Shown: positions 1-45,119 of the stretch, piece by piece
How positions within the stretch are numbered: position 1 is the stretch's first letter
How the letters are laid out: the number at the start of each line of letters is the position of its first letter
Assembly (NCBI GenBank): GCA_020059605.1
Contig: JAGVBT010000049.1
Coordinates: 1-45,119 of the forward strand
Reading direction: 5' to 3'
Source of the DNA: Deltaproteobacteria bacterium
GTDB taxonomy: Bacteria; Desulfobacterota; BSN033; UBA1163
DNA length: 45,119 nt
The notes under the pieces: generated by a model
Database searches by the model: none
The model's input: the letters and a program-made list of their open reading frames with translations, nothing else
What the model was told of the DNA's origin: nothing
Made by a program: the position numbers and the translations under genes

Positions 1-461
1 AAATCGAGATTTCCCCACTCCACCTCTCCTACGAATTGGCTGATGGCGCTGTGTTTCAAAGGGCCTCGCCAGACCACCGGGTTATCCCGGTCTCCGATGA
101 AAAAAGCCATGGAAATGACCTTCAAGTTCGGGAAGACCTCAACAGGAATCATCCCCATTCCTGAACCCTCCACGACTCTGGATTCGATTCCCAGCATCTT
201 TGGGATGTTGGGGCCATGAATGTCCGCATCGAGGAGCCCGACGTTGAACCCATCCAGAGATAAAGCAACAGCCAAATTCGTCGCGACCGTGCTTTTCCCC
301 ACGCCCCCCTTTCCGCTCATCACCAGGATTCGATGTTTAATATGGGAGAGCTTTGAACTCAACCTCTCCTGGGCATGAGCCTCTTTCTCTTGCTGACTGC
401 AGGAACTTGATTGATTGCAGGTATCGCAGACCGCCTCTTTTTCACATGTTTCTTTGACCAT
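1..461 (-). CDS. Mrp/NBP35-family P-loop ATPase, C-terminus off the window
   Basis: Iron-sulfur cluster carrier ATPase of the Mrp/ApbC/NBP35 family. The visible N-terminal ~153 residues carry four early cysteines (C6, C12, C15, C21), reminiscent of the N-terminal cluster-binding motif of NBP35. Next comes the deviant Walker A motif MSGKGGVGKST at about residues 43-53 and the switch DADIHGPNIPKMLG, both diagnostic of the family. The ATG at 461 is preceded by an AGG-rich stretch and overlaps the end of the upstream NifX-like gene by 20 nt in another frame, so the two are probably translationally coupled. The neighbouring NifX-like proteins and sigma54 activator suggest an orange-protein-like (ORP) complex rather than general Fe-S assembly (inference). 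The gene continues beyond position 1. Confidence 0.9.
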   Translation of the reverse strand, partial: MVKETCEKEAVCDTCNQSSSCSQQEKEAHAQERLSSKLSHIKHRILVMSGKGGVGKSTVATNLAVALSLDGFNVGLLDADIHGPNIPKMLGIESRVVEGSGMGMIPVEVFPNLKVISMAFFIGDRDNPVVWRGPLKHSAISQFVGEVEWGNLD

Positions 462-849
462 TCCTGTTCCCCTTTCCGCGAAGGCCTCTCGGCCAGCCAC
501 AAAAACCTCTCCCCCTTTTACCATTACAGCAAAAACCGGGTCGAAGCGCTCCTTTGAAGAAGAGATTCAAAACCTCACCGGCTTCACCTGCCACATTGTG
601 GATTACTTCAATCCCTTTATTTCCCAATTGATTGAAGCAGAACCCGTCAATCCCGCCACAAATCACCTGGTTCACCCCATTGGAAGCTAATTGGTCAAGA
701 CGCTGGGTGGGCGTGAGATGAGCCACAGGGAAATTTTCGTTACGGACCACTTTCCCGTTCTCAACTGTGATGATCTGGATCTCTGGTGAGACATCGAAAC
801 GGGGTGAAATCCGGGTTCCAAATAGTGGGATGGCAATCTTCAAATCCAT
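442..849 (-). CDS. NifX/NifB-type dinitrogenase Fe-Mo cofactor domain protein (ORP-like)
   Basis: 135-residue protein with the fold of the dinitrogenase iron-molybdenum cofactor biosynthesis family (NifX, NafY, MTH1175, orange protein). It starts MDLKIAIPLFGTRISPRFD and has the family's central VICGGIDGF turn. The C-terminal ~35 residues are Gly/Arg/Cys rich. Proteins of this family bind Mo-Fe-S or Mo-Cu-S clusters. It lies upstream of the Mrp ATPase and overlaps it by 20 nt. A sigma54 promoter ends 12 bp before its ATG, which would make the transcript nearly leaderless; there is no clear Shine-Dalgarno. The family is clear from the sequence, but whether it is a true orange protein is inference from the gene neighbourhood. 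Confidence 0.85.
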   Translation of the reverse strand: MDLKIAIPLFGTRISPRFDVSPEIQIITVENGKVVRNENFPVAHLTPTQRLDQLASNGVNQVICGGIDGFCFNQLGNKGIEVIHNVAGEAGEVLNLFFKGALRPGFCCNGKRGRGFCGWPRGLRGKGNRNGQRNM

Positions 850-861
850 GAGCTTTCAAAG

Positions 862-877
862 AGCAAAATAGGTGCCA
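862..877 (-). promoter_or_regulatory. Sigma54 (-24/-12) promoter of the nifX-mrp operon
   Basis: Minus-strand TGGCAC-N5-TTGCT matches the RpoN consensus, with GG and GC elements correctly spaced. The expected +1 is near 851, only 2-3 nt from the nifX ATG at 849, so the mRNA would be almost leaderless. The only candidate activator gene in view is the adjacent PAS-sigma54 regulator at 1028-2365. Confidence 0.85.
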
Positions 878-970
878 AAGATCGCCTGGATTAGAAATGA
901 TGAGATATCAAAAGGTTAGAACAAATGGGTATTGCGAAAGGGTTGTTGGGGGGTACGATTGTATTTTATA

Positions 971-1011
971 AATGAAACAGATTGAATGAAACAGTTCCAA
1001 AAATGAAACAG
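971..1011 (-). promoter_or_regulatory. Three direct repeats, candidate enhancer sites for the sigma54 activator
   Basis: AATGAAACAG occurs three times on the plus strand, at 971-980, 985-994 and 1002-1011 (CTGTTTCATT on the minus strand). The repeats lie about 120-160 bp upstream of the predicted sigma54 transcription start, the usual distance for activator binding sites, and directly beside the activator gene. That they bind this activator is inference. Confidence 0.6.
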
Positions 1012-1027
1012 GCTGATTTAAACCGCT

Positions 1028-2365
1028 TCAGGCAAGCCGATACTTTTTCATCTTCCTCCAGAGGGTGGTGCGGCCGATATCCAATTCGTTCGCTGCTTTG
1101 GTCCGGTCTCCCCCGAATTTCTTCAGCGCCTGCTCGATGACTTTTGCCTCCGCTTGCTCAAGCGGATTCTTATCGTCGGCGGGCGAAGAAGGGACAATCC
1201 CCGTCTGGTCTCCAGTCAATTCTTTTGGAAGACAATCCTGATCAATAAGGTTTCCTCGGCAGAGGACAAAGGCATGTTCCAGGATATTTTCGAGCTCTCG
1301 CACATTCCCCGGATAATCGTATTGCAAGAGGAGTCTTAAGGCCTGATCGGATACCCCGGTGATCTGTTTTCCCATTTTTGCATTGAGTTTTTTAATAAAG
1401 CTATCGATGAGCAGGGGGAGGTCCTCTTTTCTCTGTGAAAGGAGGGGCAGTTCAATCTTCACCACGTGGAGCCGATAGAAGAGGTCCTCTCTGAATTTTC
1501 CTTCTTCCATGAGCCTTGAAAGGTCTTTGTTGGTGGCTGCAATAATTCGGACATCGGTCTTTCTCGGGCTCGCGGATCCTAATGGTTCATACTCTTTTTC
1601 TTGAAGGACACGGAGCAGTTTGACCTGAAGGGAAGGGGACATGTCTCCAACCTCATCCAGAAACAGGGTTCCCCCGTTGGCCAGGGCAAACCTTCCCGGC
1701 TTATCCTTCTTGGCATCCGTAAAGGCCCCTTTTAGGTATCCGAAAAGCTCCGACTCAAGGAGAGTGTCCGGAAGGGCGCCGCAATTCACCTTGATGAAGG
1801 GTTTTGTTTTCCTCCGGCTAAGATGATGGATGGCTTTTGCAAAAAGCTCCTTTCCCGTGCCGCTGGCCCCCTGAAGCAGTACCGTGCTATCGCTCTCCGC
1901 AACATCGGGAAGAATGTTGAAGATGTCATGCATCAGGTGATTTTTACTGATGATATCGCCAAGAGTATATTTTTCAGCCAGTTCCTTCTTCAGCTCTTCA
2001 ATCGCAGAAAGATCTCGAAACGTTTCAACTCCACCGATGACCTGACCCCGTTCGTCCTTCAGAACGGCTGTGCTGATGCTGATCGGAACCTTCCTGCCTT
2101 CCTTATTGAGAATGGTGACAGGAAGGTTGGTGATCTCCTTTTTCGTGTTCAACGTTTCCTTCAGGGCGCACCGGGTCTGGCAGATATCCGCCCTGAAGAT
2201 ATCAAAGCAGTAACGGCCAATGGCCTCCTCGTTTAAAAATCCTGTAATCTCCTGGCCCGCTTTGTTGATGAAGGTAATTTTACCTTCGTTGTCCGTGGTG
2301 AATACGCCATCGGCGATGCTGTTGAGAATGACATGAAAAAACCTGTCAGGTTTTCCTATTTTCAT
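1028..2365 (-). CDS. PAS-domain sigma54-dependent transcriptional activator
   Basis: 445-residue bacterial enhancer-binding protein. An N-terminal PAS sensor domain covers about residues 8-125 (VILNSIADGVFTTDNEG). The AAA+ domain has Walker A GASGTGKE near 165, a sigma54-contact loop reading GAFTDA instead of the canonical GAFTGA, and Walker B GGTLFLDEVGD. A C-terminal Fis-type helix-turn-helix ends ALKKFGGDRTKAANELDIGR and following residues. There is no receiver domain, so it probably senses a ligand, redox state or cofactor through PAS. It lies 60 nt downstream of the second NifX gene in the same direction and faces the repeats and sigma54 promoter of nifX-mrp. This arrangement resembles the ORP operons of Desulfovibrio, where a cognate sigma54 regulator is encoded within the cluster (established knowledge). 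Its target here is inferred. Confidence 0.93.
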   Translation of the reverse strand: MKIGKPDRFFHVILNSIADGVFTTDNEGKITFINKAGQEITGFLNEEAIGRYCFDIFRADICQTRCALKETLNTKKEITNLPVTILNKEGRKVPISISTAVLKDERGQVIGGVETFRDLSAIEELKKELAEKYTLGDIISKNHLMHDIFNILPDVAESDSTVLLQGASGTGKELFAKAIHHLSRRKTKPFIKVNCGALPDTLLESELFGYLKGAFTDAKKDKPGRFALANGGTLFLDEVGDMSPSLQVKLLRVLQEKEYEPLGSASPRKTDVRIIAATNKDLSRLMEEGKFREDLFYRLHVVKIELPLLSQRKEDLPLLIDSFIKKLNAKMGKQITGVSDQALRLLLQYDYPGNVRELENILEHAFVLCRGNLIDQDCLPKELTGDQTGIVPSSPADDKNPLEQAEAKVIEQALKKFGGDRTKAANELDIGRTTLWRKMKKYRLA

Positions 2366-2425
2366 ACCGGAGGTGACTCCTTTGGGCCATTTGGATAAAA
2401 GTGCGAGACGGCCTCCCGCAATCCA

Positions 2426-2800
2426 TCAATGTCCGCAACCGCCCTGGTGGGACCGACAGGAATTGTGGACGGAAAGTTCCTGGAGCTTATGATTCCCCAG
2501 TAGGGAAAGGTTCTCTTTGACGGTCGAAGCCCCGGTTCCGTACACTCTTATTCCCAATGCGTTTAACTTGGTCAATGCGCCTGCTCCGATTCCACCCACG
2601 ACCATTGCATCCACGCTCTTCCCGTCGAGGGCCATGATCGGATTGCATGCGCCGTGAACATGATGCAGGTCCTTATTATTGACCGTTAAAACCTCATTTC
2701 CTTCGGTGTCAACAATGATAAATGCCGGCGCCGAGCCAAAATGGTCATAAACCCTGCTTTCCATTCCTTCATTTGCCTGAACTGCAAACCCTACCTTCAT
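2426..2800 (-). CDS. NifX-like Fe-Mo cofactor domain protein with Cys/His tail
   Basis: 124-residue member of the same NifX/MTH1175 family as the 442-849 gene (MKVGFAVQANEGMESRVYDHFGSA, then VVGGIGAGALTKL). Its C-terminal tail is rich in Cys and His (NSCRSHQGGCGH), typical of small metal-cluster proteins in anaerobes. A good Shine-Dalgarno, GAGAAAGGAG, precedes the ATG at 2800. It sits between the DUF134 regulator (57 nt upstream) and the sigma54 activator (60 nt downstream), so the three look like one operon. The cluster bound and the physiological role are unknown. Confidence 0.85.
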   Translation of the reverse strand: MKVGFAVQANEGMESRVYDHFGSAPAFIIVDTEGNEVLTVNNKDLHHVHGACNPIMALDGKSVDAMVVGGIGAGALTKLNALGIRVYGTGASTVKENLSLLGNHKLQELSVHNSCRSHQGGCGH

Positions 2801-2857
2801 ATTTTTCTCCTTTCTCGTTGATTTAAATCCGTATCCGGTTATGTATTTCCTCCCTGG

Positions 2858-3337
2858 CTATTCCCTGGGTTGAGGCCCACGGAAACACCTGCTTTGTCCT
2901 CTATCGAACCTTCCGGCATATCCTCTCTCTTCCTGCGTTCTTTGAACCTTTCCACTTTTACAGGAAGGGCAGCTCTCCGGTCTACCCGTTCCATACGGGA
3001 GGTCCCAGGTATACTGGCACTCATAGCATTTGAACTTCCTCATCGCAGCCATTTTAAACTCACCTCCTTCAATCTTCAACGCTTTCCCTTTGACCAATGC
3101 TTCTGCCACCTTTTGATGTGCGGAATCAATAATTCGCCCAAAGGTTTGACGTGATACTTTCATTTTTTCTGCTGCTTGCTCTTGGTATAAGTTCTCAAGA
3201 TCAGCGAGCCTAATGGCTTCGAATTCATCCACCGTCAGAATAACCTGTTCCAGTGCGGAGAGCGGGACGCCCCCGGGCTTAAAGTAATCATTTCCGGGCA
3301 TAGAAGCAACCTGTCTGCAGTTTCTTGGCCTTGCCAC
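2858..3337 (-). CDS. DUF134 (UPF0251) DNA-binding protein with zinc-ribbon tail
   Basis: 159 residues. The N-terminal ~100 residues are a DUF134 domain: MARPRNCRQV start, LTVDEFEAIRLADLENLYQE, then a sigma-r4-like helix-turn-helix (AAEKMKVSRQTFGRIIDSAH). A C-terminal zinc ribbon follows, with CYEC near 115 and CPSC near 139. The start is a GTG at 3337, supported by GAGGAGG 8-10 nt upstream. DUF134 proteins commonly accompany NifX-like genes in anaerobes and are thought to be regulators. The palindrome inside its own promoter spacer makes autoregulation likely (inference). Confidence 0.85.
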   Translation of the reverse strand: MARPRNCRQVASMPGNDYFKPGGVPLSALEQVILTVDEFEAIRLADLENLYQEQAAEKMKVSRQTFGRIIDSAHQKVAEALVKGKALKIEGGEFKMAAMRKFKCYECQYTWDLPYGTGRPESCPSCKSGKVQRTQEERGYAGRFDRGQSRCFRGPQPRE

Positions 3338-3361
3338 TCCAATGTCCTCCTCTCAACATTA

Positions 3362-3390
3362 ATTATAAGCATATGCTCATAATATGTCAA
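3362..3390 (-). promoter_or_regulatory. Perfect sigma70 promoter with a palindromic operator in the spacer
   Basis: On the minus strand TTGACA (3390-3385), a 17-nt spacer and TATAAT (3367-3362) form a full consensus promoter for the DUF134-nifX-activator operon. A 22-bp near-perfect palindrome centred on GCATATGC covers 3362-3383, filling most of the spacer and the -10, so a bound repressor would block RNA polymerase. DUF134 as the repressor is inference. Confidence 0.8.
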
Positions 3391-3429
3391 GGGAGATCTT
3401 AAGCCCAATAGATCAATGGAATAAAACGT

Positions 3430-3458
3430 TTTTCACAACTCATGATTTATGTTATACT
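3430..3458 (+). promoter_or_regulatory. Probable moeA promoter
   Basis: TTTTCA, 17 nt, TATACT. The expected start is about 3465, just before the ATG at 3468, so moeA may be leaderless. No Shine-Dalgarno is visible before that ATG, which fits. Confidence 0.45.
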
Positions 3459-3467
3459 CCGTTTGCC

Positions 3468-4682
3468 ATGATTACGGTTGACGAAGCCACCGATCAGATT
3501 CTTTTGCGGATCATCCCCCTGGGATGTGAAAGGGTGTCCATACTGGAGTCTTTGGGGCGGGTGATGGGAGAGGATATTCGTGCACCCCGGGATATTCCGC
3601 CCCTGGATAATGCGGGAATGGACGGTTATGCGGTCAGGCATGAAGATATTCGGGGGGCCTCGGAGAAGGCGCCCGTCCGATTGGAAGTGATTGAGGATCT
3701 TCGTGCAGGGTTCCTTTCCGAAAAAACAGTGGGGAAAGAACAGGCCATAAGAATTATGACCGGCGCTCCCATCCCCGGAGGCGCGGATGCGGTTATCCCT
3801 GTCGAGGAAACCGAGAGGGGAAACGGCTTTGTCTTCATACAGGCAACGGCCTCAGCCGGCCAGCATATCCGGAGGGCAGGGGAGGATGTAAAAGAAGGAG
3901 ATTGGGTGATTTCCAGGGGAGATATTCTTCGTCCGTCGGAGGTCGGTATGCTCGCATCGGTGGGGAGACCTTACATCTCCGTCCATCAAAGACCGTTGGT
4001 GGCCATCCTCTGTACCGGCGAGGAACTTGTGGATGTCGGCGAAACCTTGGATGGGGCAAAAATCGTTTCCAGTAATTCCTATACGCTGGCCGCCCAGGTC
4101 AAGGAGTGCGGGGCGATCCCGGTTCAACTGGGAATTGCGAAAGACCGCAAAGAAGAGATTAAAGAGAAGGTCCTTCAAGGACTTCGTGCGGATGTCTTTA
4201 TTTCGTCGGCGGGCGTCTCCGTGGGGGATTATGATTTCGTCAGGGATGTTCTCAGGGAACTGGGCGTGGAAATGATCTTCTGGCGCGTGGCGATGAAGCC
4301 GGGGAAGCCGGTGGCTTTCTGGATATTCGGCGGGAAACCGGTCTTCAGCCTTCCGGGCAATCCTGTTTCCTCCATGGTCACCTTCGAGCAGTTTGTAAGG
4401 CCTGCGCTTCTGAAAATGATGGGCCATCGGCGGCTTTTCCGGCCGGTCGTTGAGGCGTTCTTGGAGGAGGAGATTCAGAAGGAGCCGGGTAAAAGACATT
4501 TCGTCCGGGCCATGATCTCATCCGGGATGGACGGCTACCGGGTCACGGCCACGGGACCTCAAGGTTCAGGAATATTGAGCTCAATGGTCAGGGCAAACGG
4601 GTTGATCATCATCCCTGAGGATCGGGAAGTCGTCAGGGCAGGAGAAAAGGTCGGGGTGCAATTGCTGGATCGAAACTTCTAA
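3468..4682 (+). CDS. moeA: Molybdopterin molybdenumtransferase MoeA
   Basis: 404-residue MoeA, which inserts molybdate (or tungstate) into adenylated molybdopterin. Family marks are the N-terminal MITVDEATDQILL, DNAGMDGYAV, IMTGAPIPGGADAVIPVEE, the MoCF-domain SSAGVSVGDYDFV and the C-terminal MKPGKPVAF and SLPGNPVSSMVTFEQFVRP. An in-frame ATG at 3384 would add 28 unconserved residues. It was rejected because it lies in the -35 region of the divergent DUF134 promoter and lacks a Shine-Dalgarno, whereas 3468 matches the family start. mobB follows after 90 nt. The pair probably serves molybdo- and tungsto-enzymes such as the AOR-type BamB encoded later in the window (inference). Confidence 0.93.
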   Translation: MITVDEATDQILLRIIPLGCERVSILESLGRVMGEDIRAPRDIPPLDNAGMDGYAVRHEDIRGASEKAPVRLEVIEDLRAGFLSEKTVGKEQAIRIMTGAPIPGGADAVIPVEETERGNGFVFIQATASAGQHIRRAGEDVKEGDWVISRGDILRPSEVGMLASVGRPYISVHQRPLVAILCTGEELVDVGETLDGAKIVSSNSYTLAAQVKECGAIPVQLGIAKDRKEEIKEKVLQGLRADVFISSAGVSVGDYDFVRDVLRELGVEMIFWRVAMKPGKPVAFWIFGGKPVFSLPGNPVSSMVTFEQFVRPALLKMMGHRRLFRPVVEAFLEEEIQKEPGKRHFVRAMISSGMDGYRVTATGPQGSGILSSMVRANGLIIIPEDREVVRAGEKVGVQLLDRNF

Positions 4683-4683
4683 T

Positions 4684-4764
4684 CGAATTCGGATTTCGGA
4701 ATTCGGAATGCGGAATGTGGATAGATTTTATTCCGAAATCTGCATTCCGCAATCCGCATTGAAG
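4684..4764. repeat. Imperfect inverted repeat of the GGAATGCGGAAT type
   Basis: The gap between moeA and mobB is built from reiterated words: CGGAATTCGGAATGCGGAAT on the left and inverted copies (TTCCGAAATC, CATTCCGCAATCCGC) on the right, able to form a long imperfect hairpin. It is one of several word-like intergenic repeats in this window. It ends directly before the mobB Shine-Dalgarno, so it could affect mobB translation. Confidence 0.6.
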
Positions 4765-4772
4765 GAGTAAAG

Positions 4773-5420
4773 ATGATTCCCATCATCTCCATTGTTGGAA
4801 AATCGGACAGCGGAAAGACGACGTTTATTGAAAAGCTTCTTCCCGAATTGACCCGAAGAGGATATCGTATCGCCACGGTGAAACACGATGTCCACGGGTT
4901 TGAGGTAGACCGGGAGGGAAAGGATAGCTGGCGGCACAAGCAGGCGGGGGCCCACACGGTGATCATCTCGTCTCCCACGAAAGCCGCCCTCATCCGGAAC
5001 GTGGACAGGGATATGACCCTCGATGAGATCCGGGACAAGCTCATCCGGGAGGTGGACCTCATCCTTTCAGAGGGATTTAAGAAGGATGTCCAGCCCAAGA
5101 TCGAAATCTTCAGAAAGGCGAGACATAAGGAACTCCTCTGCACCGAGGAGGATCACCTCATCGCCGTCGTATCGGACAGGGAATTTGATGTCGGGATCCC
5201 CTGTTTCTCCCTGGATGACTCCAAAGGGGTAGCCGATTTTATTGAAAAGAAGTACCTGAAATCGAAAAAAGAAGAAGAGATTATCCTGAAAGTGGATGGC
5301 AGGATCGTTCCGTTAAAGCCTTTTATCCGGGATTTCTTAATGGGCTCCATCAAAGGGATGGTCAATTCACTGAAAGGTTGTGAGAAACCAAATAAGATCG
5401 AGATTAGGATCGAAGATTAA
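4773..5420 (+). CDS. mobB: Molybdopterin-guanine dinucleotide biosynthesis adapter MobB, with C-terminal extension
   Basis: 215-residue P-loop GTPase that assists MobA in attaching GMP to molybdopterin. Walker A GKSDSGKTTF lies at about 9-18, followed by TVKHDVHGFEVDREGKDS and VDLILSEGFKKDVQPKIE, all typical of MobB. Residues ~168-215 (beginning IILKVDGRIVPLKPF) extend past the usual ~175-residue core and contain a small predicted alpha/beta segment of unknown role. GAAGGAG lies 5 nt before the ATG. Its stop overlaps the stop of the convergent gene at 5417. Confidence 0.92.
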   Translation: MIPIISIVGKSDSGKTTFIEKLLPELTRRGYRIATVKHDVHGFEVDREGKDSWRHKQAGAHTVIISSPTKAALIRNVDRDMTLDEIRDKLIREVDLILSEGFKKDVQPKIEIFRKARHKELLCTEEDHLIAVVSDREFDVGIPCFSLDDSKGVADFIEKKYLKSKKEEEIILKVDGRIVPLKPFIRDFLMGSIKGMVNSLKGCEKPNKIEIRIED

Positions 5421-5743
5421 ATCCGGAGCTTGTCCTGGATATGTCTTCTCCATTCCTGAAGTTCCTTGACCTGTGACTCCAGACTGGAGAGCCGGTTATC
5501 CAGTTCCGAAAAAGAGAGCTTGATTAATGCACGAGTCTCGATGTGCTGACGTTCATTCTCTTTTTCGATGTGGTCAAGCCGGGTTTCTACTCGATCGAGC
5601 CTTTGCACAATCCCGGAATGCCCTTCGGCTAAAAGCTTGATATGATCCATCAATCCTTCTGAGATCACATGAAACTCGTGGATAATCTCTTCTTTGAATG
5701 CGAATAAATCTTTCTTGGTTGCATATTCTTCGTGGGCTCCCAT
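5417..5743 (-). CDS. Small coiled-coil protein of unknown function
   Basis: 108 residues, almost entirely charged helix with heptad-like spacing (IVQRLDRVETRLDHIEKENE; LSFSELDNRLSSLESQVKELQ). No signal peptide, membrane segment or catalytic motif is visible. The ATG at 5743 follows AAAGGAG at good spacing; an upstream in-frame ATG at 5776 would add 11 residues without a Shine-Dalgarno. It converges on mobB with a 4-nt overlap. Similar short coiled-coil proteins are scattered in deltaproteobacterial genomes; no function can be assigned. Confidence 0.7.
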   Translation of the reverse strand: MGAHEEYATKKDLFAFKEEIIHEFHVISEGLMDHIKLLAEGHSGIVQRLDRVETRLDHIEKENERQHIETRALIKLSFSELDNRLSSLESQVKELQEWRRHIQDKLRI

Positions 5744-5825
5744 CGCATTTTCTCCTTTAATTTGGCCAAATGACATTGTGACTTAAACATCTCATAAAAT
5801 CCAATCTTCGTCAAGATCTTTTAAA

Positions 5826-6920
5826 TTACTCCATCACCCAGAAGGATTCGTCGCGGAGGGCGACATTGACATGCTTTCCAGCGGAGAGATCGAGATTTCT
5901 ATAGGCATAGTTTGGAATGGAGATTTCGAACAGGACCCTCTCTGTTTTTTCCTGAAATATCACAAGATGATGTCTGCCCCTGTCGGCAATATCGAGGATT
6001 TTTCCTTTTAGGATATTCCATTTTAAAGATTCCTTGACCGGTTTCCCTTCTCGGAGGATCATCACCTCTTCAGGACGGATGTAGAGATCCACCTTCCTTC
6101 CCATCTCCAGGTCACTGTGGCCTGCGCGGTTTGGAATGGACAGGTGAAGGTTGTTGATGCCGAGCAGGGTCCGTTCAAAACGATCATCCTTTGTGAGGAT
6201 CTTTCCGGCATAGAGATTCCTTAATCCGAGAAACTGAGCCACCTTCTTCGTCCGAGGTCTTAAGAAGACATCCTCTCTTTTGCCCACCTGCTCGACGGCC
6301 CCATCCATAAAGACCGTCATCTTATCTCCCAGGAGAAAGGCTTCCTCGAAATCATGGGAGACGCATAAAACCGTCGGACGAAAAGAGACATGGAGGGTTT
6401 TCAATAGTTGCTGAATCTCAAATTTAATGGAGGGATCCAGACCGGAGAGGGGTTCGTCAAGAAGGAGAAGCTTGGGCTTCGGAGCGAGCCCCCTGAGAAG
6501 GGCCACCCGTTTCTTCTCGCCTCCGCTGAGGTGGGCGGGGTATCGCTCGAGAAGATGCCCGACTTTCATGACCTGGATAAGTGACCCGACATATTCTGCA
6601 CCGGTGGTTAGGGACTGGTTTTTGGCCTTGATTCCATAAAGGATATTTTCCCTCACGGTTAAGTGAGGGAAGAGGGCGAGATCCTGGGGAACATAGGAAA
6701 TTTCCCTCTGCTCGGGAGGCATGTTTTGAACCTCCCTTTCGCCAACTCGTATCCTTCCTGTTTTAGGCCGAACCAGCCCGATGACGGATTCCAGGATCAG
6801 GGTTTTCCCGCTCCCCGTTGGGCCGAGAAGAAAGTGAAACTCCCCCTCCTCGATTTGGATATGGAGATCCATCAGTCGAAACGTTTTCAGAAAGATGGTG
6901 AGTCCCTCTATTCTAATCAT
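5826..6920 (-). CDS. modC: Molybdate/tungstate ABC transporter ATP-binding protein
   Basis: 364 residues. ABC ATPase with Walker A GPTGSGKT (~30-37), signature LSGGEKKRV, Walker B LLLLDEPLSGLD and a switch His in VSHDFEEA. A C-terminal TOBE-like oxyanion-sensing region covers ~230-360. The start at 6920 (MIRIEGLTIF) overlaps the permease stop by 8 nt, showing translational coupling. A longer frame from 6980 would extend into the permease and was rejected. It energises import of the oxyanion bound by ModA. Molybdate versus tungstate cannot be decided from sequence alone. Confidence 0.92.
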   Translation of the reverse strand: MIRIEGLTIFLKTFRLMDLHIQIEEGEFHFLLGPTGSGKTLILESVIGLVRPKTGRIRVGEREVQNMPPEQREISYVPQDLALFPHLTVRENILYGIKAKNQSLTTGAEYVGSLIQVMKVGHLLERYPAHLSGGEKKRVALLRGLAPKPKLLLLDEPLSGLDPSIKFEIQQLLKTLHVSFRPTVLCVSHDFEEAFLLGDKMTVFMDGAVEQVGKREDVFLRPRTKKVAQFLGLRNLYAGKILTKDDRFERTLLGINNLHLSIPNRAGHSDLEMGRKVDLYIRPEEVMILREGKPVKESLKWNILKGKILDIADRGRHHLVIFQEKTERVLFEISIPNYAYRNLDLSAGKHVNVALRDESFWVME

Positions 6921-7689
6921 AACGGAATATCCTGCCGGTGAATCGAACCGCGTAAAGGGCGACCAATCCCAGAATGACAAGGATGAGGATCAGAACGATT
7001 GTCTTCTCTATTTTGGCTGAAGCCAGGGCGGTGAAGATCGCAATGGGCAGGGTTTCGGTTTTTCCAGGCATGGCGCCGGCGAGGGTCACCGTAGCGCCGA
7101 ATTCCCCCGCGGCCTTGGCCCAGGAAAGGATGACCGAGGCGAGAAGTCCCCGGAAGGAAAGGGGAAGGGTGATTCGAAAAAAGGCCTGCCATGGGGAGGA
7201 TCCGAGAGAACGGGCAACGGCTTCATACCGGGGAGAGATCTCATCCAGGGAGGCTTTCATCAACCGGGTGGCCAAGCCTGCGGTCGTTGCGAATTGAGCA
7301 AGGATGATGCCGGGAAACTCGAACACGAAGAAGATCCCTCTCTGCTGGATGACTTCACCCAGGGGGGTATGAAAGAAGACAAGGAACGAAGCCCCCAGGG
7401 CAATGGGCGACATGATGATCGGTATTTCGAGAAAGGTATCAATCACCCGCTTTCCCCTGAATTCGTAACGGGAGAGGGCATAGGCTGATGGGAGCCCGAT
7501 AGCCACAGCTAAAAGTGTGGCTATCGTGGCAGCGATAAGGCTCAGCCGAATGGAGAAGAGGGTGGAAGGATGAACCAGCGATTCCCAGAAACCTTTCAGG
7601 TTTGTCGAGAAAAAAAGAGAGGCCAAAAGGCCGAAGTAGAAAATGAAGATACAGACGGCGGCGCCAATCATGGTGTTGCGAAAACCCAT
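6913..7689 (-). CDS. modB: Molybdate/tungstate ABC transporter permease
   Basis: 258-residue inner-membrane permease with about six hydrophobic segments and the conserved EAA loop around ARSLGSSPWQAFFRITLPLS, followed by GEFGATVTLAG, typical of ModB/WtpB/CysT permeases. The ATG at 7689 is preceded by GGAGGAG; the longer frame from 7722 adds residues upstream of this ribosome site and was rejected. It is separated from modA by a 139-nt gap filled with an inverted repeat, and is fused by overlap to modC. Confidence 0.92.
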   Translation of the reverse strand: MGFRNTMIGAAVCIFIFYFGLLASLFFSTNLKGFWESLVHPSTLFSIRLSLIAATIATLLAVAIGLPSAYALSRYEFRGKRVIDTFLEIPIIMSPIALGASFLVFFHTPLGEVIQQRGIFFVFEFPGIILAQFATTAGLATRLMKASLDEISPRYEAVARSLGSSPWQAFFRITLPLSFRGLLASVILSWAKAAGEFGATVTLAGAMPGKTETLPIAIFTALASAKIEKTIVLILILVILGLVALYAVRFTGRIFRYD

Positions 7690-7709
7690 TTCTCCTCCTA
7701 ATGTTGAAA

Positions 7710-7817
7710 TTCCAATAACCAAATCACAATATCCAGATCATCACTAAACTCCAACCATTAAAAGATAAACCTTTTCGATATTGGTTATTGGAAGTTATTT
7801 GGTGTTTGATTATTGGC
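7710..7817. repeat. Inverted repeat of the CCAATAACCAAAT type between modA and modB
   Basis: TTCCAATAACCAA (7710-7722) is perfectly inverted as TTGGTTATTGGAA (7781-7793). AATATC/GATATT lie inside it, and a further degenerate copy (TTTGGTGTTTGATTATTGG) follows. The hairpin lies within the mod operon and could set the ratio of ModA to ModBC message. It also looks like one of the dispersed word-like repeats. Confidence 0.65.
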
Positions 7818-7828
7818 ATTTAGTCGTT

Positions 7829-8713
7829 TCACCTCGTTCTCCATTGTTTTGGCAGGCTATATTCCCCCCCCACCGGCGTACCGGGTGTCGTAAAACGGCG
7901 TGCCTCTCGGATGTCCATGAGATAGTTGTATTTTTGGAAGATCGACTTTCCTTGCGCCGAGAGGATGAAGTCGATCAATTTTTGAGCCGCCTCCCTGCCT
8001 GAAGTAAACTTGGAGACGGCAATGGGAATGTAGCCGATTCTTGGAATTTCTTTGTGCCGAAGATAGATCGTTTCAATTCTCTCCGGATCCCAGTATTGGA
8101 ACACCCGCCACCCAAGCACGGCATCGACCGCTTTCAGGGAGATCACATTGGCTGTTTTCTCACAGCTCTCCGTGTAATTAACCAGATTTCTCCTGAGGCT
8201 CTCCTTCTCCTGAGGATTCAGATTCTTCTCGATGATTTCCACGGCATACGTTCCTACGCAGACCATTTCCGGATTGGCGATGGCAAGGCGAATGCCCTGT
8301 TTCGTTAAATCCTTTAGCGATTGAATCCCTTTTGGATTTCCTTTCCTGACATTGATGGCGGGGACAAGATAGGCCACGATTTTTTCTGACTCAGGATAGA
8401 CCAGTCCCTCTTTTTTGGCCAATTCCATAAAGTCAGATGAGCCCGGAAAGTAGATGTCTCCCTTTTTGGACAATGTCATCTGTGAGAGGACAAACCCGGA
8501 ACCGCCGAAGACCGCATCAACCGTTGTGTTCGTTTTTTCTTGGAAAGCCTTCACCACCTCTTCTGTTGCAGGTTTGCTGGCCGCGCCTGCAAAGAGAAGC
8601 AGTCTCCCGGAAGAAGTCTCGGAATGGGAGGGAACGAAGATGAGAGATACCCCAAGAAGGAGGGGTATTGTGTGTCGCATCAGGCATACAGCATAACGTG
8701 GAGAAAGCATCAT
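7829..8713 (-). CDS. modA: Molybdate-type ABC transporter substrate-binding protein
   Basis: 294 residues. The N-terminus has a basic-hydrophobic export signal (MRHTIPLLLGVSLIFVPSHS). The mature protein begins LLLFAGAASKPATEEVV and has GGSGFVLSQM, GDIYFPGSSDFM and IGYIPIAVSKF, the type II periplasmic fold of ModA. It binds molybdate/tungstate outside the membrane for ModBC. Its ATG overlaps the modE stop (ATGA, 4 nt), and GAGGTG serves as ribosome site within modE. Two adjacent ATGs (8713, 8710) are possible starts. Confidence 0.9.
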   Translation of the reverse strand: MMLSPRYAVCLMRHTIPLLLGVSLIFVPSHSETSSGRLLLFAGAASKPATEEVVKAFQEKTNTTVDAVFGGSGFVLSQMTLSKKGDIYFPGSSDFMELAKKEGLVYPESEKIVAYLVPAINVRKGNPKGIQSLKDLTKQGIRLAIANPEMVCVGTYAVEIIEKNLNPQEKESLRRNLVNYTESCEKTANVISLKAVDAVLGWRVFQYWDPERIETIYLRHKEIPRIGYIPIAVSKFTSGREAAQKLIDFILSAQGKSIFQKYNYLMDIREARRFTTPGTPVGGEYSLPKQWRTR

Positions 8714-9045
8714 TGCACCTCGCCGAAATGATTCTGGAAAGTATTTTCAAGCGCTTTCACGGCCTCTTTACGGAACCGCTCATACCGCTCCATCAGCCTT
8801 AAGGCCTCGGGGGTGATCCGTGAGCCTCCGCCGGATAAGCCCCCGGCCTTTCTGTCGATCAGGGCAAAGCCAAGCCTTTTCTCAAGGGCCCCCATCAAGC
8901 GCCAGGCCTTGTTATAGGACATTCCCATCCGCAGGGCGGCGCGGTGAAGCGATTTTGTTTTTTGAACTCCCCTCAGGAGTTCGCAGGGTCCGTCGCCAAA
9001 GGCTTTCCCATGATGATCGAGCCAGATTTTATAACCGACTTTCAT
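8710..9045 (-). CDS. modE: ModE-type winged-helix regulator lacking the molybdate-binding domain
   Basis: 111-residue single-domain protein matching the N-terminal LysR-like winged helix of ModE: KIWLDHHGKAFGDGPCELLRGV, AALRMGMSYNKAWRLMGALEKRLG, GGGSRITPEAL. Full ModE (~260 residues) carries two TOBE/MOP domains that bind molybdate. They are absent here, so metal sensing must come from elsewhere or the protein responds differently. It heads the modE-A-B-C operon and is preceded by a ModE-type operator at 9061-9084. Confidence 0.88.
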   Translation of the reverse strand: MKVGYKIWLDHHGKAFGDGPCELLRGVQKTKSLHRAALRMGMSYNKAWRLMGALEKRLGFALIDRKAGGLSGGGSRITPEALRLMERYERFRKEAVKALENTFQNHFGEVQ

Positions 9046-9060
9046 CCGATTCCGATCCAG

Positions 9061-9084
9061 CGTTATACTTTATTGGAGATAACG
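9061..9084 (-). promoter_or_regulatory. ModE box upstream of modE
   Basis: CGTTAT-N12-ATAACG is the half-site and spacing of the classic ModE operator. It overlaps a -10-like TATAAC (minus strand, 9067-9062) and ends 16 nt before the modE ATG, fitting autorepression of the mod operon. Confidence 0.75.
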
Positions 9085-9288
9085 GCAATGTAACCGGTTC
9101 GGATGGTTCCTGTCAAGAACCTTTGGGAAGAAGTCGGCTCTTGACTCTTAGAGTCGTTTTGAATATACTGCTTTTGAAGCAAAGGTTGTGACGCATCGAT
9201 TTTGCCGAAAGCCTTTTTCCCATAGACAGGGACAGAAGATTTCTGCTATAAGAAATAAAATTCCAGTGCCGTTTGGAGAGAGGAACAA

Positions 9289-10452
9289 ATGTTTCATGTT
9301 GCCGACCCAAAAGATATCAAAGCCGGGAAGTATGCGGATGTTTATTTCTCGAGGACGATGGAGGTCCTGAGGGCAAAGGGGATCGACAAACGAGTCAAGG
9401 CTGAATTCATCGCCAAGCGGTTTCCGGAAGATTATGGATGGGGGGTTCTGGCAGGGGTGGAAGAGGTCGTTTATCTCCTCAAAGACCTTCCTATCAACGT
9501 GAGGGCCATGAAGGAAGGGACGATCTTCCGGGCCTATGAGCCGGTGATGGAGATCGAGGGGAGATATACGGATTTCGGCCTTTTCGAGACATCGATTCTG
9601 GGTCTCCTCTGCCAGGCTTCCGGCGTAGCCACGAAGGCGGCTCGCTGCAAAAAAGCGGCAGGAAACCGGAGGGTAATCAGTTTCGGGGCGAGACGGATCC
9701 ATCCGGGCATCGCACCGATGGTGGAGCGAAACGCCTTCATCGGAGGGTGTGACGGCGTGTCCGTCGTGAAGGATGCGGAAATGCTTCATGAGGAGCCCTC
9801 GGGCACTATGCCCCATGCATTGATCCTGATGATCGGGGATACGGTAGAAGCGACCAAGGCCTTTGACGAGGTGATCCATCCCAAAGTGAAGCGGGTTTCC
9901 CTGATCGATACGTTCAATGACGAAAAAATCGAAGCCATCCGTGTGGCGGAAGCCCTGAAAAAGAGGCTCTTCGGCATCAGGCTCGATACCCCCAGTTCAA
10001 GACGAGGGGACTTCCAAAAGATCATCGAGGAGATCCGCTGGGAGCTGAACCTCAGGGGATTCGGCCATGTGAAGATCTATGTGAGCGGGGGATTGGACGA
10101 GAAACGCATCCTAAGCCTCAATCCCCTGGTGGATGCCTATGGCGTGGGAACTTCCATCAGCAATGCCCGGGTCATCGACCTGGCGATGGACATCGTTGAG
10201 ATCGAGGGAAAACCGCTGGCGAAGAGAGGGAAGATGTCCGGTTCGAAGAGTGTCCTCCGGTGTTCGAAATGCCTTCAGGACAGGATGATCCCTTACCGGC
10301 CAAGACGGGGGCAGGATCGATGTTCATGCGGCGGCCGTTTCGATGAGATGCTTTCCCCTCTCCTCCGGGACAAGGCAGTCCTTCAGGCCTTGCCCGCTCC
10401 CCAGGCCATACGCAAATATGTTCTTCAACAATTGCCCCGCTTCGATCTTTAA
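9289..10452 (+). CDS. Nicotinate phosphoribosyltransferase-like enzyme
   Basis: 387 residues of the type II (NadC/PncB-like) phosphoribosyltransferase fold: YFSRTMEVL at the start, FETSILGLLCQASGVATKAARCKKAAG, ISFGARRIHPGIAPMVERNAFIGG, SGTMPHALILMIGD, then FGIRLDTPSSRRGDF and YVSGGLDE at the barrel end. A C-terminal zinc-ribbon-like segment has CSKC near 323 and CSCGG near 342. The likely reaction is nicotinate + PRPP to nicotinate mononucleotide (NAD salvage). GAGAGGAAC precedes the ATG. The AmrS gene follows after 54 nt, so they may be co-transcribed. Family is clear; substrate is inferred. Confidence 0.88.
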   Translation: MFHVADPKDIKAGKYADVYFSRTMEVLRAKGIDKRVKAEFIAKRFPEDYGWGVLAGVEEVVYLLKDLPINVRAMKEGTIFRAYEPVMEIEGRYTDFGLFETSILGLLCQASGVATKAARCKKAAGNRRVISFGARRIHPGIAPMVERNAFIGGCDGVSVVKDAEMLHEEPSGTMPHALILMIGDTVEATKAFDEVIHPKVKRVSLIDTFNDEKIEAIRVAEALKKRLFGIRLDTPSSRRGDFQKIIEEIRWELNLRGFGHVKIYVSGGLDEKRILSLNPLVDAYGVGTSISNARVIDLAMDIVEIEGKPLAKRGKMSGSKSVLRCSKCLQDRMIPYRPRRGQDRCSCGGRFDEMLSPLLRDKAVLQALPAPQAIRKYVLQQLPRFDL

Positions 10453-10506
10453 GTATCGCTCTTCCCCCGGTCGGGAAGGTCCACACCCATAAGAAGGGAT
10501 GGGGAT

Positions 10507-11517
10507 ATGAAAGAGGCCATGCTTTACGGTCCTTTGGAAGAGGGAAGGGTACAGTGCCGCCTCTGCAGCCATCGGTGCATCATTGCTCCTTCGAAAAGGG
10601 GGATCTGCGGGGTGAGGGTGAACCGGGAGGGCAAACTCTTCAGCCTCGTCTTCGGACGGGTCGTCTCGATGCATGTCGATCCGATCGAGAAGAAGCCCCT
10701 TTTTCATTTCCTTCCCGGGACAACCTCCTTCTCCATGGCCACCGCGGGATGTAACTTCCGTTGTCTTCAGTGCCAGAACCACGAGATTTCCCAGATGCCG
10801 GTGGACGAAAAGCGGGTCGATGGTTCCCTGGTCCCCCCTTCCAGGATCGTCTCTCTGGCAAAAGAAAATCGATGCCGCTCCATCTCCTACACCTACACCG
10901 AGCCCACCATCTATTTCGAATATGCCTACGAGACCGCAGCCCTGGCACGCCAGGAGGGGATCCGGAATGTCTTCGTCACGAATGGCTATATGACGGAGGA
11001 GGCTCTCCGGACCCTCCAGCCCTATCTCGATGCGGCCAATGTCGATTTGAAGAGTTACCGGGATTCATTTTATAAAGAGGTGTGCGGGGCAGGGCTTGCG
11101 CCCGTCCTTGAGAACCTGAAGTTGATGAAAGCGTTAGGGATCTGGGTGGAGATCACCACCCTTGTCATTCCGACCCTCAACGATTCGGAAAGAGAATTTG
11201 AGGAGATCGCCCGGTTCATCCTGTCGCTGGGAGCAGAGGTTCCATGGCATCTCTCTGCCTTTTACCCCACCTACAGGATGCTCAATGTTCCGAGAACCCC
11301 TGCCGCCACACTTCACAGGGCCAGGGAGATCGGGATGACGGCGGGACTTCGATACGTCTATTGCGGCAATATCCCGGGTGAGGGGGGTGAAGATACCTTC
11401 TGTCCTCATTGCGGGCGGAGGGTTATCCGAAGAATGGGTTTTCGGGTGGAGACGTTTGAGGCGCCCGGAGGGGAATGCCGGTATTGTCATGGGAAGATGG
11501 ACGGCCTCTGGGAATAG
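10507..11517 (+). CDS. amrS: AmmeMemoRadiSam-system radical SAM enzyme
   Basis: 336 residues. An N-terminal Cys motif (CRLCSHRC) precedes the radical SAM cluster motif CNFRCLQC (~78-85) in the context TAGCNFRCLQCQNHEIS. SYTYTEPTIYFEYAYE, NVFVTNGYMTEEAL and NVDLKSYRDSFYKEVCGA are hallmarks of the AmrS/PflA-like subfamily. The C-terminus has a further CPHC...CRYC zinc-ribbon pair. Its usual partners, Memo and AMMECR1 proteins, are not in this window. The reaction of this system is not established. Confidence 0.88.
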   Translation: MKEAMLYGPLEEGRVQCRLCSHRCIIAPSKRGICGVRVNREGKLFSLVFGRVVSMHVDPIEKKPLFHFLPGTTSFSMATAGCNFRCLQCQNHEISQMPVDEKRVDGSLVPPSRIVSLAKENRCRSISYTYTEPTIYFEYAYETAALARQEGIRNVFVTNGYMTEEALRTLQPYLDAANVDLKSYRDSFYKEVCGAGLAPVLENLKLMKALGIWVEITTLVIPTLNDSEREFEEIARFILSLGAEVPWHLSAFYPTYRMLNVPRTPAATLHRAREIGMTAGLRYVYCGNIPGEGGEDTFCPHCGRRVIRRMGFRVETFEAPGGECRYCHGKMDGLWE

Positions 11518-11605
11518 CGTGGAGGAAGGGATCACACAAGCAGGACCCGGGATCATCATTGAGTCCCACTTCCGTCCGGCGGACGGATCTTCGAGGAAGA
11601 AACCG

Positions 11606-11929
11606 ATGGGAAAACATGTAAAATCATCGGGGATAAATGACAACCTTTCTTTTACAGGCCTTTCCCTTGATGTTGGGGAGATGACCTACCGGGGAAAATC
11701 ACTGAAGCAGATCCGCGAACAATTGGGAATCGATCTCAAAGTCATCGCCTCTGAGACGAGGATCAACCTCAGGATCCTGGAGCGAATCGAGGAGGAAGAC
11801 CTGGAACATCTTCCCGCCATGGTGTATCTGAAGGGTTTTTTGAAGTCTTATGCCCAGGCACTCCACCTGGACCCCCGGAAGGTAATCGATGGTTATCTCA
11901 AGTTGTTTCAAGAAGAGAAGAAGAGGTAA
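11606..11929 (+). CDS. RodZ/HTH_25-type helix-turn-helix protein
   Basis: 107 residues whose C-terminal ~75 match the N-terminal cytoplasmic HTH of RodZ-like proteins: SLKQIREQLGIDLKVIASET, RINLRILERIEEEDLEHLPA, MVYLKGFLKSYAQALHLDP. The membrane segment and periplasmic domain of RodZ are missing, so this is the HTH module alone. The start at 11606 follows GAGGAAG. The open frame runs back to 11378 inside amrS, but that part reads as out-of-frame amrS sequence. A GTG or TTG start between 11517 and 11606 is also possible. Function unknown. Confidence 0.7.
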   Translation: MGKHVKSSGINDNLSFTGLSLDVGEMTYRGKSLKQIREQLGIDLKVIASETRINLRILERIEEEDLEHLPAMVYLKGFLKSYAQALHLDPRKVIDGYLKLFQEEKKR

Positions 11930-11995
11930 TGGAATAAAATTCGAAATTCAAGTGACCAAAATTTTTCTCTCAGTATCAGGTTCAGGATTTCGGAT

Positions 11996-12538
11996 TTAAG
12001 GTTTTTCGGAGATCAGTTCCGCTACCCTCGTATTGATCTGCCGGCCAATGGCGTTATTAAAGCCGACGATTTTCTCCCTGATCCTGCCCTCCTGATCGAT
12101 CAAGACGGTGGTGGGAAGACCGGTCACCTTGAAATGCCTGGCCACCTCGTCCGGGGTCATGATGATGGGATAGGGGATATCCATTGATTTCACAAAACGG
12201 CGGACCATTTCCACCTCTCCCATTTTGTCCATGCTCATCCCGAGCAACTCAAATCCCTTCTCCTGATAACTCTTGTGGAGTGCGACCAGATGGGGGATTG
12301 ATTCCTTGCAGGGACCGCACCAGGTTGCCCAGAAATCGAGCAGGACCACCTTGCCTTTCAGTCCAGAAAGAGTGATCTCTTCGCCTTCGATATTTCTAAG
12401 GCTAAAGTCGGGTGCGGAGGCCGGTTCGACGGACTTTTTAGCACAACAGGGTAAGAAAATTGCCGCCATCGCACACAGGCATAGGGCCAGCGAACAATAC
12501 GAAAAAGATTGCCACAGCCTTTGCGGTTCGATTTTCAT
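11996..12538 (-). CDS. TlpA/ResA-like thioredoxin-fold lipoprotein
   Basis: 180 residues. A lipoprotein signal (hydrophobic ALCLCAMAAIFLPCC, with cysteine after the hydrophobic run) is followed by an AhpC/TSA-type thioredoxin domain: PDFSLRNIEGEEITLSGLKG, DFWATWCGPCKES with the redox pair, and the cis-proline region VTGLPTTVLID. It is expected on the periplasmic face, reducing or isomerising disulfides or helping c-type cytochrome maturation. It lies 4 nt downstream of thioredoxin, so the two are co-translated. Confidence 0.9.
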   Translation of the reverse strand: MKIEPQRLWQSFSYCSLALCLCAMAAIFLPCCAKKSVEPASAPDFSLRNIEGEEITLSGLKGKVVLLDFWATWCGPCKESIPHLVALHKSYQEKGFELLGMSMDKMGEVEMVRRFVKSMDIPYPIIMTPDEVARHFKVTGLPTTVLIDQEGRIREKIVGFNNAIGRQINTRVAELISEKP

Positions 12539-12542
12539 CGTA

Positions 12543-12875
12543 TTACAGGGCTTTTTCGATCATGGCCTTCAACCGGGCCTTTGGAACGGATCCCACGATC
12601 TGATCGAGCACTTTTCCCTCTTTGAAGAGGATGAGGGTGGGAATTCCCCGCACCCCATACTGACCGGGCGTGGACGGGTTTTCATCCACATTGAGTTTAG
12701 TGATCTTCACCCTTCCGAAAAATTCCTTTGCCAGATCTTCGATGAGCGGCGCGATGGCACGACAGGGACCGCACCAGGTTGCCCAGAAATCGACCAGGAC
12801 CGGAAGACCGGACTGGAGAACCTCCGAGGTAAAATTTTTATCACTCACTTGAAGCAGGTCTGATTCACTCGCCAT
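12543..12875 (-). CDS. trxA: Thioredoxin
   Basis: 110-residue cytoplasmic thioredoxin: VDFWATWCGPCRAIAPLIE with the WCGPC active site near residues 34-38, KLNVDENPSTPGQYGVRGIPT with the cis-Pro, and LILFKEGKVLDQIVG. AGAGGAG precedes the ATG. The 61-nt gap upstream contains AT-rich reiterated words (ATAACTTATAACTTG). Same strand as the TlpA gene below it and the polyprenyl synthase gene above it. Confidence 0.95.
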   Translation of the reverse strand: MASESDLLQVSDKNFTSEVLQSGLPVLVDFWATWCGPCRAIAPLIEDLAKEFFGRVKITKLNVDENPSTPGQYGVRGIPTLILFKEGKVLDQIVGSVPKARLKAMIEKAL

Positions 12876-12936
12876 CTTTAAACTCCTCTGTTTTTAAATT
12901 TACCATTACTCATAACTTATAACTTGCACCTTCCAT

Positions 12937-13953
12937 TTATAACCTTCTCTCCAGCACATAATCGGACAGCGAAAAAAGGCCTTCCCTCTCCTTCGAGTTG
13001 GGAAATCGACGAAGATGTTCCTTGGCCCTCGCCACATACTCTTTTGCCTTTTCCAGGGTGTAGGTTAGCCCCCGGTGCTTCTCGATGATCTTAACTACCC
13101 GAAAGAATGATTCCTTTGTGATAGGATCGGATTCGACCGCCTTGCGGACAAGGGCCAGGTCTTCCCCGTCACAACGGTCCAAGATAGAGATCAGGGGAAG
13201 CGTGATCTTTCCTTCCTGGAGGTCGATCCCGATCTTCTTTCCGAACTCTTCTTCCCGGGACGTGTAGTCGAGCTTGTCATCCATCAACTGGAAGGCAATG
13301 CCGAGATCCATCCCGAAATGGGCAAAGGCCCTTTCCGTCTCCTCCGGAGCTTCTCCGAGGATTGCGCCGACCTGGGTGGCGGCCGAGAAAAGGGCGGCGG
13401 TTTTGCGGGCAATAATGGAAAAATACCCCTCCTCGGTCAGGGAGAGGTCGTCTGTTTTAGTCAGCTCCTCCAGTTCTCCTTCCGCCATGAGAGTGGTGGC
13501 GCGTGCGATGACCTGAAGGATTTTTTGATTTCCGGTTTCCACCAAGAGGGAGAAGCACTTTGTGAAGAGGAAGTCGCCGACCAGAACGCATGCCTCATTG
13601 CCCCATTTGGAATTGGCCGATTCCATTCCCCTTCGGAGTTCTGCCCGGTCCACGACATCGTCATGGAGGAGGGTGGCCGTATGGATGAATTCAATCAGGC
13701 TGGCCATGGAGATGTGTTGATCTCCACGGTATCCGCATGCCCTGGCCGCGAGCAGGAGCAGGATGGGACGAAGCCGTTTGCCGCCGCTCAGGAGAAGGTG
13801 CTCCCCAATGGCTGAAATGATGGGGACACTGGACCTCAGATGCCTCCGGAACTCCAGGTCGACCTTTTCGAGATCGTCTCCGATCCACTGAGAAATTTCT
13901 TCCAGGGGGGAGGGCTCCTCGGTCCGCAGGGTCGAAACATTTAAACCGCTCAT
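12937..13953 (-). CDS. Trans-polyprenyl diphosphate synthase (octaprenyl/heptaprenyl type)
   Basis: 338 residues of the IspB/HepT family. First Asp-rich motif LLHDDVVDRAELRRG near 90-100, upstream GGKRLRPILLLLAARA, second Asp-rich motif MDDKLDYTSREEEFGKKIG near 220-240, and DLQEGKITLPLI. It elongates farnesyl or geranyl diphosphate with IPP to make the quinone side chain, consistent with the menaquinone-linked Etf oxidoreductase encoded later (inference). Chain length cannot be read from sequence alone. The start has no strong ribosome site. It lies 16 nt downstream of the methyltransferase gene. Confidence 0.92.
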   Translation of the reverse strand: MSGLNVSTLRTEEPSPLEEISQWIGDDLEKVDLEFRRHLRSSVPIISAIGEHLLLSGGKRLRPILLLLAARACGYRGDQHISMASLIEFIHTATLLHDDVVDRAELRRGMESANSKWGNEACVLVGDFLFTKCFSLLVETGNQKILQVIARATTLMAEGELEELTKTDDLSLTEEGYFSIIARKTAALFSAATQVGAILGEAPEETERAFAHFGMDLGIAFQLMDDKLDYTSREEEFGKKIGIDLQEGKITLPLISILDRCDGEDLALVRKAVESDPITKESFFRVVKIIEKHRGLTYTLEKAKEYVARAKEHLRRFPNSKEREGLFSLSDYVLERRL

Positions 13954-13969
13954 CTCAACAATTTATTAC

Positions 13970-14698
13970 CTATTCATCCGCCAATGTCAAAAAATATTTA
14001 GTCTCCTCGAGAATCAGCGGAGCGACGATATTCAATTCGGCGCCGCTCGACTTGATCGATTCGACGAGAACGAATTTTGCGCCCTCCTCAATGCGCGGAT
14101 GAACAAACTGCACGCGCTTTGGCTCCAATTTCCACTTTCTCAGAGTTGCCAGAAGGTCAATCGTTCTTGAGGCGGGAAAGATGAGACAAGCCCGCCCTTT
14201 GTGCGGCAGGAGATAGGAGGCGGCGGAGAGAAGGTCATTGAGGGTTCCCCTGATTTCATGCCGCGCAATGGCTTTGGCCTGCGAGGGGTTTACCCTGCCG
14301 GTTCGACTTTTTCGATAGGGAGGGTTGGAGAGGACGACGTGAAAGGAACCTGGAGGAAAAGTGGTCTTTAATCTTCTGAAATCGCGGTGAAGGATGGAGA
14401 TGCGGTCTTGAAGGCGGTTTAAGGTGACATTTTTAACCGCACACTCAGCCAATCCCCTCTGGATCTCGACGCCGACAAAGGAAGAGGCTTTTGCCGCCTG
14501 CGACAGGATAAGGGGAAGGATTCCGCACCCTGTCCCGAGGTCAATAATCTTTTCATTCCTTCGGATTTTAACAAATCGGCTGAGGAGAACTGCATCGATT
14601 GAGAAACGGTATCCGGCTTTCTTCTGAAGAATTTTAAGCGTTCCGCCGAAGAAGGAGTCCAGTGTTTCATCGGGAAGGGGGAGGAGAAGCTCCGTCAT
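13970..14698 (-). CDS. tRNA1(Val) N6-adenine methyltransferase-like protein (TrmN6 family)
   Basis: 242 residues. SAM-dependent methyltransferase with motif I IIDLGTGCGILPLIL, an acidic motif II (VGVEIQ) and the N6-adenine catalytic motif NPPY in VLSNPPYRKSRTG, the arrangement of YfiC/TrmN6 proteins. The N-terminal DSFFGGTLKILQKKAGYRFS is typical of the family. In E. coli the enzyme methylates A37 of tRNA1(Val). It heads the minus-strand run that continues into polyprenyl synthase. Confidence 0.85.
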   Translation of the reverse strand: MTELLLPLPDETLDSFFGGTLKILQKKAGYRFSIDAVLLSRFVKIRRNEKIIDLGTGCGILPLILSQAAKASSFVGVEIQRGLAECAVKNVTLNRLQDRISILHRDFRRLKTTFPPGSFHVVLSNPPYRKSRTGRVNPSQAKAIARHEIRGTLNDLLSAASYLLPHKGRACLIFPASRTIDLLATLRKWKLEPKRVQFVHPRIEEGAKFVLVESIKSSGAELNIVAPLILEETKYFLTLADE

Positions 14699-14991
14699 AT
14701 TTTAATGTCCAAGCAAGGGTTTGTTGCCATGGGGAGGGATTTGAAGTTTTCGCACGAGTTAAAACCCACTGTCCCAAATTTCTAACACAGTGAAAGTTTG
14801 AGTGTCAAACAACCTCATGCTTATTAACGGATTAGATTTGTTCCAAAATATGGCCCGCCTGTATAAAAAATGTTCACTTTTATAAATCCTCTCAGTGACT
14901 GCTCTACGCCCTTTTTCAGGATTTTTCAAGTAAAATTCATTAGTTAGTCTCAAAATGGCCGATATGGTATGGAAATTGCTTCACATTTCTC

Positions 14992-15020
14992 TTGACAAAG
15001 AAGGGATAAGAGGCTAATTT
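14992..15020 (+). promoter_or_regulatory. Sigma70 promoter of the LysM gene
   Basis: TTGACA, 17 nt, TAATTT. It gives a 5' leader of about 155 nt before the ATG at 15184. Confidence 0.7.
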
Positions 15021-15077
15021 TAAACAAAAATTTTCCTACCTAATAGAAGCTTAAGTTAAATGCCGTCCGAATTACCA

Positions 15078-15096
15078 GCGGGGCATTAAACCCCGC
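15078..15096. repeat. GC hairpin in the LysM leader
   Basis: GCGGGG-CATTAAA-CCCCGC, followed ~20 nt later by a second CCCCGC...GCGGGG-like word set (15117-15160). Read on the minus strand the block ending in GGTAATTCGGACGGCA resembles the hairpin ends left by IS200/IS605-type elements, but it could equally be a structured leader. Confidence 0.45.
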
Positions 15097-15183
15097 CTGT
15101 AATATTTTAAAATCAAACCCCGCTCAAGAGCAGTAGGGAATTGTTTCAAACGGGGGAAAGGGATTAAAAGCGAGGAGGTTGAC

Positions 15184-15975
15184 ATGAAAAGGCCGATGGG
15201 TTTCTCTCTTATGGCGGTATTCATTCTCTCCTTCTGTTTAGCCTTATCGATTATGGCCCAGGAGAAGAAGGAGGGAGACGAATTTTATACCATTAAGAAG
15301 GGGGATACGCTCTGGGATATATCGGAGAAATTTTTAAAAGACCCATTCCTGTGGCCGGCCTTGTGGCAAAGGAACCCCTATATCACCAACCCTCACTGGA
15401 TTTATCCGGGTAATCCCGTTCGCCTCTCTTCCCTGCCGGAGGTGAAAAAAGAAGAACTCCCGAAGGCGGTGGAGGAGAAGCCCAAAGAGGTTAAGGAGGT
15501 GAAACCGGAGGTAGCGCAAGTGAAGAAAGCGGAGCCTCCTCCGGCCGTCGAGAAGAAGTCGGAGACCATCCAGGAGAAGAAACCGGTCGAGGAGAAGAAA
15601 ATGATCCCGGAGATACGTTCGGCCGGATTTATTGCCGGCCTGGACTATCAGGGGATCGGTATCATCCTTGACAATAAGGAAGGAAAGAACCTAATGGCGG
15701 AAGGGGATGTGATCTACCTCTCTTTCAAGGCTGCCGAATTCGTTTCCGTTGGCAATAAGTATACCATTTTTCGCGCTTCGGACATTATCCGGGACCCAGT
15801 GACGGACAAGAAGATTGGAAGAAAGTATAACATTTCTGGAAATATTGAAATCATCGATCGATATGGAAATTTTTATACGGCAAGAGTGCTCGAGGCTTTT
15901 GATGCCATCTATAAAGGCGATATGATCCAACCCTATTCGAAGGAGAAGATGGAGCTGGAAGGAAAGAAGAGATAA
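15184..15975 (+). CDS. Secreted LysM-domain protein
   Basis: 263 residues. Signal peptide (MKRPMGFSLMAVFILSFCLALSIMAQ), then a LysM domain at about residues 34-82 (YTIKKGDTLWDISEKFLKDP, FLWPALWQRNPYITNPHWIYPG), a Lys/Glu/Pro-rich linker (~85-140), and a C-terminal beta-rich domain (~145-255) of unknown type. LysM binds peptidoglycan glycan strands, so a cell-wall-associated periplasmic protein is expected. GAGGAGG precedes the ATG. It has its own promoter and a terminator at 16005, so it is monocistronic. Confidence 0.88.
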   Translation: MKRPMGFSLMAVFILSFCLALSIMAQEKKEGDEFYTIKKGDTLWDISEKFLKDPFLWPALWQRNPYITNPHWIYPGNPVRLSSLPEVKKEELPKAVEEKPKEVKEVKPEVAQVKKAEPPPAVEKKSETIQEKKPVEEKKMIPEIRSAGFIAGLDYQGIGIILDNKEGKNLMAEGDVIYLSFKAAEFVSVGNKYTIFRASDIIRDPVTDKKIGRKYNISGNIEIIDRYGNFYTARVLEAFDAIYKGDMIQPYSKEKMELEGKKR

Positions 15976-16004
15976 TCGACGTGGTGAATTCCCATGATCA
16001 TCCG

Positions 16005-16044
16005 AAGCTTTGGGGACGGCCTGACCTCTCCAAAGCTTTTTTTG
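16005..16044 (+). terminator. Rho-independent terminator of the LysM gene
   Basis: AAGCTTTGGGGA (16005-16016) pairs with TCTCCAAAGCTT (16027-16038), one G-U pair, directly followed by a T tract (16037-16043). Confidence 0.85.
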
Positions 16045-16048
16045 TGAA

Positions 16049-16165
16049 GCTCCCCACTCACAGAGCGGGGCTTCCCGGACACGTCTTGGCGATCGGAAAG
16101 CGAGCCAATGAAGCGTCATTTTAAAACTATGCCCTTTGACCCCGCCTGCAAGGCGGAGCTTGCGG
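16049..16165. repeat. GC-rich palindromic block between the LysM gene and dprA
   Basis: CTCCCCACTC-ACA-GAGCGGGG (about 16050-16070) and CCCCGCCTGCAAGGCGGAGC...GCGGGG (about 16140-16166) form hairpins of the same composition as the one at 15078. They flank the same gene. Possibly relics of an IS200/IS605-type element or an intergenic repeat family; origin uncertain. Confidence 0.45.
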
Positions 16166-16219
16166 GGCGCTTGCCGGTCAACCCTTCCTCTTTCTAAGAA
16201 GGAAGTTGTCCCGACATGG

Positions 16220-17329
16220 ATGTTCAAAATGGCCGAAGACCTTTTTTACTGGTTAGCCTTACATTTGGTTCCGGGAATCGGAAGTGTTTTCATTAAAAGA
16301 CTTCTTGATCGTTTCAAAACTCCTCGGGCTGTCTTTCAGGCTTCGTACCATGAGCTCATGGAGGTTGAAGGACTGGGCGCGAAGGCGGCCGGCGAAATTC
16401 GAAAGGGGCCATCCGAACAGGCGGTGAAAAAAGAGTTGTCCCTCCTGGAACAGTCGGGAGCAAGGATTGTCACCTTAATCGATGAGGATTATCCTTCACG
16501 CCTCAGGGATATCTATGATCCTCCTGCCCTGCTTTACTTGAAAGGAGAATTGAAAGAGGCCGATCAATTAGCCGTGTCGATTGTGGGAAGCAGAAGGATT
16601 TCCCCTTATGGAAAGTGGATCACGGAGAAGATTAGCCGGGACCTTGTCCATCACGGCGTTACCATTGTAAGCGGAATGGCAAGAGGGGTCGATTCCGCGG
16701 CTCACTGGGGGGCCATTGCAGGAGGGGGAAGGACCATTGCTGTTCTGGGCTGCGGGGTGGATGTGGTCTATCCTCCCGAAAATCGTAATCTCTTCACGAA
16801 AATCATTGAGCAGGGGGCTGTCCTTTCGGAATTTTCCATGGGTTCATCTCCGGAGGGAGGACATTTCCCCAAGCGAAACCGAATCATCAGCGGCCTTTCT
16901 ATCGGCGTGGTTGTGGTCCAGGCCGGTCCGAAGAGCGGGTCCCTCATCACGGCCCAGTATGCCCTGGATCAGGGCAGGGATGTTTTCGCCATCCCGGGAA
17001 ATGTCGGGGCGGAGGGAAGCCGGGGGACAAACCGATTGATCAAGGACGGGGCAAAGCTAGTTGAATCAAGTGAAGATATCCTGGAAGAGATACTGCCCCA
17101 ATGGAAAAATGAAAAGGAGGAGAGGGTGGAGATCGAGCCCCGGAGGCCTGAACTGAGCGAAGAGGAGAAGGTTCTCTTTGAGATGTTAGGAGATCATCCT
17201 CTCCATATCGATATGATGATTCGAGAGAGTCCATTTGAGCCTGGCAAAGTGTCGAGTCTTCTCTTAAACTTAGAGTTGAAGGGGTTGGTTTCTCAATGGC
17301 CCGGAAAGTGTTTCAGCAAGAAGATGTAA
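16220..17329 (+). CDS. dprA: DNA-processing protein DprA
   Basis: 369-residue DprA/Smf, which loads RecA on incoming single-stranded DNA. An N-terminal helix-hairpin-helix region contains VEGLGAKAAGEI. The Rossmann-like core has VSIVGSRRISPYGK, VSGMARGVDSAAHWGA, TIAVLGCGVDVVYPPENRNL, RNRIISGLSIGVVVVQAG and SGSLITAQYALDQGRDVFAIPG. A C-terminal winged helix covers ~305-369. The upstream open frame to 16136 is non-conserved. The in-frame ATGs 16220 and 16229 both precede the conserved EDLFYWLAL; ribosome-site spacing (AAGGAAG near 16199) is poor, so the exact start is uncertain. Confidence 0.93.
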   Translation: MFKMAEDLFYWLALHLVPGIGSVFIKRLLDRFKTPRAVFQASYHELMEVEGLGAKAAGEIRKGPSEQAVKKELSLLEQSGARIVTLIDEDYPSRLRDIYDPPALLYLKGELKEADQLAVSIVGSRRISPYGKWITEKISRDLVHHGVTIVSGMARGVDSAAHWGAIAGGGRTIAVLGCGVDVVYPPENRNLFTKIIEQGAVLSEFSMGSSPEGGHFPKRNRIISGLSIGVVVVQAGPKSGSLITAQYALDQGRDVFAIPGNVGAEGSRGTNRLIKDGAKLVESSEDILEEILPQWKNEKEERVEIEPRRPELSEEEKVLFEMLGDHPLHIDMMIRESPFEPGKVSSLLLNLELKGLVSQWPGKCFSKKM

Positions 17330-17683
17330 ACCCCGTTAGAAATTCCAGTCGTTTCGGACCCTCGACATACTCAGGGCTGTGAGTCCTGCGGCGCGGGATC
17401 GAACGGCTCGAAGCCAGCTGGTCCATTATTTTTTAGGGGTGAAAAATAAGGAAGGATGAGTTAGGAATGATGACATTAGATTCTAAATCATGAAATTTGA
17501 GAATTTCCTTCTAACATTCAAAGAACATAAAAGTTGTCATAAACTTGGTTCGGCATCTCGATTTGTTCTGAGGGTCAGATCCTGAAACGATACTGAAACA
17601 AGTTCAGCACAAGGCCCAGGATGACAGGCCTGGGAAATTTCAAATATTTTTGGGTGGAATTCAGAAGAGAGGATTGAAAATAG
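17330..17683. other. 354-bp non-coding stretch before topA with repeat words
   Basis: No gene seen. It contains GGCT-CGA-AGCC (17405-17415), an AT hairpin TTATTTTT/AAAAATAA (17426-17433 and 17442-17449), and from ~17565 the words AGATCCTGAAAC and ACAAGTTCAGCAC with CCCAGGATGACAGGCCTGGG, resembling dispersed repeats seen in deltaproteobacteria. The topA ribosome site GAGAGGA follows. It is not a tRNA: no cloverleaf could be drawn. Confidence 0.5.
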
Positions 17684-19924
17684 ATGGTCAAGGGAATGAT
17701 CGTTGTTGAATCTCCGACGAAGGTGAGGACCCTTCAGAAATTTTTAGGAGACGATTATATCATTAAGGCCTCGGTGGGGCATGTCAAAGACCTTCCGGAG
17801 GGTCAATTGGGGGTGGATCTTGACCGGGATTTTCATCCCGATTATGTGACCATCTCCGGGAAAACAAAGGTCCTCCGGGAGCTCAAGAAAGCCAGTAAAG
17901 AGGTGAAGAATATTTATCTCGGGCCCGACCCGGACCGGGAAGGAGAGGCCATTGCTTGGCATATCGCCGAAGAGATCGACGGTAAAAATAAAAATATCTA
18001 TAGGGTTCTCTTCAATGAGATCACAAAGAAGGCCGTCCTCGATGCCCTCAAAAAACCCGGAAAGCTACAGCAATCAAAATACGAGGCCCAGCAGGCCCGA
18101 AGGATTCTGGACCGACTGGTGGGGTATCAGGTCAGCCCCATCCTCTGGGAGAAGGTGCGGAGGGGGTTGAGCGCAGGCCGCGTGCAATCTGTTGCCGTCC
18201 GGATCATCTGTGAGAGAGAAAGAGAGATTGAGCGTTTCATCTCTCAAGAATACTGGAGTCTGACCGCTACCCTGAGGGGAAAAGACTCCCCGGTTTCTTT
18301 CGACGCAAAACTGGTTAAGTGGAAGGGGAAGAAGGTGGACATGGCCAACGAGTCTGAAGCCGTGTCCATGAAGAAACGGCTCGAATCGGTCCCTTACACG
18401 GTTTCAAAAATCCTTCAACAGGAGAAGAAACGACATCCCCTTCCTCCCTTCATCACCAGCCGCCTCCAGCAGGAGGCCTCCCGGAAACTCTCGTTCAGCG
18501 CCTATAAGACCATGAGGATTGCACAGAAACTGTATGAAGGAGTGGACCTGGGCGAGGCAGGGACGGTGGGTTTGATCACCTATATGCGGACCGATTCTCC
18601 CCGCGTCTCTTCGGAGGCCGTCCATCAGGTCAGGGGGTGGATCAAAAACCGTTTCGGAGAATCCTTTGTTCCTCCCAAACCGAATCTCTATAAAAGCCGG
18701 AAAGGAGCCCAGGAAGCCCATGAAGCCATTCGTCCGACTTCGCTCGACCTGGAGCCCGACAGGATGAAGCCTGTGCTCGACAAAGATCAGTGGGCGCTTT
18801 ATAAACTGATCTGGGACCGATTCGTGGCTTCCCAGATGGCCTCGGCAGTTTTTCTTCAGACCACGATCGAGATCAAGGCGGGGGAAGGGATTTTCACTGC
18901 GTCCGGAAGCGTACCCGTTTTTCCCGGATTCATGGCTCTTTATGTGGAATCGGAGGACAATCACCGCTCCGCAGATAACCGCGCGGAAACGGAAGAGAAG
19001 AAGTTGCCGCTTTTAACGGAGGGAGAAGTCGTTGAATTACTGGGCCTCATGCCCAAACAGCACTTCACCCAGCCTCCCCCCCGATTTTCGGAGGCCAGCC
19101 TGATTAAGGAGCTCGAAGAGAAGGGGATAGGAAGGCCTTCCACCTACGCCGCGATTTTGAACACCATTAAAGGGAAGGAATACGTGGGGATGGAAAAAGG
19201 AAAGTTCTTTCCCACCGAATTGGGTTATCTGGTGAATGACCTTCTGGTGGTCAATTTCCCTGATATTCTCAACATTGAGTTCACGGCCCTGATGGAAGAG
19301 AACCTGGATAAGATCGAGGAGGGGGAAAAGGGCTGGGTGGAAACGCTTAAAGAATTTTATGCTCCTTTCCGGAAGGACCTGGAGATGGCAAAGGTCTCCA
19401 TGCGGGATGTGAAACGGGAGCAGATCCCCACCGACGCCGTCTGTGAGCAGTGCGGATCGAAGATGGTGAAGCGGTGGGGCAAGAGAGGTTATTTTCTGGC
19501 CTGCTCGAACTATCCCGAATGCCGTTATACCCGGGAGGTGGAGGAAAACGGTGGAAATCAAAAGGTGGAGACCGATGAGCGGTGCGAGAAATGCGGAAGC
19601 CCGATGATCATCAAGAACGGAAAATTCGGGAAATTTTTAGCCTGTTCCGACTACCCCGCCTGTAAGTCCACCCAGTCGATCCATACCGGTGTCCGCTGCC
19701 CCCAGGAAGGATGCGAAGGCATGATCTCGGAGCGAAGGACCCGCAAAGGCAGGACCTTTTATGGCTGCACCCATTATCCGACGTGCACCTTTGCCCTCTG
19801 GGACAAACCCGTTCCGGAGAAATGCCCTCAGTGCGATTATCCGTTCCTGGTTGAAAAACAGGGGAAGGGCGGTATCTCAAAGCGGTGCCCGAGCAAAGAG
19901 TGCGGATACCGCTCTTCAGAATGA
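17684..19924 (+). CDS. topA: DNA topoisomerase I (type IA)
   Basis: 746 residues. Relaxes negatively supercoiled DNA. TOPRIM domain at the N-terminus (MIVVESPTKVRTLQKFLGDD; GPDPDREGEAIAWHIAEE with the DxDxE metal site), RGLSAGRVQSVAVRIIC, and the active-site tyrosine Y300 in VGLITYMRTDSPRVS. IGRPSTYAAIL follows. The C-terminus holds four zinc-ribbon repeats: CEQCGSKM...CSNYPEC, CEKCGSPM...CSDYPAC, CPQEGCEGM...CTHYPTC and a diverged fourth. Its last 9 nt overlap the convergent radical SAM gene. Confidence 0.96.
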   Translation: MVKGMIVVESPTKVRTLQKFLGDDYIIKASVGHVKDLPEGQLGVDLDRDFHPDYVTISGKTKVLRELKKASKEVKNIYLGPDPDREGEAIAWHIAEEIDGKNKNIYRVLFNEITKKAVLDALKKPGKLQQSKYEAQQARRILDRLVGYQVSPILWEKVRRGLSAGRVQSVAVRIICEREREIERFISQEYWSLTATLRGKDSPVSFDAKLVKWKGKKVDMANESEAVSMKKRLESVPYTVSKILQQEKKRHPLPPFITSRLQQEASRKLSFSAYKTMRIAQKLYEGVDLGEAGTVGLITYMRTDSPRVSSEAVHQVRGWIKNRFGESFVPPKPNLYKSRKGAQEAHEAIRPTSLDLEPDRMKPVLDKDQWALYKLIWDRFVASQMASAVFLQTTIEIKAGEGIFTASGSVPVFPGFMALYVESEDNHRSADNRAETEEKKLPLLTEGEVVELLGLMPKQHFTQPPPRFSEASLIKELEEKGIGRPSTYAAILNTIKGKEYVGMEKGKFFPTELGYLVNDLLVVNFPDILNIEFTALMEENLDKIEEGEKGWVETLKEFYAPFRKDLEMAKVSMRDVKREQIPTDAVCEQCGSKMVKRWGKRGYFLACSNYPECRYTREVEENGGNQKVETDERCEKCGSPMIIKNGKFGKFLACSDYPACKSTQSIHTGVRCPQEGCEGMISERRTRKGRTFYGCTHYPTCTFALWDKPVPEKCPQCDYPFLVEKQGKGGISKRCPSKECGYRSSE

Positions 19925-21232
19925 GTGCCCCCGGTACCTTCTCCTGCCCTCGATGATTTTCTTCTGCATGAACCGGCGTTGCATCCATTGGAAAGGAAAA
20001 TAGACCAGGCGATTGATCGGAGTGGATCGATAATTCCACTGAAATCTTTTCCCGATCGAGGGAATGGAATAAAAATCCCTCCATGCCTTTTTCCAGCCCT
20101 CCCGGAGCGTATCTACGTCCATCCTCTTTGGAAAGAAATATGGTGCCGCTTCATTCGGGTTTTCCAGGAGCCACCATCGGTCCTGAAACAGACGGCCTTC
20201 CTTTTTTACACGATGGTAAAATACCGTTTCGGGGTAGGGGGTCAGAAGGGCAAAGACGACAGAGAAGAGTTTGGCCTGGATGGCGAAGTTGACGGTTTCG
20301 TCAAAGACCGGGGGTTCGTCCTCATCAAAACCAAAGATGAAGGAAGCCCAGATGGTGATTCCAGCACGGTGAAGCAGGTCGATGATCTCCCGGTATTCCT
20401 CCGGGTTGTTCTGATATTTATAAGATTGGACCAGGTTCTGCTTGGACAGCGATTCGAACCCGATGAGGAGGCCGATGCACCCGCTCTTGGCCATGAGCTC
20501 CACGTCCCTGGTCTCTCTCAACCCGTGCAGGGAGGCCTGGCCGATCCATTTTTTTCTGAGAGGGATGAGGGCTTTGAACAATTCCCTGGAATAGGAAGGG
20601 TGGCCGATGATATTGTCGTCATTGAACATGACTAGGCGACGGGGAAGGTTCTTGACCTCCTCGATGACAGCAGAAATGGGCCTGAGCCTGTAGGAATCGC
20701 CGAAGAATTTCCGGACGGAGCAGAATTCACAGCGGTAGGGGCAGCCCCGGCTGACCTGGACCACATCGAGCGGAAAGTAACCCCTTCTGGGAAGTATGTT
20801 CCTTCGGGGTTGTGGTATAATCAAAGGGTTGGTAAAATTTGCCTGCCGATAGAAAGGTTTGAGATCGCCTCTCCTGGCATCTTCGATGATGGACGTCCAG
20901 ATCTCTTCCGCCTCTCCGATGACCACGGCATCCGAGTGTTCTTTTGCCTCTTCGGGGAGGGCAGTGGGATGAATTCCTCCCAGCACGACCTGGACTCCCT
21001 TCTTCCGGTATGCATCCGCAATCCGGTAAGCTCTCAGGGCTGTCTTGGTCAGGACAGTAATTCCGACAAGGTCAACCTCTTTCAGCTCCCTGTTAAGATC
21101 GATAGGGGAAAGAAGGTCGTCCGTAAAAGAGATCGCTACGTTCAAAGGAGTGAGGCTGGCAAGGATGGGAAGGGCAAGATTGGGAACAGGAGCATTCTCT
21201 TCAACGGCAGGAGAGATAAGTTCAATCTTCAT
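19916..21232 (-). CDS. B12-binding-domain radical SAM protein
   Basis: 438 residues. The N-terminal ~130 residues are a cobalamin-binding-type Rossmann domain (VDLVGITVLTKTALRAYRIA, VVLGGIHPTALPEEAKEHSD, VVIGEAEEIW). The radical SAM core has CPYRCEFC near 165-172 (SRGCPYRCEFCSVRKFFG), NDDNIIGHPSYSRELF and GFESLSKQNL. The classical DxHxxG cobalamin motif is not evident. A C-terminal region with TPYPETVFYHRVKKEGRL is typical of the hopanoid/lipid- and uncharacterised methyltransferase-like B12-rSAM group. Substrate unknown. Convergent with topA, and upstream it faces the deleted transposon copy. Confidence 0.87.
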   Translation of the reverse strand: MKIELISPAVEENAPVPNLALPILASLTPLNVAISFTDDLLSPIDLNRELKEVDLVGITVLTKTALRAYRIADAYRKKGVQVVLGGIHPTALPEEAKEHSDAVVIGEAEEIWTSIIEDARRGDLKPFYRQANFTNPLIIPQPRRNILPRRGYFPLDVVQVSRGCPYRCEFCSVRKFFGDSYRLRPISAVIEEVKNLPRRLVMFNDDNIIGHPSYSRELFKALIPLRKKWIGQASLHGLRETRDVELMAKSGCIGLLIGFESLSKQNLVQSYKYQNNPEEYREIIDLLHRAGITIWASFIFGFDEDEPPVFDETVNFAIQAKLFSVVFALLTPYPETVFYHRVKKEGRLFQDRWWLLENPNEAAPYFFPKRMDVDTLREGWKKAWRDFYSIPSIGKRFQWNYRSTPINRLVYFPFQWMQRRFMQKKIIEGRRRYRGHSF

Positions 21233-21270
21233 AAAAAAAATCTAACAATGTTCTATGTAATTGTAAAATG

Positions 21271-21503
21271 GGGACGTTGTTGACTATGTGGAATAACTAC
21301 AAATAGAACAACGGATGGGATGTCATTGGAGTGATATTTTTCTGATACATTCGGAGATTGCAAAGCAGGGTGTCAAGGGATTGGGATTATCAGTAACAGA
21401 AGAGGAGAAGTTTTTAGAAGGCCTCTCCATCAGCAATGTCCAAGATACTACCGAGAAATTCTCAAAGAAAAAGTGCGTAATTCAACTTAGTCAACAACGT
21501 CCC
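21271..21503. mobile_element. Internally deleted, non-autonomous copy of the Y1-transposase element
   Basis: 233 bp bounded by inverted repeats GGGACGTTGTTGACTA (left) and TAGTCAACAACGTCCC (right), the same ends as the 34302-35405 element. The inside (about 21350-21480) aligns by eye with the 3' coding end of that transposase (GAGATTGC...GTCAAGG..TTGGGA.T.TCA), now full of substitutions. Inversion may extend outward (AAAATGG / CCATTTT). The internal 66-codon frame is a decayed remnant, not a gene. Confidence 0.85.
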
Positions 21504-21523
21504 CCATTTTTATAATGTTTTTC

Positions 21524-21553
21524 TTGACAAGTTTTTTGGTCTTATTGTATAAT
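21524..21553 (+). promoter_or_regulatory. Consensus sigma70 promoter (distal) of the DUF2080-GNAT pair
   Basis: TTGACA, 18 nt, TATAAT. The surrounding TTTTTCTTGACAAGTTTTTT recurs at 21603 with few changes. Confidence 0.75.
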
Positions 21554-21602
21554 TATTTTGTAGCTACTTTATGGTTAACTCCCTCTTCTGTAAATTTTTT
21601 TC

Positions 21603-21631
21603 TTGACAACTTTTTGATGCTCTATTATAGG
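21603..21631 (+). promoter_or_regulatory. Second, duplicated promoter (proximal) of the DUF2080-GNAT pair
   Basis: TTGACA, 17 nt, TATAGG in a ~22-bp near-duplicate of the distal promoter's -35 region. AGTTAAC words (GGTTAACTCC near 21574, AGTTAACATGG near 21650) and the palindrome GTAGCTAC (near 21562) lie around it and could be operator parts. Confidence 0.6.
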
Positions 21632-21686
21632 TACATTGTAATTGGGAAGTAGTTAACATGGAATCATTAAACCTCTAAGGGATGGC

Positions 21687-21878
21687 ATGATACAAAGAAA
21701 AGAACCTAACCTTGAGGAGCTTCAACCTTCTTCGATCAATGTCCATAACAAATCCAAATTCGAGGTCTATGGCGAGGAGATGATCGAGAAGGAAGTTAAG
21801 CAGAGTGGGAACAGTGGCCGGGTTTACCTTCCTCCGGAATGGGTGGGGAAGCATGTGAAGATCATTCGGATTGACTGA
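21687..21878 (+). CDS. DUF2080-family small protein (AbrB-like appearance)
   Basis: 63 residues. The C-terminal half, IEKEVKQSGNSGRVYLPPEW then VGKHVKIIRID, is the DUF2080 signature, a family annotated as transposon-encoded in archaea and some bacteria. The GNSGRVYLPPEW pattern resembles the swapped-hairpin AbrB/MazE DNA-binding fold of antitoxins (inference). AAGGGATGG lies before the ATG. The GNAT gene starts 8 nt after its stop. The AT-rich surroundings and two strong promoters set it apart from its neighbours, suggesting acquisition with or near the transposon. Confidence 0.75.
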   Translation: MIQRKEPNLEELQPSSINVHNKSKFEVYGEEMIEKEVKQSGNSGRVYLPPEWVGKHVKIIRID

Positions 21879-21885
21879 GAACGAG

Positions 21886-22326
21886 ATGGAGAGAGAGATC
21901 AAAATCCGGAAGATCAGAGCCGAAGATGCCCCTGAAATCGTTGCGATCCAGGAATCCATTTTACAAAAGAAAGTATCGAAAAACTGGATTCAAAAGGTAG
22001 AGGGACATCTTAAAAAACAAGAATCTTTAGGCTTTGTCGCTTTAAAGGATGGTCAAGTAGTAGGCTTCATCATTGGAGAAATCAAAGGGGAGGGCTTCGG
22101 CCTTGAGCAAAGCGGCTGGATTGAAGTGGTAGGGGTACATCCACGACAGATGGGAATAGGGATTGGTCGAATCTTAGCTGAAAAACTTTTTTCATTTTTT
22201 AAAAAAAAGAGAATCCACGATATCCATACCTCTGTGCGCTGGGATGCGGGTGATATGCTTTCTTTTTTCAAGGCTATTGGTTTTGACCGCTCCCCGTTTA
22301 TCAATCTTAGGAAACATTTGAATTGA
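21886..22326 (+). CDS. GNAT-family N-acetyltransferase
   Basis: 146 residues with a standard GNAT fold: IKIRKIRAEDAPEIVAIQES at the start, LGFVALKDGQVVGFIIGEI, the acetyl-CoA loop VHPRQMGIGIGRILAEKLF (Q/R-x-x-G-x-G/I pattern) and FFKAIGFDRSPFINL at the end. The ATG at 21886 is taken as start; a TTG at 21871 overlapping the DUF2080 stop is an alternative. Substrate unknown. The tight pairing with an AbrB-like partner raises a toxin-antitoxin-like or regulated-modification role, but this type lacks the usual RHH antitoxin partner of GNAT toxins. Confidence 0.85.
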   Translation: MEREIKIRKIRAEDAPEIVAIQESILQKKVSKNWIQKVEGHLKKQESLGFVALKDGQVVGFIIGEIKGEGFGLEQSGWIEVVGVHPRQMGIGIGRILAEKLFSFFKKKRIHDIHTSVRWDAGDMLSFFKAIGFDRSPFINLRKHLN

Positions 22327-22344
22327 ATCCTACTGTATTAAGAA

Positions 22345-22355
22345 CCGAGCTTCGG
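22345..22355. repeat. Small hairpin after the GNAT gene
   Basis: CCGA-GCT-TCGG 18 nt past the GNAT stop. It lacks a T tract, so at best a weak terminator or processing signal. The rest of 22356-22461 shows nothing recognisable. Confidence 0.3.
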
Positions 22356-22461
22356 GGTCAACGGATTTATTTTGAAGGGCGATGACGATCGTTAACAATC
22401 AAAGATGAAACAAACATGAACAATCTGATTTGCAAAAAAAGATACGAAAAGGCAGGTTTAC

Positions 22462-22490
22462 TTGTGTGGGGGACGTAATCATTTTATTAT
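22462..22490 (+). promoter_or_regulatory. Probable promoter of the bam operon
   Basis: TTGTGT, 17 nt, TATTAT, giving a leader of about 45 nt to bamB. No sigma54 element was found here. The -35 is weak, so an activator is plausible. Confidence 0.5.
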
Positions 22491-22540
22491 AAAAGAACAC
22501 GTGAAATTATTAACAAACTTCTACATAGAAGGGGTTAACA

Positions 22541-24508
22541 ATGAGGTACGCCGAAACAGGTTATCAGTTAGAGATTGATCTATCCCGGGGAAACATTGAA
22601 AGGGTAGAAACTGACCCAAAATTAACCGAACTTCATCTTGGGGGGTTGGGCACCAATGCCAAGATGTTATGGGATAGGGTTCCCCCTGAAACCGACCCCT
22701 TTTCTCCCTCCAATCTCCTCATATTCAGCACCGGTCTTTTATGTGGCACACCTGCTGTCGGTGCGAATCGTACCATTGTCACTACCTATTCTCCCCAGAC
22801 GTTGCTCATGGGATACTCAATGATGGGTGGTTTTTTTGCGCCGGAATTGAAGTTTGCCGGTTATGACAAAATCATCTTTCGCGGTAAGTCACCCAATTTG
22901 GTCTATTTGTGGATCAACAATGACAAAGTGGAGATACGAGATGCCTCTCACTTGAAAGGGAAAGGTGCTGTTGAAACTGCAGCACTTATCCGACAGGAGT
23001 TGAAGGAGCCGAACGCCCAGGTAGCTTCAATCGGCCTGGCAGGTGAAAACAGGGTCTACATGGCTTCCATTGAGCATGGCAGATCCAGTGCCAGCCGGCT
23101 CGGACTGGGCGCTATCATGGGAGACAAAGGGTTAAAGGCCATCGCCGTTCGCGGAACCAAGGATATCAACATTGCCCGACCTGCTGAATACATGCAGCTC
23201 TGCAACGACGTGTTGCAGTATATAAAAGTCCGAGCACCCAACCTTATTCCCGAAGTCATGCCCATTTTAGCAGGGCTTGGGTCACCGCAGGAGATGGTCC
23301 ATTATGATGAGAAGTGGCATACCGAAAACTTCATGTGGGGAAATGCCCGCACACGGAGAAAAGATTTTTGGAATAAGGAAGTGGAAGAGAAGTGGAAGGA
23401 GACGCAGGAAAGGGTGCGGACGCGGCTCATCAGTTGCTATAATTGTCCCATGAAATGCGGAGCCATCATTTCCATTCCGGGAATTTCAACCTACATGATG
23501 AAATGTTTCTCGAAACTGACCTATACCATGGCGGCCTATTCGGACCTGGAATTTGGTTTTAGAATCGCGCAACGTGCTACGGAGTATGGCGTGGACGGAT
23601 TCTCGACCCCACAGGTCATGGCCTTCGGCCTTGAACTTTATGAAGCCGGCATTTTGACCGACCGGGACATGGCAGGAATGCCGTCCGATAACGAGGGAAG
23701 GTTTTACTGGTTGCTTGACAGAATCGTTCGACGGGAAGGAATAGGCGATGTTTTGGCCAACGGCACCTATTGGGCGGCCGAGCAGATCGGCAAAGGCGCC
23801 GAAGCCTATGCTCACAATAACATCAAGAAACATGAGCAGCTCCCTCTCAAGCTGGGAATGCTGAATCCTATTTATTTCCTGATGTATTGTACCGGCGAGA
23901 AAGGGAACATCACTCAAATCGAAGGAAATTTTCCCCAGGCGCCTTTTTCCACAATGGAGCTCAAAGAAGCGTTTGTAAAGGACTGGGTCCAAGCCCCTGA
24001 TGACAAGTTTAAGAAATACGTTCTGGACTGGGAAATGCGCGGGGAACGCTCAATGCCATTCTACCCCCCGGTTGAAGCCTGTTGTGAAATTGTCGACTGG
24101 CAAGAGAAGATGCATCACATTGATGATGCTCTCGGGTTGTGCGCCGGGTTGTCATCCTTTCCCCTGAAGCCTCCCTACCACATACACAATTTGCCGGCGT
24201 TCATCTCCGCGGCGACCGGAATGGATATGGATGAAGCCGGACTAACGCAAATATTCAATAGAAACCGCAATCTGGTTAGAGCCATCAATGTAAGAAGAGG
24301 CTTGAGAAGAGCCGATGAGAAGCCGCCGGAGGACCATTGGAAGAAACGATTTCCCGAGCTCGAAGAAAAGCTCTTAGATGGGTATTACAAATTTAAGGGA
24401 TGGGACCTTCAGGGTATTCCCACGAAGGAGACTTTACAGGAATTGGATTTGGCTTATGTCGCCGAAGACTTAGAGCAGAGAGGGATCATAAAAAATGAGC
24501 AAGGTTAA
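22541..24508 (+). CDS. bamB: Class II benzoyl-CoA reductase tungsten subunit BamB (AOR family)
   Basis: 655-residue aldehyde:ferredoxin oxidoreductase-family protein of the BamB type, the active-site subunit that reduces benzoyl-CoA to a cyclic dienoyl-CoA in obligate anaerobes. It begins MRYAETGYQLEIDLSRGNIE with the AOR N-terminal domain GGLGTNAKMLWDRVPP. The [4Fe-4S] ligands are C299, C302 and C306 (SCYNCPMKCG), with a late cysteine in LGLCAGLSS. By my count E251, E257, H260 and C322 fall at the positions I remember for the tungsten/substrate site of Geobacter BamB. AAGGGG lies before the ATG. bamC overlaps its end by 14 nt. A paralogue acting on a related aryl- or dienoyl-CoA cannot be excluded. 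Confidence 0.9.
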   Translation: MRYAETGYQLEIDLSRGNIERVETDPKLTELHLGGLGTNAKMLWDRVPPETDPFSPSNLLIFSTGLLCGTPAVGANRTIVTTYSPQTLLMGYSMMGGFFAPELKFAGYDKIIFRGKSPNLVYLWINNDKVEIRDASHLKGKGAVETAALIRQELKEPNAQVASIGLAGENRVYMASIEHGRSSASRLGLGAIMGDKGLKAIAVRGTKDINIARPAEYMQLCNDVLQYIKVRAPNLIPEVMPILAGLGSPQEMVHYDEKWHTENFMWGNARTRRKDFWNKEVEEKWKETQERVRTRLISCYNCPMKCGAIISIPGISTYMMKCFSKLTYTMAAYSDLEFGFRIAQRATEYGVDGFSTPQVMAFGLELYEAGILTDRDMAGMPSDNEGRFYWLLDRIVRREGIGDVLANGTYWAAEQIGKGAEAYAHNNIKKHEQLPLKLGMLNPIYFLMYCTGEKGNITQIEGNFPQAPFSTMELKEAFVKDWVQAPDDKFKKYVLDWEMRGERSMPFYPPVEACCEIVDWQEKMHHIDDALGLCAGLSSFPLKPPYHIHNLPAFISAATGMDMDEAGLTQIFNRNRNLVRAINVRRGLRRADEKPPEDHWKKRFPELEEKLLDGYYKFKGWDLQGIPTKETLQELDLAYVAEDLEQRGIIKNEQG

Positions 24509-25040
24509 GAAGAAAGTTAAGGTGATCAAAATCGATCTTGATAAGTGCAATGGTTGCCGGGCATGCGAGGTTATCTGTTCTGCATTTCATGCTACACCAA
24601 AGTATAGCAACAATAATCCGGCAAGGTCCCGTATTCGCGTGATTCACGATCCGCTGAGAGACATCTATCTTCCCGTATATGCGGGGGAGTATACGGCAGC
24701 CGAATGCATGGGCAGGGACAAATATGTGATTGACGGAAAGGAATATAGCGAATGTGACTTCTGCAGGGCTTCCTGCCCCTCTCGGGACGTTTTCAAAGAA
24801 CCTGATTCCGGCCTCCCTCTCAAATGTGATATGTGCGAAGACGATCCGGCACAAGAGAAGCCTCTGTGTGTTCAGTGGTGTTTGAATGATGCCCTGGTTT
24901 ACGAAGAAACGGAAGTGGAGGAAGAAGAGAAAAAAGAAGTGAAGCAGGAGGATGTTGAGATCGGATTGGAATCGATGATCGACAAATACGGAATGCAAAA
25001 GGTTCTCGAAACGGTTGCCCGAATGACAAAGAAAAGTTGA
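24495..25040 (+). CDS. bamC: Benzoyl-CoA reductase Fe-S subunit BamC
   Basis: 181-residue ferredoxin-like protein. CNGCRACEVIC (~18-28), a second set CDFCRASCPS (~92-101) and a third CDMCEDDP...CVQWC (~115-132) give several [4Fe-4S] clusters, as in the DMSO-reductase-type electron-transfer subunits that form the BamBC core. A charged tail (Glu/Lys-rich, ~140-155) follows. The ATG lies inside the bamB end (14-nt overlap), so translation is coupled. A perfect 10-bp hairpin follows the stop. Confidence 0.9.
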   Translation: MSKVKKKVKVIKIDLDKCNGCRACEVICSAFHATPKYSNNNPARSRIRVIHDPLRDIYLPVYAGEYTAAECMGRDKYVIDGKEYSECDFCRASCPSRDVFKEPDSGLPLKCDMCEDDPAQEKPLCVQWCLNDALVYEETEVEEEEKKEVKQEDVEIGLESMIDKYGMQKVLETVARMTKKS

Positions 25041-25069
25041 GAGATTTCTAAAAAAGCGAAGAAATCTCT
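25040..25069 (+). promoter_or_regulatory. Hairpin between bamC and bamD
   Basis: AGAGATTTCT and AGAAATCTCT form a perfect 10-bp stem around a 10-nt loop, starting on the last base of the bamC stop. No T tract follows, so it is more likely an mRNA-stability or processing element separating bamBC from bamDEF than a terminator. Confidence 0.55.
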
Positions 25070-25093
25070 GAGAAAAAAGGATCGAAAAAGAGT

Positions 25094-26248
25094 ATGGAGA
25101 CTGTACCTCTCACCCCCTTCAAAGTGGTCATCGATGGCATTAAAGAGGCTGGCGGAGATGCCTTTAAATTTTGCTATCAATGCGGAACATGTGATACGGC
25201 TTGCCCGTGGAACCGGGTTAGAAAATTTTTTATTCGCAGGATGGTCCATCAGGCACAATTCGGTGTGGTTCCTTTCGAATCCGAAGACCTGTGGCTATGC
25301 GCCTCCTGCGGCAATTGTGTTCAGCGGTGCCCCAGGGGTGTGGAGATCATTGACCTGATGAGGGCGATGCGGAGAATCATGGTGCCGGACGGGATCGTTC
25401 CCGCGAGCATCCCCAATCTTCGAGGCGTCATGACAAGCATTGCTAGTGTCGGGAACCCCTTGCGACAGGAGAAAGACCGGGCGGAGTGGGCAGAAGGGCA
25501 GTCCGTAAAACCGTTCACGGAGGGGACCGAGAACTTATATTTTCCCTGCTGCTATCCCAGCTATGACCCAAGATTAAAGAAGGTCGCCACGGCCACAGCC
25601 ACTCTCCTCAACAGGGCAGGGGTCGATTTCGGGATATTGGGTTCCAAGGAGAATTGCTGTGGCGAGAGTGTACGCAAAGTGGGCAATGAGGACCTGTTCA
25701 AACGGTTAGCCAGGGAAAACATCAAAACATTTATCGAGAACGGAGTGAAAAAAATCCTTGCTTCTTCCCCTCATTGCTACCACACCTTTAAGAACGAATA
25801 TTCGGAATTCAAGGTGAACTTCGAAGTGCTTCACATCACCCAATATCTGTCCCAGCTTGTCAACGAGGGAAGGCTGAAACTGACCAAAGAGTATAAGAAG
25901 CGGGTGACCTATCATGACCCGTGCTACTTAGGTCGGCACAATGGCATTTTTGATGAACCCCGGGAAGTCTTGAAGAAGATACCCGGCTTGGAACTGGTGG
26001 AGATGGCGGACACACGGGAGGACAGTCTCTGTTGCGGAATGGGGGGAGGCAGGATCTGGATGGAAACGGCAAAGGGTGAAAGATTTTCCGACCTCCGACT
26101 ACAACAGGCGATCGGGGTGGGCGCGGAGGTTCTGGTTACTTCCTGCCCCTATTGCATTGTCCAGTTTGAGGATAGCCGATTGACGCTCAAGGATAGCGAA
26201 GCCATACAGATTAAGGACGTCACAGAAATTATCCAGGAAGTGATTTAG
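25094..26248 (+). CDS. bamD: HdrD-like Fe-S electron-transfer subunit BamD
   Basis: 384 residues. The N-terminal HdrC-like module has two [4Fe-4S] motifs, CYQCGTCDTACP (~28-39) and CASCGNCVQRCP (~66-77). The C-terminal HdrB-like module has two CCG-type motifs: CCYPSYDP...ENCCGE and PCYLGRHN...SLCCGMGGG, the site type of heterodisulfide reductases. In the Bam complex it belongs to the soluble electron-confurcating/bifurcating module together with BamE and BamF (family knowledge). It lies 53 nt after bamC and 33 nt before bamE. Confidence 0.9.
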   Translation: METVPLTPFKVVIDGIKEAGGDAFKFCYQCGTCDTACPWNRVRKFFIRRMVHQAQFGVVPFESEDLWLCASCGNCVQRCPRGVEIIDLMRAMRRIMVPDGIVPASIPNLRGVMTSIASVGNPLRQEKDRAEWAEGQSVKPFTEGTENLYFPCCYPSYDPRLKKVATATATLLNRAGVDFGILGSKENCCGESVRKVGNEDLFKRLARENIKTFIENGVKKILASSPHCYHTFKNEYSEFKVNFEVLHITQYLSQLVNEGRLKLTKEYKKRVTYHDPCYLGRHNGIFDEPREVLKKIPGLELVEMADTREDSLCCGMGGGRIWMETAKGERFSDLRLQQAIGVGAEVLVTSCPYCIVQFEDSRLTLKDSEAIQIKDVTEIIQEVI

Positions 26249-26281
26249 CAAGCCAAATAAAATCAATGGGGTTATTGAGAA

Positions 26282-29200
26282 GTGGAAAAAGAACAATTTG
26301 AACAACTTTTTAAAAAGCTCTCATCAGGAAATTTTGGCGATGTGATGGTGGTCGGTAGTGGAATCAGCGGTGTTCAAGCCTCACTCGATCTTGGCAATGC
26401 GGGTTTTAAAGTTTACCTGGTTGATAAAAGCCCCTCCATTGGCGGCAAAATGGCCCAGCTTGACAAGACCTTTCCCACCAATGAGTGTTCCATCTGAATA
26501 CTATCGCCCAAACTGGTCGAGGTCGGCCGGCATCCAAACATAGAGGTCCTAAGCTATACTGAAGTTGACCGTGTCGAAGGGGAGGAGGGGGACTTCAGGG
26601 TAACTCTGGTTAAAAAGCCCAGATATATTATAGAGAGCAAATGCACGGGTTGCACCACTTGCGTGGAATACTGCCCGGTCAAGTACCCCGATCCATTTAA
26701 TCAGGACATATCGAAGAATAAAGCCATCCATATCTACTTTGCCCAAGCCATTCCCCTGATCACCTATATCGATGAAAGCTGTCTCTATCTTAAAGAAAAG
26801 AAATGTCGTATCTGTGAAGCGGTGTGCGAGAAAGATGCCATCGATTTTACCCAAACGCCAGAGAGGGTCGATATCAAGGTAGGAGCGATCATTCTCGCTC
26901 CGGGCTTTGAGTCCTTCGACCCTAAAGTGGGAAATAAATATGGCTATGGAAAGATGGCCAATGTGGTCACGAGCATGGACTATGAGAGGCTGTTAAGCTC
27001 CACAGGGCCATTCGAAGGGGAGATCAGGCGTGCTTCTGATTTGAAACATCCCCGGAAAGTAGCCTGGATTCAATGCGTCGGTTCCAGGCAGGTCATCCCT
27101 GGCGGTAAAAGCTATTGTTCGGCTGTTTGCTGCACTTACACCCAGAAACAGGTGATTTTGACAAAAGACCATGACGCAGAGGCAGAGTGCGCGATATTCC
27201 ATAACGATGTTCGATCCTACGGGAAGGATTTTGAGCGATTCTACCAGAGGACAGAGAAACTTCGAGGGATTCGGTTTATCAGGAGCTATGTCACCATCGT
27301 AAAAGAGGTTCCGGAAACAAAGAATATTATCCTTAAATATACAACCCCGGATGAGGGAACCAAAGAAGAAGAATTCGATATGGTGGTCTTATCCGTCGGA
27401 TTGAATCCCCCTGCTGATGCACATGAGTTGGCGAATCAATTCGGCATTGAGCTTAGTCCTCACGGATTCTGTCAAACGAATCCTTTTGATCCCATGGAGA
27501 CCACTCGTCGGGGAATTTTTGTAAGCGGAGCCTTCCATGGACCGATGGATATTCCCGAGTCGGTTTTTACCGCGAATGGTGCAAGTTCCCAATGTGGTGA
27601 ACTCCTTGGCTACCGGCGAGGGAAGCTCACCACAGAAAGGATCTACCCGCCCGAGAGAGATGTCTCGCAGGAAGAACCAAGGGTCGGCGTATTTGTATGT
27701 CATTGTGGAGCCAATATCGGAAGAGTCGTCGATGTCCCTTCTGCGGTTGAATACAGTTTAAGTTTACCTTATGTGGTTCATGCTCAAGAGCAGCTTTTTT
27801 CATGTTCCACGGAGTCGACCAATCAAATCATGGACGTCATCAAGGAAAAAGGGCTAAACCGTGTGGTCGTCGCGGCCTGTACCCCCAAAACACATGAGCC
27901 CACCTTTCGTTATTCGCTGCGAGAAGGGGGGATTAATCAATATTTCTTCGACATGGCCAATATCCGGGAACATTGTTCCTGGGTGCATTCAAAAGAAAAG
28001 GAGAAAGCCACCCAGAAGTCAAAGGATATCATCCGTATGTCGTTAGCTCGGGCTTGCCATTTGGAGCCACTTCAGGATTTTGATCTGCCGGTCGATAAGG
28101 CAGCGCTCGTGGTGGGCGGGGGGGTCGCCGGCATGACGTGTGCTCTCTCCATCGCCAACCAGGGGCATGAGGTTCACCTGGTGGAAAAGGAGCGAGACCT
28201 GGGGGGGATCGCCCGAAAGATACATCATACCCTGGAAGGAATGGATGTTCAGGCCTATCTGCGTGATCTGATAAAAAAGGTGTATCAACATCCTCAGGTC
28301 CATGTTTATACGGAGGCGACCATCACGGAGGTTACCGGTTATGTTGGGAATTTTGTAACCTGGGTAACGTCTGAAAGAGGAGTGACAGAGATAAAGCATG
28401 GTGCAGCCGTCATCGCGATAGGGGCTGAGGTACATCAACCTGCGGAATATCTTTATGGAGAAGATGATAGGATCATGACTCACCTTGAGTTGGAGGAGAG
28501 GCTCGCCAAAGGAGACGAAAAAGTCATCAACGCAGGGAGTCTTGTGATGATTCAATGCGTTGGCTGCAGAAATGAAGAGAGAAATTACTGTAGCAGAATA
28601 TGCTGTGGCGAATCCATAAAGAATGCTTTGAAACTGAAAGAGCTGAACCCCGGGATGGATATCTATATTCTCTTTCGGGACATGAGAACGTATGGGTATA
28701 GTGAGGATCATTACAGGGAAGCGGCGGGTAAAGAGGTAAAATTTATTCGCTATGAACCGCAAGACAAACCTCAAGTGGAAGCGGGTGAGTCGGAGGAAGG
28801 TCAGCCTGTTCTTAAGGTTACTGTAACGGATGATATTTTAGGGAGCAAGGTTGAGATTGATGCCGATTTCGTTGCCTTGGCCGCTGCCACGATTCCCACC
28901 GCAGGAAGTAAGGAAATATCCAAATTATTCAAGGTGCCCTTGGGGGCCGATGGCTTCTTCCAGGAGGCCCATGTCAAATTGAGACCTGTTGAGTTCGGCA
29001 CAGACGGGATTTATCTCTGCGGAATCGCTCACTATCCTAAGCATCTCTCTGAAGCGATCAGCCAGGCTTATGGAGCCGCAGGGCGAGCCTTAACGCTTCT
29101 CTCGCATGATACCGTTATCGCCTCTGGCTCTATTTGTGAGGTGGATGAGAAGAAATGTATGGGATGTGGGGCATGTGTTGAGGCCTGTACCTATGGTGCC

Positions 29201-29368
29201 ATAGAGCTTTATGAAACACGGCAAGGGAAGAAGGCGAAGATGAACCCGATTCTCTGCAAAGGAGATGGCCTCTGTAATACAAAATGCCCGACCGGCGCGA
29301 TTCAATTGAAACATTATGAAGATGAGCAGCTGATCGCCCAAATTGATGCGGCCATCGGAGACGGGTAG
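26282..29368 (+). CDS. bamE: HdrA-like flavin/Fe-S selenoprotein BamE (in-frame UGA = Sec72)
   Basis: 1028 residues if the UGA at 26495-26497 is read as selenocysteine. The GTG start gives [10 protein letters not shown]; the first FAD motif is [16 protein letters not shown] (~23-38), and the UGA falls in [18 protein letters not shown], where HdrA proteins have CS-x-C, so Sec replaces a conserved Cys. A ferredoxin module follows ([11 protein letters not shown] ~122-132; CRICEAVC), then the CHCGANIG module near 472, a second FAD-binding domain ([14 protein letters not shown] ~608) and two C-terminal [4Fe-4S] motifs ([11 protein letters not shown] ~958; [12 protein letters not shown]). The halves look like tandem HdrA copies, only the first with Sec. 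Gene callers will split it at 26497. It is the likely flavin bifurcation site (inference). Confidence 0.92.
26495..26530 (+). promoter_or_regulatory. Sec UGA and SECIS-like hairpin of bamE
   Basis: UGA at 26495-26497. CUGGUCG (26513-26519) pairs fully (two G-U) with CGGCCGG (26524-26530) around an AGGU loop 22 nt past the UGA. The distance and loop G/U fit bacterial SECIS elements. Confidence 0.75.
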
Positions 29369-29414
29369 CAGTCTACCCGATTAACTTATTTTCTAACGAA
29401 GGAGCTGAGAACGG

Positions 29415-30257
29415 ATGAGTGCAGGACTCAAATTTAAACCAAGGGTCATGGGCTTTGTATGCAATTGGTGAGGCTACGGCGCTGCTGACCTGGCTGGAGT
29501 TTCCAGACTGCAATACTCAAATGAAATAAGACTTGTCCGTGTCATGTGTACGGGAAGGGTAGACCTTGCGTTTGTCTTCCGGTCTTTCTATAACGGAATG
29601 GATGGGGTGTATATCGGTGGCTGCCGTCTTGATGAATGTAAATATATTACTCAGGGAAATTACCATGCGCTGAACATGGTGCTTCTATCTAAAAAAATAA
29701 TGGAACATATAGGGCTGAACCCGGAAAGGCTAAGAATCGAATTTATGTCTTCCGCTGAAGGAAGCCGTTTCGCAGAGACAGTAAACGACTTTATCAAAAA
29801 GGTGAGTGCGATAGGACCATTCGGAAAAAGTGAAGGGTTAGACGAAAATGGATTAAAGTCCAAACTCAATGAAATTGGAAGTTTACTTCCCTATATAAAA
29901 ATAGTGACCAGAGATAAATTATCATTACGTCTTAAAGAACCAGAAGAGTGGAATAAGCTTTTCACCAAGGACGAAATAAATAAATTGTTCAGTGAAGTTA
30001 TCTCGTACTACATCGACCCGGAAAAGTGCCAGGCCTGTATGACGTGCGCCAAGAGATGCCCCGTAGAGGCGATCATAAGCGCCAAAAACCAGGTTCATGT
30101 GATTGAGCAGGAGAAATGCATTAAATGCGGAACGTGCTTTGAAGTTTGCCCCACGAAATTTAGTGCAGTGACGAAGATTTCAGGCGAGCCTGTTCCGCCC
30201 CCAATTCCTGAAGAAAAAAGAACGATCATCAGAAAGGGTAAAGAAAAATCCATATAA
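29415..30257 (+). CDS. bamF: MvhD-like/ferredoxin selenoprotein BamF (in-frame UGA = Sec19)
   Basis: 280 residues with the UGA at 29469-29471 as Sec19. The start MSAGLKFKPRVMGFVC leads into CNW-U-GYGAADLAG, where MvhD/FrhD proteins have CNWC. CTGRVD, GCRLDECKY and NYHALNM complete the MvhD [2Fe-2S] domain (~10-150). The C-terminal part has two [4Fe-4S] motifs, CQACMTCAKRCP and CIKCGTCFEVCP. AAGGAG precedes the ATG. Conventional calling would start at 29544 and lose the N-terminal 43 residues including Sec. It passes electrons between BamE and partners. In other anaerobes BamGHI follow; here an Etf:quinone oxidoreductase follows. Confidence 0.92.
29469..29506 (+). promoter_or_regulatory. Sec UGA and SECIS-like hairpin of bamF
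   Basis: UGA at 29469-29471. CUGGA (29494-29498) pairs with UCCAG (29502-29506) around a GUU loop 27 nt past the UGA. A shorter stem than in bamE but in the accepted distance range. Confidence 0.65.
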
Positions 30258-30276
30258 TCCCTTTTGAAACCTGTGT

Positions 30277-30290
30277 CTCTCAACCGAGAG
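30277..30290. repeat. Small hairpin between bamF and emo
   Basis: CTCTC-AACC-GAGAG, 20 nt after bamF and 26 nt before the emo start. No T tract. Confidence 0.35.
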
Positions 30291-30315
30291 GATGGAATGT
30301 CTAAAGGAGGTCATC

Positions 30316-32379
30316 GTGTCGCCGGTTAGCGCAACTTATTGGGGCATACCGGGCTATGTCATTTTCTGGGTTCTGTTTGCCGTCGCCTTCGGCCTGTTTG
30401 CGCAGAGGTTTTATCTCCTCTATCGCCTCATGCGTCTGGGGAAGCAGGAGAACCGCTTCGACAGAATAAGCGAGAGAATCAAGGCAATGCTGGTCGAGGT
30501 TGTCCCTCAATGGTGCACCCTGAAAACGGTCACTCGAAAAGACCTGGCAGGACTCGCACATGCTCTGTTATTCTGGAGCTTCAGCCTGTTTTTCATCAGT
30601 TACATTATCTTTATCGGTCTGGCCGGAGGTTTTGGACTGTCCCCGCTGATTGAGCGCACCCCATTTGAGACCGTCTATTTTTCCATCCTCGATATTGCCG
30701 CACTGCTGGTCACCCTGATTCTGATCGTGGCCGCCATCAGACGTTATGTCATCAGACCGCCGAGGCTGGAGCCAACGGCTGAGGCCGGCATCATTTTGGT
30801 GATGGTTTTTTCACTGATGGCGCTCCATGTGATCGGCGTCGGCTTTGACCATGCCAGCCGTGGGGTTCACACCTCCTGGCCTCCCCTGGGGGCAGCTCTG
30901 GCAGGTTTCCTCAACCAAACCGGCCTTTCACAGACCACACTGGAGGCAACCTCCCGGGGAGTGTGGTGGCTGCATTACCTGGTGATCCTCAGCTTCATGG
31001 TCTATATTCCCCATTCCAAGCATCTGCACATTCTTGCCTCCCTCGTCAATGCCTTCTTCAAACCACTTGGACAGAAAGTGGTGCTTGAGCCCATCCCTCT
31101 CGAAGCCCTTGAAGCTCCTGAGGGCGAGGCGACCTTCGGCGCATCGAAGATTCTGGATTTCACCTGGAAAGACTTGCTTGATCTTTATGCCTGTGCCGAG
31201 TGTGGCCGGTGCCATATTCATTGTCCTGCCCAGCTTACTGGCAAGACCCTCTCGCCCAGGGAAGTCATTCATCACTTGAAAGAGCATTTGCTGGAAACGG
31301 GCCCTAAATTGCTTGCCCCACAGGCTGAACCCTCTTCGGAAAGCCAGGTCGATATGCCGGCTAAAACGATGATCGGTGATGTGGTCACCGAGGAGGAGAT
31401 CTGGGCCTGCACCACCTGCGGTGCCTGTCAGGAAGTATGCCCGGTCAATATCGAGCACATACGCAAGATCATCGACCTTAGGCGAAATCTGGTGCTGTCG
31501 CAAAGTAAGATGCCGGAAAGCGCCCAGGTGATGCTCCGAAATATGCAGCAAAGAGGACACCCATGGGCTGGAGTCCAGTCGATGAGGTTGAGGGGCGACT
31601 GGACGAGCGGTCTCGAACTCAAAATATTGGCTGAAGGCGATAATGCTCACACTCTCTTCTGGGTGGGTTGCACCGGGGCCCTTGTTGAGCGAAATGTCAA
31701 CGCAACTCTTTCCATGACGAGAGTGCTTAAAGCGGCAGGCGTCGAGTTCGGAGTATTGGGCGAGTCCGAAACCTGCTGCGGCGACCCGGCACGGAGAGCT
31801 GGCTATGAGTTCCAGTTCCAGATGATGGCAGAGCAAAATATTGAAATTTTCAAAGGCTTCAACATTAAAGAGATCCTCACCGCCTGTCCCCACTGCTATA
31901 ATACCATTAAGCATGAATATCCAAAGTACGGCGGCGATTTTAAGGTGGTTCACTACACCGAGCTCATTGCCGATTTGATCCGTCAGGGTAAATTGAAACT
32001 GCCCAACGAACTGAATTCCAGGCTTACCTATCATGATCCCTGCTATTTAGGGCGTTACAACAGTGTCTATCATGAGCCACGCCGGATACTGCAGGCGATC
32101 CCTAATGCAAAACTTGAGGAAATGGAACGATCGAGAGATACGGGTTTTTGCTGTGGCGGCGGCGGCGGACTCATGTGGATCGAAGAACAGCCCGGTACAA
32201 CAAAAATCAGTCAAATGCGTATTGAAGACGTTCTCAAGACTGGGGTTGAAACCGTCGTGACCGCCTGCCCTTATTGCCTGCAGATGTTTGAAGATGCCAT
32301 CGAACATAAAGGGGTTAAGGAATCGTTGAAGGCAAGAGATCTGGTTGAAATTGTGGATGAAGCCATGAAATCATCTTAA
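30316..32379 (+). CDS. Membrane-bound Etf:(methyl)menaquinone oxidoreductase-type Fe-S protein (EMO, DUF224/CCG)
   Basis: 687 residues. An N-terminal NarI-like cytochrome b domain has about five membrane helices (~10-35, 77-105, 115-145, 155-178, 215-245) with histidines suited to haem b. A ferredoxin pair follows (CAECGRCHIHC; CTTCGACQEVCP), then an HdrD-like C-terminal domain with CCGDPARR, DPCYLGRYN and CCGGGGG. This layout is that of the membrane oxidoreductase that takes electrons from Etf into the menaquinone pool in Geobacter and syntrophs. The start is the GTG at 30316, preceded by AAAGGAGG; an ATG at 30292 lies upstream of that ribosome site. etfB and etfA follow directly. Confidence 0.9.
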   Translation: MSPVSATYWGIPGYVIFWVLFAVAFGLFAQRFYLLYRLMRLGKQENRFDRISERIKAMLVEVVPQWCTLKTVTRKDLAGLAHALLFWSFSLFFISYIIFIGLAGGFGLSPLIERTPFETVYFSILDIAALLVTLILIVAAIRRYVIRPPRLEPTAEAGIILVMVFSLMALHVIGVGFDHASRGVHTSWPPLGAALAGFLNQTGLSQTTLEATSRGVWWLHYLVILSFMVYIPHSKHLHILASLVNAFFKPLGQKVVLEPIPLEALEAPEGEATFGASKILDFTWKDLLDLYACAECGRCHIHCPAQLTGKTLSPREVIHHLKEHLLETGPKLLAPQAEPSSESQVDMPAKTMIGDVVTEEEIWACTTCGACQEVCPVNIEHIRKIIDLRRNLVLSQSKMPESAQVMLRNMQQRGHPWAGVQSMRLRGDWTSGLELKILAEGDNAHTLFWVGCTGALVERNVNATLSMTRVLKAAGVEFGVLGESETCCGDPARRAGYEFQFQMMAEQNIEIFKGFNIKEILTACPHCYNTIKHEYPKYGGDFKVVHYTELIADLIRQGKLKLPNELNSRLTYHDPCYLGRYNSVYHEPRRILQAIPNAKLEEMERSRDTGFCCGGGGGLMWIEEQPGTTKISQMRIEDVLKTGVETVVTACPYCLQMFEDAIEHKGVKESLKARDLVEIVDEAMKSS

Positions 32380-32395
32380 TGAGGAGAGGAACCGT

Positions 32396-33190
32396 ATGCA
32401 TACAATCGTCTGTATAAAACAAGTCCTGGATCCTGAAATACCGCCGGCCAAATTCAAGATTGACCCCGAGGGGAAAAAGGTGATTCCTCCACCCGGAGTG
32501 CCCCCTGTAATCAGTGTCTTTGATGAACGGGCGGTGGAGGCAGCCTGCCGGCTCAAAGATAAGCACAAGGGAAAAATAACCGTGATCAGCATGGGCCCGG
32601 GGAAAGTTGCTGATGTGATTAAGCACGCCATCGCCATGGGGGCCGATGATGGATTCGTTCTTCAGGATCCGGCCTTCGAAAACCTCGATAGCTTCGGGAC
32701 GGCCTATGTTCTGGGAAAAGCCATCCAGAAAATTGGCGGGTATGATCTGGTTCTGTGCGGCCGTTATTCGGCTGACTGGAACAATGGCCAGGTTGGTTCT
32801 ATTTTAGCCGAGATCCTTGGCATTTCTGTCGTTACCTCCGCTTGTGATATCGAGGCAGTGGACAAGAAGCTTCGGGTAAAGAGGATACTGAAGGATGGCT
32901 ATGAAGTCCTGGAAGCCCCGATGCCCAGCCTGATTACCGTCAGCGGTGAGATAGGGCTTCCTCGCCTTCCCGCTGGAATGCGCCTCATGATTGCCTCCAA
33001 AAAGCAGATTCCGGTCTGGAAAGCACAGGATATCGGGGCGGAACCCTCGGCGCTGGATAAGGCGAATGCCCATCTCGAAGTCACCGGCCTCTCTGTTCCG
33101 GCTCGAAAGACCGAGTGTGAGTTCGTTACAGGGAATACTCCCGGCGAAGCGGCTGACAATTTAGCCTTAAAGCTTGTTAAACTGATGTGA
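32396..33190 (+). CDS. etfB: Electron transfer flavoprotein beta subunit
   Basis: 264-residue EtfB: IVCIKQVLDPEIPPAKFKID start, FDERAVEAACRLKD, ISMGPGKVADVIKHAIAMGAD, LCGRYSADWNNGQVGSILAE and a C-terminal arm. With EtfA it carries FAD (and AMP or a second FAD) and collects electrons from acyl-CoA dehydrogenases. GAGGAG lies before the ATG, 16 nt after emo. Whether it belongs to the bifurcating or non-bifurcating class cannot be settled by eye, but neighbouring emo favours quinone-linked Etf. Confidence 0.93.
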   Translation: MHTIVCIKQVLDPEIPPAKFKIDPEGKKVIPPPGVPPVISVFDERAVEAACRLKDKHKGKITVISMGPGKVADVIKHAIAMGADDGFVLQDPAFENLDSFGTAYVLGKAIQKIGGYDLVLCGRYSADWNNGQVGSILAEILGISVVTSACDIEAVDKKLRVKRILKDGYEVLEAPMPSLITVSGEIGLPRLPAGMRLMIASKKQIPVWKAQDIGAEPSALDKANAHLEVTGLSVPARKTECEFVTGNTPGEAADNLALKLVKLM

Positions 33191-33274
33191 TGAGATTGCG
33201 GAAAAAGCCCCGAAATCTCTGATTACGCAGAGTAGGGCAGATTCCACAGATGGATAACAAACGGAGGATATTCC
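33191..33274. repeat. Repeat words and hairpins between etfB and etfA
   Basis: AGATTGCGG...CCGAAATCT can pair (33193-33219 approx.), followed by CTCTG-ATTACG-CAGAG and CAGATTCCACAGATGG. These CTGATTACGCAGA words are a known style of dispersed intergenic repeat. The etfA ribosome site follows near 33265. Confidence 0.5.
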
Positions 33275-34282
33275 ATGGCTAATCATAAGGGTGTTTTGGT
33301 TTGTGGTGAGATTGCGGATGGGAAATTGGCGCCCATCACGATAGAACTCCTCGGAGTCGGAAGAAAGCTCGCCGATGAACTGACCGAAGAATTATGTATC
33401 CTATTGATGGGCGGCAAAACAGGGGGATTGGACAAGGAGGCTATCGCCTACGGGGCTGATCAAGTCTATGTGGCTGAAGACAGTCTCCTGGATGGCTACA
33501 ATTCCGACGCCTACACTCAGGTCACGGCTAACCTTTGCCAGGAAGTGCTTCCTTCCATCATGCTTCTTGGGCATACGGATGTTGGCTGTGACTTGGCCCC
33601 ACGATTAAATGCTCGCTTGGGGGGTGGGCTGGCGATGGACTGTATGGGGTTATCCATTGATCCGGCAACCAAGGTTCTGGTCTCGACCAGACCGATCTTT
33701 GGCGGGAACGCTTATGCCACAGTGTTATCAAAGTTGGCCCGGCCTCAGATGGCAACTCTAAGACAGAAAACCGTACCACCGGCAGAGCGCAATGACGCCC
33801 GGCAAGGTCAGGTTATTCCGGTGGAAAACAAGATCGATCCTTCTGGGCTCAAAGTTAAGGTGATCGATCGGATAAAAGAGGAAGTGGAAGGGGTGAAGCT
33901 GGAGGACGCAGAAGTCGTCGTTGCTGGGGGTCGCGGCATCGGCAGCGCTCAAAATTTCGAGATGATCCGGGAACTTGCTCGGGTTCTGGGTGGGTCTGTT
34001 GGTGCTACTCGGCCCCCATGTGACGAAGGTTGGACGCCGGTGATGGTCCAGATTGGCCAGAGCGGAAAGGTGGTCAGCCCCAAACTTTACATCGCAGTCG
34101 CTCTGTCCGGCGCCATGTCGCATATCGTTGGCTGTTTGGGATCAAAGGTCATTGTGGCTATCAATAAGGATCCCGAGGCCAATATCTTCAGCGTAGCCCA
34201 CTTAGGTATCGTCGCCGATTTTAAGGAAGTCTTACCTGCTCTAACCTCAAAATTCAAAGAACTGCTGCCCACCCAGAAATAA
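33275..34282 (+). CDS. etfA: Electron transfer flavoprotein alpha subunit
   Basis: 335-residue EtfA without an N-terminal ferredoxin extension. N-terminal domain [31 protein letters not shown], then the FAD domain [62 protein letters not shown] and [20 protein letters not shown], all canonical FAD contacts. It is the last gene of the bam-emo-etf run; the full-length transposon begins 19 nt after its stop, so any original terminator or further operon genes have been displaced. Confidence 0.94.
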
Positions 34283-34310
34283 CCAACAAAACAAACAAAG
34301 AGGGACGTTG

Positions 34311-34339
34311 TTGACTAAGTTGAATAGCCATGCTATAAG
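34311..34339 (+). promoter_or_regulatory. Transposase promoter with its -35 inside the terminal repeat
   Basis: TTGACT (34311-34316, part of the inverted end), 17 nt, TATAAG (34334-34339). In the deleted copy the -35 survives but the -10 has decayed. Confidence 0.65.
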
Positions 34340-34378
34340 AATGGCAATAACGGAAGTCGGACTCTTTAAGGAGATTTT

Positions 34379-35392
34379 ATGCCTCGTCAGGCGAGACTTG
34401 ATATTCCCGGAACCCTTCACCATGTGAACCTCCGGGGAATCGAAAAGCGAAGGATCTTCGATGATGATAGGGACTGTGAGAACTTTGTCGAACGGTTAGG
34501 GAATCTTGTCGAAGAGACGGAAACTAAAATTTATGCGTGGTCCTTATTGACCAATCACGCCCATCTGCTGTTACGAAGCGGGCCTTTAGGTCTACCGAAA
34601 TTTATGAGAAGGTTTCTCACCGGTTATGCGGTGACTTATAATCTCCGTCATTTTCGGCACGGCCATTTGTTTCAAAATCGTTATCATTCCATTGTTTGCG
34701 ATGAGGATGTTTATTTTCGAGAGTTGGTTCGTTACATTCATCTCAATCCCCTGAGGGCCCGTTTGGTAAGCAGTCTATGGGAATTGGATCGATATCCCTG
34801 GTGTGGACATGCCGTGTTGATGGGACGGATCAGAAATGATTGGCAGGATCGGGATTATGTTTTGTCTTGGTTTGGAAAGAGGGAACCGGATGCGCAGAGG
34901 GCTTATTGGAGATATTTGGAGGAAGGGGCCAATCAGGGGAGACGTCCTGAGTTAATTGGAGGGGGGGTGCTGCGGTCGTATGGGGGTTGGTCAGCCGTTT
35001 TATCCTTGCGTAAATCCCGGGAGAAAATAAGTGGGGATCAAAGGATTTTGGGGAGTGGGGATTTTGTGAAGAGAGTGTGGAAGGAATCAGGGGAGCAATT
35101 GTGTGATCAGTTTAGTTTACTGGAACGGAACAAAAGAGTCGAGGCGATTTTTGAAGAAGAGTGTCAAAAGGGGGAGTTAAATCTTGGAGAACTACGAATG
35201 GGGGGGCGCCGGGGCGATATTCCACGAGTACGTTCGGAGATCGCGCAACGGTTGGTCAAGACATTGGGAATGTCATTAGCCGAGGTAGCGCGGTTATTGG
35301 GAGTTTCAACATCAGCAATATCCAAAATGCTACATAGAAGTTCCCAAAAGAAAAACAAGAAAGCAGTGAATAGTTCAACTAAGTCAACATAG
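34379..35392 (+). CDS. REP-associated-type Y1 transposase (IS200-like HUH fold)
   Basis: 337 residues. MPRQARLDIPGTLHHVNLRG is the classic start of REP-associated tyrosine transposases; the HUH metal site is in LTNHAHLLLR and the catalytic tyrosine in RYIHLNPLRARLV. A C-terminal extension (~215-337) ends in a helix-turn-helix (AEVARLLGVSTSAISKMLHR) that probably binds the terminal hairpins. AAGGAG lies before the ATG. The copy appears intact, with no frameshift or stop. Confidence 0.92.
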   Translation: MPRQARLDIPGTLHHVNLRGIEKRRIFDDDRDCENFVERLGNLVEETETKIYAWSLLTNHAHLLLRSGPLGLPKFMRRFLTGYAVTYNLRHFRHGHLFQNRYHSIVCDEDVYFRELVRYIHLNPLRARLVSSLWELDRYPWCGHAVLMGRIRNDWQDRDYVLSWFGKREPDAQRAYWRYLEEGANQGRRPELIGGGVLRSYGGWSAVLSLRKSREKISGDQRILGSGDFVKRVWKESGEQLCDQFSLLERNKRVEAIFEEECQKGELNLGELRMGGRRGDIPRVRSEIAQRLVKTLGMSLAEVARLLGVSTSAISKMLHRSSQKKNKKAVNSSTKST

Positions 35393-35416
35393 TCAACAAC
35401 GTCCCCTTTGCGCATT

Positions 35417-36724
35417 ATGGAGCATATAGTTGTTATTGGGGGAGGACTGGCGGGTTGTGAGGCGGCGTGGCAGATCGCAAAGAGAGGAGGGAAGGTCTTC
35501 CTATTTGAGATAAAACCAGGTGGCTACTCCTCTGCCCACCGTTCTCCCTTTCTCGCTGAATTGGTTTGCAGCAACTCACTCAAATCGGAATCCCCGGAAA
35601 ACGCCTCCGGAATCTTAAAAGAGGAATTGCTGCTGCTTGATTCCCTTATCCTGAGGGTGGCAAGGGAAACGAGGGTTCCTGCCGGGGATTCCCTGGCCGT
35701 GGACCGGGAGGCCTTTTCGGAAAGAATCACCCGATTCCTGGAGGGGCTGAAAGAAGTGGAGATCATACGGGAGGAAGTTAAAACCCTCCCGAAAGACGGG
35801 ATCGTTCTGGTCACGACCGGTCCTCTCACCTCCGAGGCATTTAGCGATGAGATTCGGAAATTGACCGGGGCACAGCACCTCTATTTCTACGATGCCATTT
35901 CGCCCATTGTGACAGCGGAATCGATCGATTTTTCAAAAACCTTCAAGGCCTCTCGCTACGGGAAAGGAGGGGATGATTATCTGAACTGCCCGATGGACGA
36001 GGAAGAGTATTACCGGTTCGTTGAAGCCCTGTGCTTGGCGGAAAAACTTCCATTGAAGGATTTTGAAAGGAGATACTTTTTCGAGGGCTGCCTGCCTGTG
36101 GAGGAACTGGCAGGCCGTGGAAAGGATACCCTGGCCTACGGTCCACTCAGGCCTGTGGGGCTCAGAGACCCGAAGACGAGAATAACGCCGTTTGCCGTGG
36201 TTCAACTGAGACAGGAGAATCGATATGCCACCCTTTTCAACTTGGTGGGGTTTCAAACCCGACTGAGACAGGGGGAGCAGGGAAGGGTCTTTCGAATGAT
36301 TCCAGGGCTGGAGAAGGCCGAATTCGCCCGCTGGGGCTCGATCCATCGAAATACCTTTGTCGATTCCCCTCGAATCCTGACGCCCTCTCTCCAACTGAAA
36401 GACCGGCCCGACATTTTCTTTGCCGGCCAGATGACAGGCGTGGAAGGATATGTGGAATCAACGGCAATGGGGCTTCTGGCCGGAATCAATGGTTATCTCA
36501 GGAAGATGGGGAAGAAACCCGCCACCCCGCCTCCCACAACGGCGATCGGAGCGCTGATTCATTATATTACGCATTCCCCAGTTGTTCCTTTCCAACCCAT
36601 GAATATCAATTTCGGCCTTTTCCCTCCCCTGGAGCAAAAGGTGAAGAACCGAGAGAGAAAACTCCTCATCGGGGAGCGGGCGGTCAATGACGTGGAGGAG
36701 TGGAAAGAGAGAGAAGGGCTTTAA
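35417..36724 (+). CDS. trmFO: Methylenetetrahydrofolate-tRNA-(uracil-5-)-methyltransferase TrmFO
   Basis: 435 residues. A flavoenzyme making m5U54 in tRNA using methylene-THF and NADH. FAD motif IVVIGGGLAGCEAAWQIAKRGG at the start (glycine-rich loop), HRSPFLAELVCSNSLKS, NCPMDEEEYYRF, FEGCLPVEELAGRG, FAGQMTGVEGYVESTAMGLLAGIN, all typical. The ATG at 35417 fits the family start; a TTG at 35408 is in frame. The right end of the transposon lies 11 bp upstream and no Shine-Dalgarno is visible, so the insertion seems to have replaced the native start region. Confidence 0.93.
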   Translation: MEHIVVIGGGLAGCEAAWQIAKRGGKVFLFEIKPGGYSSAHRSPFLAELVCSNSLKSESPENASGILKEELLLLDSLILRVARETRVPAGDSLAVDREAFSERITRFLEGLKEVEIIREEVKTLPKDGIVLVTTGPLTSEAFSDEIRKLTGAQHLYFYDAISPIVTAESIDFSKTFKASRYGKGGDDYLNCPMDEEEYYRFVEALCLAEKLPLKDFERRYFFEGCLPVEELAGRGKDTLAYGPLRPVGLRDPKTRITPFAVVQLRQENRYATLFNLVGFQTRLRQGEQGRVFRMIPGLEKAEFARWGSIHRNTFVDSPRILTPSLQLKDRPDIFFAGQMTGVEGYVESTAMGLLAGINGYLRKMGKKPATPPPTTAIGALIHYITHSPVVPFQPMNINFGLFPPLEQKVKNRERKLLIGERAVNDVEEWKEREGL

Positions 36725-36744
36725 GGAGACAAGGAGAAGCGGAG

Positions 36745-37080
36745 ATGGGACAGGAGGGCAGTAACGAACCGAAGACGCAAAACTGTTTCAGGTGCGGCAA
36801 AGAACTTCCGCCCGGAAACCTTACCTATGTCGCTCAGATCAGGATTTTTGCAGAGTTTGACGGAATTCTCCGGGAGCCGGAGGGGGGAGTCGACCGACAA
36901 CTGGACCAGCTCCTCAAGCAGGTGGAGCGGTCCAATCCCGAGGATCTAGAGAAGGAGGTCTTCCAGGAGTTTAACTTTGCCCTCTGTAAAAGCTGCCGAG
37001 ACCGGCTGGTGGATGAGTTCGAGCATCCCTGGGAAGGCCCGTTTCGGGTGCCGGGAGGGATGGATCGATTCACCCATTAA
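36745..37080 (+). CDS. Small zinc-ribbon-like protein of unknown function
   Basis: 111 residues. One CxxC pair near the N-terminus (CFRCGKELPPGN) and another near the C-terminus (CKSCRDRL) could bind zinc. Between them lies a predicted alpha/beta region with an acidic helix (DRQLDQLLKQVERSNPEDLE). AGGAGAAGCGG precedes the ATG at 36745, 20 nt after trmFO. The frame open from 36700 overlaps trmFO and lacks a ribosome site. Not recognised beyond the Cys pattern. Confidence 0.75.
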   Translation: MGQEGSNEPKTQNCFRCGKELPPGNLTYVAQIRIFAEFDGILREPEGGVDRQLDQLLKQVERSNPEDLEKEVFQEFNFALCKSCRDRLVDEFEHPWEGPFRVPGGMDRFTH

Positions 37081-37107
37081 ACGGAAACTCAAAATGATTC
37101 TTTCTCA

Positions 37108-37136
37108 TTGACACTTTTCTCTCGATTTAGTACGTT
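37108..37136 (+). promoter_or_regulatory. Sigma70 promoter of the galT-like gene
   Basis: TTGACA, 17 nt, TACGTT. It gives a leader of about 60 nt. Confidence 0.55.
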
Positions 37137-37200
37137 CCTATCAGAGAAGAGGCTGTGATTGGGAATGCGCAGAGAGACCGATCCTGCATGAGGAGGCCCA

Positions 37201-38196
37201 TTGGCCGAACTGAGAAGAGAACCGATCACCAGGATGTGGGTGGTAATCACCACCGATCACCCGAAAGGACCATCCGACTATCTTCCGTTTAAACCTCCCT
37301 ATCACCCCCAGGAGACCGAGGATCCCTGTCCCTTCTGCCCAGGCAACGAGGAGATGACCCCTCGGGAGACTCTCTCCATCAGGCAGGAAGGGCTGGGATG
37401 GTCGGTGCGTGTCATTCCGAATAAATATCCCTTCTTCCGGGTCGAGGGAGAGTTCGATCGGCGGCCCGAGGGGATGTATGATATGATGGAAGCCATCGGC
37501 GCCCATGAGATCGTCATCGAGACTCCCGAACATCATCAGAGCCTGGGTCTGATGGAGCCCTCCCAGATCGGAAGGATCCTCCGGGCCTACCGGGAGAGGC
37601 TCGTTGACCTGGAGAAGGACCGCCGTTTTGAGCAGTTTCTCATCTTAAAGAATTACCCGGGATTATTTAACCGCCACCCCCATTCCCACATCATTGCAAT
37701 GCCTGTCATCCCCCGCAGGATTGACGAGGAAGTCTGGGGGATATTGGATTATCATCAGCGAAAGGAGCGCTGTATCTTTTGCGATATCCTTAGGGAGGAG
37801 ATCTCGGCGAAAAAAAGGGTCATCGTGGAGACCGTCCATTTCCTGATCTTTGCCCCTTTTGCCTCCCGTTTTCCTTTCGAGACCTGGATTGTTCCGAAGA
37901 CGCACAGCCCCGATTTCCACCGGCTTTGCGAAGAGGAAATGGAGGACCTTTCCATGGTGATCCAGTCCCTGTTTCTCCGGTTTCACCGACTGCTCTCCGA
38001 TCCTCCGTTCAGTTTCACTTTTCATACCTCACCGATTCAAAAGCGGTTCCACCGTCAAGAATATCACTGGCATATGGAGACCCGCTTGCGGATCGGATTG
38101 CGTGAAGGATTTGAATGGGGGACGGGTTTCTTCGTCAACCCCACACCTCCGGAAGATGCGGCTGCTTTTTTAAGGGAGATCGAAAGTACGGAGTAG
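37201..38196 (+). CDS. galT: Galactose-1-phosphate uridylyltransferase-like protein (GalT family)
   Basis: 331 residues with both HIT-like halves of GalT. CPFCPGNE (zinc Cys pair) near 43-50, the active-site histidine motif RHPHSHIIAMP (HxHxH instead of the usual HPHGQ), a second CIFCDI pair, and the C-terminal FHRQEYHWHMETRLRIG. GalT transfers UMP between glucose-1-P and galactose-1-P; bacterial relatives also act as ADP/UDP-sugar phosphorylases, so the substrate is open. The start is the TTG at 37201, supported by GAGGAGG. Confidence 0.87.
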   Translation: MAELRREPITRMWVVITTDHPKGPSDYLPFKPPYHPQETEDPCPFCPGNEEMTPRETLSIRQEGLGWSVRVIPNKYPFFRVEGEFDRRPEGMYDMMEAIGAHEIVIETPEHHQSLGLMEPSQIGRILRAYRERLVDLEKDRRFEQFLILKNYPGLFNRHPHSHIIAMPVIPRRIDEEVWGILDYHQRKERCIFCDILREEISAKKRVIVETVHFLIFAPFASRFPFETWIVPKTHSPDFHRLCEEEMEDLSMVIQSLFLRFHRLLSDPPFSFTFHTSPIQKRFHRQEYHWHMETRLRIGLREGFEWGTGFFVNPTPPEDAAAFLREIESTE

Positions 38197-38198
38197 GA

Positions 38199-38253
38199 GC
38201 AATTCATGCCTTCATGCTGACACACCGCACTCCGGCGTACAAACATGAATTGC
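38199..38253. repeat. Inverted repeat after galT
   Basis: GCAATTCATG (38199-38208) is inverted as CATGAATTGC (38244-38253), with flanking GTACGG on both outer sides in direct orientation. Word-like intergenic repeat; no T tract. Located between galT and the response-regulator gene. Confidence 0.55.
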
Positions 38254-38315
38254 CCGTACGGAATTCGGAGTTATTCCAACCGAAGAGGGGATCTTTGTGA
38301 AAAGAAAGGCGAAGA

Positions 38316-38708
38316 ATGGCTCCCAGAAGAAAAATTCTCATCATTGATGACGAGAGGGATATTGTAAAGGCATTGACGGTTCGTCTTCAATCGAAGGGAT
38401 ATAACACCATCGTGGCCTTTGACGGGGCCCAGGGTATTTTTATGGCCCACAAGGAGAAACCGAGCCTCATCCTCCTCGATATCCGGATGCCTGCCGGGGA
38501 TGGTTTTAGCGTGGCCGAAAAGTTGAAAGAATCGAAACGGACGAACAAAATTCCTATCATCTTTGTAACAGGTAGCCCGGAGAGGAATGCCGAGGAAAGG
38601 GCCAGGGAGCTGGGTGTCCGATATTTTATCAAAAAGCCCTATGATCCAGTCGAGTTGTTAGATGCGGTGCGAAGAGCTCTGGAGAAGAAACTCCCACCAG
38701 GGACTTGA
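38316..38708 (+). CDS. Single-domain response regulator (CheY-like)
   Basis: 130 residues, receiver domain only: acidic pair in LIIDDERDIV, phospho-acceptor Asp in LILLDIRMPAGDG (~57), Thr in FVTGSPE and Lys in YFIKKPYDPVEL. No output domain. No histidine kinase is in the window. The BON-like gene follows 3 nt later, then the TPR gene, so it heads a short operon whose role may be surface-related through the glycosyltransferase. Confidence 0.9.
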   Translation: MAPRRKILIIDDERDIVKALTVRLQSKGYNTIVAFDGAQGIFMAHKEKPSLILLDIRMPAGDGFSVAEKLKESKRTNKIPIIFVTGSPERNAEERARELGVRYFIKKPYDPVELLDAVRRALEKKLPPGT

Positions 38709-38711
38709 ATC

Positions 38712-39080
38712 ATGATCAAAGAAGATTTTGTCATCCAATCTGAAGTCCGAAGGATGCTGATCCGGACCAGCATCGACTACACGAAGGTCGACTTAGGAAC
38801 GGTGAGGGGCGTGGTCTATTTACGGGGAACATTCCGACCTATCCATCTCCCTGCTGGGAATGAAGAAACCATGAGGACCTATGCCGTCAAAACCCTCTTC
38901 TCTTTTGAGAAAAAGATCAGGAGCATCCCTGGAGTTACAGATGTCGTCTTCCAATTCATTAATTGGAGGAAAGAGAAAGGGCAGTGGATTCCGACGAGAT
39001 TGATGAAAAAAGAAGAGCAACGGATAGAAAAGAAGGAAGAGCCGAAAGAAGAAGAGAAGGAAGAGAAGAATGAAGGTTAA
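38712..39080 (+). CDS. BON-like small protein with charged tail
   Basis: 122 residues. Residues ~8-90 (QSEVRRMLIRTSIDYTKVDL, GTVRGVVYLRGTF, FEKKIRSIPGVTDVVFQFIN) resemble a BON domain, a small alpha/beta fold often found near membranes. The last ~25 residues are almost only Lys and Glu. No signal peptide. It starts 3 nt after the response-regulator stop and overlaps the TPR gene by 11 nt. Function unknown. Confidence 0.75.
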   Translation: MIKEDFVIQSEVRRMLIRTSIDYTKVDLGTVRGVVYLRGTFRPIHLPAGNEETMRTYAVKTLFSFEKKIRSIPGVTDVVFQFINWRKEKGQWIPTRLMKKEEQRIEKKEEPKEEEKEEKNEG

Positions 39081-40104
39081 ACAGATTCCGGCCTATAGGC
39101 GGGTGATGCGAGACATTCAAAAAGAGATTCAGATCCATCCGGATTACGCAGACCTGCGGAACCAGATGGGTTTGCTCCTGATGGCGAAGGGTGACCTAGA
39201 GGGAGCGGAAAGGGAATTCCGAAACGGACTTCGACTCAACCCCGGGTATCGGGAGACCGCCCTCCATTTAGGTTGTCTCTATCTTGAGATGAAGAAATGG
39301 AAAGAAGCCGAAAAGGTCTTTCTCTCCGCAGTCAGGCGGAGTCCGAAGGAGGGTGCTGTCCATCATCTCCTGGGGATGATCTTCCTTCAAACCGGAAGAC
39401 AAAGAGAGGCCGTCCGGAGAATCGAAAAGGCCGTCCGGAGCCACCCCACCTGCCGTGCCTACTACCGGAAAAAAGGGGTCTGGAAAAAGGGAGGGGTTCA
39501 CCTGGACGAGAAGGTCGGAAAAGACATCGGAAAAATGCATCTCCGTCTTCTTTATGCCCCATTTTACAATTTTGTCGGTCTTTGTCTTGCCAGAAGAGGG
39601 GAACCCTCCGAGGCGATTCGAGAGTTGAAAAAGGCCGCAAAACTGGCGCCGGATGAATTTCAGTTTCATTTCAATCTGGGTTTGGTCTATTACCACCGCG
39701 GGTTTTATCAGAGGTCGGTTGAGGAGTTTAAGAAGGCCTTGAAGATCAATCCCCGTTATGGAATGGGATATGCCCACCTCAGTTTTATCTATGGCCTGAT
39801 GAGGCGGCCCCGGGAAGCCCTCCGTTCGATGAAAAAGGCTGTTCAATTGAACCCCCGGTATGCGGACCTCCATTATAATCTCGCCCTTCTTTACAGTGAC
39901 CGGAGGCGATATCGAGAAGCCATCGTCGAGTTGAAAAAGGCAGTCCGTATCAATCCCAACTACCTCTTTGCCAGAATCAACCTGGGCGTTCTCTATGAAG
40001 ACCAGAAAAAATGGAGGGAGGCTAAAAGAGAATACGAGAGAATCCTGGATATCACGCCGGAGGACGAACATGTGCAGAAACGACTTGAGAGGATCTCCGG
40101 CTGA
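39070..40104 (+). CDS. Tetratricopeptide-repeat protein
   Basis: 344 residues made of about eight TPR units (for example LGCLYLEMKKWKEAEKVFLS, FNLGLVYYHRGFYQRSVEEF, INLGVLYEDQKKWREAKREY), with one irregular insertion at ~135-160. No signal peptide or membrane helix. TPRs mediate protein contacts. It may scaffold the response regulator, BON-like protein and glycosyltransferase encoded around it (inference from tight spacing: 11-nt overlap upstream, 15 nt downstream). Confidence 0.88.
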   Translation: MKVKQIPAYRRVMRDIQKEIQIHPDYADLRNQMGLLLMAKGDLEGAEREFRNGLRLNPGYRETALHLGCLYLEMKKWKEAEKVFLSAVRRSPKEGAVHHLLGMIFLQTGRQREAVRRIEKAVRSHPTCRAYYRKKGVWKKGGVHLDEKVGKDIGKMHLRLLYAPFYNFVGLCLARRGEPSEAIRELKKAAKLAPDEFQFHFNLGLVYYHRGFYQRSVEEFKKALKINPRYGMGYAHLSFIYGLMRRPREALRSMKKAVQLNPRYADLHYNLALLYSDRRRYREAIVELKKAVRINPNYLFARINLGVLYEDQKKWREAKREYERILDITPEDEHVQKRLERISG

Positions 40105-40119
40105 TGAAGATGAGAAACG

Positions 40120-41160
40120 ATGTCACTTTCGGTTAAGAGGGAAATCTCCGAACCCCGTTCAATGCTGGTGATCCACCAGGGAGCCCTGGGTGATTTCATT
40201 CTGGCGCTACCCGCGCTTTCCGCCCTGAAAAAAGCTTTCCCTGAAGCGCGGGCAGCAATCATGGGCTATCCCCGGATCCTGCAGTTAGTAAACGGGCGTT
40301 TCTATGCCGAAGCGATTTACTCCATCGATCAAAAGGGCATGGCCTCCTTCTTCGTCCGCCAGGGTCCGTTGGACCGGGAGATGGCTGGGTTCTTCAGTGC
40401 TTTTGAGCTGATCGCCGTCTTCGGAAGAGATGGGGGGGGAGCCCTGATGGGAAACTTAAAAAGAGTCTGCCAGGGCCCGATCCTGCATATCAATTCCTTG
40501 CCAGATTGGGACGAAGGGGTTCACCTCTCGGACCATCTCCTCAAACAATTGGCCCGATACGGAATTCCTCCGTCGGAAAAGAACCCGAGACTTTTCCTGG
40601 GAGAATCAGACCGGGAATGGGGAAGGAATTTCTGGAAGGAGAGAGCGATTGGCTCGGAGAATAGATCGAAGGTGATTGTTCTTCATCCGGGAAGTGGGGG
40701 GAAGAAAAAGGTGTGGCCGCTGGACCTTTTTTTAAATCTTTATCATCATCTTCAAACCCGTTGCGCGGGAACCTTTCTGGTTGTCCTCGGCCCTGCCGAA
40801 GGGGCGGAGGTTCAGAGGGCTTTTGAAGGGATAGCCTCTCCGCATCTTATTCCGGTAAAGGGGCTTTCCCTGGTCCAGCTTGCCTCGGTGATGGAAGGGT
40901 GCCGGTTCTTTATCGGAAACGATTCGGGGATAACCCACACGGCGGCGGCCCTAAGATTGCCGACGATAGCTATCTTCGGACCGACGGATTACAGAGTCTG
41001 GTCTCCAAGGGGGGAAAGAGTCGAAATCGTTCGAAGAGAGATTCCCTGTTCCCCATGTTCCGAAGAGAGATTTTTCCTGTGCAAAGAAGCGGAGTGTTTA
41101 AACCGGGTGGAAGTCGAAGATGTTTTAAGAAAAGTGAGGAGAATGGGAGTCGAGGTTTAA
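40120..41160 (+). CDS. Glycosyltransferase family 9 (heptosyltransferase-like)
   Basis: 346 residues. GT-B fold of LPS heptosyltransferases: MLVIHQGALGDFILALPALS at the N-terminus, LHPGSGGKKKVWPLDLF in the second domain, and FIGNDSGITHTAAALRLPTIAIFGPTD with the ADP-heptose-binding acidic residue. It adds heptose to inner-core lipopolysaccharide or a related surface sugar. Transcribed with the TPR gene; the EF-Tu-like gene follows after 22 nt. Confidence 0.9.
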   Translation: MSLSVKREISEPRSMLVIHQGALGDFILALPALSALKKAFPEARAAIMGYPRILQLVNGRFYAEAIYSIDQKGMASFFVRQGPLDREMAGFFSAFELIAVFGRDGGGALMGNLKRVCQGPILHINSLPDWDEGVHLSDHLLKQLARYGIPPSEKNPRLFLGESDREWGRNFWKERAIGSENRSKVIVLHPGSGGKKKVWPLDLFLNLYHHLQTRCAGTFLVVLGPAEGAEVQRAFEGIASPHLIPVKGLSLVQLASVMEGCRFFIGNDSGITHTAAALRLPTIAIFGPTDYRVWSPRGERVEIVRREIPCSPCSEERFFLCKEAECLNRVEVEDVLRKVRRMGVEV

Positions 41161-41182
41161 TTCTCGAGAAAGGAGGCTAAAG

Positions 41183-41440
41183 ATGGAAGAGAAAAAAGTA
41201 GGGCAGGTGATCAAATTTTTCAGCAAGATCGGCGTGGCCGCCATCCGGCTCTCCGAAGGTTCCTTAAAGGTGGGAGACCAGATTCACATCGTAGGCCATA
41301 CGACCGACGTCACCCAGACGGTTGACTCGATTCAGATCGAGAACCAGAATGTTCAAGAAGCGGGTTCCGGTGCGGACATCGGGATCAAGGTGAAGGAAAA
41401 GGTCAGGGAGCACGACACCGTCTACAGGGTCGTGGCCTGA
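41183..41440 (+). CDS. Small EF-Tu domain-2-like beta-barrel protein
   Basis: 85 residues equal to one translation-factor domain 2: VGQVIKFFSKIGVAAIRLSE, SLKVGDQIHIVGHTTDVTQT, VDSIQIENQNVQEAGSGADI, then IGIKVKEKVREHDTVYRV. No GTPase domain. Such stand-alone barrels occur in many anaerobes and archaea, without a firm function. GAAAGGAGG lies before the ATG. Confidence 0.85.
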   Translation: MEEKKVGQVIKFFSKIGVAAIRLSEGSLKVGDQIHIVGHTTDVTQTVDSIQIENQNVQEAGSGADIGIKVKEKVREHDTVYRVVA

Positions 41441-41454
41441 AAGAGGTTGTGTTC

Positions 41455-41591
41455 TTATAAATCCGATATTCGAATATAGAAGCACGAAACAAATTCAAAT
41501 ATCAAATGACCGAAATTCAAAGCGGGTTTTAAACATTTGGATATTTAGAATTTTGTAGTTGTTTCGAATTTCGAGTTTCAGCCTTTTTATT
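41455..41591. repeat. AATTTCGAATTTCG-type word repeat upstream of endoQ
   Basis: CGAATATAGAAGCACGAAAC, CAAATATCAAATGACC, GGATATTTAGAATTTTG and GTTTCGAATTTCGAGTTTC are reiterated, partly inverted words filling the whole gap. No Shine-Dalgarno is left for the following gene. Confidence 0.6.
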
Positions 41592-42842
41592 ATGCGTTTT
41601 ATTGCGGATTTTCACCTCCATTCGAAATACAGCCGGGCAACGAGCAAGGGTATGGAGGTAGAGACGCTCGCCCGGTGGGCGAAGAGAAAAGGGATCACCC
41701 TGCTCGGGACGGGAGATTTTACCCATCCCACCTATTTTGCGGAATTGCAGGCGAAACTGGTTCCATCCGGCAACGGTCTTTTCAGGCTGAGGGATGGAGA
41801 GGAGGGGGTTCGTTACCTTTTGACCGCAGAGGTAAGCAATATCTATTCCCAGGGCGGCAAGGTTAGGCGGATTCATAATCTCCTCTTTGCCCCCACGTTC
41901 GAAGTTGCCGAGGCGATCCGCTCGAAGCTTGGAAACCTCGGTAAACTCTCCTCGGATGGGAGGCCCATCTTCAGTTTTTCGGCGAAAGACCTGGTGAAGA
42001 TGGTTGTCGATATCTCAGAGGATTGCCTGATCGTCCCCGCTCACGCCTGGACGCCCTGGTTTTCCATCTTCGGAGCCCATTCGGGGTTCGACTCGATCGA
42101 GGAATGTTTTGAAGAGATGTCGCCTCATATCCGGGTCCTTGAGACCGGACTGTCCTCCGACCCGGAGATGAACTGGAGGCTCTCCGCATTGGACAACATC
42201 GCCCTCATCTCTAATTCCGATGCGCACTCGCCCCATCGCCTGGGAAGAGAAGCCAACGCTTTCGATTGCGAACTGGATTACCGGGAGGTGGTGGAAACCC
42301 TCCGGAAGAAAGATAGAAGAAAATTCCTCTTCACGATCGAATTCTTTCCGGAGGAGGGGAAGTATCACTACGATGGTCACCGCCAGTGCGGGGTGATTTT
42401 CTCCCCTTCCCAAACGAGGACAAACCGGTATCTCTGCCCCCATTGTCATCAGAAAATGACGGTTGGAGTCATGCACCGGGTTGAGGATCTGGCGGACCGA
42501 CCGGAGGGTTTTGTGCCGAGGGATGCCGTTCCCTCCATCCACCTCATTCCATTGGAGGAGATCATTGCAGAAGCGCTAAGTGTTCGGGTCGGAACGAAGA
42601 CCGTGGAGACGGAATATGCCCGGCTGGTCGAAAGAGGGGAATCTGAATTCCGAATCCTCCTCGATGCGTCCCCCGAGGAATTGGCCTCTTTTGCTCCGCC
42701 AAAGATTCTGGAGGGGATTCTTCGAATGAGACAAGGAAAGGTATCGATCATCCCTGGACATGACGGTGTTTACGGAAAGATTACTCTCTTTCCCGAAAAG
42801 GGTGGAGATTTCCAATCAAGGGGACAGATGCAATTATTTTAA
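41592..42842 (+). CDS. Endonuclease Q-type PHP-domain protein
   Basis: 416 residues. PHP metal-site motifs IADFHLHSKYS, GTGDFTH, PAHAWTPWFS and SNSDAHSPHRLGREAN. A zinc finger (CGVIF...CPHCHQKM) leads into MHRVEDLADRPEG, and the end PGHDGVYGKITLFPE is typical of EndoQ, which cuts 5' of deaminated bases (U, hypoxanthine) and is common in Thermococcales, rarer in bacteria. The start at 41592 (MRFIADFHLH) fits the family; the upstream frame to 41559 is repeat-derived. Confidence 0.87.
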   Translation: MRFIADFHLHSKYSRATSKGMEVETLARWAKRKGITLLGTGDFTHPTYFAELQAKLVPSGNGLFRLRDGEEGVRYLLTAEVSNIYSQGGKVRRIHNLLFAPTFEVAEAIRSKLGNLGKLSSDGRPIFSFSAKDLVKMVVDISEDCLIVPAHAWTPWFSIFGAHSGFDSIEECFEEMSPHIRVLETGLSSDPEMNWRLSALDNIALISNSDAHSPHRLGREANAFDCELDYREVVETLRKKDRRKFLFTIEFFPEEGKYHYDGHRQCGVIFSPSQTRTNRYLCPHCHQKMTVGVMHRVEDLADRPEGFVPRDAVPSIHLIPLEEIIAEALSVRVGTKTVETEYARLVERGESEFRILLDASPEELASFAPPKILEGILRMRQGKVSIIPGHDGVYGKITLFPEKGGDFQSRGQMQLF

Positions 42843-42859
42843 TCCCAAGGAGGGATGAG

Positions 42860-43474
42860 ATGGAAACGGATGTTGAGGAGAGGCTCATTCAGGTCTGCCG
42901 GAGTCAGATTAAGAGATTGGAGCTGATCTTCGAAGGTTTTCGGACGCTGACCGAAATGTCAATCCAGGAAGCGGATCAGATGAATGAGGAGGTCCAAAAG
43001 CATTCATCCCATCTGGCCAGGTTTTTGATCGGGAAGAGTTCATCGGGGGAGAAGGGCAAAGAATGGGCAAAGCCCTATCTGTCGATGGCCTCCAGCTTCG
43101 ACCGGATGGGTTATAACATGGATGGGATGGTGGACCGGCTGAATTCGATGCTAAAAGAGCGCATCCTTTTTAGCGATCGCGCCGTGAAGGAAGTCAATGA
43201 TATCTTCCAGGAGGCAATGGATCTTCTCGAGAGCCTTCCGACCCTGATACAGACAAAGAATAAACTGCTTGCCCAGCACATGGGCGAACAGGTGAGGTCC
43301 ATCTTAAAGATTGCCGATGGATATTCGGAAGAGCATGAGGAGAGATTAATCCAGGGAGTCTGCATGCCCAGATCTTCCCCCCTTTATCTCGGGCTCATCG
43401 AGTCCTTGAAAGGGGTCATCGCCCATACCCTGGAGGTAATCGGAAAGATTGTATCACTCGCGCCCAAAGCCTGA
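42860..43474 (+). CDS. PhoU/DUF47-like helical protein
   Basis: 204 residues, all-helical, with paired three-helix bundles as in PhoU and the cytosolic part of Na/Pi cotransporters (KRLELIFEGFRTLTEMSIQE; MASSFDRMGYNMDGMVDRLN; KEVNDIFQEAMDLLESLPTL). The metal-binding E/D-x-x-x-D repeats of PhoU are only partly kept. AAGGAGG lies before the ATG. It follows endoQ by 17 nt. It may modulate a phosphate transporter, but none is in the window. Confidence 0.7.
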   Translation: METDVEERLIQVCRSQIKRLELIFEGFRTLTEMSIQEADQMNEEVQKHSSHLARFLIGKSSSGEKGKEWAKPYLSMASSFDRMGYNMDGMVDRLNSMLKERILFSDRAVKEVNDIFQEAMDLLESLPTLIQTKNKLLAQHMGEQVRSILKIADGYSEEHEERLIQGVCMPRSSPLYLGLIESLKGVIAHTLEVIGKIVSLAPKA

Positions 43475-43559
43475 TCCTCCATCCTGTCAGCCGGCCCAAT
43501 CAAAGAGCCATTTCATCCTCTGCGGGGCCTGGAAAGCGGCAGGCAGGAAAAGATCATCG

Positions 43560-43612
43560 TTGACATTCCCTTTTTTTTATTTTAAATAGTGAATATTCGT
43601 TCATAAAATGAA
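43560..43612 (+). promoter_or_regulatory. Promoter and palindromic operator of the tetR-tolC operon
   Basis: TTGACA (43560-43565), 17 nt, TAAATA (43583-43588), then overlapping palindromes TGAA-N6-TTCA (43590-43603) and TTCAT-AAA-ATGAA (43600-43612) across the expected transcription start. Fits TetR autorepression. Confidence 0.7.
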
Positions 43613-43648
43613 TAGTAATTATTGATGCTCCGAAGAGAGAAGGAAGCG

Positions 43649-44275
43649 ATGGAGAAGGTCGGCAGAAAGGAGAGAGAGCGTCAGGCCCATCGGGGAGAGA
43701 TCCTCCGGGCGGCCGAAAAGGTCTTTGCCGGCAAGGGGTTTTTCCAGACGACCATGAGCGAGATAGCCCACGAGGCCGAGTTCGGGACAGGAACGCTTTA
43801 TAAGTATTTCAAGTCGAAAGAGGAGCTCTACTTCACCCTGATCGATGAAAAGACGGAGGAGATCAATCGTTTGGTCAATGCCGAACTCTGCCGGGGCACT
43901 TCCGTTAAGGAAAGGATTAAAAACGTATTGAATCTTGAGTTTCAATTCATTGAAAAAAACCGGGATTTTTTCAGGATCTATGTCTCCGAACGGAGCAGGT
44001 TCGAATGGACGGTGAAGGACGAATTGGGCAAAAAGATTCACGAGAAGATGGTTACCTATATCAGGCACCTCGCCCGTGTTCTGAAAGAGGGAGTGGACAG
44101 GGGAGAATTGAAGCCGATGGAGCCGCTGGACATGGCCCACGCCCTGACAGGGATCGTCAACTCCCTTTTTTTCGAGTGGCTGATCAGCCCTCATCCCTAT
44201 CCGCTCATTTCAAAGGCAAATACGGTTTTCGAGATCTTTCTGAGAGGAACCGAAAAGATGGAAAGGAGGAAATAG
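43649..44275 (+). CDS. TetR-family transcriptional regulator
   Basis: 208 residues. N-terminal TetR HTH: EILRAAEKVFAGKGFFQTTM, SEIAHEAEFGTGTLYKYFKS, KEELYFTLI. The ligand domain (~65-208) is of the AcrR-like effector-binding type. The ATG at 43649 has AAGGAAG at good spacing; earlier in-frame TTG/ATG codons (43622, 43625) lack one. It lies 4 nt before the TolC-type gene and behind a palindromic operator, so it probably represses its own efflux operon. Confidence 0.9.
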   Translation: MEKVGRKERERQAHRGEILRAAEKVFAGKGFFQTTMSEIAHEAEFGTGTLYKYFKSKEELYFTLIDEKTEEINRLVNAELCRGTSVKERIKNVLNLEFQFIEKNRDFFRIYVSERSRFEWTVKDELGKKIHEKMVTYIRHLARVLKEGVDRGELKPMEPLDMAHALTGIVNSLFFEWLISPHPYPLISKANTVFEIFLRGTEKMERRK

Positions 44276-44279
44276 ATCG

Positions 44280-45119
44280 ATGAGAATGAGGTGGTTTACC
44301 GGGCTGATATTTGGAATCTTTCTCTCGACGGGAGCGGTCTGGGCTCAGGACTCTTCGATGATCGTGACCCTTGAAGAGAGCATCAAGATCGCTCTGGATC
44401 GGAATTTAAGACTCCATATCGCCACGGAGGGAGTGGCAGGGTCCGAATTCAGAAGAAGGGCCGCAATGACCGATTTCTTTCCCAAGTGGACAGGACAATA
44501 TGGCATTGCCGGATATAACCAACCCACGGTGGTCGGAATTACTGGAACAGGCATTGCCGGGTCAAGCAGGGACGTCACCAGTTTTAGCACCACCATCAAT
44601 CAGCCCCTTTTCACAGGGGGGTTTAACCTCGCCAACTACCGTCTCGAGAAGTTAGGGGTTGATATTTCGAAGACGGATCTGGAGACGATCAAACGGGACA
44701 TCGTCCTCCAGGTGAGGGAGGGGTACTTCAATATTATTAGGACAGAGAAATTTTTAGAAGTGGCCCGCCAGGCCGTCAAACAGTTCTCCGCCCAGTTGGA
44801 GGTGACGAAGGCTTTCTTCGAGGTGGGCATCATCGCCAAAAACGATGTCCTTCAGGCAGAGGTGAGGCTCGCCAATGCGAGGCTGGGACTGGTCCGTGCG
44901 GAAAATGAGGTAATTCTCGCAAAGTCCGCCTTTAATTCATTGCTCCGAAGAGAAATCGACGCCCCGCTCGAGGTCGTCGACATCCTTGGGTACAGCCCAT
45001 TTCCGCTTCGCTTTGAAGACTCCCTGAAGGAAGCCCTGGAAAAAAGACCGGAGATTAAGATCGCCAATTTGAAGATCGAACAGACCAGGGAGGGTGTCAA
45101 GATTGTCAAGAGCGGGTTC
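44280..45119 (+). CDS. TolC-family outer-membrane efflux protein, C-terminus off the window
   Basis: The first 280 residues of an OEP/TolC-type channel. Signal peptide (MRMRWFTGLIFGIFLSTGAVWAQ), then VTLEESIKIALDRNLRLHIA, the usual first OEP helix, QPLFTGGFNLANYRLEKLG, and VGIIAKNDVLQAEVRLANAR in the coiled-coil barrel. It forms the outer-membrane exit duct of an RND or ABC efflux system, whose pump genes would be expected beyond the window. AAAGGAGGA, at the end of tetR, serves as ribosome site. Confidence 0.92.
   Translation, partial: MRMRWFTGLIFGIFLSTGAVWAQDSSMIVTLEESIKIALDRNLRLHIATEGVAGSEFRRRAAMTDFFPKWTGQYGIAGYNQPTVVGITGTGIAGSSRDVTSFSTTINQPLFTGGFNLANYRLEKLGVDISKTDLETIKRDIVLQVREGYFNIIRTEKFLEVARQAVKQFSAQLEVTKAFFEVGIIAKNDVLQAEVRLANARLGLVRAENEVILAKSAFNSLLRREIDAPLEVVDILGYSPFPLRFEDSLKEALEKRPEIKIANLKIEQTREGVKIVKSGF

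Follow-up and report, generated by a model that had tools for sequence, protein, structure and literature searches.

Predicted selenocysteine in both the HdrA-like BamE and the MvhD-like BamF of a class II benzoyl-CoA reductase operon

Gene Content of the bam Locus

The window, by which we mean the whole stretch of DNA analyzed (45,119 nucleotides, contig JAGVBT010000049.1 of assembly GCA_020059605.1), comes from a Deltaproteobacteria bacterium whose assembly consists of 167 contigs and is 93.7% complete, with about 6% of the genome estimated to be missing. The genes and features considered here are as follows:

22541..24508, + strand: bamB, catalytic subunit of a tungsten-type benzoyl-CoA reductase (4z3w_A match; AFOR_N and AFOR_C domains)
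24495..25040, + strand: bamC, ferredoxin-like subunit (place after bamB; Fer4 domains, Fer4_6 alone reaching its cut-off)
25094..26248, + strand: bamD, HdrBC/CCG-domain subunit (two CCG stretches and Fer4_8)
26282..29368, + strand: bamE, HdrA-like flavoprotein with a single in-frame UGA (943 bits to the HdrA2 model NF040770, short of that model's cut-off, 1100)
26495..26497, + strand: predicted Sec72 UGA codon of BamE (CSIU), codon 72 of the reading frame; same codon in relatives
26513..26530, + strand: putative bamE SECIS hairpin, 7-bp stem with loop AGGU (-10.2 kcal/mol; frozen codons in UGA forms)
29415..30257, + strand: bamF, with an MvhD domain, a ferredoxin domain at the C terminus, and a single in-frame UGA (FlpD PF02662, 150.4 bits; Fer4 domains)
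29469..29471, + strand: predicted Sec19 UGA codon of BamF (CNWU), codon 19 of the reading frame; same codon in relatives
29494..29506, + strand: putative bamF SECIS hairpin CUGG-AGUUU-CCAG (frozen codons in UGA forms; folding energy not significant)
30292..32379, + strand: FeS oxidoreductase at the place of bamGHI (CCG and Fer4 domains, four hydrophobic segments)
32396..33190, + strand: EtfB, electron transfer flavoprotein beta (ETF beta models, every one below its curated cut-off)
33275..34282, + strand: EtfA, electron transfer flavoprotein alpha (ETF alpha models, every one below its curated cut-off)

BamB matches PDB chain 4z3w_A ("Benzoyl-CoA reductase, putative") with 1142.5 bits over residues 1-650, against 215.6 bits for the runner-up chain; we take 4z3w to be the Geobacter metallireducens enzyme. 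The order bamC, bamD, bamE, bamF after bamB is that of class II benzoyl-CoA reductase, and the BamB-F core alone is assigned to this class. The NADH-type module bamGHI was not found directly after bamF at this locus; instead, bamF is followed by the FeS oxidoreductase, whose hydrophobic segments begin near residues 17, 84, 125, and 161, and by EtfBA. An FeS oxidoreductase gene holds the same place in four relatives' loci (L043, L049, L057, and L083), and NuoE/NuoF-like genes, as judged by eye, follow bamF in another (L062).

In-frame UGA Codons in bamE and bamF

BamE (1028 aa) starts with GTG at 26282 and has TGA at residue 72, and BamF (280 aa) starts with ATG at 29415 and has TGA at residue 19 (GFVCNW-U-GYGAADLAG); neither reading frame contains a further stop beyond this single TGA. 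Another TGA, at 26276-26278, lies just 5' of the bamE start codon and outside the gene. Across residue 72, BamE aligns with the HdrA chains 8rvu and 5odc, both of which have Cys there, and across residue 19, BamF aligns with the MvhD chains 5odc_D, 8rvu_F, and 7bkb_F, with Cys in all three. The MvhD domain has five invariant Cys/Sec residues, and residue 19 is among them. The alignments bear out the original prediction that both frames run through one UGA with similarity on either side, and that each UGA occupies a conserved Cys position of HdrA or MvhD. In the alignment of relatives described below (UGA being entered as C in protein alignments), the two positions hold solely Cys or UGA, in 57/57 BamE rows and 48/48 readable BamF rows.

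Codons at the Two Sites among Relatives

Relatives were drawn from a search with the window's BamB, keeping the best 80 of 474 matches, which biases the set in favor of loci resembling the window; bamE reached codon 72 in 56 of the 80 loci, and the remaining 24 were not counted. Within this set (best 80 of 474) and with the window included, the bamE site reads TGA in 49 and TGC in 11 of 60 rows, while the bamF site reads TGA in 48 of 53 rows, TGC or TGT in four, and is unreadable in one. When the bamE/bamF codons are paired in the 50 clusters with both sites readable (window included; again from the best 80 of 474), 40 are UGA/UGA, seven Cys/UGA, three Cys/Cys, and none UGA/Cys. U versus C among bam relatives, tabulated as the original prediction had suggested, is therefore mostly UGA at both sites and Cys otherwise, and predicted Sec in class II benzoyl-CoA reductase is mostly paired (BamE plus BamF) and common to many clusters among these best 80 of 474 BamB matches. 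All five same-genus bamE/bamF pairs fetched are UGA/UGA, and share the window's hairpin region. Two loci named Geobacter (L084 and L118) combine a Cys-BamE with a predicted Sec-BamF.

Two BamE paralogues, in L049 (at 2494) and L059 (at 9555), are about 45% identical and fall outside the BamE clade; they were excluded from the table of pairs and kept among the 49 + 11 rows used for codon-run counts and the 46 + 11 rows of the window scan below. In eight Sec-BamE clusters the bamF site could not be read: six stop short of it, and the other two, L049 (at 13909) and L043, show N at that place. Extra stops occur in three rows, in L086 and L059 at the protein end and in one internally, the last being a second UGA in the L049 MvhD paralogue.

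Hairpins and Frozen Codons 3' of the UGA

In bamE, the codon run CTG GTC GAG GTC (+6 to +9 past the UGA) forms part of the hairpin and is present in 46/49 UGA rows and 0/11 Cys rows (window included). When 635 twelve-codon windows of bamE were scanned (46 UGA and 11 Cys rows), the eight most frozen all overlapped this place. Codons +8 to +12 after the bamF UGA, GCT GGA GTT TCC AGA, are kept in 39/48 UGA rows and 0/4 Cys rows; the corresponding bamF scan rests on few columns (31 windows).

Folding energy gave a different picture from codon freezing. For the window's bamE hairpin, z was -2.38 for the 25-nt piece and -0.40 for 46 nt, and for the 46-nt bamF piece it was +0.51. Compared with synonymous shuffles, Sec bamE rows fold modestly better (mean z -1.12, 49 rows; Cys rows -0.04, 11 rows), whereas in bamF it is the Sec rows that fold worse (mean z +0.94, 47 rows) and the four Cys rows that fold better (-1.49). 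Folding energy is thus a weak test for a SECIS, good for the short bamE hairpin alone and opposite to expectation for bamF, and codon freezing is the informative one. Frozen codons and hairpin together point to a SECIS 3' of the UGA in bamE; the indication is weaker in bamF, because its folding energy is not significant and its Sec rows fold worse than shuffles.

Selenocysteine Machinery and Alternative Readings

The genome encodes full-length SelA (622.4 bits), SelB (371.7 bits), and SelD (391.7 bits), all above cut-off. The SelD gene itself carries a UGA (..KKAG-U-AAK..), as do two formate dehydrogenase genes (FdhA, ..CARL-U-HSS.. and ..QARI-U-HSA..) and a second mvhD (MvhD, ..CEH-U-AY..); six genes in the genome keep UGA at the Sec site within an otherwise readable match. 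Among the eight other matches in this genome that cover residue 72, none has a UGA. In its own assembly, tRNA-Sec was not found: all 11 matches to RF01852 were Ser, Trp, Leu, Arg, Lys, or Tyr tRNAs according to ARAGORN, and none of the 28 matches of a pattern search, all scanned, was a tRNA by the same program. Used as a DNA query with its flanks and alone, tRNA-Sec from a genus mate (L122) returned only the neighbor gene and chance-level or repeat-like matches. The CTGGACTTCAAATCCAG segment is invariant in the aligned tRNA-Sec copies of nine relatives. The machinery expected by the original prediction is therefore present as selA, selB, and selD, and its tRNA was not recovered from an incomplete assembly.

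This gap is what would be expected if the lineage had lost tRNA-Sec, with Sec decoding breaking down and translation of BamE and BamF now stopping at UGA. In L122 the tRNA follows a yggU-like gene, a place occupied by other genes in our genome, where no tRNA lies on the downstream side of the yggU-like gene, and the same-genus genome G004 also gave no strong match. Nevertheless, the three Sel proteins are full length, UGA is kept in the six genes above, some 6% of the genome is estimated to be missing, and tRNA-Sec is present in 8/9 genus mates, so that we regard such a loss as very improbable. Still less credible is a sequencing or assembly error hiding real TGC/TGT codons, or a broken bamE and bamF: the fragmentation and incompleteness of the assembly would allow it, but tens of other assemblies, along with all the genus pairs fetched, have TGA at the corresponding codon, and neither gene has a further stop, on which grounds both error and pseudogenes were rejected. 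The original prediction had argued from two independent UGA substitutions against sequencing error; error is indeed ruled out by the relatives, but the substitutions are not events in this genome, as both look inherited (see below).

The UGA codons might also be decoded as a different amino acid (e.g., Trp), via suppression or reassignment. Nothing specific favors this beyond UGA being read through. TGA is an ordinary stop for three other window ORFs (ending at 19924, 25040, and 33190) and the genetic code is therefore not reassigned; homologues have solely Cys at both sites, and the hairpin codons are frozen in UGA forms only. We rejected this reading too as extremely improbable. The pattern among relatives, the frozen codons and hairpins, and selA/selB/selD strongly support Sec at both codons, and on this sequence evidence the locus very probably encodes a tungsten-type (class II) benzoyl-CoA reductase in which BamE and BamF are both selenoproteins, with Sec inserted at each UGA.

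Proposed Function and Ancestry

At each UGA, a hairpin starting 18-25 nt after the start of the codon would recruit SelB with selenocysteinyl-tRNA, and selenocysteine would be inserted in place of termination. Sec72 of BamE would belong to a CxxU motif within the first FAD domain. Sec19 would be among the invariant Cys/Sec residues of the MvhD domain of BamF, which has been predicted in the literature to carry a [2Fe-2S] cluster. The two residues therefore probably lie at neighboring redox stations on the electron path that links the active site in BamBC with an outer donor/acceptor module, and the selenolates there would tune potential or rate. Judging from gene order, the outer module here is apparently the membrane FeS oxidoreductase with EtfBA and not the NADH-type BamGHI.

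In a quick IQ-TREE tree, Sec-form BamE is a single clade (SH-aLRT 100), and the names on its records span several phyla. Sec is also more widespread in BamF than in BamE; for these reasons both look inherited. The corresponding BamF tree is poorly resolved, needs three state changes, and does not settle which Sec arose first. Residues 72 and 81 of BamE are coupled, Sec72 going with loss of the second Cys at 81. We offer, as a speculative scenario that is rather unlikely to hold in full, that the Sec pair is nested: BamF Sec may have come first, BamE Sec may have been gained once later with loss of Cys81, and Sec72/Sec19 may form a selenium-tuned relay helping to feed very-low-potential electrons to the aromatic ring; in some lineages, including this one, the far end of the relay may have been rewired, with ETF and a membrane FeS oxidoreductase taking over from NADH (BamGHI).

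Annotation ending at the UGA would cut BamE to 71 residues and BamF to 18, or would move the starts to GTG 26663 (bamE) and ATG 29544 (bamF), as in the ORF list; metagenomic clusters of class II benzoyl-CoA reductase are therefore liable to mis-scoring. Organisms of this type would require selenium besides tungsten to degrade aromatics anaerobically, and since Cys/Cys, Cys/Sec, and Sec/Sec forms all occur naturally, what each Sec contributes can be tested.

Comparison with Known Systems

The window shares the bamBCDEF order with the class II benzoyl-CoA reductase BamBCDEFGHI of Geobacter metallireducens and Desulfococcus multivorans, but differs from that system in its predicted Sec in both BamE and BamF and in having an FeS oxidoreductase and EtfBA after bamF in place of bamGHI. 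Work by Huwiler in 2019 reportedly found selenocysteine in the G. metallireducens complex. PMC5109826 lists the BamE of D. multivorans, annotated as containing selenocysteine, with a UGA that is followed by a SECIS.

Both proteins also resemble known selenoproteins. CxxU forms of HdrA and of MvhD/VhuD/FrhD are among the prokaryotic selenoprotein families in the list of PMC13188914, and a Sec HdrA is noted for Desulfobacterium autotrophicum in PMC2702500. The window's BamE shares the HdrA motif as CSIU but is a 1028-aa form within a bam operon, and its BamF shares the MvhD motif as CNWU but has a C-terminal ferredoxin domain. Table 3 of PMC1794560 gives one Sec FrhD for G. metallireducens and four for Syntrophus aciditrophicus, plus four Sec HdrA in the latter, entries not tied there to bam genes. 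A parallel in arrangement is the hdrA-frhD-frhG-frhA selenoprotein operon described for archaea and some Deltaproteobacteria in PMC1794560 and PMC13188914, in which Sec-HdrA adjoins Sec-FrhD as in the window; there, however, hydrogenase genes come next, whereas the window's operon starts with benzoyl-CoA reductase genes. Sec in HdrA/MvhD-type families is thus already known, with Sec HdrA/FrhD catalogued in 2006 and BamE Sec in print; fresher are the nested distribution of the Sec pair, the coupling of residues 72 and 81, and the presence of FeS-oxidoreductase/EtfBA genes where bamGHI would be.

Selenocysteine Sites in BamE and BamF

The two UGA-containing genes close a five-gene run encoding the class II benzoyl-CoA reductase core, an assignment made because BamB scores 1142.5 bits to the benzoyl-CoA reductase chain of a solved structure (4z3w) and the runner-up chain, an aldehyde oxidoreductase, reaches 215.6.

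22541 to 30257, + strand: bamB, bamC, bamD, bamE and bamF, class II benzoyl-CoA reductase core
26282 (GTG) to 29368, + strand: bamE, single in-frame TGA at codon 72
29415 (ATG) to 30257, + strand: bamF, single in-frame TGA at codon 19

The selenocysteine (Sec) observation in BamE and BamF is real and well supported. HdrA and MvhD chains of known structure align through both sites and have Cys there, which bears out the original prediction that UGA replaces a conserved Cys in each family. The site motifs, CSIU in BamE and CNWU in BamF, follow the CxxU pattern given for selenoprotein HdrA and MvhD/VhuD in a 2026 review (PMC13188914). TGA also serves as a normal stop codon elsewhere in the window, and among the nine BamE matches in this genome that cover residue 72 (29 matches in all), BamE alone has UGA there.

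Site Codons and Their History among Relatives

Relatives were drawn from 474 genome loci with a BamB match, of which the best 80 were used; bamE extends to codon 72 in 56 of these 80, and the 60 BamE rows take in the window and three second copies. The original prediction called for U and C to be tabulated in the homologs, and within this set the BamE codon is TGA in 49 of 60 rows and TGC in 11, while that of BamF is TGA in 48 of 53, TGC or TGT in four and unreadable in one. In L043 (17168-17240), from a close relative whose genes stand in the window's order, NN and a short deletion fall right at the BamF Sec site and leave that codon unreadable. In five other genomes of the same genus, bamF matches at 73–89% identity each have one TGA, accompanied in all five by the bamE TGA. 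In three more (G001, G006, and G007) only weaker bamF matches were found (≤55% identity), with TGA in some and absent in others; no bamF match at threshold was found in G003. For G002, one of the five, a TAG was reported in one comparison but lay outside the slightly shorter alignment of a second. The recurrence of TGA at both codons in relatives and the five genus mates confirms that the UGAs are no sequencing error.

The 50 clusters readable at both sites (window counted, two distant paralogs excluded) comprise 40 TGA/TGA, seven TGC/TGA and three Cys/Cys bamE/bamF pairs, and no TGA/Cys pair (Fisher test, p = 0.006, descriptive only because the rows are related). A quick BamE tree of 57 rows unites all 45 in-clade Sec rows in one clade (SH-aLRT 100) and leaves the 10 in-clade Cys rows, two Geobacter rows among them, outside it; with the two outgroup rows removed, a single change of state is enough. 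Position 81 is Cys in all 10 in-clade Cys rows and Val in 49/49 Sec rows; the eleventh Cys row, a paralog, has Val. Because BamF Sec is present in seven of the 10 in-clade Cys-BamE clusters, it is the wider state and perhaps older than Sec in BamE, an order that the weakly resolved BamF tree does not decide.

Separately, at L049, one of the relatives' loci, an MvhD paralog (5604-5987) neighbors a distant HdrA that itself bears UGA. The paralog has one UGA in CTWU and a second at the site of a later conserved Cys (GGC motif), and is a possible two-Sec MvhD; the figure 2 stands in the MvhD family row of the 2026 review (PMC13188914).

RNA Signals Downstream of the UGA Codons

In the bacterial Sec route, a hairpin is expected directly 3' of the UGA, restricting synonymous sites. 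Codons +6 to +9 of bamE (CTG GTC GAG GTC) are unchanged in 46 of 49 UGA rows and in none of the 11 Cys rows, and in the three departing UGA rows the protein is altered as well. Elsewhere in bamE the top codon for the same residues reaches 53–76% use, and the eight most frozen of 635 twelve-codon windows all overlap this place. The frozen bases take part in a proposed bamE hairpin with a 7-bp stem and an AGGU loop, presumably similar to that of the E. coli fdhF SECIS. In bamF, codons +8 to +12 (GCT GGA GTT TCC AGA) are unchanged in 39/48 UGA rows and 0/4 Cys rows, and can pair as CUGG-AGUUU-CCAG.

Folding energy is a poor witness for SECIS hairpins at these genes. Mean z-scores against synonymous shuffles were -1.12 for Sec (49 rows) and -0.04 for Cys (11 rows) in bamE, +0.94 (47 rows) and -1.49 (four rows) respectively in bamF, and -0.40 (bamE) and +0.51 (bamF) for the window's own 46-nt pieces. 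The bamF hairpin is therefore a weaker claim than that of bamE, as folding energy counts against it.

Selenocysteine Machinery

The original prediction looked to selA, selB, selD, and tRNA-Sec in the genome. The three genes are present, each exceeding its family cut-off, but the assembly (4.38 Mb, 167 contigs, 93.7% complete) yielded no tRNA-Sec: the 11 RF01852 matches all proved to be other tRNAs, the 28 pattern matches include no tRNA, and queries with genus-mate tRNA-Sec found no copy. Strong matches occur in eight of the nine genus mates, and in one of the six genomes from the same class, all nine being tRNA-Sec with anticodon TCA. Other genes of this genome also have UGA, including selD itself (KKAG-U-AAK, N-terminal), two FdhA genes (CARL-U-HSS and QARI-U-HSA) and a second MvhD (CEHU; contig C116, near 1524 of L174). 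The simplest reading is an assembly gap, with loss of the tRNA from this lineage as the rival. In a genus mate (L122), tRNA-Sec comes after a yggU-like gene; here, such a gene lies ~2 kb after selA with no tRNA-Sec downstream (L141, C63 14400-17400). The second MvhD adjoins large HdrA-like matches without UGA.

Proposed Electron Path

Five Cys/Sec positions (16, 19, 45, 70, and 75) are invariant in the MvhD domain of BamF across the relatives' alignment, and an MvhD motif has been predicted to coordinate a [2Fe-2S] cluster (PMC6085437); Sec19 is therefore probably a ligand of the predicted cluster or a ligand's neighbor. Sec72 lies within the first FAD domain of BamE (Pyr_redox_2 match at 20-426). 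These positions would put both residues along the complex's electron path, where they would affect the potential or rate of electron transfer.

Directly after bamF (30292-34282), bamGHI give way to an FeS oxidoreductase, which has four hydrophobic segments as well as CCG domains, followed by EtfB and EtfA. The same order is found in L043, L049, L057, and L083, and L062 has, judged by eye, NuoE- and NuoF-like genes. In D. multivorans, ETF and a membrane FeS oxidoreductase form a comparable pair that was proposed to transfer electrons to menaquinone (PMC5109826); by analogy, we suggest that in the window's complex ring reduction may be linked to the quinone/ETF side. The ORF at 34379-35392, flanked by EtfA and a TrmFO-like gene, resembles by eye a REP-type Y1 transposase.

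Comparison with Known Selenoproteins

We found no published account of the paired BamE/BamF Sec distribution in the open-access literature, which did not include two primary Bam papers. BamE of D. multivorans was previously annotated as Sec-encoded (PMC5109826), and BamF of Geotalea daltonii appears in a trace-element study as a predicted selenite-binding electron-transfer protein (PMC13119186). Table 3 of PMC1794560 gives four Sec FrhD and four Sec HdrA for S. aciditrophicus, and for G. metallireducens one Sec FrhD, with Sec HdrA unlisted in that table; if the latter FrhD is BamF, these counts would fit the Cys/Sec state of our Geobacter rows and the Sec/Sec state of our syntroph rows. Sec in HdrA/MvhD-type subunits and in BamE is thus already known, and the window adds a further member.
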